DNA of 41,496 bases from an uncultured Bacilli bacterium (GTDB lineage: Bacteria; Bacillota_I; Bacilli_A; RF39; UBA660). Positions 1 through 41,496 of the stretch are shown in pieces. Made by a program: the position numbers and the translations under genes. The notes under the pieces are model-generated. The model was not told where the DNA came from. It saw only the letters and a list, made by a program, of their open reading frames with translations, and did no database searches. Each line of letters opens with the position of its first letter. The stretch's first letter is position 1. The stretch is from assembly GCA_944331835.1 (NCBI GenBank), contig CALVIU010000006.1:1-41496 (forward strand), in the 5' to 3' direction.

Positions 1-50
1 CATATTACCACATTATCGGTTCCTGAAATTTTGATGGCAAATTGGAATAA

Positions 51-1784
51 ATGTTACATATCTATTATAACTGCACACAAAATAAATTACAATATTTTAC
101 TATAACTGATAGAATACTTCCTCCAACTATTAATAAATTAGATGCATTTTTATTAAAAAGTACTAATAATCTTAATACACCTCAAAATAGTTTATCATGT
201 CCCATATTTCACCAAATTGGCAGTAACATCATCGACTTAATAAATTATAATGAGATAAAAAACAAAGGAGAATTATTATTTTTAAATATTAATTTTTTAA
301 AAATTTACGATGACAAAATACTATCTAAAACAACTTATTACTTAAATAAAAATAATAAAATAAAAAAATATCATGCCTTACTTGCCATACCTGCCAATAT
401 CTTATCTATTGATTTTGCTGGAAACAAAAGATATTTTTATAAATCAGTCCCTAAATATTTAGATATTTCCAAAGTACTCCCATTACTAAGTAAAGAAGAA
501 AATAATGCTTTACTTAAAGTTTCTACATTTCCATATTATACCAAAGACTTATATTTAGATACCAATGCCTTTAGTTTTGCTAAACATTCATTAATCCTCG
601 GTTCATCCGGCTCTGGCAAATCAAAATTCATTAGCAAATTAGTTTACAACATTACCCAAAACCCATCTACTAAAAACAAATATCGCATCGTTATAATCGA
701 TCCTCACGCTGATTTAGAAAATGATATTGGTGGACTTGGAAAGGTAATAGATTTTAATTATGAAAATATTGATTTATTTGAAAGTACTACTAATGATACT
801 ATTGCCCAAACCGAACTTTTTCTCGATTTATTTAAAAATATTATCGCTGAACAATACAATTCAAAATTAGAAAGAGTATTAAGACATGCTATAAATACAT
901 TGCTAATTGCCAAGTCTTTTAATTTTTCTAACTTAAGAAAAATAATCACTGATACTGAATATCGTAGCTGGTTGATAAATACCTTAAACTCTAATCTACC
1001 TACGAGCATTATCAATTTCTTCTTATCAGATTTTAATGAATTAAAAACAAAATCTTATACGGAAGCAATTTCTCCAATTATTAGTTTTATTGATGAACTA
1101 GAAATGCTCCCAGCTCTAAACAATACCAATATTGCTGAATCGTTAGAAAAAACAATTTCTAGCAACTATTTAACAATATTTTCTTTAAACCAAACTAAAA
1201 TAGGAACCAAACTAACTAAGACATTATCTGGACTAATTATGAGTCAAATGTTAACTATAATCCAAAAAAGAACCATCAATGAACCGATAATCTTCATCAT
1301 CGATGAAGTAGCCATTATTGAAAATCCTATTTTAACAAAATTCCTATCTGAAGCTAGAAAATATAATTTATCATTAATGTTAGCTAGCCAATACTTTAAC
1401 CAACTAACAGATAATCTTAAAAATGCTATTTTTGCTAACACCAGCAATTACTATATCTTCCGTGTTTCCCAAGCCGATGCCACAACCCTTGTTGATAACC
1501 TAAATATAAAAATTCCTTTAAATGATACAAAAGAAAAGAAAATTGAACTATTAAGCAATTTAAACAATCGTGAATGCCTGGTCAGAATAGAAAAAAACGG
1601 CACTTTAATTTCTCCATTTAAAGCTACAACCTTAAATTATCAAAGTATACCTTATATTAAAAAAGGATTAATGTCAATTAACCGTCCAAAATCTATTAAC
1701 AATAGTCCAACTACAACATTTAATATGAATACATCACTGAAAGCAAATGATTTAATAATTCCAGATTACAATGAAGGTGAGTGA
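51..1784 (+). CDS. T4SS-type DNA-binding / HerA-like (DUF87-type) ATPase
   Basis: Predicted cytoplasmic RecA-fold ATPase of 577 residues, expected to pump or couple DNA. Walker A is GSSGSGKS (184-191), followed by the strand IDPHAD (216-221) typical of HerA/T4SS DNA-binding domains. Walker B is IIFIIDE (413-419), and SEARKYNLSLMLASQ (433-447) is the conserved sensor/arginine-finger region of TraG/VirB4-like proteins. Residues 1-170 form a poorly recognised N-terminal domain. In-frame TAA lies immediately before ATG 51, so this is the most upstream ATG; the Shine-Dalgarno is weak. It runs into the Cys-rich gene, whose ribosome site lies inside its last codons, so the two are probably co-translated. 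The family is seen in T4SS loci and in many candidate-phyla genomes (recalled, not searched). The substrate is unknown. It could be a plasmid/ICE remnant or a dedicated chromosomal DNA translocase. Confidence 0.8.
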   Translation: MLHIYYNCTQNKLQYFTITDRILPPTINKLDAFLLKSTNNLNTPQNSLSCPIFHQIGSNIIDLINYNEIKNKGELLFLNINFLKIYDDKILSKTTYYLNKNNKIKKYHALLAIPANILSIDFAGNKRYFYKSVPKYLDISKVLPLLSKEENNALLKVSTFPYYTKDLYLDTNAFSFAKHSLILGSSGSGKSKFISKLVYNITQNPSTKNKYRIVIIDPHADLENDIGGLGKVIDFNYENIDLFESTTNDTIAQTELFLDLFKNIIAEQYNSKLERVLRHAINTLLIAKSFNFSNLRKIITDTEYRSWLINTLNSNLPTSIINFFLSDFNELKTKSYTEAISPIISFIDELEMLPALNNTNIAESLEKTISSNYLTIFSLNQTKIGTKLTKTLSGLIMSQMLTIIQKRTINEPIIFIIDEVAIIENPILTKFLSEARKYNLSLMLASQYFNQLTDNLKNAIFANTSNYYIFRVSQADATTLVDNLNIKIPLNDTKEKKIELLSNLNNRECLVRIEKNGTLISPFKATTLNYQSIPYIKKGLMSINRPKSINNSPTTTFNMNTSLKANDLIIPDYNEGE

Positions 1785-1788
1785 TAAA

Positions 1789-2487
1789 ATGAACGATAAA
1801 AAAGCCTTAGAAATAATCAACAAAATATTTAACAATGTATTTAATCAAGAAAATTTATTTACATTAGAAGAATTATTTAAAAAATTTGCCTTTGATATCA
1901 AACTTCCTAAACAAGTGTTAGATTCTACAACCAATGAACCAACTTGGAGTAACTCAGCTAACAGCCCAAAATTTATAACTAATACCAACATGATAAAAAA
2001 AGATACAACTAAAGGCTGGATGTTGCCTAAAAAAGAGATAAATAATATTGATCAAATAATTGAAATTTGGAACAATATCAACCTAACTACCACCGAACGC
2101 GTTTATGATTCTATAAATGTAGCCAAGAGTGATACTATTTATTCTTGTGAAAATGTCTATAGATCCAATGACTCAAGAGCCTGCAAAAATATTGTCTACT
2201 GCAATTCTTGTGGTAACTCCGAATATATGCTAGCTAGTCAAAGATCTGGAAACTGTATATTTTGTATTCGTACTAATGATTCCCAAAACTGTAGCAACTC
2301 CTATAATGTAATTTGTTCCAATAAAATAATAAATTCTTTATTTATTCAAGATTGTTCTGATCTTTATGAATGTATGTTTTGTGCTCATATTTCATCCAAA
2401 AAATATTGTATTGCTAATATGCAATTTACTGAAAATGAGTATTATACAATTAAAAAAGCCATTATAAATTGGCTCTTAAATTCTTAA
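1789..2487 (+). CDS. cysteine-rich repeat protein paired with the DUF87-type ATPase
   Basis: 232 residues, soluble, function unknown. Residues 1-100 are Lys/Asn-rich and helical. From about 105 on there are short repeats of about 10-20 residues with twelve cysteines (120, 132, 138, 141, 156, 159, 168, 176, 189, 195, 198, 207), several as CxxC, and Ser/Asn turns, as in a short beta-helix or metal-binding stack. The end, KKYCIANMQFTENEYY (204-219), matches the C-terminal signature I recall from candidate-phyla proteins labelled loosely as CaiB/BaiF-like, a name that says nothing reliable about function. ATG 1789 is chosen over ATG 1771 because AAGGTGA (1774-1780) sits 8 nt before it. Its stop overlaps the stop of the convergent GNAT gene. 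The adjacency to a DNA-pumping ATPase suggests a partner role (inference). Confidence 0.7.
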   Translation: MNDKKALEIINKIFNNVFNQENLFTLEELFKKFAFDIKLPKQVLDSTTNEPTWSNSANSPKFITNTNMIKKDTTKGWMLPKKEINNIDQIIEIWNNINLTTTERVYDSINVAKSDTIYSCENVYRSNDSRACKNIVYCNSCGNSEYMLASQRSGNCIFCIRTNDSQNCSNSYNVICSNKIINSLFIQDCSDLYECMFCAHISSKKYCIANMQFTENEYYTIKKAIINWLLNS

Positions 2488-2966
2488 TCAATTTTCTTCA
2501 TCATTTCAATACTTCTATCAAAATATCCTAACTTTTTATATAACTCATAGGCATTTACATTATAAGCAAAGACATCTATTAAAATTCCTTTACAACCAAT
2601 ACTTCTAAAATAATCTTCCATTCTTTTCATAAGAGCAGTTCCAATTCCTTGCCCTCTTACTTTGTTACTTACAACTAATTCAGTAATTCTACCTCTCCTC
2701 GGTGCTTTAAAATCATACATTTCTTCATCATCGTTATTAATTAATCCAACAATTAACCCCATTACTTCATTACCATCTATTGCTAAAAATATTTTTCCTT
2801 GATACTTTTTCACTTCATCCATAGTTTTAGCAAAATAACTATCTCGAAACTCATCAGTTAAAATATTGTATCCTTCTCTATCAATACTTGCAATATATTC
2901 TTGCAATTCCACCAATAAATTTTTGACATCTTCTTTGTACTTTTTTTCATATTCAACTATCCTCAT
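2484..2966 (-). CDS. GNAT-family N-acetyltransferase
   Basis: 160-residue cytoplasmic acetyltransferase of the GNAT superfamily, transferring acetyl from acetyl-CoA to an amine that cannot be predicted. The acetyl-CoA pyrophosphate loop is RGQGIGT (104-110), preceded by the usual strand ITELVVS (94-100). The C-terminal NAYELYKKLGY (138-148) is the typical motif-B ending. Length is normal for a single GNAT domain. ATG 2966 has GGAG about 8 nt upstream and lies inside the end of the upstream TPR gene (14-nt overlap), so it is translationally coupled to it. The 3' end overlaps the convergent Cys-rich gene by 4 nt at a shared TTAA, each stop lying in the other's stop. Confidence 0.9.
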   Translation of the reverse strand: MRIVEYEKKYKEDVKNLLVELQEYIASIDREGYNILTDEFRDSYFAKTMDEVKKYQGKIFLAIDGNEVMGLIVGLINNDDEEMYDFKAPRRGRITELVVSNKVRGQGIGTALMKRMEDYFRSIGCKGILIDVFAYNVNAYELYKKLGYFDRSIEMMKKID

Positions 2967-5220
2967 TTATATTACTCCTAAATCTAACTAAAGTTGCTCC
3001 TCCATTAATATAAAGTTTTTTATTTCTTTTGACTTCCTCCGCTAACTCAATGTTTTCTTTACTTTTCCCTGGCATTTTTTCAAAAAGTTTAATATAACTT
3101 TCCCCTTTATCTACACTACCATTCATAAAACATTCTCTAGCTAAAAGAAGTAAAACTCTTGCCATTTGATTATCATTATATCCTAAATAATAACAAATAC
3201 TTTTAGCATCATGCCCATTCACTAATACCGCACCCTTGATTGCTTCAAAATCTGTATCTACAGCACTTAGATTAAATTCATCAAGTTTAACATCAACATA
3301 AGGTTTTACTGCTTCATTTTTTTTATCAGCCAACTCATCAAACTGTTTTATAACTTTGGTAAAATCATAAGGAGTCTTCATCTTTTTATCTTTTTTACTT
3401 TCTTCTTGCGCTATTATTAAATAATCAATTGCTCTTTGATATTCTCCAAGATGCCCATAAGCCATACCCATTCTAAAACAAGTATAAGCACTTACAAACT
3501 TTAAAGTTAATAATTTTTTACAATCTTCTACTACTTCCCTATATTTTCTTCTATTATATTTTCTTTTTAAATTTTGCATTATCGCTTTAGCATCAATATA
3601 GCGGAACTCCTCAGGAATATAATGCAACACTATTCTCCTAGGTTCTTTATCACCTATTGTAAAAAATTTAACATTTGCCAAAGTTCGTATTTGCTTAATG
3701 ATTTCTTCTCGCTCTTCTAAAGTCATCGGCACAAGCAAAACCAAATCTTTATTTTGTACCAACACCTGATAATTAATTTGCAAATAATCGGAAACTTGTT
3801 CACCAATTTTATTTCCGTCTGTTGAAATTTCTTCCCTAATTAATACTACATTTTCCAAACTATCGCCTTTTGTTTCAACCTCAATTTTCACTTCCCTTTC
3901 CACATTTATTTTCTCTTTTTCTCTTAAAGTTATAACTATTTCCAAAACTAATTTCGCTGCACTCAAATTACCTTCTTTAATATAATCTTGCAATAACTCA
4001 TTATAATAATCTAAATCTATCTTAAACGTATCATTCTTAAGCTGAACCAACAAACTAATTGGCTTAGTAAAAGTTAAATCCCCATCTAATACACATAATT
4101 TTATATGATTAAGCACTATTAACTTGTATTCTTCCTTTTGTATATTTTTTAAGTATTCTTCCAAAACTTTTTCGGAATAGGGCATATCATTTGCAAGTAA
4201 AGCATTAAATAGTAGCGCTAGTAAATCCTTATTTTCTTCACTCTTTTTCTTTTCACTCTGTAACTTTTCATTCTGCAAAGTATTTTCTAGACTACATATA
4301 CTATTAAGCATATCGATTAACAATAAATCATCAATTTTCTCTTCAAGGGCTTTAGAAAACTCATTAGCCATAATATAAGAAAAAATCGTATTATCTTTTA
4401 CTTCTAATTTCGGTAAAACTTCTCTATAAGTAATCATATCTACATAACTTTTAACCAAATATAAATAAATATATTCCAATTTACTTAAAGAAAATCTTTC
4501 TTGTTTCGTCTTTAATAATGTAATAAATTCATCGTATTTACCATGTTCCCATAAATCTTTTAAAGAGCTAATTAAACTATTTTGCACATCATATAATAAT
4601 TTTCCAATTAATATATCCGCCGCTTGTTTTTTCTTACCATTTTTCAAATATAATTGTAAATTTAAAGCAGCATAAGCAAATTTACCATTGTAAATAGCCT
4701 TTCTAATTTCATTCATTCCCTCAATGTTACTATATCTTTTATCACCATCATTTACAAACAAATCTTCTATTTGCATCAAATTAACAAATTGTTTATATTC
4801 ATCTGGCAAATCACAGATAAAATTAAGTAAATATAAATAACAATTAAAATCTTTTTGATAACACATATTTTTTGTTTCTAATAAAACACCTAAAAAACTT
4901 ACAGCTTTATCATATTGTTTATTTAATATGGCATTGAAAAATAGATTAAATGTCGCCCCGCCATGTTTTGGATCTATTTCCAAGCACCTAATAAAACACT
5001 TACGTGCCATATCTTTATCGTTGTATAATAATCTTTTTCCATAAATGTATAATTTATTGACATCTAAAAATTCATAATGTCCTATTTTAACTCTTCTAAT
5101 TATCTCTTCATCTATTAATTTCTTAATGTCCCTACTACTATATCCCCATTCTTTTATTTGTTTAGTAGTAAAATTTACTCCATCATTTATAATTCCATCA
5201 TATAACTTTATTAAATCCAT
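2953..5220 (-). CDS. winged-helix-like N-terminus plus TPR-like repeat protein (copy 1)
   Basis: 755 residues, no signal peptide or membrane segment. Residues about 1-60 read like a small winged helix of the AbiEi/antitoxin type (WGYSSRDIKKLIDEE followed by a beta wing, IRRVKIGHYEFLD). Residues 65-330 and the C-terminal third hold TPR-like helix pairs, for example ARKCFIRCLEIDPKHGGA near 78 and TCFRMGMAYGHLGEYQRAIDYL in the C-terminal third. A middle part with VLVQNKDLVLLVPMTLEERE recurs in the neighbour gene, and so does RRIVLHYIPEEFRYIDAK. It is a clear paralogue of the gene at 5240-7165, only 19 nt downstream of it, so a tandem duplication. Start ATG 5220 has GGTGA about 7 nt upstream. Role unknown: perhaps a regulator or scaffold. 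The winged-helix reading is by eye and moderately uncertain. Confidence 0.75.
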   Translation of the reverse strand: MDLIKLYDGIINDGVNFTTKQIKEWGYSSRDIKKLIDEEIIRRVKIGHYEFLDVNKLYIYGKRLLYNDKDMARKCFIRCLEIDPKHGGATFNLFFNAILNKQYDKAVSFLGVLLETKNMCYQKDFNCYLYLLNFICDLPDEYKQFVNLMQIEDLFVNDGDKRYSNIEGMNEIRKAIYNGKFAYAALNLQLYLKNGKKKQAADILIGKLLYDVQNSLISSLKDLWEHGKYDEFITLLKTKQERFSLSKLEYIYLYLVKSYVDMITYREVLPKLEVKDNTIFSYIMANEFSKALEEKIDDLLLIDMLNSICSLENTLQNEKLQSEKKKSEENKDLLALLFNALLANDMPYSEKVLEEYLKNIQKEEYKLIVLNHIKLCVLDGDLTFTKPISLLVQLKNDTFKIDLDYYNELLQDYIKEGNLSAAKLVLEIVITLREKEKINVEREVKIEVETKGDSLENVVLIREEISTDGNKIGEQVSDYLQINYQVLVQNKDLVLLVPMTLEEREEIIKQIRTLANVKFFTIGDKEPRRIVLHYIPEEFRYIDAKAIMQNLKRKYNRRKYREVVEDCKKLLTLKFVSAYTCFRMGMAYGHLGEYQRAIDYLIIAQEESKKDKKMKTPYDFTKVIKQFDELADKKNEAVKPYVDVKLDEFNLSAVDTDFEAIKGAVLVNGHDAKSICYYLGYNDNQMARVLLLLARECFMNGSVDKGESYIKLFEKMPGKSKENIELAEEVKRNKKLYINGGATLVRFRSNINEDS

Positions 5221-5239
5221 ACTTTATCACCATTTTAAC

Positions 5240-7165
5240 CTAATTGTTTCCTTTAGGTTTAATTCTCCTCAAGCCACCATTTTTCTGTTCTGAGCTAGAT
5301 AATTCATCTTCAATAACTTTAAATTGTTCTGTAAAGTCGCATGGTCTATTCCTATCTTCTTTGGCTAATTCAGTTGCTACAATTAAATAATCCCTTGCTT
5401 TTTTATAGTCTCCTAATTTGAAATAAGCCATCCCCATTTTTATACATACAAATGACTTAATAGTTTTCAATTTTAAAATTTCTAAACCGATTGTAATAAC
5501 ATTTTCATAGTTATTACAAGTATAAGCTGTATTAAAATCAAATAATAATTCCTTAATATCAATATACTCTCTTGACATAGGGACATAATGCAAAACCAAT
5601 CTCCTAGGTTCTTCTCCAATTACTAAAGCATTAATATCAGGATATTTATCAATTGTATCTAATACTCTACTTCTTTCTTCTTGTAACATTGGTTCTAGTA
5701 AAACTATTCCTTTATCTTGTAATAATTCTTTAACTTTATCATCTACATATTGCATTTCTTGTCTTCTTGTAACTACAAAATTTAAAACATCAACTATATC
5801 TAATGATGATTCTAATAACAATCCGTTTTCTTTAGAATCTACAACTCTAACAGAATCTGGCAACACAACTAAAGTTAATGCATTAGGATTACAAAAATTT
5901 ACAAGCATTTCTAAAACAAGTTGGGCTTCATTCCATTTATTTTCCTTTAAAAAACTATTTAATAAATTATTATAATGTGTCATATCAAATTCATATGTAT
6001 CATTTTTTATCCTTGCCAAAATAGTAATAGGTTCTTCAAATGTTTTATCATTTTCTAACATACACAATTTAAAATGCCCACTAATTAAAGGAAAATATGC
6101 CATTTTATTACAAGAAATCAAATAAGTTATTAAAATTCTATCACATTTCTCTAAATTGTCTTCTAAAAAGGCTTTAGTTAAATCATCAAAAGATGTTTTA
6201 ATTTCTGTTTCTTCTATTAATGCACATAAATCTTCTAATACGATTTTAAATATTGTTACAATTCCCTTAGTATCTGGATAAATAGCCTTTAATGCTAACC
6301 CAAAATTATTACTTTCCGCTAAAGCAAATACATTATCACTACTAGGGATTAGTCTTTGAGGTATTATACCTGACTTTTGTATATTCAAATAAACTCTTAC
6401 CAAATTTTTGATAATGCTTTCAAAAACAGGTAAAGGAGCTTTTTCATTACGAGTATTTAAAAACTCCAAAACTTTTTCATATTCATGTTGTTCACACAAA
6501 CTACTCAGATTTTTTACCAATATGTTTTGATCATCAAGTAATAGTGAACGCATTAAAACATCTGCACTAATCATATTAGCACTATAATCATTTAAAATTT
6601 TAATAGCACCGTTAAAATTCCCCTCAAATATAAAAGTTCTAATCATATTTTCAACAACTATATTTTTATATCTTCTATCATTTTTCTCAACCAAGACATC
6701 TTCTGCAGTTAATTCTTTAATAAGTTTTTTATATTCATCCGGTAAATCAATTACCAAATTTAGTAATAATAAGTAACAATTTATATCTGCCCAATAATTT
6801 TTATCATTAGTCTTCATTAAAGGCGAAAGATACTTTAAAGCTTCTTGGAATTTCCCTTTTAATACATTATCAAAAAACACATTAAAGTTTGCCCCTTCAT
6901 GACTAGGATCAATTTCTAAGCATTTGGTAAAGCATTTATAAGCAAATGATTTATCTACTTTTAAAAACATTATACCAAAATAATATAATTTAGAAGCATC
7001 AACATATTTATATGCACTACTTCCATCTTTTTCTATTTCCCCAGAATCTAATAATTCCTTTATTTCTGAATCATCAAAACCCCAAAGTTTTAATGACTCA
7101 TCAGTAATATCCCAACCATCGACAACTCCCCTATATAAATTTCTAATCTTTATTGTTTTTTCCAT
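5240..7165 (-). CDS. winged-helix-like N-terminus plus TPR-like repeat protein (copy 2)
   Basis: 641 residues from ATG 7165, preferred to an upstream GTG (7177) because GAGGT sits 5 nt before the ATG. The architecture matches the next gene: an N-terminal helix-turn-helix-like block (DESLKLWGFDDSEIKELLDSG), then TPR-like pairs (YKCFTKCLEIDPSHEGANFN), a low-similarity middle, the shared segment RRLVLHYVPMSREYIDIKEL, and a C-terminal TPR (CIKMGMAYFKLGDYKKARDYL). It is shorter than copy 1 and lacks part of its middle. It is the first gene of a minus-strand operon continuing into copy 1 and the GNAT gene. A possible extended -10 (TGGTAATAT) lies in the 40 nt upstream. No enzymatic motif is visible. 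Function unknown. Confidence 0.75.
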   Translation of the reverse strand: MEKTIKIRNLYRGVVDGWDITDESLKLWGFDDSEIKELLDSGEIEKDGSSAYKYVDASKLYYFGIMFLKVDKSFAYKCFTKCLEIDPSHEGANFNVFFDNVLKGKFQEALKYLSPLMKTNDKNYWADINCYLLLLNLVIDLPDEYKKLIKELTAEDVLVEKNDRRYKNIVVENMIRTFIFEGNFNGAIKILNDYSANMISADVLMRSLLLDDQNILVKNLSSLCEQHEYEKVLEFLNTRNEKAPLPVFESIIKNLVRVYLNIQKSGIIPQRLIPSSDNVFALAESNNFGLALKAIYPDTKGIVTIFKIVLEDLCALIEETEIKTSFDDLTKAFLEDNLEKCDRILITYLISCNKMAYFPLISGHFKLCMLENDKTFEEPITILARIKNDTYEFDMTHYNNLLNSFLKENKWNEAQLVLEMLVNFCNPNALTLVVLPDSVRVVDSKENGLLLESSLDIVDVLNFVVTRRQEMQYVDDKVKELLQDKGIVLLEPMLQEERSRVLDTIDKYPDINALVIGEEPRRLVLHYVPMSREYIDIKELLFDFNTAYTCNNYENVITIGLEILKLKTIKSFVCIKMGMAYFKLGDYKKARDYLIVATELAKEDRNRPCDFTEQFKVIEDELSSSEQKNGGLRRIKPKGNN

Positions 7166-7204
7166 ATAATACCTCACTTAACGCTTATATTACCACAAAT
7201 AAAG

Positions 7205-7235
7205 AAAAATAAAAAGAACAAAACAAATTGTTCTT
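7205..7235 (-). terminator. Rho-independent terminator of the GntR-ABC operon
   Basis: Inverted repeat AAGAACAA / TTGTTCTT (7214-7221 and 7228-7235) with a 6-nt loop. On the minus strand it is followed by TTTATTT. It directly follows the stop of the ABC permease gene, and the promoter of the TPR operon begins just beyond it. Confidence 0.6.
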
Positions 7236-7865
7236 CTAAAATTCTTTCTTCAAATATATTTTTTTAGATACAAAATAAGATATTACCAATAATATAACAG
7301 CCGCTAAAGGTATTAAAATATAATAATATTTATTAAAAATTTCAATAAAACCAGTAGCATTTTCTAAATCTATTCCTGTAAAAATAAATCCAAGCAATCC
7401 AGCAATAGCAAACACTCCTACAAATAATCCAATACGACCTTTTTCCACTCCAAATTTAAATATCAGAGGAAACATTATTGCTTCAAGTAACACGATAGAA
7501 AACACACAACCTAAAATCATTCCAAACATTTCAAAGTAATTTATATTTTGTTCAAAAAGTCCCATAATTCCTGTGATAACAACAGTTACCAAAAGAGCAA
7601 TTGCCCATAAAATTATACTAGCAACATACTTAGCCTTTACTATATTTTTTCTAGAAACCGGTAAGGATATAGCATATGCATCCCATTTGTTATATTCATC
7701 ATAACTAAATGTCGTTATAAAAACCATCATCGAAACAAACACTGGTACAATAACTATAATGTTATTTTCTTGGAAAGCCAATATCAAAAATACCACTAAA
7801 AATAATATTACTTGTCTTATATTACCTTTAATCATAAGTAAATCTTTTTTTACTAAACCTAACAT
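7236..7865 (-). CDS. ABC-2 type transporter permease
   Basis: 209-residue integral membrane protein with about six hydrophobic segments, the permease half of a small ABC-2 exporter. The segment DEYNKWDAYAISLPVSRKNIVKAKY (residues about 56-80) is the typical cytoplasmic coupling stretch of ABC-2 permeases in GntR/YtrA-linked modules. ATG 7865 follows GGGGGA at 6 nt and overlaps the end of the ATPase gene by 7 nt, so the subunits are coupled. The substrate is not deducible. Family precedent (YtrABCDEF, antibiotic-stress ABC modules of Bacillota) suggests export of, or protection from, cell-envelope compounds (inference). Confidence 0.85.
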   Translation of the reverse strand: MLGLVKKDLLMIKGNIRQVILFLVVFLILAFQENNIIVIVPVFVSMMVFITTFSYDEYNKWDAYAISLPVSRKNIVKAKYVASIILWAIALLVTVVITGIMGLFEQNINYFEMFGMILGCVFSIVLLEAIMFPLIFKFGVEKGRIGLFVGVFAIAGLLGFIFTGIDLENATGFIEIFNKYYYILIPLAAVILLVISYFVSKKIYLKKEF

Positions 7866-8725
7866 ATTTTATCCCCCTTTATCATTAATACCATTAAATC
7901 CTCCAATGTAATTTTATCAACAACCATATTTTTATACTTTTTACTTACTTTATTTCTATCGCTAACTAAAATTTCATAATTATATTTATTCTTTTTATAT
8001 GCCATATAATCACTTTTATCTATCTTGGCAAACTCATCCAAATTACATTTAAGTATTCCATAATTATCTAGTATTTCATCTCTAGTTTTATTTATCAAAA
8101 CTTTTCCCTTATCGATAAATACTATTTCATCTGCAATATGTTCTAAATCACTAGTTATATGTGTTGAAAATAAAATTGTATGTTCATCATCAGCAATAAA
8201 TTTTAAAAATATATCTAAAACTTCATTTCTAACCACCGGATCTAATCCACTCGTCGGTTCATCAAGTATTAATAATTTAGGATGATGAGCAAGAGCAGTA
8301 GCAATCTCTAACTTTTTACGCATTCCTTTTGATAATTTTTTAATAATACTAGTAACTGGTATATTAAATTCTTTTAGATAAGTATAATATAATTTACTAT
8401 CCCAAGACTTATATATACTTTTCATCACCGAATCAATGTCCTTAGCATTTAATACCTCCGGAAAAAAGGTATTATCTAAAACGACTCCAATATCCTCTTT
8501 TATAAGAGTTTCATAACTTTTTATATTTTTTCCAAAAATTTTTATTTCTCCTTTATTGATTCTTAAAATGTCCAAAATAGATTTAATTAATGTAGTTTTA
8601 CCAGCACCATTTTCTCCGATTAACCCAATAATTTCCCCACTAGGAATATCTAAATTTAATTCTCCCAATTGAAAATTATCATCATATCTTTTAACTAAAT
8701 TTTTAATTTCTATTGCTTTATTCAT
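7859..8725 (-). CDS. ABC transporter ATP-binding protein (YtrB-like)
   Basis: 288-residue ABC ATPase. Walker A GENGAGKT (37-44), a degenerate signature LSKGM (131-135) where LSGGQ is usual, Walker B LLILDE (151-156) and the D-loop/H-loop stretch are all present. The LSKGM signature is common in the YtrB/ABC-2 exporter group. About 90 C-terminal residues beyond the NBD carry the charged tail seen in this subfamily. Start ATG 8725 is chosen over 8740 because GGAG lies 9 nt upstream. The ATG lies inside the last codons of the GntR gene (8-nt overlap). It powers the permease encoded next and is controlled by the GntR protein encoded before it (inference from the operon). Confidence 0.88.
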   Translation of the reverse strand: MNKAIEIKNLVKRYDDNFQLGELNLDIPSGEIIGLIGENGAGKTTLIKSILDILRINKGEIKIFGKNIKSYETLIKEDIGVVLDNTFFPEVLNAKDIDSVMKSIYKSWDSKLYYTYLKEFNIPVTSIIKKLSKGMRKKLEIATALAHHPKLLILDEPTSGLDPVVRNEVLDIFLKFIADDEHTILFSTHITSDLEHIADEIVFIDKGKVLINKTRDEILDNYGILKCNLDEFAKIDKSDYMAYKKNKYNYEILVSDRNKVSKKYKNMVVDKITLEDLMVLMIKGDKIC

Positions 8726-9101
8726 AATCATCATCTCCATAAAATATATCTATTAAATCTTTAATATCTTCTTTTTTTAACTTAAATTGTTTAGCAATAC
8801 TTATAATTTCTTCAATATGACTTTCAATATCTCTTTGGGCTTGTTCTCGAGCAAGTTCAGTGTTTTTGGGAGCAACAAAAGTCCCTTTCCCCTGTCTTGA
8901 AACAATATATCCTTCAGTCTCAAGTTCATCATAAGCCTTCTTTATAGTCATGACACTTATTTTAATATCTTGAGCTAAATTTCTGATCGATGGCAATGCT
9001 TCATCTTCTGCTAACTCGCCATTCATTATTTGCGTTTTTATCGCATTTTTTATCTGCTCATAAATAGGAACCGAACTACTATTACTAATAATAATTTTCA
9101 T
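8718..9101 (-). CDS. GntR-family (YtrA subfamily) transcriptional regulator
   Basis: 127-residue DNA-binding repressor. The N-terminal GntR winged helix spans about residues 8-75 (PIYEQIKNAIKTQIMNGEL, ALPSIRNLAQDIKISVMTIKKAYDELE, then the wing YIVSRQGKGTFVA). Only about 50 residues follow, the short helical dimerisation tail that marks the YtrA subfamily, with no ligand-binding domain. ATG 9101 has a strong AAGGAGG site 6 nt upstream. It is the first gene of the operon with the ABC ATPase and permease. A palindrome overlapping the -10 box of its promoter is the likely autoregulatory site. Confidence 0.92.
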   Translation of the reverse strand: MKIIISNSSSVPIYEQIKNAIKTQIMNGELAEDEALPSIRNLAQDIKISVMTIKKAYDELETEGYIVSRQGKGTFVAPKNTELAREQAQRDIESHIEEIISIAKQFKLKKEDIKDLIDIFYGDDDYE

Positions 9102-9112
9102 TACTGCCTCCT

Positions 9113-9149
9113 TGTTATACAGTATATAACACTATATTACACTTGTCAA
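9113..9149 (-). promoter_or_regulatory. near-consensus promoter with overlapping GntR operator
   Basis: On the minus strand: TTGACA (9144-9149), a 17-nt spacer, then TATACT (9121-9126). The palindrome TGTTATACAGTATATAACA (9113-9131; arms of 7, 5-nt centre) covers the -10 box and the start region. This is where a YtrA-type repressor would block initiation. The boxes and symmetry are seen directly; binding by the adjacent GntR protein is inferred. Confidence 0.8.
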
Positions 9150-9268
9150 TAGAATATTCCAAATATAATTTTTCGACAAATACCCCTAAAACTAGATTTT
9201 TTATGACAAAATCTCCTATTCCCTAATTTAAACTCTTGTGTTAGGATACATAGCCAAGGAGGAAATAT

Positions 9269-10504
9269 ATGAAAAAATTATTATTTTTATTGCTAATGCT
9301 CATACCCATAACTGTTAAGGCTAACACCAATTATTACATTGCTATCCAAGATAATGAAGATGTAACTTATTACCCATTTGAATCCCAATTTAAAGACTGG
9401 GTTTACAGTTTTGAAATTAGTCCCTTTGATTCATTTGAACTAAAAGATGCCAATTACATCAATAACTTAGCATATTTAAGTTATTTTGACTCTACTGAAA
9501 TATTTCAAGTTACTATTCAAAATCTAATTTGGCAACACATACACCCTGAATATTCTTTTTACATAGTAGATTTTAATTATCAAAAAATAGATAATTCTGA
9601 ACAATTAAAACGAATTAATCAATTATTTGATACTCTTACATTAGATGCCGAATTCATGAATAAAACATATGAATTAAACCCTAATGAAGAATTAACTATA
9701 AAAAGTCCAGTCAGTTTAAAAAGTTATGAAATTAATAGTGATATTTTAAAAAATAACAATACAATAAGACTTAATTTTAATTTAAAAGGAACTTACATCA
9801 TTAAATTTTCCAACAAAGATTTAGATATAACTGACAATATCATATCTGGTCATGAATTTTTTAATGAACCATTCCAAATAACTGTTAATGTTGATGATTA
9901 CTATAATGTATGTATTAACACTTATCAAGATGATGAACTAATAGATAGTAACATTTTAATCTATGACATCAAAGGTAATTTAGTAAAACATGTAACTGAA
10001 CAAGAAAACATTATAAGACTTAAAAATCAACAATATAAATTCGTTGATAAACTAACTAAAGAAGAAAAAGTATTAATAATTGATGAAAATACAAAAGAAA
10101 TTACCTTTAATCATTATAATATTAATGGAATTAAAACAAACATGAATATTACTAAAATATGCCAAGAAGAAAAGTGCTTTTCTTTCACTAAAGAAAATGA
10201 CCTTTATATTTTTGATACCCCTTTATTAAATGGTTATTACGATATTTATAGCAATAATAAAAAATATACATATGACTTTAATAATCAAACCAATTATATC
10301 GAAAATAGCGAAAATGGTTTATTATATTTTATTGAATATAATGAAGATATCAAAGATGAGCCTGATATAACTGAACCAGTTCCTCCAATTGAAATAGAAG
10401 ATGATTCAGAAATAAACATAGCAATACCAGATACTGAAATAACTTTAACATTTAAAAGTGAGCATATAGCAATAATTAAGAAAAAAGAATTCGAATTAAT
10501 TTAA
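9269..10504 (+). CDS. secreted protein of unknown function
   Basis: 411 residues. A Sec signal peptide is evident: MKK, hydrophobic LLFLLLMLIPIT, cleavage likely after VKA (about residue 18). The mature part is acidic, Asn/Tyr-rich and beta-strand-like, without cysteine-rich or catalytic motifs I recognise. It could be one or more Ig-like surface domains (IRLNFNLKGTYIIKFSN, near 155-190). The C-terminus has an acidic Pro linker (DEPDITEPVPPIEIEDD), then IAIPDTEI and a basic KKKEF end. That recalls a sorting signal, but the required hydrophobic stretch is too short. AAGGAGG sits well before ATG 9269. The gene ends inside a bidirectional terminator shared with add. Confidence 0.75.
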   Translation: MKKLLFLLLMLIPITVKANTNYYIAIQDNEDVTYYPFESQFKDWVYSFEISPFDSFELKDANYINNLAYLSYFDSTEIFQVTIQNLIWQHIHPEYSFYIVDFNYQKIDNSEQLKRINQLFDTLTLDAEFMNKTYELNPNEELTIKSPVSLKSYEINSDILKNNNTIRLNFNLKGTYIIKFSNKDLDITDNIISGHEFFNEPFQITVNVDDYYNVCINTYQDDELIDSNILIYDIKGNLVKHVTEQENIIRLKNQQYKFVDKLTKEEKVLIIDENTKEITFNHYNINGIKTNMNITKICQEEKCFSFTKENDLYIFDTPLLNGYYDIYSNNKKYTYDFNNQTNYIENSENGLLYFIEYNEDIKDEPDITEPVPPIEIEDDSEINIAIPDTEITLTFKSEHIAIIKKKEFELI

Positions 10505-10520
10505 AGTTCGAATTCTTTTT
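10481..10520. terminator. bidirectional terminator between convergent genes
   Basis: Perfect arms GAATTCGAA (10487-10495) and TTCGAATTC (10507-10515), flanked by six A on the left (10481-10486) and five T on the right (10516-10520). It therefore works as an intrinsic terminator on both strands. It lies inside the coding ends of both convergent genes. Confidence 0.75.
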
Positions 10521-11481
10521 GCAATTTATCTTTAACAATCTGATCAGCAAATATATAATCGATAGATTCTTTGTTACATTTCCCCAAATCATCCATTGTT
10601 AAATCTGTTTCATTCAATATTTTAGTATATTCTTTATTTATATCAATATTTGAAACAGTATCATTGTCGGTATTAATACTTATCTTTATTCCATTATTAT
10701 ATAACTTTTCAATCGGATGTTTCCCCTTTACTGCTTCTGTTTGATAATTACTTGTCATACACACTTCAAGTAATACCTGTTTATCAACAATTATCTTCTG
10801 AATAGCCTCATCATCAATTGCTCTAATTCCATGACCAATTCTCTGAGCCCCAGCATCTAATGCAGCCTTAATACTTTCTACCCCCGCTGCTTCTCCAGCA
10901 TGAATTGTAAATGGTATCCCCTTTATTTTAGCATATCTAAACAAATCGACATAATCTGTAGTTGGATAAATTGCCTCAGCCCCTGCTAAATCAATAGCAA
11001 CTACCCCTTTTTTCAAATATTTCTGAGCCAAATTTATAACTCGAATATTATCTTCTTTAGAATCTCCTCGCATCATTGATAAAATAATGCCACCCATAAT
11101 GCCCGTTTCTACATTTGCTTTATTCATTCCATTAATAACAGATATTACTACATCATCCAAAGTTAAATTTTTTGCCAAATGCTTATTCGGAGCAAATCTA
11201 ACCTCCGCATATTTTACATTCATCTTTGATAGTTTTAAAAAAAGATGATAACTAGTTTTTTCTAATCTTTCACAAGTTTGTAATAATTTACATGGTAAAT
11301 CAAACTTTTCTAAATAATCATTTAAATTATGACAATCATCATTTACTTGTAGTTCCTGCTCTAATTCTTTTTTAGTAATCTTTAAGCCATCTTCTTTTGC
11401 CCAAAGATAAGCATCTTCCATATCAATTGAACCATCTAAATGTAAATGTAACACAATTTTAGGCATATCTTTAACTATCAT
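10501..11481 (-). CDS. add: adenosine deaminase
   Basis: 326-residue metal-dependent hydrolase converting adenosine (and deoxyadenosine) to inosine plus ammonia in purine salvage. The N-terminal metal motif is HLHLDGS (H12, H14), the catalytic segment is HAGE (194-197), H217 sits in RIGHGIR, and the Asp pair is NTDND (D272 and D274). The last motif reads NTDND rather than the common NTDDP. Start ATG 11481 is preferred to an upstream GTG because AGGTGG lies 5 nt before it. Length is normal for bacterial Add. Transcribed alone, ending at the shared terminator. Confidence 0.93.
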   Translation of the reverse strand: MIVKDMPKIVLHLHLDGSIDMEDAYLWAKEDGLKITKKELEQELQVNDDCHNLNDYLEKFDLPCKLLQTCERLEKTSYHLFLKLSKMNVKYAEVRFAPNKHLAKNLTLDDVVISVINGMNKANVETGIMGGIILSMMRGDSKEDNIRVINLAQKYLKKGVVAIDLAGAEAIYPTTDYVDLFRYAKIKGIPFTIHAGEAAGVESIKAALDAGAQRIGHGIRAIDDEAIQKIIVDKQVLLEVCMTSNYQTEAVKGKHPIEKLYNNGIKISINTDNDTVSNIDINKEYTKILNETDLTMDDLGKCNKESIDYIFADQIVKDKLQKEFEL

Positions 11482-11526
11482 TATTACCACCTATTATAAT
11501 AATGATACCACAATTTCTCATAAGAT

Positions 11527-11550
11527 AAAAAAACATCTAGAACTTCTAGA
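11527..11550 (-). terminator. Rho-independent terminator after the secreted membrane protein gene
   Basis: Arms TCTAGA (11536-11541) and TCTAGA (11545-11550) form a 6-bp hairpin with a 3-nt loop. On the minus strand it is followed, after TG, by seven T (11527-11533). It overlaps the stop codon of the upstream gene and probably closes the Bce-type operon. Confidence 0.65.
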
Positions 11551-12220
11551 CATTTTCTTTACTTTCATTCTTATCTTTTACTTTAGCAATAACTATTGCC
11601 ACAACTCCTAATACAACTACTAAACCAATACCTACAGCTACAATAACTGTTTCTTTATCATTACTAGTTGGAACAAAGTTATCAAAATATACAGAATTCA
11701 TAATTTCTTCAACAGTTGTTTTCTCTGCATCACTAAATTCAGATTCTTTTTGAGCACTAAATGTATAAGCTCTATCATCAACAATCGTATAATAATCTAT
11801 AATATAATATCCTGAATCTTCATATTCAACTCTTACAAATTTATAATCATTTTTAAATATATCATATGTATCAGCACCATTTAAATTAACTAATTCTTCA
11901 CCTAAATCTTCGATTTCAAAATCATGATAATTAGTTAAACTACCAATATCTTCTGTATCAACAATATAAACTAAAAACTCTAACTCCTCATTCAAAGCAT
12001 CTACATATACATCATTTTCTAACATTATCTCATTCATTATATCAATTGTAAGACCTAAATCTTCAATTTCAGTATTTCCATCAAGATTATCTCTTGTAAA
12101 TGTATACCAACTATCAGGAATATCTAAAGACATATCTGCACTTGGCACATCAAAATTCTGAGCCTTAACCATAATTGGCATACACATAACCATCAACAAA
12201 CTAAACACAATCTTTTTCAA
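11546..12220 (-). CDS. secreted, C-terminally membrane-anchored protein
   Basis: About 224 residues. Signal peptide MKKIVFSLLMVMCMPIMVKA is followed by an acidic extracellular domain of about 160 residues (LDIPDSWYTFTRDNL at the start). A single C-terminal transmembrane helix (VIVAVGIGLVVVLGVVAIVIA) and a short basic/acidic cytoplasmic tail follow. The start is most likely TTG 12220, with GAGGTGA 5-6 nt before it, rather than GTG 12229. The domain vaguely resembles PsbP-like folds, too weak to name. It follows the histidine kinase gene by about 45 nt and precedes a terminator. It may be the last gene of the Bce-type operon or have its own TATAAT (12243-12248). Confidence 0.7.
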   Translation of the reverse strand: MKKIVFSLLMVMCMPIMVKAQNFDVPSADMSLDIPDSWYTFTRDNLDGNTEIEDLGLTIDIMNEIMLENDVYVDALNEELEFLVYIVDTEDIGSLTNYHDFEIEDLGEELVNLNGADTYDIFKNDYKFVRVEYEDSGYYIIDYYTIVDDRAYTFSAQKESEFSDAEKTTVEEIMNSVYFDNFVPTSNDKETVIVAVGIGLVVVLGVVAIVIAKVKDKNESKENV

Positions 12221-12264
12221 TATAATCACCTCTTGTACTTACATTATATCCTACTTAAGAAATA

Positions 12265-13269
12265 TTATCTACTACTAATTTTCAAATTATAATCACTCTT
12301 AGGTAATTTTATCCTTACTTCCGTATACTTTTGTACTTCTGAATTTATAATTATATCTAAATTTAATTTATCACATAACTTCTTACACAAATAAAGTCCC
12401 ATGCCTGTTGCATATTCTTTATTTCTATTACTTCCTGTAAAACCTTTTTCAAATACCCTAGGTAAATCACTCCCAAGAATACCTACTCCTCTATCTTTAA
12501 TAACTAACGTTACCATATTTTTACTATTCTCACTATATATTTCTATTTCATTATTATTCTTATTTCTATATTTAATTGCATTTTGAATTACCTGACTAAT
12601 TATAAAACTTAACCATTTTTCATCAGTAAAAATCTCATTTTCTAAATCATGAATATTTAAAGATATTTTTAATTTTAATAAAGTATCTTTATAATCTAAA
12701 ATTACTCCATGTATTACTTCTTCCAAATTTAGTTTTTTTACAAAATAATCTTTTTCTGGATTCTCACTTCTCGCATAAAACAATACTTGTTCTACCCAAT
12801 TATTAATCTTATTAATTTCTTCTTTTATAACTTCATCCTTGTTATTGTCGGCATATAAAGAAAGAGCAGCAATCGGAGTTTTAATTTCATGAGCAAAAGA
12901 TTCAATATATTCCTGATACTCTTTTCTTTCATTATCAATATTCGTTATTTTATCATTCATAGCTTTACATGCTTCTTTCAAAGCATAATAATATCCTAGA
13001 TTTTCTATTGATTTAGGTTTTCTTATAATTTCACTAATTAAATATTTTTCTTCTAGATTATCTACTTCCTTCACAATATTTTGGTAGTTTTTCTTTTCTT
13101 TCCAATAATTGACTACAAAAAAGATCATAAATATTAATACATATACCAAGGCAAACACTACAATTATTAATCCCGGAACTTGAAAAATCCATAAAAACAA
13201 AACTAAAAATAATAAATAAAAGACTAAAAAAATAATTATGCCAATCTTTTCTTCGATATATTCCATCAT
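12265..13269 (-). CDS. intramembrane-sensing histidine kinase (BceS-like)
   Basis: 334-residue membrane histidine kinase. Two transmembrane helices (about 9-29 and 33-53) are separated by only a few residues, the hallmark of intramembrane-sensing (BceS) kinases that read the state of a partner ABC transporter. Phospho-acceptor H127 is in SFAHEIKTPI; the N box is at QNAIKYR (229-235), the G1 box DRGVGI (259-264) and the G2 box GMGLYL (289-294). ATG 13269 overlaps the stop of the response-regulator gene by 4 nt (ATGA). It is expected to phosphorylate that regulator and to signal through BceB-like permease contacts. Confidence 0.92.
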   Translation of the reverse strand: MMEYIEEKIGIIIFLVFYLLFLVLFLWIFQVPGLIIVVFALVYVLIFMIFFVVNYWKEKKNYQNIVKEVDNLEEKYLISEIIRKPKSIENLGYYYALKEACKAMNDKITNIDNERKEYQEYIESFAHEIKTPIAALSLYADNNKDEVIKEEINKINNWVEQVLFYARSENPEKDYFVKKLNLEEVIHGVILDYKDTLLKLKISLNIHDLENEIFTDEKWLSFIISQVIQNAIKYRNKNNNEIEIYSENSKNMVTLVIKDRGVGILGSDLPRVFEKGFTGSNRNKEYATGMGLYLCKKLCDKLNLDIIINSEVQKYTEVRIKLPKSDYNLKISSR

Positions 13270-13919
13270 AAACTATAACCCTTTCCTCGCACTGTCTTAA
13301 TAAAGTCTTTTACCCCAATTACCTCCAATTTCTTACGTAATCTATTGATATTTACCAGCAAAATCGATTCATCCAAATAATACTTATCATTCCACAAATG
13401 TTCAATTAATTCTTCCTTACTAAGCACTTTATCTTTATTTATAAAAAAGTAATAAATAATTCTAAATTCATTCCGAGTTAATTCTATTTCTTCTCCCTTA
13501 TAACTAATTGCTGATTTATAAGGATCTAATATTACTTCATTAACTTCCAATATTTCCTTATTATCTCTTTTATTTAATGCTCTTTTAATTTTTTCTAAAA
13601 GAATGAGTTTATTATAAGGCTTTGTTATAAAATCATTACCACCCGTTATAATACTTTTAAGTTCATCTTCATCACTTGATCTACTGGTTACAAATATAAT
13701 TGGTACATTACTTTCCTTACGCACAATTAAAGCAATTTCAAATCCATCCACTCCAGGTAAATTAATATCGAGTAATATCAAATCATACTTATAATTTCTT
13801 AACTCATCTATTATATTTTCAAAATCCGTAATTGCTAATACCTGAAAACCGTTACTTACAAGTAGTGTATCTAATTCTCTTCTAATCTTCAAATCGTCTT
13901 CAATAATTAAAATATTCAT
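13266..13919 (-). CDS. OmpR/PhoB-type response regulator (BceR-like)
   Basis: 217 residues. The receiver domain (1-115) has the acidic pair E7/D8/D9, phospho-acceptor D51 in LLDINLPGVDG, T78 and K100 in ITKPYN. The C-terminal winged helix (about 125-217) ends in the usual FIKTVRGKGYSL. ATG 13919 has GGTGG 4 nt upstream. Encoded between the ABC permease and the kinase, as in peptide-antibiotic resistance modules of Bacillota. The likely target is the promoter region upstream of the ABC ATPase gene (inference). Confidence 0.92.
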   Translation of the reverse strand: MNILIIEDDLKIRRELDTLLVSNGFQVLAITDFENIIDELRNYKYDLILLDINLPGVDGFEIALIVRKESNVPIIFVTSRSSDEDELKSIITGGNDFITKPYNKLILLEKIKRALNKRDNKEILEVNEVILDPYKSAISYKGEEIELTRNEFRIIYYFFINKDKVLSKEELIEHLWNDKYYLDESILLVNINRLRKKLEVIGVKDFIKTVRGKGYSL

Positions 13920-13948
13920 ATAACCACCATCCCTTATTATAATAGAAA

Positions 13949-13969
13949 AGAACTAGCATAACTAGTTCT
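13949..13969 (-). promoter_or_regulatory. hairpin between ABC permease and response regulator genes
   Basis: Perfect arms AGAACTAG / CTAGTTCT (13949-13956 and 13962-13969) with a 5-nt loop, just upstream of bceR-like on the minus strand and after the response regulator promoter-like TATAAT in sequence order. It sits between the kinase/regulator pair and the permease gene (permease stop within the hairpin). The tail on the minus strand reads TTTTCTATTATAAT. This could be a leaky terminator or processing site that lowers one half of the operon, with TATAAT as an internal -10. No good -35 is visible. Confidence 0.4.
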
Positions 13970-15932
13970 AATCACTAATATTTTTCTTATATCCAAAATA
14001 AGTAGCAATAAAATATATTAAATATATGCCAAAGAATAACCCTAAACTTATTCCAAAATAACTTAAGTATGTCGTATCACTAACTAAAGCAATCTTAAAC
14101 ACTCTATTTAAAGAATTTATCGCAAAGAAACTTACTATGATTGGATAAACCACCGGAAATAGGAAGAATATACTAAGTTGTTTAAGAATTGTCTTATTAA
14201 GTTTTCTCTTATCGACACCTAATTTATTTAATACTTGATAACGATATTTATATTTTGTCGCATCACTTAGAGACTGAATTGCCAAAATTGTTCCGACGAT
14301 TGTTGTAAATATTATCGCAATATAATAACAAACAAATAGACAAATAGTCATCAGTCCATTATTATTAGCTACTTCTTGACCTCTTACAGTTATACTAGAT
14401 AAACTATAACATACCATATAACCGTATTCATCTTCTTCACAAAAATCTGGTTCTGCAAACCCAACTAATTTTTGAGCAAACTTTTCCGTAGTTTCTTCTT
14501 CAGTGTTGATAACCAAATGATTTTCCACAACATCCAAATTTTCTACTGCATAATCAGGTACAACAACTACATAACCTCCTCCATATGCCCATGAAGTTGT
14601 ATATTTATACGATGTAAACATCTTTTGTTGCAACTCTATTCCATTATCCAAAGTTATACTTTCTAGATTCCGATTATTCTTAAATCCTTCATAACCTCTA
14701 CTGACATGTAAGATATATTCATTATCATCTAAAGTAACAGCTTCCATTCCTCGCATTTCCAGTAACTTATTATAATCACTTAATTTAATTAATTGATCAA
14801 AATCTCTCCAACCATTAAGTTCACTATCCAACACATTCTTAACGGCATTATTAGTATTCATATAAGTATTATAAGATATACTTTCTTTTATTGTATATTC
14901 ATCATCAACTAAATCTATATATTCTTTAAATTTTGCTTCATCATCTGCAATTACTATATCATATGGCGCATAAGTATTTATCTGATACTCAAACATTCCC
15001 TTAAATAATCCTGATAAATTTAAACATATGAGTGTAAGTGTAATAAGAACTGTAAGTGTCCCGAGCGTAAAACTCATCGACCTAACCTTAGAAGAAAAAG
15101 TTCTCGCCACAAACAAATTATTACCTTTATATTTTAATTTCTTATTGTTGAGAACAAAACTAAGGATGAAATCTCCTAGACTATAAATTACCCCATAAAT
15201 ACTAATAATTATTAATATTAAACAAAGCATTATTGTTCCAAACGATGGATTAACTTCCACTGCTCTAAACTCTCTATCAAAAGTATCTATTGCTACAATT
15301 CCTAAAAATATTGCTACAATAAAAATTAATCCCCGATACTTTTTTAATTTACTTGTTTTTTCATTTTGTTTTTCATAATATAGCAAATCATGAATCTTCA
15401 TCTTTTTTATTCTTCTTCTAAGAAAGAATAAAACAATTAAATAAATAATAGCAAAATATAAGAATGATAATAAAATTGCCTTCCAACTGAACGTTATATC
15501 TACACTAAACGGAGCATCAAATATATTCATTATAATATAAGTCATTATTATATTAAGAACGTATCCAATACCAAAAGAAATAATTAAGGAAATAAATCCT
15601 AATATTAAACTTTCTAAAGTAAACATTCTCGCAATTTTTTTCTTTTGTATACCCAATAACATATATGTTCCAAATTCCTTACTTCGTTTTTGAAACATAA
15701 ATTTTGTCGTATAGTTAATTAAAAAACATATAACAAGTATTATAAATGCATTAACAAAATACATAGCTAGTTTAAAGTTTTGCATCATACTAGATAATTC
15801 AACAATAGATTTAGCATCACTAATTAAATTAAAAGCAAATATAAAAGAGAATGCTAAAGTAACCGTAATTAAATAAATAATATAATCTTTAATACTTCTC
15901 TTAGCATTCCTAACTGCTAACTTACTTAACAT
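13968..15932 (-). CDS. FtsX-type ABC permease with large extracellular loop (BceB-like)
   Basis: About 654 residues with ten predicted transmembrane helices. A single large extracellular domain of about 210 residues (roughly 313-526) lies between helices 7 and 8, the BceB signature. Helices 2-4 carry an FtsX domain (RSKEFGTYMLLGIQKKKIARMF, 84-105) and the last helices another. The extracellular domain is thought to bind the peptide-antibiotic target complex and relay to the kinase (family knowledge). ATG 15932, directly after an in-frame GTG, lies inside the end of the ATPase gene, with GGAGGAG upstream, so it is translationally coupled. Confidence 0.93.
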   Translation of the reverse strand: MLSKLAVRNAKRSIKDYIIYLITVTLAFSFIFAFNLISDAKSIVELSSMMQNFKLAMYFVNAFIILVICFLINYTTKFMFQKRSKEFGTYMLLGIQKKKIARMFTLESLILGFISLIISFGIGYVLNIIMTYIIMNIFDAPFSVDITFSWKAILLSFLYFAIIYLIVLFFLRRRIKKMKIHDLLYYEKQNEKTSKLKKYRGLIFIVAIFLGIVAIDTFDREFRAVEVNPSFGTIMLCLILIIISIYGVIYSLGDFILSFVLNNKKLKYKGNNLFVARTFSSKVRSMSFTLGTLTVLITLTLICLNLSGLFKGMFEYQINTYAPYDIVIADDEAKFKEYIDLVDDEYTIKESISYNTYMNTNNAVKNVLDSELNGWRDFDQLIKLSDYNKLLEMRGMEAVTLDDNEYILHVSRGYEGFKNNRNLESITLDNGIELQQKMFTSYKYTTSWAYGGGYVVVVPDYAVENLDVVENHLVINTEEETTEKFAQKLVGFAEPDFCEEDEYGYMVCYSLSSITVRGQEVANNNGLMTICLFVCYYIAIIFTTIVGTILAIQSLSDATKYKYRYQVLNKLGVDKRKLNKTILKQLSIFFLFPVVYPIIVSFFAINSLNRVFKIALVSDTTYLSYFGISLGLFFGIYLIYFIATYFGYKKNISD

Positions 15933-16689
15933 CACTTAAGTCTCCTCCCAGTAATGTAAGTACATCAAGTATTTCATTAAAAAATTCTTTTCTAGTTTTA
16001 TCACCTTTATATATTTCATTAAATATCTTACCATCTTTTAAGAATAGTATTCTTTCACAAAAACTGGCACTAAATGCATCATGTGTTACCATCATAATCG
16101 TAGCATTAAGTTTTTCATTCATCTCTTCCATCGTCTCTAATAGCATTCTCGAAGACTTCGAATCTAATGCTCCTGTTGGTTCATCTGCTAATATCAATTT
16201 TGGTTTATTTATTAAGGCCCTAGCACATGCTGCTCTTTGCTTTTGACCTCCACTTACTTCATAAGGAAATTTCTCTAAAATACTTTCGATTCCTAACTTT
16301 TTTGCAATATCATTTACTTTTTTATCGACAACCTCCGGATTTTCCCCATTAATAACTAAAGACATCGCAATATTTTCTCCAATCGATAACGTATCTAATA
16401 AATTAAAATCTTGAAAAACAAATCCTAAATTATCTTTTCGAAAATTTGCTACATCCTTTTCTTTTAACGTTGTGATATCAATTCCTCCGACATAAATATG
16501 TCCACTTGTCACATTATCTATTGTTGCTATCGTATTAAGAAGTGTTGTCTTACCCGATCCACTCGCTCCCATAATGGCAACAAACTCCCCTTCTTTAATA
16601 TTAAATGTTATATCATCGACAGCCTTCGTAATATTATTACTATTACCATAATATTTTTTTAAATATTCAATTTTGAGTACTTCGTTCAT
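15922..16689 (-). CDS. ABC transporter ATP-binding protein (BceA-like, MacB group)
   Basis: 255-residue ATPase of the MacB/LolD/BceA group. Walker A GASGSGKT (41-48), Q-loop VFQDFNLLD, signature VSGGQKQR (145-152), Walker B LILADE (165-170) and D-loop GALD (173-176) are intact. It energises the BceB-like permease encoded next, with which it overlaps. ATG 16689 has AAGGAGAAAG about 8 nt upstream. A 35-codon ORF overlaps its start by 23 nt in another frame and may couple its translation. Confidence 0.94.
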   Translation of the reverse strand: MNEVLKIEYLKKYYGNSNNITKAVDDITFNIKEGEFVAIMGASGSGKTTLLNTIATIDNVTSGHIYVGGIDITTLKEKDVANFRKDNLGFVFQDFNLLDTLSIGENIAMSLVINGENPEVVDKKVNDIAKKLGIESILEKFPYEVSGGQKQRAACARALINKPKLILADEPTGALDSKSSRMLLETMEEMNEKLNATIMMVTHDAFSASFCERILFLKDGKIFNEIYKGDKTRKEFFNEILDVLTLLGGDLSDVK

Positions 16690-16774
16690 AATTTATCTTT
16701 CTCCTTATATTTACTATTTTTCCCACCACCATAATTACTAATGCTATAAAAGGTATAGATATTAACAATAGCAT
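16667..16774 (-). CDS. 35-residue membrane peptide, unannotated small ORF in the Bce-type leader
   Basis: Small ORF read directly from the minus strand: an N-terminal hydrophobic helix (LLLISIPFIALVIMVVG, residues 2-18) followed by a strongly basic tail (KIVNIRRKINYERSTQN). ATG 16774 has an excellent GGGAGGG site 5 nt upstream, stronger than the one before the ATPase gene, plus an extended -10 just above. It overlaps the start of the BceA-like gene in another frame. Possible roles are a small transporter subunit, a sensor peptide, or a leader whose translation couples to bceA. Homology is not recognised. It is short enough that chance cannot be excluded, but site quality and position favour a real gene. 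Confidence 0.6.
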   Translation of the reverse strand: MLLLISIPFIALVIMVVGKIVNIRRKINYERSTQN

Positions 16775-16794
16775 AAAATCCCTCCCTCACTAAA

Positions 16795-16803
16795 ATTATA
16801 GCA
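16795..16803 (-). promoter_or_regulatory. extended -10 promoter of the Bce-type operon
   Basis: Minus strand TGCTATAAT (TATAAT at 16795-16800, TGC just upstream), about 20 nt before the GGGAGGG ribosome site of the small ORF. No consensus -35 is seen at 17 nt. An activator such as the response regulator could compensate by binding the inverted repeat upstream (inference). Confidence 0.6.
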
Positions 16804-16834
16804 AACAAAAACTGTAAAAATTATTACAGTTTTG
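16802..16834 (-). terminator. intrinsic terminator after the PPC gene, possible response-regulator site
   Basis: Arms AAAACTGTAA (16808-16817) and TTACAGTTTT (16824-16833), 10 bp with a 6-nt loop, followed on the minus strand by a T-rich tail. It follows the PPC/DUF296 gene stop by about 10 nt. It also sits at the -35 region of the Bce-type operon promoter, where BceR-like regulators bind inverted repeats (family knowledge), so a dual role is possible. Confidence 0.55.
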
Positions 16835-16842
16835 TTATATTA

Positions 16843-17262
16843 TCAGAATTTAAATAAATTAAGACCAATTTCTTCATCGAAATATCTATCAACATTACCA
16901 TCAATTATATTAATAATCATTTCACAAGTAGCACTAACAATAGCTCTATTTAAGTGTCCTCCGAACACTTTACCAGTATCATCACCAGCACTCATATGTA
17001 AGTGACTATAATATTCACCATTCATCGTATTAATTGTCCCAGTTAAAGAAACTATTTCAAAGTATCCTTTAAATTCATTGCTATAATACTTCTTTTCATC
17101 AGTTTTAAATACTCCAACAGTAAATTCTGATACCGCTCCTAAAGCATTAATATTCGCAAGTTTTATATTTTCTTTTAAAGCAATAGCTTTAATATTTTCT
17201 AATATTTCTTCCCCCTTATCAATTCTAACAACAATAGTACTTCCAAATCTTTTATATTCCAT
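16843..17262 (-). CDS. PPC/DUF296 domain protein
   Basis: 139-residue stand-alone PPC (DUF296) domain, a trimeric fold known from plant AT-hook proteins and bacterial singletons of unclear function. Visible marks are the early RIDKGEEILENIKAIA helix and the core NINALGAVSEFTVGVF. The metal-ligand-like YYSHLHMSAGD (around 92-102) and GGHLNRAIVSATCEM (around 108-122) follow, spacing that fits the His cluster of the family. Start ATG 17262 is taken because GGAGG lies 7 nt before it; an upstream in-frame start has no such site. Divergent promoter shared with the glycosylase gene. Confidence 0.85.
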   Translation of the reverse strand: MEYKRFGSTIVVRIDKGEEILENIKAIALKENIKLANINALGAVSEFTVGVFKTDEKKYYSNEFKGYFEIVSLTGTINTMNGEYYSHLHMSAGDDTGKVFGGHLNRAIVSATCEMIINIIDGNVDRYFDEEIGLNLFKF

Positions 17263-17280
17263 GTTTTTTCCTCCAGAGTA

Positions 17281-17321
17281 ATTATACACCACTTGCTTAT
17301 ATTTTACAAAATATTTATAAT
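17281..17321. promoter_or_regulatory. divergent promoters of PPC and glycosylase genes
   Basis: Plus strand: TTGCTT (17293-17298), 17 nt, TATAAT (17316-17321), feeding the glycosylase gene. Minus strand: TTGTAA (17304-17309), 17 nt, TATAAT (17281-17286), feeding the PPC gene. The two promoters interlock face to face within 41 bp, so their polymerases probably exclude one another. Confidence 0.7.
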
Positions 17322-17338
17322 ACTTACGAGGTGTTTTT

Positions 17339-17815
17339 ATGTTAGTAACTCACGAATTATCCCCAATATATGATGAAAGTTCCAAAGTCTTAATCTTAGG
17401 AACTATCCCTAGTATAAAATCCCGAGAAATAGGCTTCTACTATGCCCATCCATCCAATAGATTCTGGCCCATTCTAGAAAGTCTATTTAATACTAAGTTA
17501 TCAACTAAAGAAGAAAAAATAGAATTCCTACATAAAAATCACATAGCTTTATGGGATGTCTTCAAATCTTGTGATATTCACGCCTCAAGTGATGCCTCAA
17601 TCAAAAACTACGAACTAAATGACATTAATATGATAACAAACATTGCTAACATCCAAGCTATCTTTTGCACCGGCAAAACAGCATACAACAATTTAATTAA
17701 AAATTATAAAACTACAATACCAATATTTTGTCTTCCTAGTCCATCAAGTGCCAATGCTACATTTAAATTAGATAATCTAATAGAAAAATACGCTATAATA
17801 AAAACGTATATATGA
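17339..17815 (+). CDS. UDG-superfamily DNA glycosylase (hypoxanthine/mismatch type)
   Basis: 158-residue base-excision repair glycosylase of the uracil-DNA glycosylase superfamily, closest by motif to the hypoxanthine/deoxyinosine and Mug-like branch. Motif 1 is LILGTIPSIKSRE (18-30), followed by the base-binding YYAHPSNRFWPIL (34-46). The C-terminal minor-groove loop is LPSPSSANA (near 130-138). Removal of deaminated bases is the expected role; the exact base cannot be settled from sequence. GAGGTG sits 5 nt before ATG 17339. Single-gene transcript with a good promoter. Confidence 0.82.
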   Translation: MLVTHELSPIYDESSKVLILGTIPSIKSREIGFYYAHPSNRFWPILESLFNTKLSTKEEKIEFLHKNHIALWDVFKSCDIHASSDASIKNYELNDINMITNIANIQAIFCTGKTAYNNLIKNYKTTIPIFCLPSPSSANATFKLDNLIEKYAIIKTYI

Positions 17816-17832
17816 CATTTTGTTATGTTTTA

Positions 17833-19035
17833 TTAAAAGTTATCATCTAATAAGAAATCAAAAATATTTAAACATTTAACACCTTTTTGTGAATAATCTT
17901 CATCATTCATTGAAATTACATATTTAGGATAATTATCATCAATGCTATCAAAAGCACTAAATTCTCTATTTCTAGTTTCCTCATTCGATAAATCATAACA
18001 AGCTTGAATATACTTTATCTCTTTATTTTTTGAAGCAATAAAGTCTATTTTTCCTTTTGTAGTCTTACCAACAAACACTTCATATCCTTTATTAATTAGT
18101 TCATTATATACGACATTTTCAAAAGCCTGTGAATAATTAATTTCCTTACTATTAGTTTTAATTTTCTTAACTCCTAAATCAGTTGCATAAAATTTATTTA
18201 ATGACTTTAAAACATTTTTTCCTTTTATATCATATCTATAAACCCTATTTACAATAAAAGTTGAACATAATGCTTCTAAATATTTATATAATGTATCAGT
18301 AGCAATTTTATTATTGTTTTCCTCTAAATACTTAAGTACATTATTAGCAGAAAACTCTCTTGTCTCAGTTTCCAAAACATACTGCAATATTTTATTAAAA
18401 GAAGTAATATCAGTTATACCCAATCTATCTACAACGTCTTTAAGTAAGATAGAATCATACACATCCAAAATATAATTTTCTCTTGAAGCGATGTTTTCAA
18501 ACATAAATCTTTGTGGCAAAGTTCCCCATTCAAAAATATCCAAAAGTAACTTCTTATAATCTTCTTTTTTAGAATTAGTTAACTCTACTACTTCTTTAAA
18601 TGATAACGGATTAACTCTAAAACTTACATATCTTCCCGACAAATCAGTAGATAATTCTAAAAATGTCATCTTACTATTAGAACCAGTTATAAATATACTA
18701 AATTGATTAGTAATTCTAAGCGAATTAATAGCCTTTTCAAAATCACTTACTTTTTGTACTTCATCTAAAAACACATAATATGTATCCTTATCTTTTACAA
18801 AACTCTTTATAAAATCGTTTAATTCCAAAGCATTAGTTATATTAGAATAATCAAGAGATTCAAAATTAATATAAATAATATGATCATCATTTATACCACT
18901 CGCTCTTATTTCTTCTATAATCTGCTCTAGAATAACCGATTTTCCACTTCTTCTTAAACCACATAAAATCTTTATTAATGAATTAACATTGTAAAAATCT
19001 CTTATTTTATCTAAATAATGTTTCCTTTTTAACAT
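17833..19035 (-). CDS. AAA ATPase with C-terminal DUF4143 (nuclease-like) domain
   Basis: 400 residues. The N-terminal AAA_14 domain has Walker A GLRRSGKS (26-33), Walker B YYVFLDE (86-92) and sensor FITGSNSKM. The C-terminal DUF4143 part has KGKIDFIASK near 345, reminiscent of the E-x-D/D-x-K core of PD-(D/E)xK nucleases, though the lysine/glutamate spacing is incomplete by eye. The family is widespread, multi-copy and of unsettled function, sometimes proposed in defence or DNA handling. ATG 19035 has AGGTGA 7 nt upstream. A second, decayed copy of its C-terminus lies at 25766-26113. Upstream is a pair of alternative hairpins. Confidence 0.88.
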   Translation of the reverse strand: MLKRKHYLDKIRDFYNVNSLIKILCGLRRSGKSVILEQIIEEIRASGINDDHIIYINFESLDYSNITNALELNDFIKSFVKDKDTYYVFLDEVQKVSDFEKAINSLRITNQFSIFITGSNSKMTFLELSTDLSGRYVSFRVNPLSFKEVVELTNSKKEDYKKLLLDIFEWGTLPQRFMFENIASRENYILDVYDSILLKDVVDRLGITDITSFNKILQYVLETETREFSANNVLKYLEENNNKIATDTLYKYLEALCSTFIVNRVYRYDIKGKNVLKSLNKFYATDLGVKKIKTNSKEINYSQAFENVVYNELINKGYEVFVGKTTKGKIDFIASKNKEIKYIQACYDLSNEETRNREFSAFDSIDDNYPKYVISMNDEDYSQKGVKCLNIFDFLLDDNF

Positions 19036-19095
19036 GGGTTTATCACCTCATTTATAGTATACCACACAAAACACAAAATTAAAAGTTTTTTGGTT

Positions 19096-19153
19096 GAATT
19101 GGAAAAATTGTGTTATTTTAAAAGTTTTTCCAATTCACTGGAAAAACTTTTAA
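19096..19153. repeat. paired, mutually exclusive hairpins upstream of the AAA ATPase gene
   Basis: Hairpin 1: GAATTGGAAAAA (19096-19107) with TTTTTCCAATTC (19125-19136), 12 bp. Hairpin 2: 15-bp arms 19118-19132 and 19139-19153 (core AAAAGTTTTTCCA / TGGAAAAACTTTT), 6-nt loop. They share bases 19125-19132, so only one can form. They lie between the stop of the M15 peptidase gene and the AAA ATPase promoter (extended -10 TGGTATACT). No classical T-run follows, so it is not an ordinary terminator. It could be a regulatory switch or a mobile-element footprint. Confidence 0.5.
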
Positions 19154-19155
19154 CA

Positions 19156-19764
19156 TTATCTTTTTAAAGTCCCATTTACTTTTCTAGCATAATATTCATC
19201 CAAAGTTATACCTTCATCGAATAATTCTTTAGCAAGCTCTAATCCAACAAATCTAAAATGCCATGGCTCAAATTGAAATCCTGTAATTTCTTCTTTACCT
19301 TTAGGATATCTTAAAACAAATCCATAATTATGTGCATTTTCTTTCATCCATACTGCTTCAGGATCTTCTTCAACAACAAAATCAGATAAATAATATTTAC
19401 CATCACGATAATACCCAAAATCAAATGCTAATCCTGTTTGATGCTCACTAGCCCCAGGCAACGCCACTTTTTGGTAGGCTTCCTCACCAAATTTAGCTAA
19501 AAACTCATCTAATACATTTTGCTGATAATCATATGACCTATAACCACTATCAACTGTAATTTCCAAACCACATGTTTTAGCATCCTCAATCATTTTTTTA
19601 TAATAAGGATAAATATCCCCTCTAATCATTGGCTTTCTTTTTGAGTCTTGATACTCATGAATATTATTTTCATTTTCATCAGTTGCAACTAAGTCCTTTG
19701 GATAATAATCACTTGGAAGCAAATTATCCTTATTAACTAAAACATCTATTGGTAATTCATTCAT
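19156..19764 (-). CDS. M15 (VanY/LdcB-type) D,D-carboxypeptidase-like peptidase
   Basis: 202-residue zinc peptidase of family M15B. Motifs are SGYRSYDYQQ (73-82), the zinc site SEHQTGLAFD (106-115: H108, D115) and EPWHFR (166-171: E166, H169). These enzymes cut D-Ala-D-Ala stems or L,D tails in peptidoglycan precursors or turnover products. No signal peptide or membrane anchor is present, so it may act on cytoplasmic muropeptides or be released otherwise (inference). ATG 19764 overlaps the aminopeptidase stop (ATGA). It is the last gene of an overlapping operon. Confidence 0.88.
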   Translation of the reverse strand: MNELPIDVLVNKDNLLPSDYYPKDLVATDENENNIHEYQDSKRKPMIRGDIYPYYKKMIEDAKTCGLEITVDSGYRSYDYQQNVLDEFLAKFGEEAYQKVALPGASEHQTGLAFDFGYYRDGKYYLSDFVVEEDPEAVWMKENAHNYGFVLRYPKGKEEITGFQFEPWHFRFVGLELAKELFDEGITLDEYYARKVNGTLKR

Positions 19765-20975
19765 AAATTAAATTCTCCCTTCTTAAATATTAACATTTCT
19801 CCATTTTTAGTTTCTGCAACTATATTTAAATCATCTGTTCCAATCATAAAATCGACATGATTATCTGAGTGATTTAGTCCCCTTTCTCTTCTTTCGTCGA
19901 TACTTTCATCTTCAGCACCTTTTAAACATTCTGGAAATGCATCCCCTAAAGCTATGTGACATGAAGCATTTTCATCTAGACAAGTTTCACCATAAACAAA
20001 ATTAGTTTGAGCAATCGCAGTATTCTTATCAACTAATGCACATTCTCCTAAAAAGCATGAATATTCATCACTTTCAATAATTCCTTTTAATATTTCCTTA
20101 CCTACCTCTGCATCATAATCTATTACTTTACCATCTTTAAACTTAACCCAAAACTTATCTACAAGTGCACCCCCATACATAAGTGGTTTTGATGCATAAA
20201 CAATTCCTTCTGTTAATCTATAATCCGGCGAAGTAAATACTTCATAAGTTGGCATATTAACTATTACATCACTACCCTCATATCCAGCACATTGCCATAA
20301 TGCATCTGGAGAAAGGCCAATAACTAAATCAGTACCTAAAGAATTAGTATAATGCATCTTTGTAATTTGTAAATCATTTAATGCCCTAACCAAACTTCTT
20401 TGTCTATCTAAAAATTTATCCCATTCTTCTATCGGATTTTCCCTATCAACCATTGTACAATGACACATTAACTTAAAGTATTCATTGTAAGCATCATCTT
20501 CACTTAAATCCGGAAATTTTTCCTTCGCCCATATCTTATTAGGTATTACTGCAATGCACCATGATATTTCATTAGTTAATTGTTTTAGTTTATAAAGCGG
20601 TTTACTAGTTCTTGTTTTAAGAGAAGCTGTCGTCATATTTTCCGACGGAATATCTGCAAAATAGCCAGGAAATTCTGTTGATAACATCAAGAAAGCCGCA
20701 TTCTTTTTAGCATATTCATCCCAAATAGCATCATCAAAATAATCATCGTTATTTATTTCTTCAACACTTTGAAGTAATTTTTGATGTCTTTCCTCTTTAT
20801 CATTTCTATCTAAATAGATATCATCTATTCCTTTACTCTTTGCTTTTGTTACTAACTTTTCTACAAACTTTTCATTATCATCAAAATAGTTAATAAACAA
20901 AGAATTACTTTTTTTAAAACTCAAACATCTACCAATTAATAAATCAATATATTTATTTTCTAATTCTTCAAACAT
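19761..20975 (-). CDS. M29 family aminopeptidase (AmpS/PepS-like)
   Basis: About 404 residues, cytoplasmic, a dimeric metallo-aminopeptidase of family M29 that trims N-terminal residues from peptides. Visible family signatures are NMPTYEVFTSPDYRLTEG (Glu metal ligand), FLGECALVD (Glu ligand), and ASCHIALGDAFPEC (His ligand) followed by NHSDNHVDFMIG with further His/Asp ligands. Length is normal. ATG 20975 is chosen, with AGGTG about 7 nt upstream; it overlaps the end of the GIY-YIG gene by 8 nt. The run of overlaps implies one transcript from the dehydrogenase gene to the carboxypeptidase gene. Confidence 0.93.
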   Translation of the reverse strand: MFEELENKYIDLLIGRCLSFKKSNSLFINYFDDNEKFVEKLVTKAKSKGIDDIYLDRNDKEERHQKLLQSVEEINNDDYFDDAIWDEYAKKNAAFLMLSTEFPGYFADIPSENMTTASLKTRTSKPLYKLKQLTNEISWCIAVIPNKIWAKEKFPDLSEDDAYNEYFKLMCHCTMVDRENPIEEWDKFLDRQRSLVRALNDLQITKMHYTNSLGTDLVIGLSPDALWQCAGYEGSDVIVNMPTYEVFTSPDYRLTEGIVYASKPLMYGGALVDKFWVKFKDGKVIDYDAEVGKEILKGIIESDEYSCFLGECALVDKNTAIAQTNFVYGETCLDENASCHIALGDAFPECLKGAEDESIDERRERGLNHSDNHVDFMIGTDDLNIVAETKNGEMLIFKKGEFNL

Positions 20976-22671
20976 TTTCCTCACCTACTAATTTATTTTT
21001 CAAATATTTAATATTTTCATTACTAAAAAGTTTTTTTATTTTGTCAGGATCTTCTACATTACTAAAGTAACCCCAAAAAACTTCAAACATTTTATTATTT
21101 CCAGAAGCCAAAACATATATTTGAAAATTATAGTTTTCTTCTTCAATAATCTTTAACAATTCCATTATTACATTATGACAATTGCACTTATTAACATTTT
21201 CATAAATTTTATCATTGATACCAGTATAATATTCTTGATTTATTGTCAAAATTACATCAGAAAAGAAACTAAGGTTTATAGGGATTAATTTAAAGTTATT
21301 TCCAATATAATATTTTAATTTATGATTATTATAAATAGTATTAACATAATTTTGATTAAAATAATCATCTAATATCCATTCTTTTACTATTTGTTTATTA
21401 GGTATATACAAGCCAACATAAACTATTTTTTTATCAGTATCTTTTTCAAAAGAAAAAGAAAAAATAAGTGTTGGTTTATTACATTTTATTATATTATATT
21501 TTTCAATTATTCTAATATAATTTTTGCTTATTGAAAAAGCATCAAAGCGTTTACTAGGAAAAATATATTTTAGCAAATTTTCTTCACACGATCCAATATA
21601 GTTTGCTAAAGGAAACATTTCTGCAAAACTAATTTTAGCAATTTCAGAAGAATTCTTATTTAAATTATTTTCATAATCAATTAATTCCTCCATAATATTC
21701 TGAAATTTCTTTTTTAATTCTTCATCATTAATAATTTTACTAGAGTATTTATACATAGAATGTTCTTCATTTGGTAAACTTTCACCATAATTATACCCAT
21801 AAATATTGCACAAACGACTTAATACACATTTTATAATTATACCATTTTGTTTTTTCTTTTCCTCATCAGGAATTATTTTTTCTATTTCTAACTCCAACTT
21901 TTTCTTAATATTATTTATAAGAACATTATATTTTTTATTAGCATCACGTAATTTTACTAAGTCATCTTCGCCTTTTTTGGGCAAAATTTCTAAATAATAA
22001 TTTTTAATTTCCGTAATTTTCTTTTGAAATAAATCAGAAAAATTATATTTATTATTTATTAATCTCATTAATAACCAATAATTAAATTGATTAAATCCAA
22101 AAGCCTTATATTGATCATAATTTCTTAAATCTTGCTCAACAGCATTAATTATCATCTCATTATTTTTATCAGCAACACTATTATTAAAGCCTTTATATTT
22201 TTCTATTAAACTTACACTGTTTAATTGATTAAACCCAAAATAACTCGAATTAAATTTATTAATATACTCTAACTCTAAAGTATCTAAATCATCATTACTA
22301 TCGCACTTTTTTAAAATAACCATGTGAAAATTATCTAAAGTTAAGTTATTATCAATCAAATACTTAAATATTTTCAAATACCCATAATTTCCTTCGAATA
22401 CATTACGGATATCTGAAAAATTATTTAATTGTTCTTTTAAGGTATTATAATCTATTCTATTTAAAACCAAAAGTTTGCTTATATGCTCTTTATATCTTTT
22501 TTGAAAATTATCGGTTTGTCCAATATATATAGGAAGAATGGTATTGTATAACAATTTATCAATGTATATAAGGTAAATTCCTCTAGATGTTATATTAGAA
22601 ACCTCGTTTATCTCTTCTAAATTATGACTAGAAATACAGTTTTTTAACTTTGATAAACTTTCTTCAAACAT
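20968..22671 (-). CDS. large GIY-YIG domain protein with unknown C-terminal region
   Basis: 567 residues. Residues 28-150 form a GIY-YIG nuclease domain: GIY (31-33), YIG (49-51), R59, H63, the conserved acid in LELEYINKF (E133/E135) and N148. The remaining 400 residues are Asn/Lys-rich, without recognisable domains; there is a charged coiled-coil-like stretch at about 215-275. A beta-rich end (ILTINQEYYTGINDKIYENV) may be a recognition domain. GIY-YIG enzymes are homing endonucleases, restriction enzymes or repair nucleases, and the size and tail fit a targeting or restriction-like role (inference). Start ATG 22671 follows the dehydrogenase stop by 8 nt with a weak ribosome site. Confidence 0.75.
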   Translation of the reverse strand: MFEESLSKLKNCISSHNLEEINEVSNITSRGIYLIYIDKLLYNTILPIYIGQTDNFQKRYKEHISKLLVLNRIDYNTLKEQLNNFSDIRNVFEGNYGYLKIFKYLIDNNLTLDNFHMVILKKCDSNDDLDTLELEYINKFNSSYFGFNQLNSVSLIEKYKGFNNSVADKNNEMIINAVEQDLRNYDQYKAFGFNQFNYWLLMRLINNKYNFSDLFQKKITEIKNYYLEILPKKGEDDLVKLRDANKKYNVLINNIKKKLELEIEKIIPDEEKKKQNGIIIKCVLSRLCNIYGYNYGESLPNEEHSMYKYSSKIINDEELKKKFQNIMEELIDYENNLNKNSSEIAKISFAEMFPLANYIGSCEENLLKYIFPSKRFDAFSISKNYIRIIEKYNIIKCNKPTLIFSFSFEKDTDKKIVYVGLYIPNKQIVKEWILDDYFNQNYVNTIYNNHKLKYYIGNNFKLIPINLSFFSDVILTINQEYYTGINDKIYENVNKCNCHNVIMELLKIIEEENYNFQIYVLASGNNKMFEVFWGYFSNVEDPDKIKKLFSNENIKYLKNKLVGEENV

Positions 22672-22679
22672 ATTTATCT

Positions 22680-23705
22680 CTACTTCTTTGGATCAACTAA
22701 AATTTTAACCGCAGCATCAGTTCCACTAGTTAGTCTTTCATACGCTTCTTGTACTCTTTCCAAAGGCACAATATCATCGACAAACTTTAAAACATCTACT
22801 TGCTTTCTAGCAATCAAATCGATACAAGATTTAAACTCATTATATGTATAAGCAATAGCTCCTTGAACAACTAATTCTTTCATAACAGCCATTACTGTAT
22901 ATGTTGGTACTGCATCAGTTGCAACTCCAACTAAAACTACAATACCACCAGGCTTAACCAAAGATAATGCACTATTTACAGCAGCCCCATTACCGACACA
23001 TTCGATTACTACATCAAAACCACCATTAGTTTTAGCCATTAACTTGCTAACTAAATCTGAATCACTTGCATCATAATATTCATCAGCAACTTTTAAGTCA
23101 ACTGCTTTTTGACCACGAGCTTTATTAGTTTCGGTAATAGCAACATAACTTGCTCCTTCTTTTTTAGCAAATTCTGCTGAAGCCAGACCAATAATCCCGG
23201 CCCCAATTACCAAGACATCATCTCCAACTGCAATTCTTCCTAAATGTGCAGCATGAAGTCCTACAGCAAGTGGTTCTACCATTGCCACTTCTTCATCCTT
23301 TATATTATCAGGCACTTTAATAACCATATCACTACGAACAGCAATTTTACTAGTTAAACCACCTGGATTATCCACCGATAACCCAACTGCTTGATTCCAA
23401 GTTTCTGGACAAAATTGGACATCGCCATTACGACACGCTTCACATTTACCACATGGAGAAATAGGTAATGCAGTTACTCTATCTCCTTTAATTAAATCTA
23501 AACGATCTCCTGGATCTAATACCACACCAGAAAATTCATGTCCCATTACCAAGCCTTTCGGTTCTCCATTTACCCAGTAATGAATATCAGAACCACATAT
23601 ACCAGTTTTACTAACTTCAATAATAACTTTCTTTCCATCAGCCTTTGGCTCTGGAATTTCTTTTATTTCAAATTGTTTAACATCTTTGATAGCTACAGCC
23701 TTCAT
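22680..23705 (-). CDS. zinc-dependent medium-chain alcohol/polyol dehydrogenase
   Basis: 341-residue MDR-family NAD(P)-dependent dehydrogenase. Catalytic zinc ligands are C37 (GICGSDIHYW), H56-E57 in GHEFSG and E144 in VEPLAVGLH. A structural zinc site is C85, C88, C91, C99. The Rossmann nucleotide motif is VIGAGIIGLA (166-175). Sequence style is closest to sorbitol, butanediol or threonine dehydrogenases; the substrate cannot be fixed from sequence. AGGAGG lies 5 nt before ATG 23705, with an extended -10 TGCTATAAT (TATAAT at 23726-23731). It heads the overlapping operon with the GIY-YIG and peptidase genes. Confidence 0.9.
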   Translation of the reverse strand: MKAVAIKDVKQFEIKEIPEPKADGKKVIIEVSKTGICGSDIHYWVNGEPKGLVMGHEFSGVVLDPGDRLDLIKGDRVTALPISPCGKCEACRNGDVQFCPETWNQAVGLSVDNPGGLTSKIAVRSDMVIKVPDNIKDEEVAMVEPLAVGLHAAHLGRIAVGDDVLVIGAGIIGLASAEFAKKEGASYVAITETNKARGQKAVDLKVADEYYDASDSDLVSKLMAKTNGGFDVVIECVGNGAAVNSALSLVKPGGIVVLVGVATDAVPTYTVMAVMKELVVQGAIAYTYNEFKSCIDLIARKQVDVLKFVDDIVPLERVQEAYERLTSGTDAAVKILVDPKK

Positions 23706-23771
23706 AACTACCTCCTATCATACTAATTATAGCACAATTTAAAAAGCAGCATATAATTAACCAAAAATCTA

Positions 23772-23815
23772 TTTACATAATATTGTCACTTATAATATAA
23801 TTGTGAAGGAGGAAA
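23772..23815 (+). promoter_or_regulatory. promoter and ribosome site of the NatAB-like operon
   Basis: TTTACA (23772-23777), 18-nt spacer, TATAAT (23796-23801), then AAGGAGG about 5 nt before ATG 23818. This decides the start: the in-frame GTG at 23803 lies too near the -10 box to be used. Confidence 0.65.
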
Positions 23816-23817
23816 TT

Positions 23818-24570
23818 ATGATTAATGTAAAAAATGTAACCAAAAAATTTATTAAAACAAATAAGAAAAAAGAACGTCAAGAATTTACTGCTGTAGACAA
23901 TTTATCCTTCAATGTTAAAGAAGGAGAAATTTTAGGAATTCTTGGTCCAAATGGTGCTGGTAAAACAACACTACTTCGTATGATCGCTGGTATCATGACA
24001 CCGAACACTGGAAACATTACTATCGATGATTTAATGTATAAAAAAAATGAAACCGATATCAAAAAGATGATTGCTTATCTTTCTGGTAATACTAAAATTT
24101 ATGGCACTATTTCACCATACGAACTACTTAAAATGTGTGCAGAAATCTATGATGTTCCTGCTAGTGAAATTGATACCCGAATTAAAAAAATTAGCCAAAT
24201 ACTTAATATGGATGCTTTTCTTTATAATCGTATAGAAAAACTATCAACTGGTCAAACTCAACGAGTTAATATTGCTAGATGCATGGTCCATAATCCCAAA
24301 TATTACATACTTGATGAAGCTACCAGTGGTCTCGATATTATAACTAGTCAAATAATCTTAAATTTTATTAAAAGTGAAAAAGAAAAAGGAAAGACAATTC
24401 TTTATTCTACTCATTATATGGAAGAAGCAGAAAACATTTGTGATATGATTATCATGGTTAATAAAGGAAAAATTATTACTACTGGAACTCCAGAACAAAT
24501 TAAAAAAGAAACCAAGACCACAAATCTCCGCGATGCTTTCTTTGCTTTAGTAGGTGACGAACATGAATAA
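23818..24570 (+). CDS. ABC transporter ATP-binding protein (NatA-like)
   Basis: 250-residue ABC ATPase. Walker A GPNGAGKT (43-50), signature LSTGQTQR (142-149), Walker B YYILDE (162-167) and SGLD (170-173) are present; LSTGQ is typical of NatA/CcmA-type exporters. The C-terminal part (GTPEQIKKETKTTNLRDAF) fits the NatA group. It is translationally coupled to the permease by an 8-nt overlap. Natural substrates of this group include Na+ and drugs. The precise substrate is not visible here. Confidence 0.92.
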   Translation: MINVKNVTKKFIKTNKKKERQEFTAVDNLSFNVKEGEILGILGPNGAGKTTLLRMIAGIMTPNTGNITIDDLMYKKNETDIKKMIAYLSGNTKIYGTISPYELLKMCAEIYDVPASEIDTRIKKISQILNMDAFLYNRIEKLSTGQTQRVNIARCMVHNPKYYILDEATSGLDIITSQIILNFIKSEKEKGKTILYSTHYMEEAENICDMIIMVNKGKIITTGTPEQIKKETKTTNLRDAFFALVGDEHE

Positions 24571-25711
24571 TAAAACATTACTTATTTTAAAAAAGGAATT
24601 ACGTGAATTATTCCGTGATAAAAAATCTTTAGCCATGATGCTAATAATTCCTATATTTATACCACTTATAATAATCGGTATGTCTGCTTTATTTCAAAGT
24701 CAAACTGAAGCCGATGTCAATACTTATAATAAAATAGGTTTCAACTATGAATTAACTCCTGCTGAAATTGAAATACTAGATACTCTAGAAATAGATTATA
24801 CTGTTGCTTCAACTGAAGAGTTAGAAAACAGTTTTAACAATAAAGAACTAAACAGTTACATAACTAAAGAAAACACTAACTACATAATCAACTATGATGA
24901 AGCCAACATCGAAAGTAGCGGGGCAGCTTCCATGGCTCAAAGTTACTTAGAGAGTTATAAATCTGTTCTAGAAGCCAATTACCTTACAGAAAACAATGTC
25001 GATGTCAATACTTTTAACAACCTACTTACCTATGAACAAAAAAGTATTGAACAACAAAACTTCTACAGTAACTACATAGTAAATTATGCTTTCCTATTTA
25101 TCCTTATGGCTATAACAGTATCAGCTACATATCCTGCAACTGATGCCACTGCTGGAGAAAAAGAAAGAGGAACATTGGAAACATTATTAACATTCCCAAT
25201 TAAAAGCAAAGACATTATTGTAGGAAAACTACTAAGTGTTACTCTATCTTCTATCATAACTGGTCTACTTAGTTTAATATTAGCCATAATAGCTATTATC
25301 TACATTCAAAATACTTTTGATATCTATAATGGTGCTAATCTATTAAATACCCAAATAATTATCAGTTCTATAGTAATTATCATAGCATTCTCAATCATGA
25401 TCAGTGGCTTATGTATAGCAATAGCAAGTATGTCAAAAACCTTCAAAGAAGCCCAAAGTGCTTTAACTCCACTTACATTCATCGCTTTCTTCCCAGGAAT
25501 GATTGCTTTCATGCTAAACATATCCAACAATTGGTTATTATCAATTATTCCATTCATCAATTTCAGTATAATATTTACAGATATTACTAATGGCAATCTA
25601 AACATATTACATTTAATACTCATGTTTGCATCAACAATAATCATAATAGTTATAGTAATCTATTACATTATCAAACAATACAAATCTGAAAAAGTATTAT
25701 TCACAAACTAA
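24563..25711 (+). CDS. ABC-2 type permease (NatB-like)
   Basis: About 382 residues. The N-terminal helix (about 24-46) is followed by a large extracellular region (about 47-170) rich in Asn, Thr and Glu, then five C-terminal transmembrane helices, the NatB layout. The conserved cytoplasmic loop GEKERGTLETLLTFPIKSKDIIVGK (about 200-224) is the ABC-2 coupling motif. ATG 24563 is selected because AGGTGA lies 5 nt upstream; GTG 24554 has no such site. It pairs with the upstream ATPase. The gene ends directly at an intrinsic terminator. Confidence 0.9.
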   Translation: MNNKTLLILKKELRELFRDKKSLAMMLIIPIFIPLIIIGMSALFQSQTEADVNTYNKIGFNYELTPAEIEILDTLEIDYTVASTEELENSFNNKELNSYITKENTNYIINYDEANIESSGAASMAQSYLESYKSVLEANYLTENNVDVNTFNNLLTYEQKSIEQQNFYSNYIVNYAFLFILMAITVSATYPATDATAGEKERGTLETLLTFPIKSKDIIVGKLLSVTLSSIITGLLSLILAIIAIIYIQNTFDIYNGANLLNTQIIISSIVIIIAFSIMISGLCIAIASMSKTFKEAQSALTPLTFIAFFPGMIAFMLNISNNWLLSIIPFINFSIIFTDITNGNLNILHLILMFASTIIIIVIVIYYIIKQYKSEKVLFTN

Positions 25712-25737
25712 AAAATAGCTCTTCGCTATTTTTTATT
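25710..25737 (+). terminator. intrinsic terminator of the NatAB-like operon
   Basis: Arms AAAAAATAGC (25710-25719) and GCTATTTTTT (25725-25734), 10 bp with a 5-nt loop and a T-run. It directly follows the permease stop. Confidence 0.85.
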
Positions 25738-25765
25738 TAACTTGACATTTTTATATAAATCATTA

Positions 25766-26113
25766 CTATTCACTTAATAACCAATCAATTATATTTTTAT
25801 GAATTATACCATCCCGTGAAAAATCAGTTTTATCAAGTGAAAGAACATATTTAGGATAATTATCATCTATTGTATTAAATGCATTAAATTCCCTATCAAT
25901 TACTTTATCAGAATCTAACAAATAAGTAACTTGATAATATTCTTTTATATTACCTTTAATAGCAATAAAATCTATTTCTCCATTTTTAGTTTTCCCTATA
26001 TAAACATCATATCCTCGTTTTAATAATTCATTATATACAACATTTTCAATAGCAAAACTTTTATTAATTTCAAAATTATTATTCTTTATTTGGGCAATCC
26101 CTTTCTTATTTCA
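25766..26113 (-). pseudogene. decayed C-terminal fragment of an AAA/DUF4143 ATPase
   Basis: The minus strand reads open for about 115 codons from just below an in-frame TGA (26111-26113) to TAG at 25766-25768, without a usable start. The product matches the C-terminus of the intact gene at 17833-19035 segment by segment: FAIENVVYNELLKRGYDVYIGK against FENVVYNELINKGYEVFVGK, GEIDFIA against GKIDFIA, and FNTIDDNYPKYVLS against FDSIDDNYPKYVIS. The whole ATPase half is missing. It fills the gap between the NatAB terminator and dapF. Divergence suggests an old duplicate or independent acquisition, not a recent local copy. Confidence 0.85.
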
Positions 26114-26130
26114 AAAATAATTTAATACAT

Positions 26131-26160
26131 AAAAAGTCAAGTATCTTTACTTGACTTTTT
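26131..26160. terminator. strong bidirectional-looking terminator after dapF
   Basis: 13-bp arms AAAAAGTCAAGTA (26131-26143) and TACTTGACTTTTT (26148-26160) with a 4-nt loop. It lies just downstream of the dapF stop on the minus strand. The A-run and T-run ends make it usable in either direction, so it also shields the DUF4143 relic. Confidence 0.85.
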
Positions 26161-26165
26161 ATAGG

Positions 26166-27020
26166 CTATAACTTCCTTATTAGTTTATACTCACCATTAA
26201 ATACTTCTGTAGCACTACCACGCATAATTACATGATTATCACTATTTAATGTAATATATAATTCTCCACCCTTTAATAAAACCTTAATTTCTTGATCTCG
26301 AATAAAAATATTATTGTAAATAGCTGCTACCACTGATGCACTAGCCCCAGTTCCACAAGCAAGTGTTTCTCCGCTTCCACGTTCCCAAACTCGCATTTTC
26401 ATAGTTTTATCATTAATGACTTCAACAAACTCAACATTAGTTCGTTCCGGAAATATTGAATTATTTTCAAATAACGGACCAATTTTTTCTAAATCTAAAT
26501 AATCAATTCCTTCAGTAAATATGACACAATGTGGATTTCCCATTGATACACAAGTAATAAAATACTCATTATCATTAATCTTTAAAGGATAATTAACTAC
26601 TTTATCAACTCCTAATTTTACGGGTATATCTGTAGGCACTAAACTAGGACATCCCATATCGACAGTAACAGTTTCCACCTTACCATCAACAATTTCTAAA
26701 TTCAAAGTCTTTATACCAGATGCCGTCTCTATTCTTAAAGGATTATTGTGTGATATACCATGTTCATAAACGTATTTTCCTACACATCTAATCCCATTAC
26801 CGCACATTTTTCCTTCTGAACCATCAGCATTAAACATTCGCATGCGAGCATCAGCCTTATCACTTGGCAGGATAAATATTACACCATCACCACCAATGCC
26901 TTTATGTCTATCGCTCATCACAATAATATCATCTATCATTTCTTCTGGAACTAATTTTTCTTCAAAACAATTAATATAAACATAATCGTTTCCAATTCCA
27001 TGCATTTTTGTAAATTTCAT
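26166..27020 (-). CDS. dapF: diaminopimelate epimerase
   Basis: 284-residue cofactor-independent epimerase interconverting LL- and meso-diaminopimelate, for lysine and for cross-linking peptidoglycan. The catalytic cysteine pair is C73 in MCGNGIRC and C222 in ETLACGTGA; the N-terminal KMHGIGNDY and the E-R motif in WERGSGETLACGTG are also present. Start ATG 27020 follows the mscS stop by one base (TAA, T, ATG), so it is probably translated by re-initiation; there is no good ribosome site of its own. A complete gene argues for a meso-DAP cell wall or lysine synthesis. Confidence 0.95.
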   Translation of the reverse strand: MKFTKMHGIGNDYVYINCFEEKLVPEEMIDDIIVMSDRHKGIGGDGVIFILPSDKADARMRMFNADGSEGKMCGNGIRCVGKYVYEHGISHNNPLRIETASGIKTLNLEIVDGKVETVTVDMGCPSLVPTDIPVKLGVDKVVNYPLKINDNEYFITCVSMGNPHCVIFTEGIDYLDLEKIGPLFENNSIFPERTNVEFVEVINDKTMKMRVWERGSGETLACGTGASASVVAAIYNNIFIRDQEIKVLLKGGELYITLNSDNHVIMRGSATEVFNGEYKLIRKL

Positions 27021-27021
27021 A

Positions 27022-27867
27022 TTACTTTTTTCCCTTTGATTTCTTATTTTCAACTATTTCTACATGAGGATAAGGTATTTCAATACCTTCCTTTGGAAAT
27101 CTTTTATTTATTGCATAATTAAGTTGATACATATTTTCAAATACATCACTGTTATTATCTCCCCAAACCCAAGCTCGAAGTTTAATTCCATCATCCCCTA
27201 ATTCTAAAACTCTTACCTTAGGAAATTCTACATCTTTATTTCTTCCCTTAGGATTAGGATGATATAACTTTTCCATTTCTTCTTTCAATATTTTTATCGC
27301 TTTATCGACATCTGATTCATAAGAAATTTCATAATCTACTAATTTAACATTCTCATTTTCGCTATAATTAAAGTTTTCAATAGTATATGTATTCATTTCA
27401 CAATTAGGAATAATTACTCTCCGATTATTAATAGTTCTAATAATAGTATGACGCATTGTAATGTCTTCAACAGTTCCACTTACTGCCTTATCAACACATT
27501 CAATAAAATCTCCAACTTCATAGGGATTTCCTAAAACTATAGCAACACTACCAAAGAAATTCTTTAAACTTTCTTGCGCAGCAAGACCAACTACAACAGA
27601 CCCAATTCCTAAACCAGATAAAATAGTTACTGAAAATGAATTAAACACATCAAATTGGGTTAAACAAATAAGTATTGCCAATGCATAAATAACAAATTTC
27701 TTTATTCTTTTAACAAACATCAAAAGAGTTGTTACATTCTTCTTTCTTTTATGTCTAATTGTTCTACTAATTACACCATCAAATACTTTATTTAAAATAA
27801 AAGCCACCAATAAAATAATTACAACAACAATTACTTTATCTAAATATTTTTCCACAAAATTTTCCAT
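27022..27867 (-). CDS. small-conductance mechanosensitive channel (MscS family)
   Basis: 281-residue membrane channel releasing solutes on hypo-osmotic shock. Transmembrane helices lie at about 10-30 and 55-72, and a Gly-rich pore helix TM3 has GLGIGSVVVGLAAQESLKNF (85-104). The MscS beta domain begins at GNPYEVGDFIE (113-123), followed by the C-terminal alpha/beta part. It has the length of a minimal MscS. AGGTGA is 4-5 nt before ATG 27867. Its promoter (TTGTAA-17-TATACT) diverges from that of the next gene. dapF follows with a 1-nt gap. Confidence 0.92.
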   Translation of the reverse strand: MENFVEKYLDKVIVVVIILLVAFILNKVFDGVISRTIRHKRKKNVTTLLMFVKRIKKFVIYALAILICLTQFDVFNSFSVTILSGLGIGSVVVGLAAQESLKNFFGSVAIVLGNPYEVGDFIECVDKAVSGTVEDITMRHTIIRTINNRRVIIPNCEMNTYTIENFNYSENENVKLVDYEISYESDVDKAIKILKEEMEKLYHPNPKGRNKDVEFPKVRVLELGDDGIKLRAWVWGDNNSDVFENMYQLNYAINKRFPKEGIEIPYPHVEIVENKKSKGKK

Positions 27868-27883
27868 TTAATCACCTAATATA

Positions 27884-27929
27884 AGTATATCAAGAAAATT
27901 TTGACTTTACAAATAAATACTGCTATAAT
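27884..27929. promoter_or_regulatory. divergent promoters of mscS-dapF and the 255-residue gene
   Basis: Plus: TTGACT (27901-27906), 17 nt, TATAAT (27924-27929), with TGC extension. Minus: TTGTAA (27907-27912), 17 nt, TATACT (27884-27889). The -35 boxes abut, so the two promoters share their upstream regions. Confidence 0.75.
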
Positions 27930-27958
27930 ATGTTTTAATTTACAAAAGGGGGAATATT

Positions 27959-28726
27959 ATGAAATATTTAAGTGTTGGAACTGACCAATTATTTGCTGAA
28001 CTTTATCAACCAATAAAAAATGGCAACCCCAAACCAACCGGAGGCTTATGGGCAACTGAATATGACCCAAAATATCCTAATTACAATGTTTGGGTAGAAT
28101 TCCTATCTATTCAGCCTCATATATTATTTTATAAAAGAACTAATGGCAATCCTTTTTTAACTCCAGCAAGCCTATTAACATTAAATGATGATACGAAAAT
28201 ATTTAAATTAGAAAACCAATATCAACTAGATTTCCTAAAAAAATATTATCCATCTGCTGATAACTGGATTGACTTTGAAAAATTAAGTCAAGATTATGAT
28301 TGTCTTTATATTGATATCATGCTACTTTATCGTGATATAACACCAGAAGAAAAATACAAAATCGCTGAATTTACTGTCAGTACTTTATTAATATTTAATC
28401 TTGACTGTATTAAACACTATCAAAAAGCAGAAGTAGATATAGAACCATTCGACTACGAATATGAACATGAATTCAGTAGATATTGTATCAATGTTGATAG
28501 CCAATTGCATGCTATATCTAAAAGTGATGATCAAATAACTGAACTAATAAATAGAATCAAAAAAGAAGAGTCAAAAACTCTTCCTAACATCGAACAATTA
28601 CTCCAAGAAAAGTATGGTGAAATACTAACAAATTTCATTGCTGAATTTAAACTCAAAAATGCTAGCACTGAACATCCTGAAACTTTAAAACAATTACTCA
28701 TTAGACATATATCTCGAAGTATTTAA
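27959..28726 (+). CDS. orphan protein of unknown function, possible ADP-ribosyltransferase-like fold
   Basis: 255 residues, soluble, no signal peptide. A block KPTGGLWATEYDP (25-37) followed by aromatic W45, and later WIDFEKLSQDYDCLYI (103-118), resembles a layout I have seen in phage and bacterial hypothetical proteins likened to ADP-ribosyltransferases. That resemblance is by memory only. The C-terminus (about 170-255) is acidic and helical. A near-consensus promoter and AGGGGGA 8 nt before ATG 27959 suggest good expression as a single gene. Its stop overlaps the convergent VTT-domain gene by 4 nt (TTAA). Confidence 0.65.
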   Translation: MKYLSVGTDQLFAELYQPIKNGNPKPTGGLWATEYDPKYPNYNVWVEFLSIQPHILFYKRTNGNPFLTPASLLTLNDDTKIFKLENQYQLDFLKKYYPSADNWIDFEKLSQDYDCLYIDIMLLYRDITPEEKYKIAEFTVSTLLIFNLDCIKHYQKAEVDIEPFDYEYEHEFSRYCINVDSQLHAISKSDDQITELINRIKKEESKTLPNIEQLLQEKYGEILTNFIAEFKLKNASTEHPETLKQLLIRHISRSI

Positions 28727-29307
28727 TTAATTTTAAATACTTTTTTTATTACAAAACTCATAAGATATGCAATAATCATCATAACAACAACTGTTATTAA
28801 ACTAGTAGGATTTTGAAAACTTTCTACTAAACTAGTACCAACAAATCCCCAGAAATAAACTAAAAATATCTTACTAATTAATATAGCTATAAAGAATTTT
28901 TTAAAATTCATATTTACTAAACCAGCAGCAATATTCATCATAAAAGCTGGAGTAAATGGAATAGATAAAATAACAGTTATCTTTGTTAATGATAAATTTT
29001 CAATATAATTCATACACTTTGTTAATAAATCAATATTCTTAATTTTTTTCACTACAAAGTTACGCAAAAACTTCTTTACTAAAAAATAAGAAATAAGACA
29101 CCCAATAATTGTACAAATCCAAGATATAATAAAACCTATTACATTACCAAAAGCAATAAAATTAATAGTAATAAAAACAAACAACGGAAGTGGGGGTATA
29201 ATTGATTCTAACACGATAAAAAGCGAACCAAGTATTGGTCCATAAACTCCCATTGAATCGATTGTATCCATAATAAGATTATAAAAATTACTAAATACTT
29301 CTCCCAT
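28723..29307 (-). CDS. VTT-domain (TVP38/DedA-like) membrane protein
   Basis: About 194 residues with five to six hydrophobic helices. The motif VLESIIPPLPLFVFITINFIAFG (about 29-51) is the first re-entrant VTT segment of the TVP38/TMEM64/DedA superfamily. The second, ILSIPFTPAFMMNIAAGLVNM, follows the central charged loop. These proteins act as lipid scramblases or transporters, for example recycling undecaprenyl carriers. Start ATG 29307 is preferred over the in-frame GTG 29316, with GTGG 5 nt upstream. The natural substrate is not determined. Confidence 0.85.
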   Translation of the reverse strand: MGEVFSNFYNLIMDTIDSMGVYGPILGSLFIVLESIIPPLPLFVFITINFIAFGNVIGFIISWICTIIGCLISYFLVKKFLRNFVVKKIKNIDLLTKCMNYIENLSLTKITVILSIPFTPAFMMNIAAGLVNMNFKKFFIAILISKIFLVYFWGFVGTSLVESFQNPTSLITVVVMMIIAYLMSFVIKKVFKIN

Positions 29308-29367
29308 AAAAACCACTATTGTTATTATAGTACAAAATATCCAAAAATACTATTACAATTATGTAAT

Positions 29368-29622
29368 TTATCGAATTACTTGAGTTACATCATAGCCAAG
29401 ATATTCAAGCATTGCAACTACTCTTTTACTAAGAGTACCCTTACTACAAACAATAAAATATTTTTGATTCCTATCAAGTATAGTCTTATAATTTAAAAGT
29501 AATTTATCAGCATACATATTTTTACTATACGGTGTAGGATTTTTTTTATAATCTATAGGATGCTGAACATCAATTAAAATTCCCATACTAGGATTATATT
29601 CACTTATCTTTATCGTTTTCAT
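29368..29622 (-). CDS. small rhodanese-like domain protein
   Basis: About 84 residues from ATG 29622. The compact single rhodanese domain runs MKTIKISEY, GILIDVQHPIDYKKN and the active loop YFIVCSKGTLSKRV, with the catalytic cysteine followed by a C-x6-R-like loop near residue 60. Typical stand-alone rhodaneses are about 100 residues and start with this layout; the active loop is a little unusual (CSKGTLSKR). Neither ATG 29622 nor the in-frame GTG 29631 has a convincing ribosome site, so the start is uncertain. A TATAAT at 29633-29638 is very close. Confidence 0.75.
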   Translation of the reverse strand: MKTIKISEYNPSMGILIDVQHPIDYKKNPTPYSKNMYADKLLLNYKTILDRNQKYFIVCSKGTLSKRVVAMLEYLGYDVTQVIR

Positions 29623-29654
29623 ACTTCTCACATTATAATTTATGTTGAATCAAT

Positions 29655-29688
29655 AAAAAAGAAGATGATAAATAACTATTCATCATCT
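29655..29688 (-). terminator. intrinsic terminator of the T4SS operon
   Basis: Arms of about 7 bp (29663-29669 with 29682-29688, core GATGAT/ATCATC) overlap the coding end of the coupling-protein gene. On the minus strand they are followed by six T (29655-29660). The loop is 12 nt. Confidence 0.5.
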
Positions 29689-31937
29689 CCGAAAAAGTCA
29701 TCAAAAAATTCATCATCACTAATAATATTATCCCCAATAATTTTACTATCAGAATCGACACTAATTTTTGGTTTTTCATTTTTTTCTAATTGCTCTACTT
29801 TTGGTTGACTAACATCAGGAACTTTAGCATCAATTGCCTTTTTAAAATCATCTAATGATTCAACTTCACTGTTAGTATTAATTGAATTATTAGTTGTAAT
29901 ATTTTTCATAAATGGACTACTATCAAAAAATCTATTTGTTGTAGTTTCTTTCTTCTTTGGCAATTCTACATCTTCACCAATATTTAAAAAACTATTAGCA
30001 TTTTTCTTTTTTTCTGCTTCCTGACGGTCTAACTCTTTAAATTTTTCATCTAAATCTTTTAACATACTATCGATATCTAAAGAGTTAAAATTATTTTTAG
30101 GCATTGGACTTTGCCCAAATCCAGAATTCATTCCAGCTCCCATTCCTTGGAAACCTGGAGTTGATGGTCTAAATGGATTTGGTGAACCAAAACCGCTATC
30201 TTTTATATTAGCCATGTGCTTACTTTTTTCTTCAGTAACAAACTTTTTCAAATCAAATATTTCAACTTCTTGTTTAATTCTAGATGGATATGGTTCTTCT
30301 TTTCTTTCAATTCCCCATTCCATTTTAAAGTCTGGTTCTAATTTTGTTCTAAATGGATCTGTTCTAAGACGTTTAATTATTGCTTCAAACAGCTTCATTT
30401 TTTGTAAATCAGTAACAGTTATAAGAGGTCTAGTTGCATTCTTATCTTTATCATCAGTTACTTTTACTTCCCCACACATCTTCGAAATTTCTTCCAAAGC
30501 CTTCATTTCAGTACTAATTAAATAAACTAAATTACCACAATTACCTTTAATAATTTCTGCAACATTATCGCCATAGACATCATTAAGTTGGGCAAAGTTT
30601 TGAATAATAAATGTAAATCTTATATCCCGACTTCTTGCTGCTGATACCATTGCATCCACATCTTTAAGCGGAGGCATATTTGCAAATTCATCTAAGATGA
30701 AATTTGTTCTATAAGGAAGTTTTCCTCCATTTTCTTGGGCAACATCGATTAATGTTTCATAACATTGTTTAATAAATATTGTCATCAAACTATGATAAGT
30801 TTTCTTTTCATCATGTATAATCATAAATACTGCAGTCTTACCATTACCAATGTCTCGCATATTAAAGTCACTATAAGAAAGCATTTCACTTAAAGCTTCT
30901 CCAGTTGAAAAGTTTCTTATCTTTTGTCTAAATGTTGCAAGTAATCCACCTTTAGTATCATTCGGAGCATTAATAGTACTTGTTGCAAAGATATAAGGTG
31001 TTGATTTTTCCCCTTTAAGTCCAAAATACTCTTTAATATAATTGCTAGTTGCATATCTTTCTTCTCCAACAGCACTCATATAATTGATACTATTTAAATT
31101 AACTTCTCTTTCCTTAGCATCTTCAAATAAACCTAAAGCCAGTCCTGAAAAATAGTCAGCAGCTGATTTTTCCCAGAAATCTGATTCTGATTTATTACTT
31201 GGATCATACAAAATATTTAAAGCAACGTCGTTTAATAATTCGATAGCTTTATCTTGATTACCACCAGTATAATATTTATATGGAAGGGTCAAAGGATTCC
31301 ATGAATTTCCCCTTTGAGGTTCACGGAAATTTAAAACTATAATTCTATATCCTCTTTCCTTCAAATAAGATGCACTATACTTATATATTTCACCTTTAGG
31401 GTCAGTAATAATCATACTTTCGCCCTTTTTAGCAAGTAAATTAACCATTGGTTTAACTATTGTTTGAGTTTTACCACTACCAGTAGAACCAATTACTAAG
31501 TTATGATATTCGCCATTATCTACCCAAATTTCTTTACCATTGTTAATTAAAGGAATTCCCGCAGCATCCAAAGTTTCACTCAAAGGATTAACTTTAACAA
31601 CATTTTCTTCATTCTTAATGTCTTTTTCATTTGCCCATTTAGAATATCCATCGCTAGATTTTCCCTTAAGAATTAGACCAACACCATGACTTCCCTTATC
31701 TTTCTTAAATATATAAGAAGACACACTAGAAAATATCGCTACTAATGACCCAATAAATAACAATAACGTAATTGGCAAATAATAACTAGTAAATGCTTCA
31801 AAAGGAAGAAGACCATAAAATTTGCCTTCTTGAGCTAAGGAAGACACATTTAAAACTGCTATAGCGCAAAGATATAACAATAATACACAATAAATACAAA
31901 ATAGTAAAAAATCTTTTGGTTCTACTTTAAATTTCAT
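29676..31937 (-). CDS. VirD4/TraG-type T4SS coupling protein
   Basis: 753 residues from ATG 31937, chosen because GGAAAGGAAG lies 6 nt upstream. Two N-terminal transmembrane helices (about 11-33 and 52-75) anchor it. Walker A is GSTGSGKT (150-157), the strand IITDPKGE at 176-183, and Walker B FILDEFANMPP (413-423). SAARSRDIRFTFIIQNFAQ (432-450) is the TraG C-terminal ATPase signature. A long disordered tail (from about 560) holds Gly/Pro/Asn linkers and ends in an acidic Asp/Glu/Phe cluster. Coupling proteins bring substrate to the T4SS channel. Last gene of the operon. Confidence 0.95.
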   Translation of the reverse strand: MKFKVEPKDFLLFCIYCVLLLYLCAIAVLNVSSLAQEGKFYGLLPFEAFTSYYLPITLLLFIGSLVAIFSSVSSYIFKKDKGSHGVGLILKGKSSDGYSKWANEKDIKNEENVVKVNPLSETLDAAGIPLINNGKEIWVDNGEYHNLVIGSTGSGKTQTIVKPMVNLLAKKGESMIITDPKGEIYKYSASYLKERGYRIIVLNFREPQRGNSWNPLTLPYKYYTGGNQDKAIELLNDVALNILYDPSNKSESDFWEKSAADYFSGLALGLFEDAKEREVNLNSINYMSAVGEERYATSNYIKEYFGLKGEKSTPYIFATSTINAPNDTKGGLLATFRQKIRNFSTGEALSEMLSYSDFNMRDIGNGKTAVFMIIHDEKKTYHSLMTIFIKQCYETLIDVAQENGGKLPYRTNFILDEFANMPPLKDVDAMVSAARSRDIRFTFIIQNFAQLNDVYGDNVAEIIKGNCGNLVYLISTEMKALEEISKMCGEVKVTDDKDKNATRPLITVTDLQKMKLFEAIIKRLRTDPFRTKLEPDFKMEWGIERKEEPYPSRIKQEVEIFDLKKFVTEEKSKHMANIKDSGFGSPNPFRPSTPGFQGMGAGMNSGFGQSPMPKNNFNSLDIDSMLKDLDEKFKELDRQEAEKKKNANSFLNIGEDVELPKKKETTTNRFFDSSPFMKNITTNNSINTNSEVESLDDFKKAIDAKVPDVSQPKVEQLEKNEKPKISVDSDSKIIGDNIISDDEFFDDFFGDDE

Positions 31938-31991
31938 GAGTATCTTCCTTTCCACCAATATTATATAACAAAATTGTCATTTATAAAACCA

Positions 31992-32813
31992 TTAATCACT
32001 AAAACTTCTTATATAATTTCCATCTACATAATCATACAAATTATTTTGGGTTTCCCCAACATTAGAAAAATAACCTTCTTGTAAAATAAAAGAATAAACA
32101 CTATTATTGTCATATCTTAATATGTAATTTAATTTATATACAGGATAAGACATAATTTCTCTATATTGGACTTCATCATCAATTACAACTTGTATTTCAT
32201 TATTTAAAACAACATAACACAAATTAAAATAATATTGTTCTTCTTCCAAAGAATCTAAATTAGAAACATTAACTATTTTATCTACAATACCATTAGAATC
32301 TAAATCAATATTAACCACTTCATTAGTTGATAAAGTGCTACTATTAAATCCATGCCCCAGTATAGTTGTTATTTCAGATATTTCCACTCCAGTTACATTT
32401 GTTACCGCATATGAAGGAATAACTACATTAAAATCATTTGAATACGCAATTAAATCACCATAATATTCTACATATGAATTATTATCATCAAATAAATTCC
32501 ATATGGTTCCATATTTCAAATTATAATTTCCATAATATTGATGATTTACATATACAACAAATTCATTATCTTCTATTTCATCTATATCTAATGTTCGCCA
32601 TCTACCATCAACATATCCCCAATTACTTATATTATCAATTACCAACATATCATAATCTATTACTACTGGTTCAGTTGGTGTTTCTCCTTCATTACCATTA
32701 TTTCCTGGATTTTCTTCTTCTCCTAAATCTCTATTTACATAATAATATGCATAAAAGACTACTGAAATAGCTACTAGAATAATTATTATAACAATTGAAA
32801 CCTTTTTATTCAT
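31992..32813 (-). CDS. membrane-anchored extracellular protein of the T4SS locus, function unknown
   Basis: About 273 residues. One N-terminal helix (VSIVIIIILVAISVVFYAYYY) is followed by a Gly/Asn/Glu/Pro linker (about 30-46) and an extracellular Tyr/Asn/Asp-rich domain. A Ca-loop-like stretch IDLDSNGIVDKI sits near residue 185. ATG 32813 has AAGGAGG 6 nt upstream and overlaps the end of the wall-hydrolase gene by 8 nt, arguing for coupling. It stands where a VirB8/TcpC-like component might be expected, but no NTF2-like motif is recognised. It may be a surface part of the secretion apparatus. Confidence 0.7.
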   Translation of the reverse strand: MNKKVSIVIIIILVAISVVFYAYYYVNRDLGEEENPGNNGNEGETPTEPVVIDYDMLVIDNISNWGYVDGRWRTLDIDEIEDNEFVVYVNHQYYGNYNLKYGTIWNLFDDNNSYVEYYGDLIAYSNDFNVVIPSYAVTNVTGVEISEITTILGHGFNSSTLSTNEVVNIDLDSNGIVDKIVNVSNLDSLEEEQYYFNLCYVVLNNEIQVVIDDEVQYREIMSYPVYKLNYILRYDNNSVYSFILQEGYFSNVGETQNNLYDYVDGNYIRSFSD

Positions 32814-34416
32814 TAGAATCCTCCTTATCATAAGAATACACAACTACTTGATCAATTTCACTAATAAGCACCGAAGTAACTTTACCACCAGAAGGATCCT
32901 TTGTTATAAAATAATTTCCATCTGTACTTGTATAAACTACATAGTGACCTCTTGGATGAGCAGAATTAACATAATGTAACAAAACAAACGTACTATTTGG
33001 ATCTTGCGATTCAACTAATTCTCTAGTTGCAGATGATGAACTCGGATTATAAGTACCAACTAACCTTACTGATGGAGCAATTTCTTGAATACCACTACAT
33101 CCCCAATAAATAGCTCCAGAATCAGTGAAACAAGAACCATTAGCATTTAAGGTATCAATTAAAGCTTTAGCATCAAAATTATCGACAACAACATCAGTAC
33201 CAGAACAAGAAATACCAATAGCTATTGATGTTACAGCACAACCAGAATCAGCCATCGTAAGTGAAGAATTTCCTAATCTCGTACTACCCCACTTAGAATC
33301 TCCTTGAGCATAAATCGTACAATCCGCTGAATAAACTTCACAATTATCCGGATCAATTCCAAACACTGTTTTACGCATATCAGACATAATAGACACTTGA
33401 TATTTAGCATAAGCAGCTTGATCTTCTTCTGTTGTAGCAACACAGCCTTCTCCACCACTAGTATCACAGTAATTTCCGCTATTACAAATTCTTTCTACTT
33501 CATTTGCTCTTGATGTTGTCATAAATTCTTTTATGTAAGGAAAATAATAACATCCACCAACAGAGGAACTACCAGGATTATACCAATATGAACCAATATA
33601 AGCATAACGGGACATCATTGCATCAACACTTTCATATTGACTAACATTTTCAACATAACCAAGTACTCCATCATCAAATGATTCATAACTTATACAAGCA
33701 TTATATCCGCCTGTATTTGTGCATCCCATTCCCCAATAATTATTTTTGCTAGAACCTGGTGAAAAACCTTCTAATATTGCTCTTATTACTACCAACTCAG
33801 GATTTACACCATTATTTGTAGCTATAGTATATATTCTATCTGCATTATCAGCAAAAGCTCGACGATCAGCATCATTACTATAAGCAAAATAATCTTGCAC
33901 CTTAGAAACAAATTCACTTCTTGATAAAGAGGTTGTACTTATAGATATTTCAGAGCAACTAGCACCATAAGAACTACTTAAAGAATTTTCTGACTGAGCT
34001 CCTCCACCCAGTATTATAATAAGAATAAATATTAATAATACAACTCCCAAAATTGCTAAAATCCATGGATTAGCTACAATAAATGCCAAAACTTTCATAG
34101 CTACCTTACCAGCCACTTTTTTAGCGGCAGTTCCTGCAGCTTTTGTAGCATTACGAGCAGTTTCTCTAACTGCTGCACCTGCAGCAGCCTTAGCCTGAGA
34201 AGCAACTTGCTCTGTTTCACTATTTTCTAGTTTCTCATTTGTTTCAGTTGTATTTTCAACATTTTCTACTTCATTAATTTCCTCATTTTGTGTTTCTTCT
34301 AATTCATCTTCTTCATTATTTTGCGCCATAGAAAAAGCACCTAATCTTCTTTGTTGTCGTTGATTAGGATCATAAAGTAATTTATTTTCGTTATTTACTC
34401 CTCTTTTTCTATTCAA
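32806..34416 (-). CDS. membrane-anchored VirB1-like wall hydrolase (glucosaminidase-like plus C39-like domain)
   Basis: 536 residues. Residues 1-70 are acidic/polar, 72-108 Ala/Lys-rich, and the transmembrane helix is at about 116-137. Residues 190-300 are glucosaminidase-like (lysozyme fold): E216 in AILEGFSP, then SKNNYWGMGC, a close match to the family SxxNNxFG motif. Residues 368-530 form a C39-like papain-fold peptidase with C393 in DSGCAVTS, H491 in RGHYVVY and D507 in TKDPSGG. Cutting glycan and peptide together would open the wall for the secretion channel. Start is TTG 34416 (AGGTGG 5 nt before it), an unusual start codon; the gap to the VirB4 gene is 14 nt. Many cysteines suggest disulfides. 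Confidence 0.87.
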   Translation of the reverse strand: MNRKRGVNNENKLLYDPNQRQQRRLGAFSMAQNNEEDELEETQNEEINEVENVENTTETNEKLENSETEQVASQAKAAAGAAVRETARNATKAAGTAAKKVAGKVAMKVLAFIVANPWILAILGVVLLIFILIIILGGGAQSENSLSSSYGASCSEISISTTSLSRSEFVSKVQDYFAYSNDADRRAFADNADRIYTIATNNGVNPELVVIRAILEGFSPGSSKNNYWGMGCTNTGGYNACISYESFDDGVLGYVENVSQYESVDAMMSRYAYIGSYWYNPGSSSVGGCYYFPYIKEFMTTSRANEVERICNSGNYCDTSGGEGCVATTEEDQAAYAKYQVSIMSDMRKTVFGIDPDNCEVYSADCTIYAQGDSKWGSTRLGNSSLTMADSGCAVTSIAIGISCSGTDVVVDNFDAKALIDTLNANGSCFTDSGAIYWGCSGIQEIAPSVRLVGTYNPSSSSATRELVESQDPNSTFVLLHYVNSAHPRGHYVVYTSTDGNYFITKDPSGGKVTSVLISEIDQVVVYSYDKEDSNE

Positions 34417-34430
34417 TTAAACCACCTTAA

Positions 34431-36218
34431 CTAAAATCCCCCACCTGATCCAAACGAATCAAGTTCTTCTTGGGTAATAACAATTTGAATACGCATTCTC
34501 TTATTACCACAAACAAATAATGCATCACCTTGATTATAATATTTAATTGATTCTTTTTCAGCCTCATTTAAATCAATTAATTTTGATAAATCTTCGACAG
34601 CTTGTTTACGAAGCCCCATAACCAAATAATAAGAAGCATTATCAAAGATTGCTTTACCATGTGTAATAATATTTGGGGCAGTAAAGTCTGTTGGTTGTTG
34701 GGTAATAATAATTGTACCAGTATTGTATTTCCTACTACGTCTTTGAATTTGTGCTAAAAATTCAGCACCTAATTCATTATGTCCCGCAAGTAATACGTGT
34801 GCTTCATCAACCATCATAACGGTATTGACATCTTTATCCAAACATAAGCCCCATGCATATTTCAAAATATTAAAGAATAATGCATTTTTAATATTTTCAT
34901 CACTATTCATTAATTCTTTTATATTAAATACAATAAAATCGCTTTCAAATTGTAATGTTGTATGTCCTGTAAAATAATATCTAAGTTCTTTTACTAAAGG
35001 TCTTATCTTAAGTTCAAGCCGTTCCATTACATCCCGTTCATGTGTTGCATCAGTCATTGACAAAAGTCTACCTTTAATAGTTGCATAAACATCATCAAAT
35101 GTCGGATAATCAGCACTCGTTAACTTAGTAAAATCAGTATCGTAATCTATTTTATATCTTTTATAAGTATCTTGTAATACTTCACTAAACATTGTAAGTA
35201 CGTCTTCTTCAATACTTGGAGAATAATACTTCATAAAAGCTTTAACTTGTTGTAAAGTTCTAGTCAATACTGTATATCCTAAGCCTTGAGCAATTTCTTC
35301 TTCATCAGCATCAATTACTATTTCAAGTGGATTAATCATTCCGAAATCTCCACCTTTACCCAAGTCTAGAAAATCTCCCCCTAATGAATAAGTCATTTCT
35401 TCAAGTTCGCCTTCAGGATCGACACACACAATTTTACAACCATTTCTAATGTGTGAACGAAGTAACACCTTAGCAGCAGTTGATTTACCAGAACCTGACA
35501 TACCAAGCAAAATTAAATTAGCATTATTTCTATTATTTTCCTTTTTAATTTGATATAAAAATTGATTGAATAATATAACCCCACCAGATATATCTACTCC
35601 AAGAAGCGTCGCCGCTCCAGGATCTTTAATACTATCAAAAACAAATGGATACATAGCTGCAATAGTAACTGAAGGTATTGGAGTTCCAATTCTTTGTTCA
35701 ATATCTTGCGGTGGGAATATTGGCAAAATTGACTTCAATGCTTTTTCTTGTTCAAACATCAAAGATACTGCTCGCATTCCAAGAGCATCTAAATAACTTC
35801 TTACTTGAATCTTTCTAAGTTCTAATTCTTCTTTGTTATTTGCCGTAATCATCAAATGCATTTGAAAATCAAATATTCTTGCTTGAGTAGCTGCAAGCAT
35901 TTGAATAAATTGTTCTAAAGATTCATAATCTTGTCTAATTCTTTCTTGCATTGTTTGATCTTTTTCGCTTTGATATCGCACCTTTAAATCAGCTATTTCT
36001 TTGTTAAGCATTTTTTGTAAAACTGAAAACTCAATAGGTATATGCTTAATCGCAATTTTTACCCCATTAATATTAGTCATATCTGACAAAAATCCCGGAG
36101 TTATATTTTTGGGAAAAGAAATAACTGTCATTATAGTAGCATATTTTCCCCCAATAACGAATTCAGTTGGTTTAAACTCCATCCCTTTTGGAGCTACTTC
36201 ACTTTTTAATTTAGACAT
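34431..36218 (-). CDS. VirB4/TraE-type T4SS ATPase, large C-terminal part
   Basis: 595 residues. Walker A GMSGSGKST (239-247), the strand VCVDPEGE (264-271), Walker B VMMVDEAHVLL (467-477), then RRSRKYNTGTIIITQQPTDF (493-512) with the conserved QQ. This is the motor of the secretion channel. Residues 1-225 correspond to the second half of the VirB4 N-terminal domain (GGKYATIMTVISFPKNITPGFLSDM). The start follows the stop of the first VirB4 gene by one base (TAA, T, ATG), with CGGTGA a few nt upstream, so the two are translationally coupled halves of a normal VirB4 of about 780 residues. No sign of recent frameshifting. Confidence 0.93.
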   Translation of the reverse strand: MSKLKSEVAPKGMEFKPTEFVIGGKYATIMTVISFPKNITPGFLSDMTNINGVKIAIKHIPIEFSVLQKMLNKEIADLKVRYQSEKDQTMQERIRQDYESLEQFIQMLAATQARIFDFQMHLMITANNKEELELRKIQVRSYLDALGMRAVSLMFEQEKALKSILPIFPPQDIEQRIGTPIPSVTIAAMYPFVFDSIKDPGAATLLGVDISGGVILFNQFLYQIKKENNRNNANLILLGMSGSGKSTAAKVLLRSHIRNGCKIVCVDPEGELEEMTYSLGGDFLDLGKGGDFGMINPLEIVIDADEEEIAQGLGYTVLTRTLQQVKAFMKYYSPSIEEDVLTMFSEVLQDTYKRYKIDYDTDFTKLTSADYPTFDDVYATIKGRLLSMTDATHERDVMERLELKIRPLVKELRYYFTGHTTLQFESDFIVFNIKELMNSDENIKNALFFNILKYAWGLCLDKDVNTVMMVDEAHVLLAGHNELGAEFLAQIQRRSRKYNTGTIIITQQPTDFTAPNIITHGKAIFDNASYYLVMGLRKQAVEDLSKLIDLNEAEKESIKYYNQGDALFVCGNKRMRIQIVITQEELDSFGSGGGF

Positions 36219-36219
36219 A

Positions 36220-36774
36220 TTACATCACCGCCCCAAAATTAGTTTGTTCTCCCCCATTTAAGAAATTATCTAAAAGCATTCTTAAATCACTATTAGAAGC
36301 TTGTTGTGATTGCAAACCAGCAGTTGCTAGTCCACTTATCAAATTATGTAATTTCTTTTGAACAAGTTCCATTCTCTTTTCCTTAAACAAAATATAATAT
36401 TCTGTATCAACAACGTTATACTCAACACTTGTAAATAAATTTGCTTTATTTATATCTTGCATTATAAGTTTTTTAATAGCATTATTTTGAGCATTATTAT
36501 ACATTAATTGCAATTGAGAAACATAAACATCTATATCAACAGGTCTATCCGCAATTAATAACCAAAATTCAAAATCAATACTATTATAGAAGTTTCTTAA
36601 ATTGTAAATTGTATTATTTTGACTACCAACATCCATAATAAATATATTTTTAGGCATTATTTTAACACCAGTTACATAAGTTCCATCATCAAGTTGTATC
36701 ATCCCATTCATTATTTGTTTAATAGGAAGCCAATCTTCAGCATAACTTACATTATTGTTTATCTTCTGAGTCAT
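36220..36774 (-). CDS. VirB4/TraE N-terminal part encoded as a separate gene
   Basis: 184 residues. It opens with VSYAEDWLPIKQIMNGMIQLDDGTYVTGVKIMPKN, which is the canonical VirB4/TraE N-terminus (AEDWLPI then a beta hairpin). It then has helices equivalent to the family's first subdomain, ending at a Gln/Ser-rich linker. No Walker motif, as expected for this half. Its end and the next start are one base apart. It should dock onto the large subunit to rebuild VirB4. ATG 36774 lies inside the PrgI gene (23-nt overlap), which makes another coupled start. Confidence 0.87.
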   Translation of the reverse strand: MTQKINNNVSYAEDWLPIKQIMNGMIQLDDGTYVTGVKIMPKNIFIMDVGSQNNTIYNLRNFYNSIDFEFWLLIADRPVDIDVYVSQLQLMYNNAQNNAIKKLIMQDINKANLFTSVEYNVVDTEYYILFKEKRMELVQKKLHNLISGLATAGLQSQQASNSDLRMLLDNFLNGGEQTNFGAVM

Positions 36775-37072
36775 ATTTCACACACCAACCTCTCCAATAA
36801 TATCTTCTAGTATTAAAGATAAAACTGACAACATTTATTATAAATTGCAATACATTATGATAATAAAGCACCGGAGTAACTAGAAAGCCAGTAACTAAAG
36901 CCGGAAGTAATATTATTATCATTTGAACCGCACTAGCATTTCTAACTAACATTAACAAAAGTAATGTCAAACCACAACCAGAACCAAACAATATCAAATC
37001 AACTGGAGTAAAAAAGCCAAGTATTAATTGTGATTTTTTTGAATTTGCTGGTATTAAAAAATTGTTATTCAT
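36752..37072 (-). CDS. PrgI family T4SS inner-membrane protein
   Basis: 106 residues, two transmembrane helices (about 24-42 and 47-70), the standard PrgI/TcpE-like layout. A short N-terminus FLIPANSKK and the conserved C-terminal RRYYWRGW (89-96) are the family marks. PrgI-type proteins sit next to VirB4 in Gram-positive T4SS loci and are thought to form part of the channel (VirB3-like). GGAT lies about 8 nt before ATG 37072. The end overlaps VirB4-N by 23 nt in another frame. Confidence 0.9.
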   Translation of the reverse strand: MNNNFLIPANSKKSQLILGFFTPVDLILFGSGCGLTLLLLMLVRNASAVQMIIILLPALVTGFLVTPVLYYHNVLQFIINVVSFIFNTRRYYWRGWCVKYDSEDKQ

Positions 37073-37089
37073 TCCCTTTTATCCTTTCT

Positions 37090-39195
37090 TTATTTTTTAT
37101 TTTCATCAGTATTCTTTTGTTTCATAGCACTTATATTTACTTCATTACTTGCAGTATGCAATTTAATATTATCTCCCATTTTAGAAACTACCGATTTAGT
37201 TCCGTCAGCTGCATCGTAAAAGACAGATTCAGAAATATCCTTATTCATAGCAAAATCAGATCCTACAATACCAGCATCTCTTAAAGCTTGTAATGAAGAA
37301 TTATTCATTATAGCACCACGATATTCTGTAGCTTTAACTCTTAATTGACCTAATGCAATTTGATCATCTTGACTTAATCTATTCCAATTAGCTTGCGAAG
37401 AATACAATTTATTATGCAAAGATTTTTGAACATCTTTAATAGCATCTTTATAAGCTTTTTCTGCACCAGCAACATTTACCCCGCTTAATCTAGCTTGATC
37501 TAGCCTTTGCTTTGCAGCAGAAAAAGTTGATAAATTAGCTCCCGCCAAACTTGTTTTACCTTTATTAAGATTTTTTAAAAGAGTACTTTCAAATTCATTA
37601 TTAAATGCATCTTCGGCACCAGTAATTTCTGCCATTGCCGCATTTTCAGCACGTAAAGCATCAATGTTACCAATTCCTACAAATCTACCTGCACTGCCTA
37701 GTAAATCCGCTCCATGACCTAAACCAGCGCCTATAATTCCACCAACACCTGGTATTTTCTTTCTATGTGCAGCTTTATAATTTTCACGCTTAGTTCTAGC
37801 TTCAGCAGCTCCTTTAGCAGCAGTGCTAGCAGCACCTCTCATATCTTTAAAGTTTTTTGCACCTCTACCAGCAAAGCCGCCTCGTACAAGTCCAGAACCA
37901 GCTCCGCCAATAGTTGATTTTGCTGCACCTAAAGTTCCACCAATTAAAGCTCCAGCCTTTCCTCTAAAGCCACTAGCATTTTTTACATTATGAGCAGTTC
38001 CTTTGATTCCACCAACTAAATTTCTAACTCCAGCAGTTGCTAGACCACCAACAGCAGCTCCAGCAACTAAGCCACCACCCATGGCAAGTTTATCCATAAG
38101 GCCAAGTTTCATACCACCAGTATCTAGTTTTAACAATTTTGAAAGCAAATCAGGAGCTTGTCTTATAAACGTAACTACTCCCATAATCAATAAAGCTAGA
38201 ACAATTAATTCTTGAGTGAAAGATAAATCACTTAAACCTGGAATACCATTAAAGTTTTTTACAATTGTAGTTATTAAAAATACTCCTAAATTCATTATAC
38301 CAATTCGAATAAAGACTTCAAAAAATATACTAATAACCTGTTTTGTCCAATTTGAAAATACATCTTTCATATTACCACCAGGTAATATTCTACATATAAC
38401 AGGGATTGGAGCTATTATTTGATAAAAAGCTAATTTTATTACCCTAAGTGCCATATCAAAGCAAAAATTTAATAAAACATATACTATAAATAATCCAGCA
38501 AAAGTAGAAATTATAAACATGTAATTGATTTGTCCTGCTTCTACGGCTTCTCCAAATTCACTAAAATTAGAAAACGAATCTTCTCTTAAAACGCCAGCTC
38601 TAATTTCACTTAATGGCAATCCATTTTGAACAAACAAAGCACCATTGCCCAAAATTTCATCAGCGCAACTTCCTCCATCTCCTACAGTTAATACTGTACC
38701 AGTTCCATTCACTTCTGGATTGCCACACCAATCTTCATTTTCATGGAAAAATGCCATAAATGTATAATAAGCCATCGTTCTACCAGCATCAGCATCATAC
38801 ACATCTGTATTCGTTGCATAATCATTACCAAGCACCAATCTAGGAATCGTATCGTTATTCAAAATAGAATTTTGAATATTAAAAGCCACACTAAAAACCA
38901 TAGGTAGCAACACAATTATTACCAAAGAAATAACAACATTTTTTATAAGATTTGGAAATGAATTTTCTCCCTTAGCAAAATCATCAGGATTAACAATTGC
39001 TCTTAATAGTGAATACGCTAAAACAAAAAGCATAAAAACCCCTAATATAATATAGATTCTACTAACAATATCATTATAAGTATCTTGACTAAAAATGTTT
39101 ATGCCTGCCAAAAAATCAAATATATCATATAAATAATCTATTAAATTATAAATAGCACCATCAAGCATTAAAAGTAAATTGTAAAGATTAGCCAC
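37090..39195 (-). CDS. VirB6/TrbL-like polytopic T4SS protein with long alanine/glycine-rich tail
   Basis: 701 residues. Transmembrane segments lie in about 45-65, 85-105, 225-250, 252-275, 285-312 and 328-345, typical for VirB6/TrbL-like cores. The segment TKQVISIFFEVFIRIGIMNLG (284-304) is well shaped for this. An extracellular loop of about 110 residues with cysteines (157, 177) lies between helices two and three. Residues about 370-470 are Gly/Ala-rich and basic, perhaps membrane-interacting; 480-701 are helical, Ala-rich and soluble. The start is GTG 39195 (AGGTGA 6 nt before it). Role: central inner-membrane channel. The tail may reach into the cytoplasm. Confidence 0.88.
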   Translation of the reverse strand: MANLYNLLLMLDGAIYNLIDYLYDIFDFLAGINIFSQDTYNDIVSRIYIILGVFMLFVLAYSLLRAIVNPDDFAKGENSFPNLIKNVVISLVIIVLLPMVFSVAFNIQNSILNNDTIPRLVLGNDYATNTDVYDADAGRTMAYYTFMAFFHENEDWCGNPEVNGTGTVLTVGDGGSCADEILGNGALFVQNGLPLSEIRAGVLREDSFSNFSEFGEAVEAGQINYMFIISTFAGLFIVYVLLNFCFDMALRVIKLAFYQIIAPIPVICRILPGGNMKDVFSNWTKQVISIFFEVFIRIGIMNLGVFLITTIVKNFNGIPGLSDLSFTQELIVLALLIMGVVTFIRQAPDLLSKLLKLDTGGMKLGLMDKLAMGGGLVAGAAVGGLATAGVRNLVGGIKGTAHNVKNASGFRGKAGALIGGTLGAAKSTIGGAGSGLVRGGFAGRGAKNFKDMRGAASTAAKGAAEARTKRENYKAAHRKKIPGVGGIIGAGLGHGADLLGSAGRFVGIGNIDALRAENAAMAEITGAEDAFNNEFESTLLKNLNKGKTSLAGANLSTFSAAKQRLDQARLSGVNVAGAEKAYKDAIKDVQKSLHNKLYSSQANWNRLSQDDQIALGQLRVKATEYRGAIMNNSSLQALRDAGIVGSDFAMNKDISESVFYDAADGTKSVVSKMGDNIKLHTASNEVNISAMKQKNTDENKK

Positions 39196-39205
39196 TTATA
39201 ATCAC

Positions 39206-39685
39206 CTACCCAATCCCACAAGTGCCATATGCACCAAATAAACGCATTACAAAATCAACTACAATTGGCAAAAAGAATAAAATAACTACAAATATAAATC
39301 TTTTTGCAGTAGTCATAGTAGCCTTCTTAATAGCATCTTTATCATTTGAAACTAACGCCTTAATAAAATCAACTGTACTTAAAATTAATAATGCTGCTAT
39401 TGCCACATATTTCATTATATTTAAAATCCATTGCATCCAATATGCCGGATATTGGCTTTTAGTTGGGTCGCCAAAAATAGCCTTACATAGTTCATCGTTA
39501 TTTTGTACACCTTCAGAATCGGCATCTGCAAAACCATCTCCACGTTCTCCGTCAAAGCCATCGCCGCGTCCACTCGAAACAGCAATTTCTTCTACTAAAG
39601 CACTAGCATTTGCTACATTTTGAAAACAAAAAAAGGATAGAACGACCATACAACATAGAATTAAACCTTTATTCACAACTGTCAT
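39206..39685 (-). CDS. VirB2-like small two-helix T4SS protein with signal peptide
   Basis: 159 residues. Signal peptide with VVLSFFCFQNVANA-S near 27-28. An acidic Gly-rich linker with a doubled GDGF motif (about 41-52) is followed by transmembrane helices at about 86-106 and 130-148. Cysteines at 67 and 156 flank the helices and may pair. Two helices with a cytoplasmic basic loop (SNDKDAIKKATMTTAKR) are the VirB2/TrbC pilin-like layout seen at the head of Gram-positive T4SS operons. GGAAGTGA lies 4 nt before ATG 39685. First gene of the operon; tRNA-Trp ends 73 nt upstream, on the same strand. Confidence 0.8.
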   Translation of the reverse strand: MTVVNKGLILCCMVVLSFFCFQNVANASALVEEIAVSSGRGDGFDGERGDGFADADSEGVQNNDELCKAIFGDPTKSQYPAYWMQWILNIMKYVAIAALLILSTVDFIKALVSNDKDAIKKATMTTAKRFIFVVILFFLPIVVDFVMRLFGAYGTCGIG

Positions 39686-39758
39686 ATAATCACTTCCATC
39701 CTACCAAGGACTTCCATCATCCCTTAACCTTTATATATTAATTTTATTTTTTATAAAT

Positions 39759-39832
39759 TGGCAGGGGCGGAGAGAATCGAACTCCCATCAAAAGTTTTGG
39801 AGACTCCTATGCTACCATTATACCACGCCCCT
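39759..39832 (-). tRNA. trnW: tRNA-Trp (anticodon CCA)
   Basis: 74-nt tRNA: acceptor AGGGGCG / CGCCCCT, anticodon loop CTCCAAA with CCA at 34-36, T arm GGGAG TTCGATT CTCTC, discriminator G and an encoded 3' CCA. The anticodon stem GGAGT/ACTTT contains two G-U pairs and the D stem has one mismatch, but the fold is complete. An extended -10 TGGTATAAT (TATAAT at 39853-39858) lies upstream. UGG decoding agrees with UGA as a stop. No second copy of its 3' end was seen in the window. Confidence 0.93.
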
Positions 39833-39903
39833 AAAAAAGTCTTGGCATAAAAATTATACCATATTAAATAAACTTTTACTAGTATTTTACGTGCATTTTT
39901 GCA

Positions 39904-41258
39904 CAAAAGAAGTTACAGTTCAGTCAAGAAATAAAAAATGTTGATAAATAACCAGTTATCAAAAGGTTAAGATGAGGGTAAAAGTCAAGACTTGTATTCT
40001 CATTTTTTATATGAGAAAATTAAGAAAATAAAGGAGAAATTAAAATGGCATCAAATTATAATAATTATGCATATAAAGATTATGAGAAAGTATGTAATAA
40101 ATTAGATGCTGTTTTAGATGAGTTAAAATCTGAAAGAAAAGAACATAAAAATGATGTTAAAAAATTTGAAAATACAATAGATAAATTAACAAAAGCTTTG
40201 GAACAATCTCAAAAAAGAGTTGAGGAATTAACTAATGAATTATTAAAAATAAAGTCTAAAAATAAACGTGATAGTTCTAATTCAAGTAAGCCATCTAGCA
40301 CCAATGGTTTTAAAAAGCAATAACTAATCGAAGAGAAAAATCCGATAAAAAACAAGGAGGTCAATTTTTTCACAAGCCACACTCTTTGAAAAATAAATTA
40401 GATCAATTTATAAAATCAAAAAATGTTGAAGAAGAAATTATTGAAATCATATTATATAAATCATGACGAATCTGGTGTAAAAGTTGCTGGGAATAGCGAA
40501 AATATTTTGTGTGCTTGTAATGATAAGTATACAAGATTTTGGATACATGAGCATAAATCACAAGAAGCACTTCAAGAAATAGATTTTTTACCAAAATATA
40601 AGGGAATAATAGTTAAAGATGGAACAGAGTTATATAATTCCTTTGGATTATTACTATCTCAATGCTTATCCTATATTTTAAGATATTTAAAACCATATTA
40701 TGAGGAAATAAAACACCAAGCACCAAAGAAAATGAAAGAATTTTTGAGTAAGTATAATAATATTAGAAATGAAAAAATAGAAAATGATGAAGATTCATTT
40801 GCTAATGAAGAATTAAATAACATATATATTGAATATGATAATATCTTAGATGAATGGGAAGAAGAACTAAGAAAAGATACAGATAATTACTTATTTAATG
40901 ATGAATATTGTCTATTTAGAAGAATGAAATATGATAACAAAAAAATGGATAAGGATTATCGTGGAGATAGAGACGAAGTTTTATACTTTCTAAAAGATTT
41001 CAGAGTACCATCAACAAATAATCAGGCAGAGACAGATCAAAGACTTATAAAGATTAAACAAAAAAATGAAAGGTTTAGGAGTGAAAATGGTGCTAATAAT
41101 TATGCAATTATTAGAAGTTGTATCAACACATATAAAAAGAATGGTATTAATGTATTTGATGCATTAATATCATCCTTTGATAATAGAACTATACTTGTCT
41201 AAGTGAATACTATTTTCGCTTATTTTAGTATGCCTTGACTGAACTGTAACCAAAAGAA
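39904..41258 (+). mobile_element. IS66-family insertion sequence relic with perfect TIRs and 8-bp target duplication
   Basis: Terminal inverted repeats GTTACAGTTCAGTCAAG (39912-39928) and its exact complement (41234-41250) enclose 1339 bp. Flanking direct repeats CAAAAGAA (39904-39911 and 41251-41258) are the 8-bp target duplication typical of IS66. The only gene inside is a broken transposase. The ends are intact while the coding part is ruined, so the copy is non-autonomous but could be moved by a related transposase. Confidence 0.9.
40045..41202 (+). pseudogene. IS66-type transposase, frameshifted and internally deleted
   Basis: Fragment 1 (40045-40323): coiled-coil N-terminus followed by RDSSNSSKPSSTNGFKK, the IS66 N-terminal signature. 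A frame change near 40310 at an A-run continues as TNRREKSDKKQGGQFFHKPHSLKN, where related transposases read GGQ-x-GHK. Fragment 2 (40423-41202): catalytic region with DESGVKV (first D), IIVKDGTELYN (second D) and PSTNNQAETDQR (E). The segment between (zinc-finger/HTH, over 100 residues in normal members) is missing. AAAGGAGA precedes ATG 40045. No functional transposase can be made without correction. Confidence 0.88.
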
Positions 41259-41340
41259 CATTATAAGATATTAAATATAACAAACAACTGCTACGAATTA
41301 AATTTATAAAAGAACAAAATTCTACTTTATTGATTTACAA

Positions 41341-41460
41341 CATTCAAAAGAACAAAAGTCAAACAAGTTTGACTGGCCTTGCATCACTACAAGGCATTTC
41401 TACTTCATAGAGTCCTCCCGACTCTCCATAGACCAATTTCGGATGGTCGCCACCCTACTA
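41341..41460 (-). ncRNA. candidate structured small RNA (four hairpins in a row)
   Basis: Four perfect hairpins follow one another: GACCA/TGGTC (41431-41448), AGAGTC/GACTCT (41409-41425), GCCTTG/CAAGGC (41376-41395) and GTCAAA/TTTGAC (41358-41373). On the minus strand the last is followed by TTTTGTTCTTTT (41346-41357), as a terminator. The segment is visibly GC-richer than its AT-rich surroundings, a usual mark of structured RNA in such genomes. No Rfam family is recognised. It is not tRNA, 5S, tmRNA or RNase P by motif. The 5' end is not defined and may lie beyond the window. Confidence 0.4.
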
Positions 41461-41496
41461 TTTTTGTTCACTTATTTTAATACTAAACATTGCATA

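Follow-up and report, generated by a model that had tools for sequence, protein, structure and literature searches.

The window analysed here is the entire contig C6 (41,496 nucleotides) of an uncultured RF39 bacterium, whose genome is 91% complete and assembled in 58 contigs, and it carries between 29676 and 39685, on the minus strand, eight tightly packed genes that form a type IV secretion system (T4SS) operon of the MPF-FATA type. We consider it almost certain that this block is domesticated and non-mobile, a permanent part of the chromosome throughout an order of small-genome gut Bacilli, and probable that it acts there as a contact-dependent translocation device. It most likely arose from a conjugative element through loss of the relaxase. 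The features of the operon and of its flanks are the following:

39759..39832, minus strand: tRNA-Trp(CCA), upstream of the operon
39206..39685, minus strand: VirB2-like pilin-type protein, 159 aa, with a signal peptide and a C-terminal two-TM T4SS-pilin-like domain
37090..39195, minus strand: VirB6-like polytopic membrane protein, 701 aa (NCBIfam MMCAP2_0566, 2.1e-15)
36752..37072, minus strand: PrgI/TcpE/VirB3-like protein, 106 aa (TcpE, 2.5e-4)
36220..36774, minus strand: VirB4 N-terminal part (VirB4N) as a gene of its own, in TrsD-like position, 184 aa
34431..36218, minus strand: VirB4 ATPase part (VirB4C), 595 aa, with intact Walker A and Walker B motifs
32806..34416, minus strand: wall hydrolase (VirB1-like) with a membrane anchor, 536 aa, the first of the two genes of a swappable cassette (CD1108, weak)
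31992..32843, minus strand: X283, which follows the hydrolase in the cassette and has an N-terminal TM helix and a beta-rich extracellular domain
29676..31958, minus strand: VirD4 coupling ATPase of the CD1115 family, 760 aa (NF045973)
29679..29717, minus strand: conserved acidic-aromatic C-terminal tail of VirD4 (DDEFFDDFFGDDE)
29368..29631, minus strand: rhodanese-like gene, downstream of VirD4 (Pfam, 4e-4)
28723..29316, minus strand: DedA-like membrane protein, by sequence

The components found are those of an MPF-FATA T4SS, namely a FATA-type VirB4-family ATPase, VirB3/PrgI and VirB6 proteins in conserved gene order, and a coupling protein. VirB4C covers positions 294-891 of the Mbov_0397 VirB4 model (E 2.9e-102), matches CD1110 (1.1e-48) and PDB 4ag5 (5.6e-63), and retains the Walker A (SGSGKST) and DEAH motifs, whereas VirB4N, which adjoins it in 102/102 loci, covers positions 97-276 (E 8.8e-13) and the PrgI-type protein positions 2-96 (0.0097, weak alone). 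The fact that the three proteins match successive stretches of one model indicates that the split of VirB4 is real, and the split explains why the VirB4 score falls under the whole-model cut-off. VirD4 reaches 290 bits against the NCBIfam CD1115 family, above the cut-off of 250, and matches Pfam T4SS-DNA_transf at 2.6e-54. The VirB6-like gene was present in all 20 mapped relatives, its C-terminal part differing among them. For the 159-aa VirB2-like protein the profile match is weak (Mbov_0396 TM, 7.5e-4), and relatives hold homologues at the same place, in one to seven copies, many with large ectodomains and some with peptidoglycan-cutting ones. A tRNA-Lys call inside prgI (36913-36993) had no Rfam support and was rejected as a false positive. 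The preliminary description had termed this a complete T4SS operon: all the genes that it named are present, in the order given and on the minus strand, but completeness is not established, as no VirB8-like (NTF2-fold) protein was identified in the operon.

Relatives across the order carry this operon too, which places it far beyond chance. A T4SS was found in 82 of 98 genomes, which come almost all from different genera, and in the order sample 259/288 genomes and 92/102 genera have orthologues that share the split of VirB4 (E<=1e-140), while the class sample beyond the order yielded only 8 VirB4 matches, all distant (29-34%). A survey of synteny, proposed earlier as a means of telling core from patchy distribution, thus resulted in a core distribution with conserved order. 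About 10% of the genomes are devoid of the T4SS, the well-assembled G036 and G094 among them, which indicates that it is not universally required. Gene order and flanks are fixed among relatives, the rhodanese-like gene being a conserved flank in 13/20 mapped relatives and the DedA-like gene lying beside the operon in 8/20. VirB4C and rpoB distances are correlated (r=0.78, Mantel p=1e-4) and the trees have 13 of 25 splits in common, from which we consider inheritance of VirB4 to be largely vertical; three supported VirB4 splits contradict rpoB, which denotes some exchange or tree error, and the core VirB4 clade has an ultrafast bootstrap of only 87%. Purifying selection is evident in dN/dS values of about 0.03-0.05 for VirB4C and of 0.09-0.13 for VirD4, the latter computed leaving out the L075/L079 line (a mis-assigned fragment).

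The remark that no relaxase or integrase was in view holds for the window, among whose ORFs neither was recognised, and the profiles PF03432, PF01076, PF02486 and PF03389 detected no relaxase in the rest of this 91%-complete genome; the PF13814 scan carries no information, since no control locus matched. Relaxases were found in 0 of 111 core loci, against 14 of 18 control mobile-element loci; among these positive controls are the 4/4 examined loci of the sister VirB4 clade, in which MobL adjoins VirD4. The view that the block is domesticated, and not a mobile ICE, is therefore sustained by its core distribution, fixed flanks, vertical signal and purifying selection, as well as by the lack of relaxases in core loci when these do occur beside sister and co-resident ICE systems; none of the traits of an ICE (a linked relaxase, an integrase, att repeats, a patchy distribution) was recognised. 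A decaying or recently inserted ICE, with relaxase and integrase outside the window or unassembled, could be envisaged from the fragmentation and incompleteness of the assembly and from the tRNA-Trp at one edge. It is nevertheless hardly credible in view of the order-wide orthology, the conserved flanks, the low dN/dS and the relaxase-free loci of relatives. Moreover, a search at the 3' end of the tRNA-Trp for the direct repeats expected of an integrated element gave none, the sole match being one of 12 nt that overlaps the tRNA itself by 4 nt; a tRNA-Trp beside the operon is absent in the 20 mapped relatives, and lies further off in the same-genus genome G045. A different proposal is that the operon continues to serve conjugation, either maintained by the host or used in trans by mobilizable elements that bring their own relaxases (MOBP, MOBV) and rely on the resident channel and VirD4. 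PF03432 matches indeed occur in 22/98 genomes, many of them strong and distant from any T4SS, and Mob_Pre in 8/14 genomes; in G160 a gene of this kind is located at 12 kb from the operon. However, most T4SS-bearing genomes, including that of the window, are devoid of these relaxases and yet conserve the T4SS under purifying selection; where co-resident ICE-type VirB4 genes exist, relaxases adjoin these instead, and the gain of a parasite would not preserve a host gene throughout an order, so that we regard this proposal as improbable.

The T4SS operon ancestrally continues a Tad-pilus cluster. Where a TadA-like ATPase and VirB4C share a contig, the distance between them is 8.6-13.1 kb in 31 of 32 cases, and Tad and T4SS co-occur (p=0.0025); in the genome of the window the Tad cluster lies on contig C18 and ends in two VirB2-like genes, with the T4SS on C6. 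The ATPase of the cluster matches CpaF (2e-18), the TadA family (3e-30) and VirB11 (5e-34), and CpaB is recognised at 5e-8. The TadB and TadC candidates match proteins at the TadB/C position of plasmid pEYLC1.2 (3e-7 and 4e-8), and those for TadZ and TadE are proposed by position and marginal matches; PDB profiles for TadZ and TadB gave no match. This plasmid carries a relaxase, a split VirB4 and Tad genes, which makes a pEYLC1.2-like plasmid a plausible ancestor type. It is likely that T4SS and Tad pilus act jointly.

Between the near-invariant VirB4 and VirD4, the hydrolase and X genes constitute a swappable cassette, of which there are three coupled, unrelated types with about 15 switches in 48 loci. 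The class of X is that of the best match of the hydrolase in 45/48 loci, compared with a mean of 16 upon shuffling and with 30/48 for the best match of VirB4C, and a coupling of domains is seen as well. Replacement is allelic, with sharp DNA boundaries, while the flanking machine genes are 83-88% identical in DNA. A Pfam search gave no informative match for the wall hydrolase itself, and its closest homologue (L067) has a weak Peptidase_C39_2 match; judging from alignment and homologues, the protein would combine a glycosidase-like and a C39-like region. The structure model of X283 is confident and beta-rich (pLDDT 86) and matched no known fold. Relatives hold at the same position the unrelated X families c12, an LppM-like lipoprotein, and c17; homology of X283 to the other X types was rejected, as hhalign aligned nothing beyond the TM helix.

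The C-terminal tail of VirD4 has the form [FY][FY]DDFF in 52/52 core proteins and in 0/5 ICE VirD4, and the motif, sought in candidate partners, was absent from all other ORFs of the loci analysed. It is suggestive only, as a hint of protein export via the coupling protein, and a conserved VirD4 fits DNA substrates as well as protein ones. Altogether, the lost relaxase, the fixed site, the tie to a pilus and the interchangeable wall-cutting part lead us to view the system as an injection or feeding device that is permanent and works by contact, and not as a mobile element. In such a device Tad and VirB2-type pilins, some of which in relatives bear peptidoglycan-cutting ectodomains, would contact a neighbouring cell, the anchored hydrolase would open the wall locally while its cognate X partner restrains or positions it, VirB6, PrgI and VirB4 would form the channel, and the tail of VirD4 would draw in a conserved adaptor or substrate. 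In this way cargo, most likely protein, would pass upon contact into a neighbouring bacterium that the auxotrophic cells either need or compete with; RF39 is devoid of the pathways for fatty acids and for several amino acids (PMC6784871). Translocation of proteins to other bacteria is a tentative prediction, to which we assign nearly even chances. More doubtful is the bolder reading of an order-wide machine, made of Tad pilus and relaxase-less T4SS, for contact-dependent attack or feeding on other bacteria, in which a peptidoglycan-cutting head and a cognate immunity-like partner would be swapped as a cassette so as to match targets or escape resistance.

What is transported, and what the cassette is for, may also be conceived otherwise. 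A relaxase-free movement of DNA, as uptake for nucleotides or as DNA release, comparable to archaeal Ced and Helicobacter ComB, would suit RF39, described as being without de novo nucleic-acid synthesis (PMC13155120), and archaeal Ced import pairs type IV pili with VirB4-type ATPases (PMC12102498). Yet the CD1115-type VirD4 and its conserved tail point to recruitment of a cytoplasmic substrate, that is, to export, and the essential role of the Saccharibacteria system is not natural transformation (PMC12857230); movement of DNA is in our view a rather remote explanation. In respect to the cassette, a reading compatible with the contact-dependent translocation device is that hydrolase and X are an ordinary, fast-diverging assembly module of VirB1/VirB8 type, instead of an effector/immunity or target-tailored pair. 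The hydrolases carry an N-terminal TM anchor as in VirB1-like ICE proteins, Tn916-type ICEs likewise order a wall hydrolase and then a VirB8-like protein, and NTF2-like domains are possible in c17 of relatives, by eye only. Against it, the X families are non-homologous by profile comparison, and the allelic replacement is sharply bounded within otherwise closely similar machine genes; X as an obvious VirB8 was rejected, given that a fold search with X283 returned no NTF2 match and that none was found for c12, which resembles LppM. This assembly module is a possibility of some weight, though we incline against it.

A close likeness in working is to the T4SS of Patescibacteria (Southlakia and Saccharibacteria; PMC12102498, PMC12857230), which is also MPF-FATA-derived, chromosomal and mostly without relaxase, has a separate gene for the VirB4 N-terminal (TrsD-like) part, PrgI, VirB6, arrays of VirB2-like pilins and hydrolases downstream of VirB4, and requires a type IV pilus alongside, in reduced, host-dependent genomes. 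The patescibacterial traits present here (no relaxase, a separate VirB4N gene, VirB2-like arrays) denote a similar working and not membership of that clade: the organisms are Bacilli, of another phylum, VirD4 is encoded within the operon and ends in a conserved tail, a Tad-type pilus is physically linked to the T4SS, and the hydrolase-X cassette is swappable. MobL-type ICEs or conjugative elements of other Bacilli families (L218-L221, the sister VirB4 clade) share VirB6-PrgI-VirB4-VirD4 and, in some, a hydrolase, but differ from the core system in having a MobL relaxase beside VirD4 and in being rare, with 8 matches when the class was sampled beyond the order. Plasmid pEYLC1.2 of Exiguobacterium and the Mycoplasmatota zrk4 plasmid unite in one region split VirB4, VirD4, VirB6-like, CpaB/SAF, CpaF and T2SS-F-like genes; their VirB4 is only 27-29% identical, both are plasmid-borne, and the relaxase of pEYLC1.2 is a MobP3. 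By analogy, the Myxococcus Kil system (PMC12075869) may be compared, as it joins a Tad-type pilus with adaptable tips to a secretion-machine base, with variable pilin-like domains and contact dependence; its base is a needleless T3SS* and not a T4SS, its bearer is a diderm predator, and homology is not claimed. The 89K T4SS of Streptococcus suis is Gram-positive and has been proposed to export a protein (SspA-1), but belongs to a pathogenicity island of epidemic strains, for which neither a Tad block nor a swappable cassette is described there (PMC12857230).

Our literature searches on T4SS in RF39 gave nothing relevant. A 2025 review finds it surprising that DNA transfer accounts for nearly all known functions of Gram-positive T4SS, and the existence of dedicated Gram-positive effector translocators is a long-standing question (PMC12857230). 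A relaxase-less, order-wide and largely vertical T4SS of Bacilli is a strong candidate for such a translocator, and the VirD4 tail, the hydrolase-X pairs and the linked Tad pilus offer handles on it. The results suggest that host-dependent, genome-reduced bacteria of two distant phyla reached the same tool kit. RF39 bacteria are uncultured and common in human and animal guts (PMC6784871) and, if the attack or feeding machine is real, they would parallel, among the Firmicutes, the predatory or epibiotic Patescibacteria.

The window has a G+C content of 28% and spans contig C6 from end to end, the genome measuring 1.25 Mb (58 contigs, 91% complete); the following feature of the window was analyzed:

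29676-39685, minus strand: type IV secretion system (T4SS) operon of eight tightly packed genes (VirB2-like, VirB6, PrgI/VirB3, VirB4N, VirB4C, wall hydrolase, X283 and VirD4)

PrgI, VirB4N and VirB4C match successive stretches of a single profile, Mbov_0397, which indicates that the VirB4 ATPase is divided into separate genes, as the preliminary description had proposed. VirB4C resembles the solved VirB4 4ag5, VirD4 exceeds the CD1115 family cut-off in a profile search, and no VirB8 component was identified. A tRNA-Lys called by ARAGORN within the prgI gene (36913-36993) has no Rfam support and is probably false. At the contig start (51-2487, plus strand) lie a HerA/VirD4-like ATPase (DUF87, TraG-D_C) and a cysteine-rich partner of no known family, and near its end the C-terminal part of an IS66-type transposase (40423-41202), adjoined by a small coiled-coil ORF (40045-40323).

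Among the surveyed genomes, which are incomplete MAGs, the same split VirB4 is present in 82 of 98 from the family, nearly every one representing another genus, and in 259 of 288 from the order (92 of 102 genera), practically all of this sample belonging to one family; a class sample outside the order returned only eight distant VirB4 matches (29-34%). The synteny survey suggested by the preliminary description evidenced a conserved order, VirB2-VirB6-PrgI-VirB4N-VirB4C-hydrolase-X-VirD4, often followed by rhodanese, DedA and RmuC-like genes, with VirB4N directly adjoining VirB4C in all 102 mapped loci; in the exceptions the second half is absent from the contig stretch seen. VirB4C distances correlate with those of rpoB (r 0.78, Mantel p 1e-4), the two trees having 13 of 25 splits in common and three supported conflicts, and with close relatives as reference dN/dS comes to about 0.03-0.05 in VirB4C and 0.09-0.13 in VirD4. 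The tRNA-Trp is near the operon in the window's genus only, and a search there found no att-like repeat, so that the direct repeats at its 3' end, named earlier as the mark of an integrated element, were not encountered. The operon is not mobile and its domestication is well supported; the mechanism beyond this is what we infer.

The absence of a linked relaxase, noted previously from the window alone, holds across the order-wide (core) system. PF03432 relaxases occur in 22 of 98 family genomes. Of the 12 unsplit, ICE-type VirB4 genes in this family, 8 have one at a distance of 2-6 kb; of core VirB4 genes only 1 of 82 has one on its own contig, 71 kb away. A profile built from relaxases of the sister VirB4 clade matched none of 111 core loci, whereas 14 of 18 control loci were positive (four of these being seeds). 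In the window's genome the four profiles searched (PF03432, PF01076, PF02486 and PF03389) were all negative. In G160, a single-contig genome (C1), a Mob_Pre (MOBV) relaxase gene (L198, about 6915-8243) lies about 12 kb upstream of core VirB4 on the opposite strand, apparently in a separate element. A VirB4 tree placed elements from other Bacilli families as sister (node 100%) to the core clade (87% UFBoot); in all four sister-clade elements examined, MobL adjoins or lies close to VirD4, and the core system thus most likely derived from a conjugative element through relaxase loss. Plasmid pEYLC1.2 brings together a MobP3 relaxase, VirD4, pilin, TrbL, split VirB4 and Tad genes, and the zrk4 plasmid has a similar set, with no annotated relaxase in the half inspected; plasmids of this kind are plausible ancestors. 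In these Firmicutes/Mycoplasmatota plasmids (L216, NZ_CP082335.1, and L217, CP074574.1) a split-VirB4 T4SS is combined with Tad-pilus genes, and only one has an annotated relaxase in the stretch seen.

Upstream of the operon, most relatives whose contig is long enough have genes for a TadA-like ATPase (CpaF match 2e-18, VirB11/TadA profiles also matched), two TadB/C-like, Flp-like, TadE-like and TadZ-like proteins, and CpaB-like genes were found in the cluster; assignments other than TadA and CpaB are by position and marginal matches. TadA and VirB4C co-occur (74/8/9/7, p 0.0025); where both are on one contig, 8.6-13.1 kb separate them in 31 of 32 cases. The window's own genome has its Tad block on contig C18, with two VirB2-like genes at the end of the block, so that an ancestral Tad-T4SS cluster appears to have been split between VirB2 copies. 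On C18 (L163:9098-9508) a Pfam DUF5411 gene (1e-55) lies just upstream of the CpaB/TadA genes, and its product may thus belong to the Tad cluster in these bacteria.

Behind TadZ there are 1-6 VirB2-like genes, with up to seven in one array, and about half of the proteins exceed 250 aa. Two of ~620 aa (L139:1795-3666, L131:2310-4154) carry an M15 carboxypeptidase ectodomain (about 1e-24) on a two-TM pilin domain, one having also a weak amidase match (1.4e-4). Likewise, a TadE-like pseudopilin on C18 (L163:14605-16149) is fused to a Peptidase_M15-matching region (4e-10); this would be a pilin-like subunit bearing a peptidoglycan peptidase. In function only, such decorated pilins recall the Kil predation pilus and its adaptable tips (PMC12075869).

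Between VirB4C and VirD4, the hydrolase and X form a cassette that switches as a unit among three unrelated types (X283, c12 and c17) in near relatives whose VirB4C and VirD4 are 88-97% and 73-96% identical; between L074 and L075, for example, identity is 94% for VirB4C, 89% for VirD4, 26% for the hydrolase and 22% for X. In cross-type pairs a DNA similarity of 83-88% ends about 65-190 nt past the VirB4C stop and returns from about 37 nt before to 21 nt after the VirD4 start, some pairs keeping a similar patch of 80-100 nt within the hydrolase; the window and L067, a same-type pair, align throughout. Over 48 loci, X type requires 15 parsimony changes on the VirB4C tree and is shared by the best hydrolase match in 45 (shuffled mean 16) and by the best VirB4C match in 30. 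Hydrolase catalytic domains track X type: M23 (17/17) and phage-tail lysozyme (16/17) with c17; NlpC/P60 (13/26), CHAP (10/26) and M23 (4/26) with c12; and C39 (9/12) with X283. A fold search gave no match for X283, a TM-anchored beta protein; c17, too, has a TM anchor, and c12, a lipoprotein with a TM at its C-terminus, has an LppM-like fold (E 4e-7). Among G057, G066, G051, G038, G082, G059 and G014, such LppM-like c12 lipoproteins are encoded outside the operon as well, or in genomes lacking the T4SS; these copies are possibly orphan partners. We propose that the hydrolase would act as the wall-cutting head and X as its cognate inhibitor or positioning partner; the two may be either an effector/immunity pair or a VirB1/VirB8 pair.

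All 52 core VirD4 proteins end in an acidic stretch with [FY][FY]DDFF, behind a variable low-complexity region, a tail absent from five same-family VirD4 of ICEs. TraD and DotL, coupling proteins with acidic tails, use these to recruit substrates or adaptors (PMC7434980).

Functionally, the operon comes closest to the T4SS of Patescibacteria, which is likewise FATA-derived and relaxase-poor, combines VirB2 arrays and pili with a separate, TrsD-like VirB4 N-terminus, and is indispensable to the epibiotic growth of Southlakia (PMC12102498, PMC12857230). RF39 bacteria are uncultured and devoid of fatty-acid and several amino-acid pathways (PMC6784871). The well-supported domestication of this T4SS touches an open question. 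The open-access literature searched yielded no paper on it in RF39.
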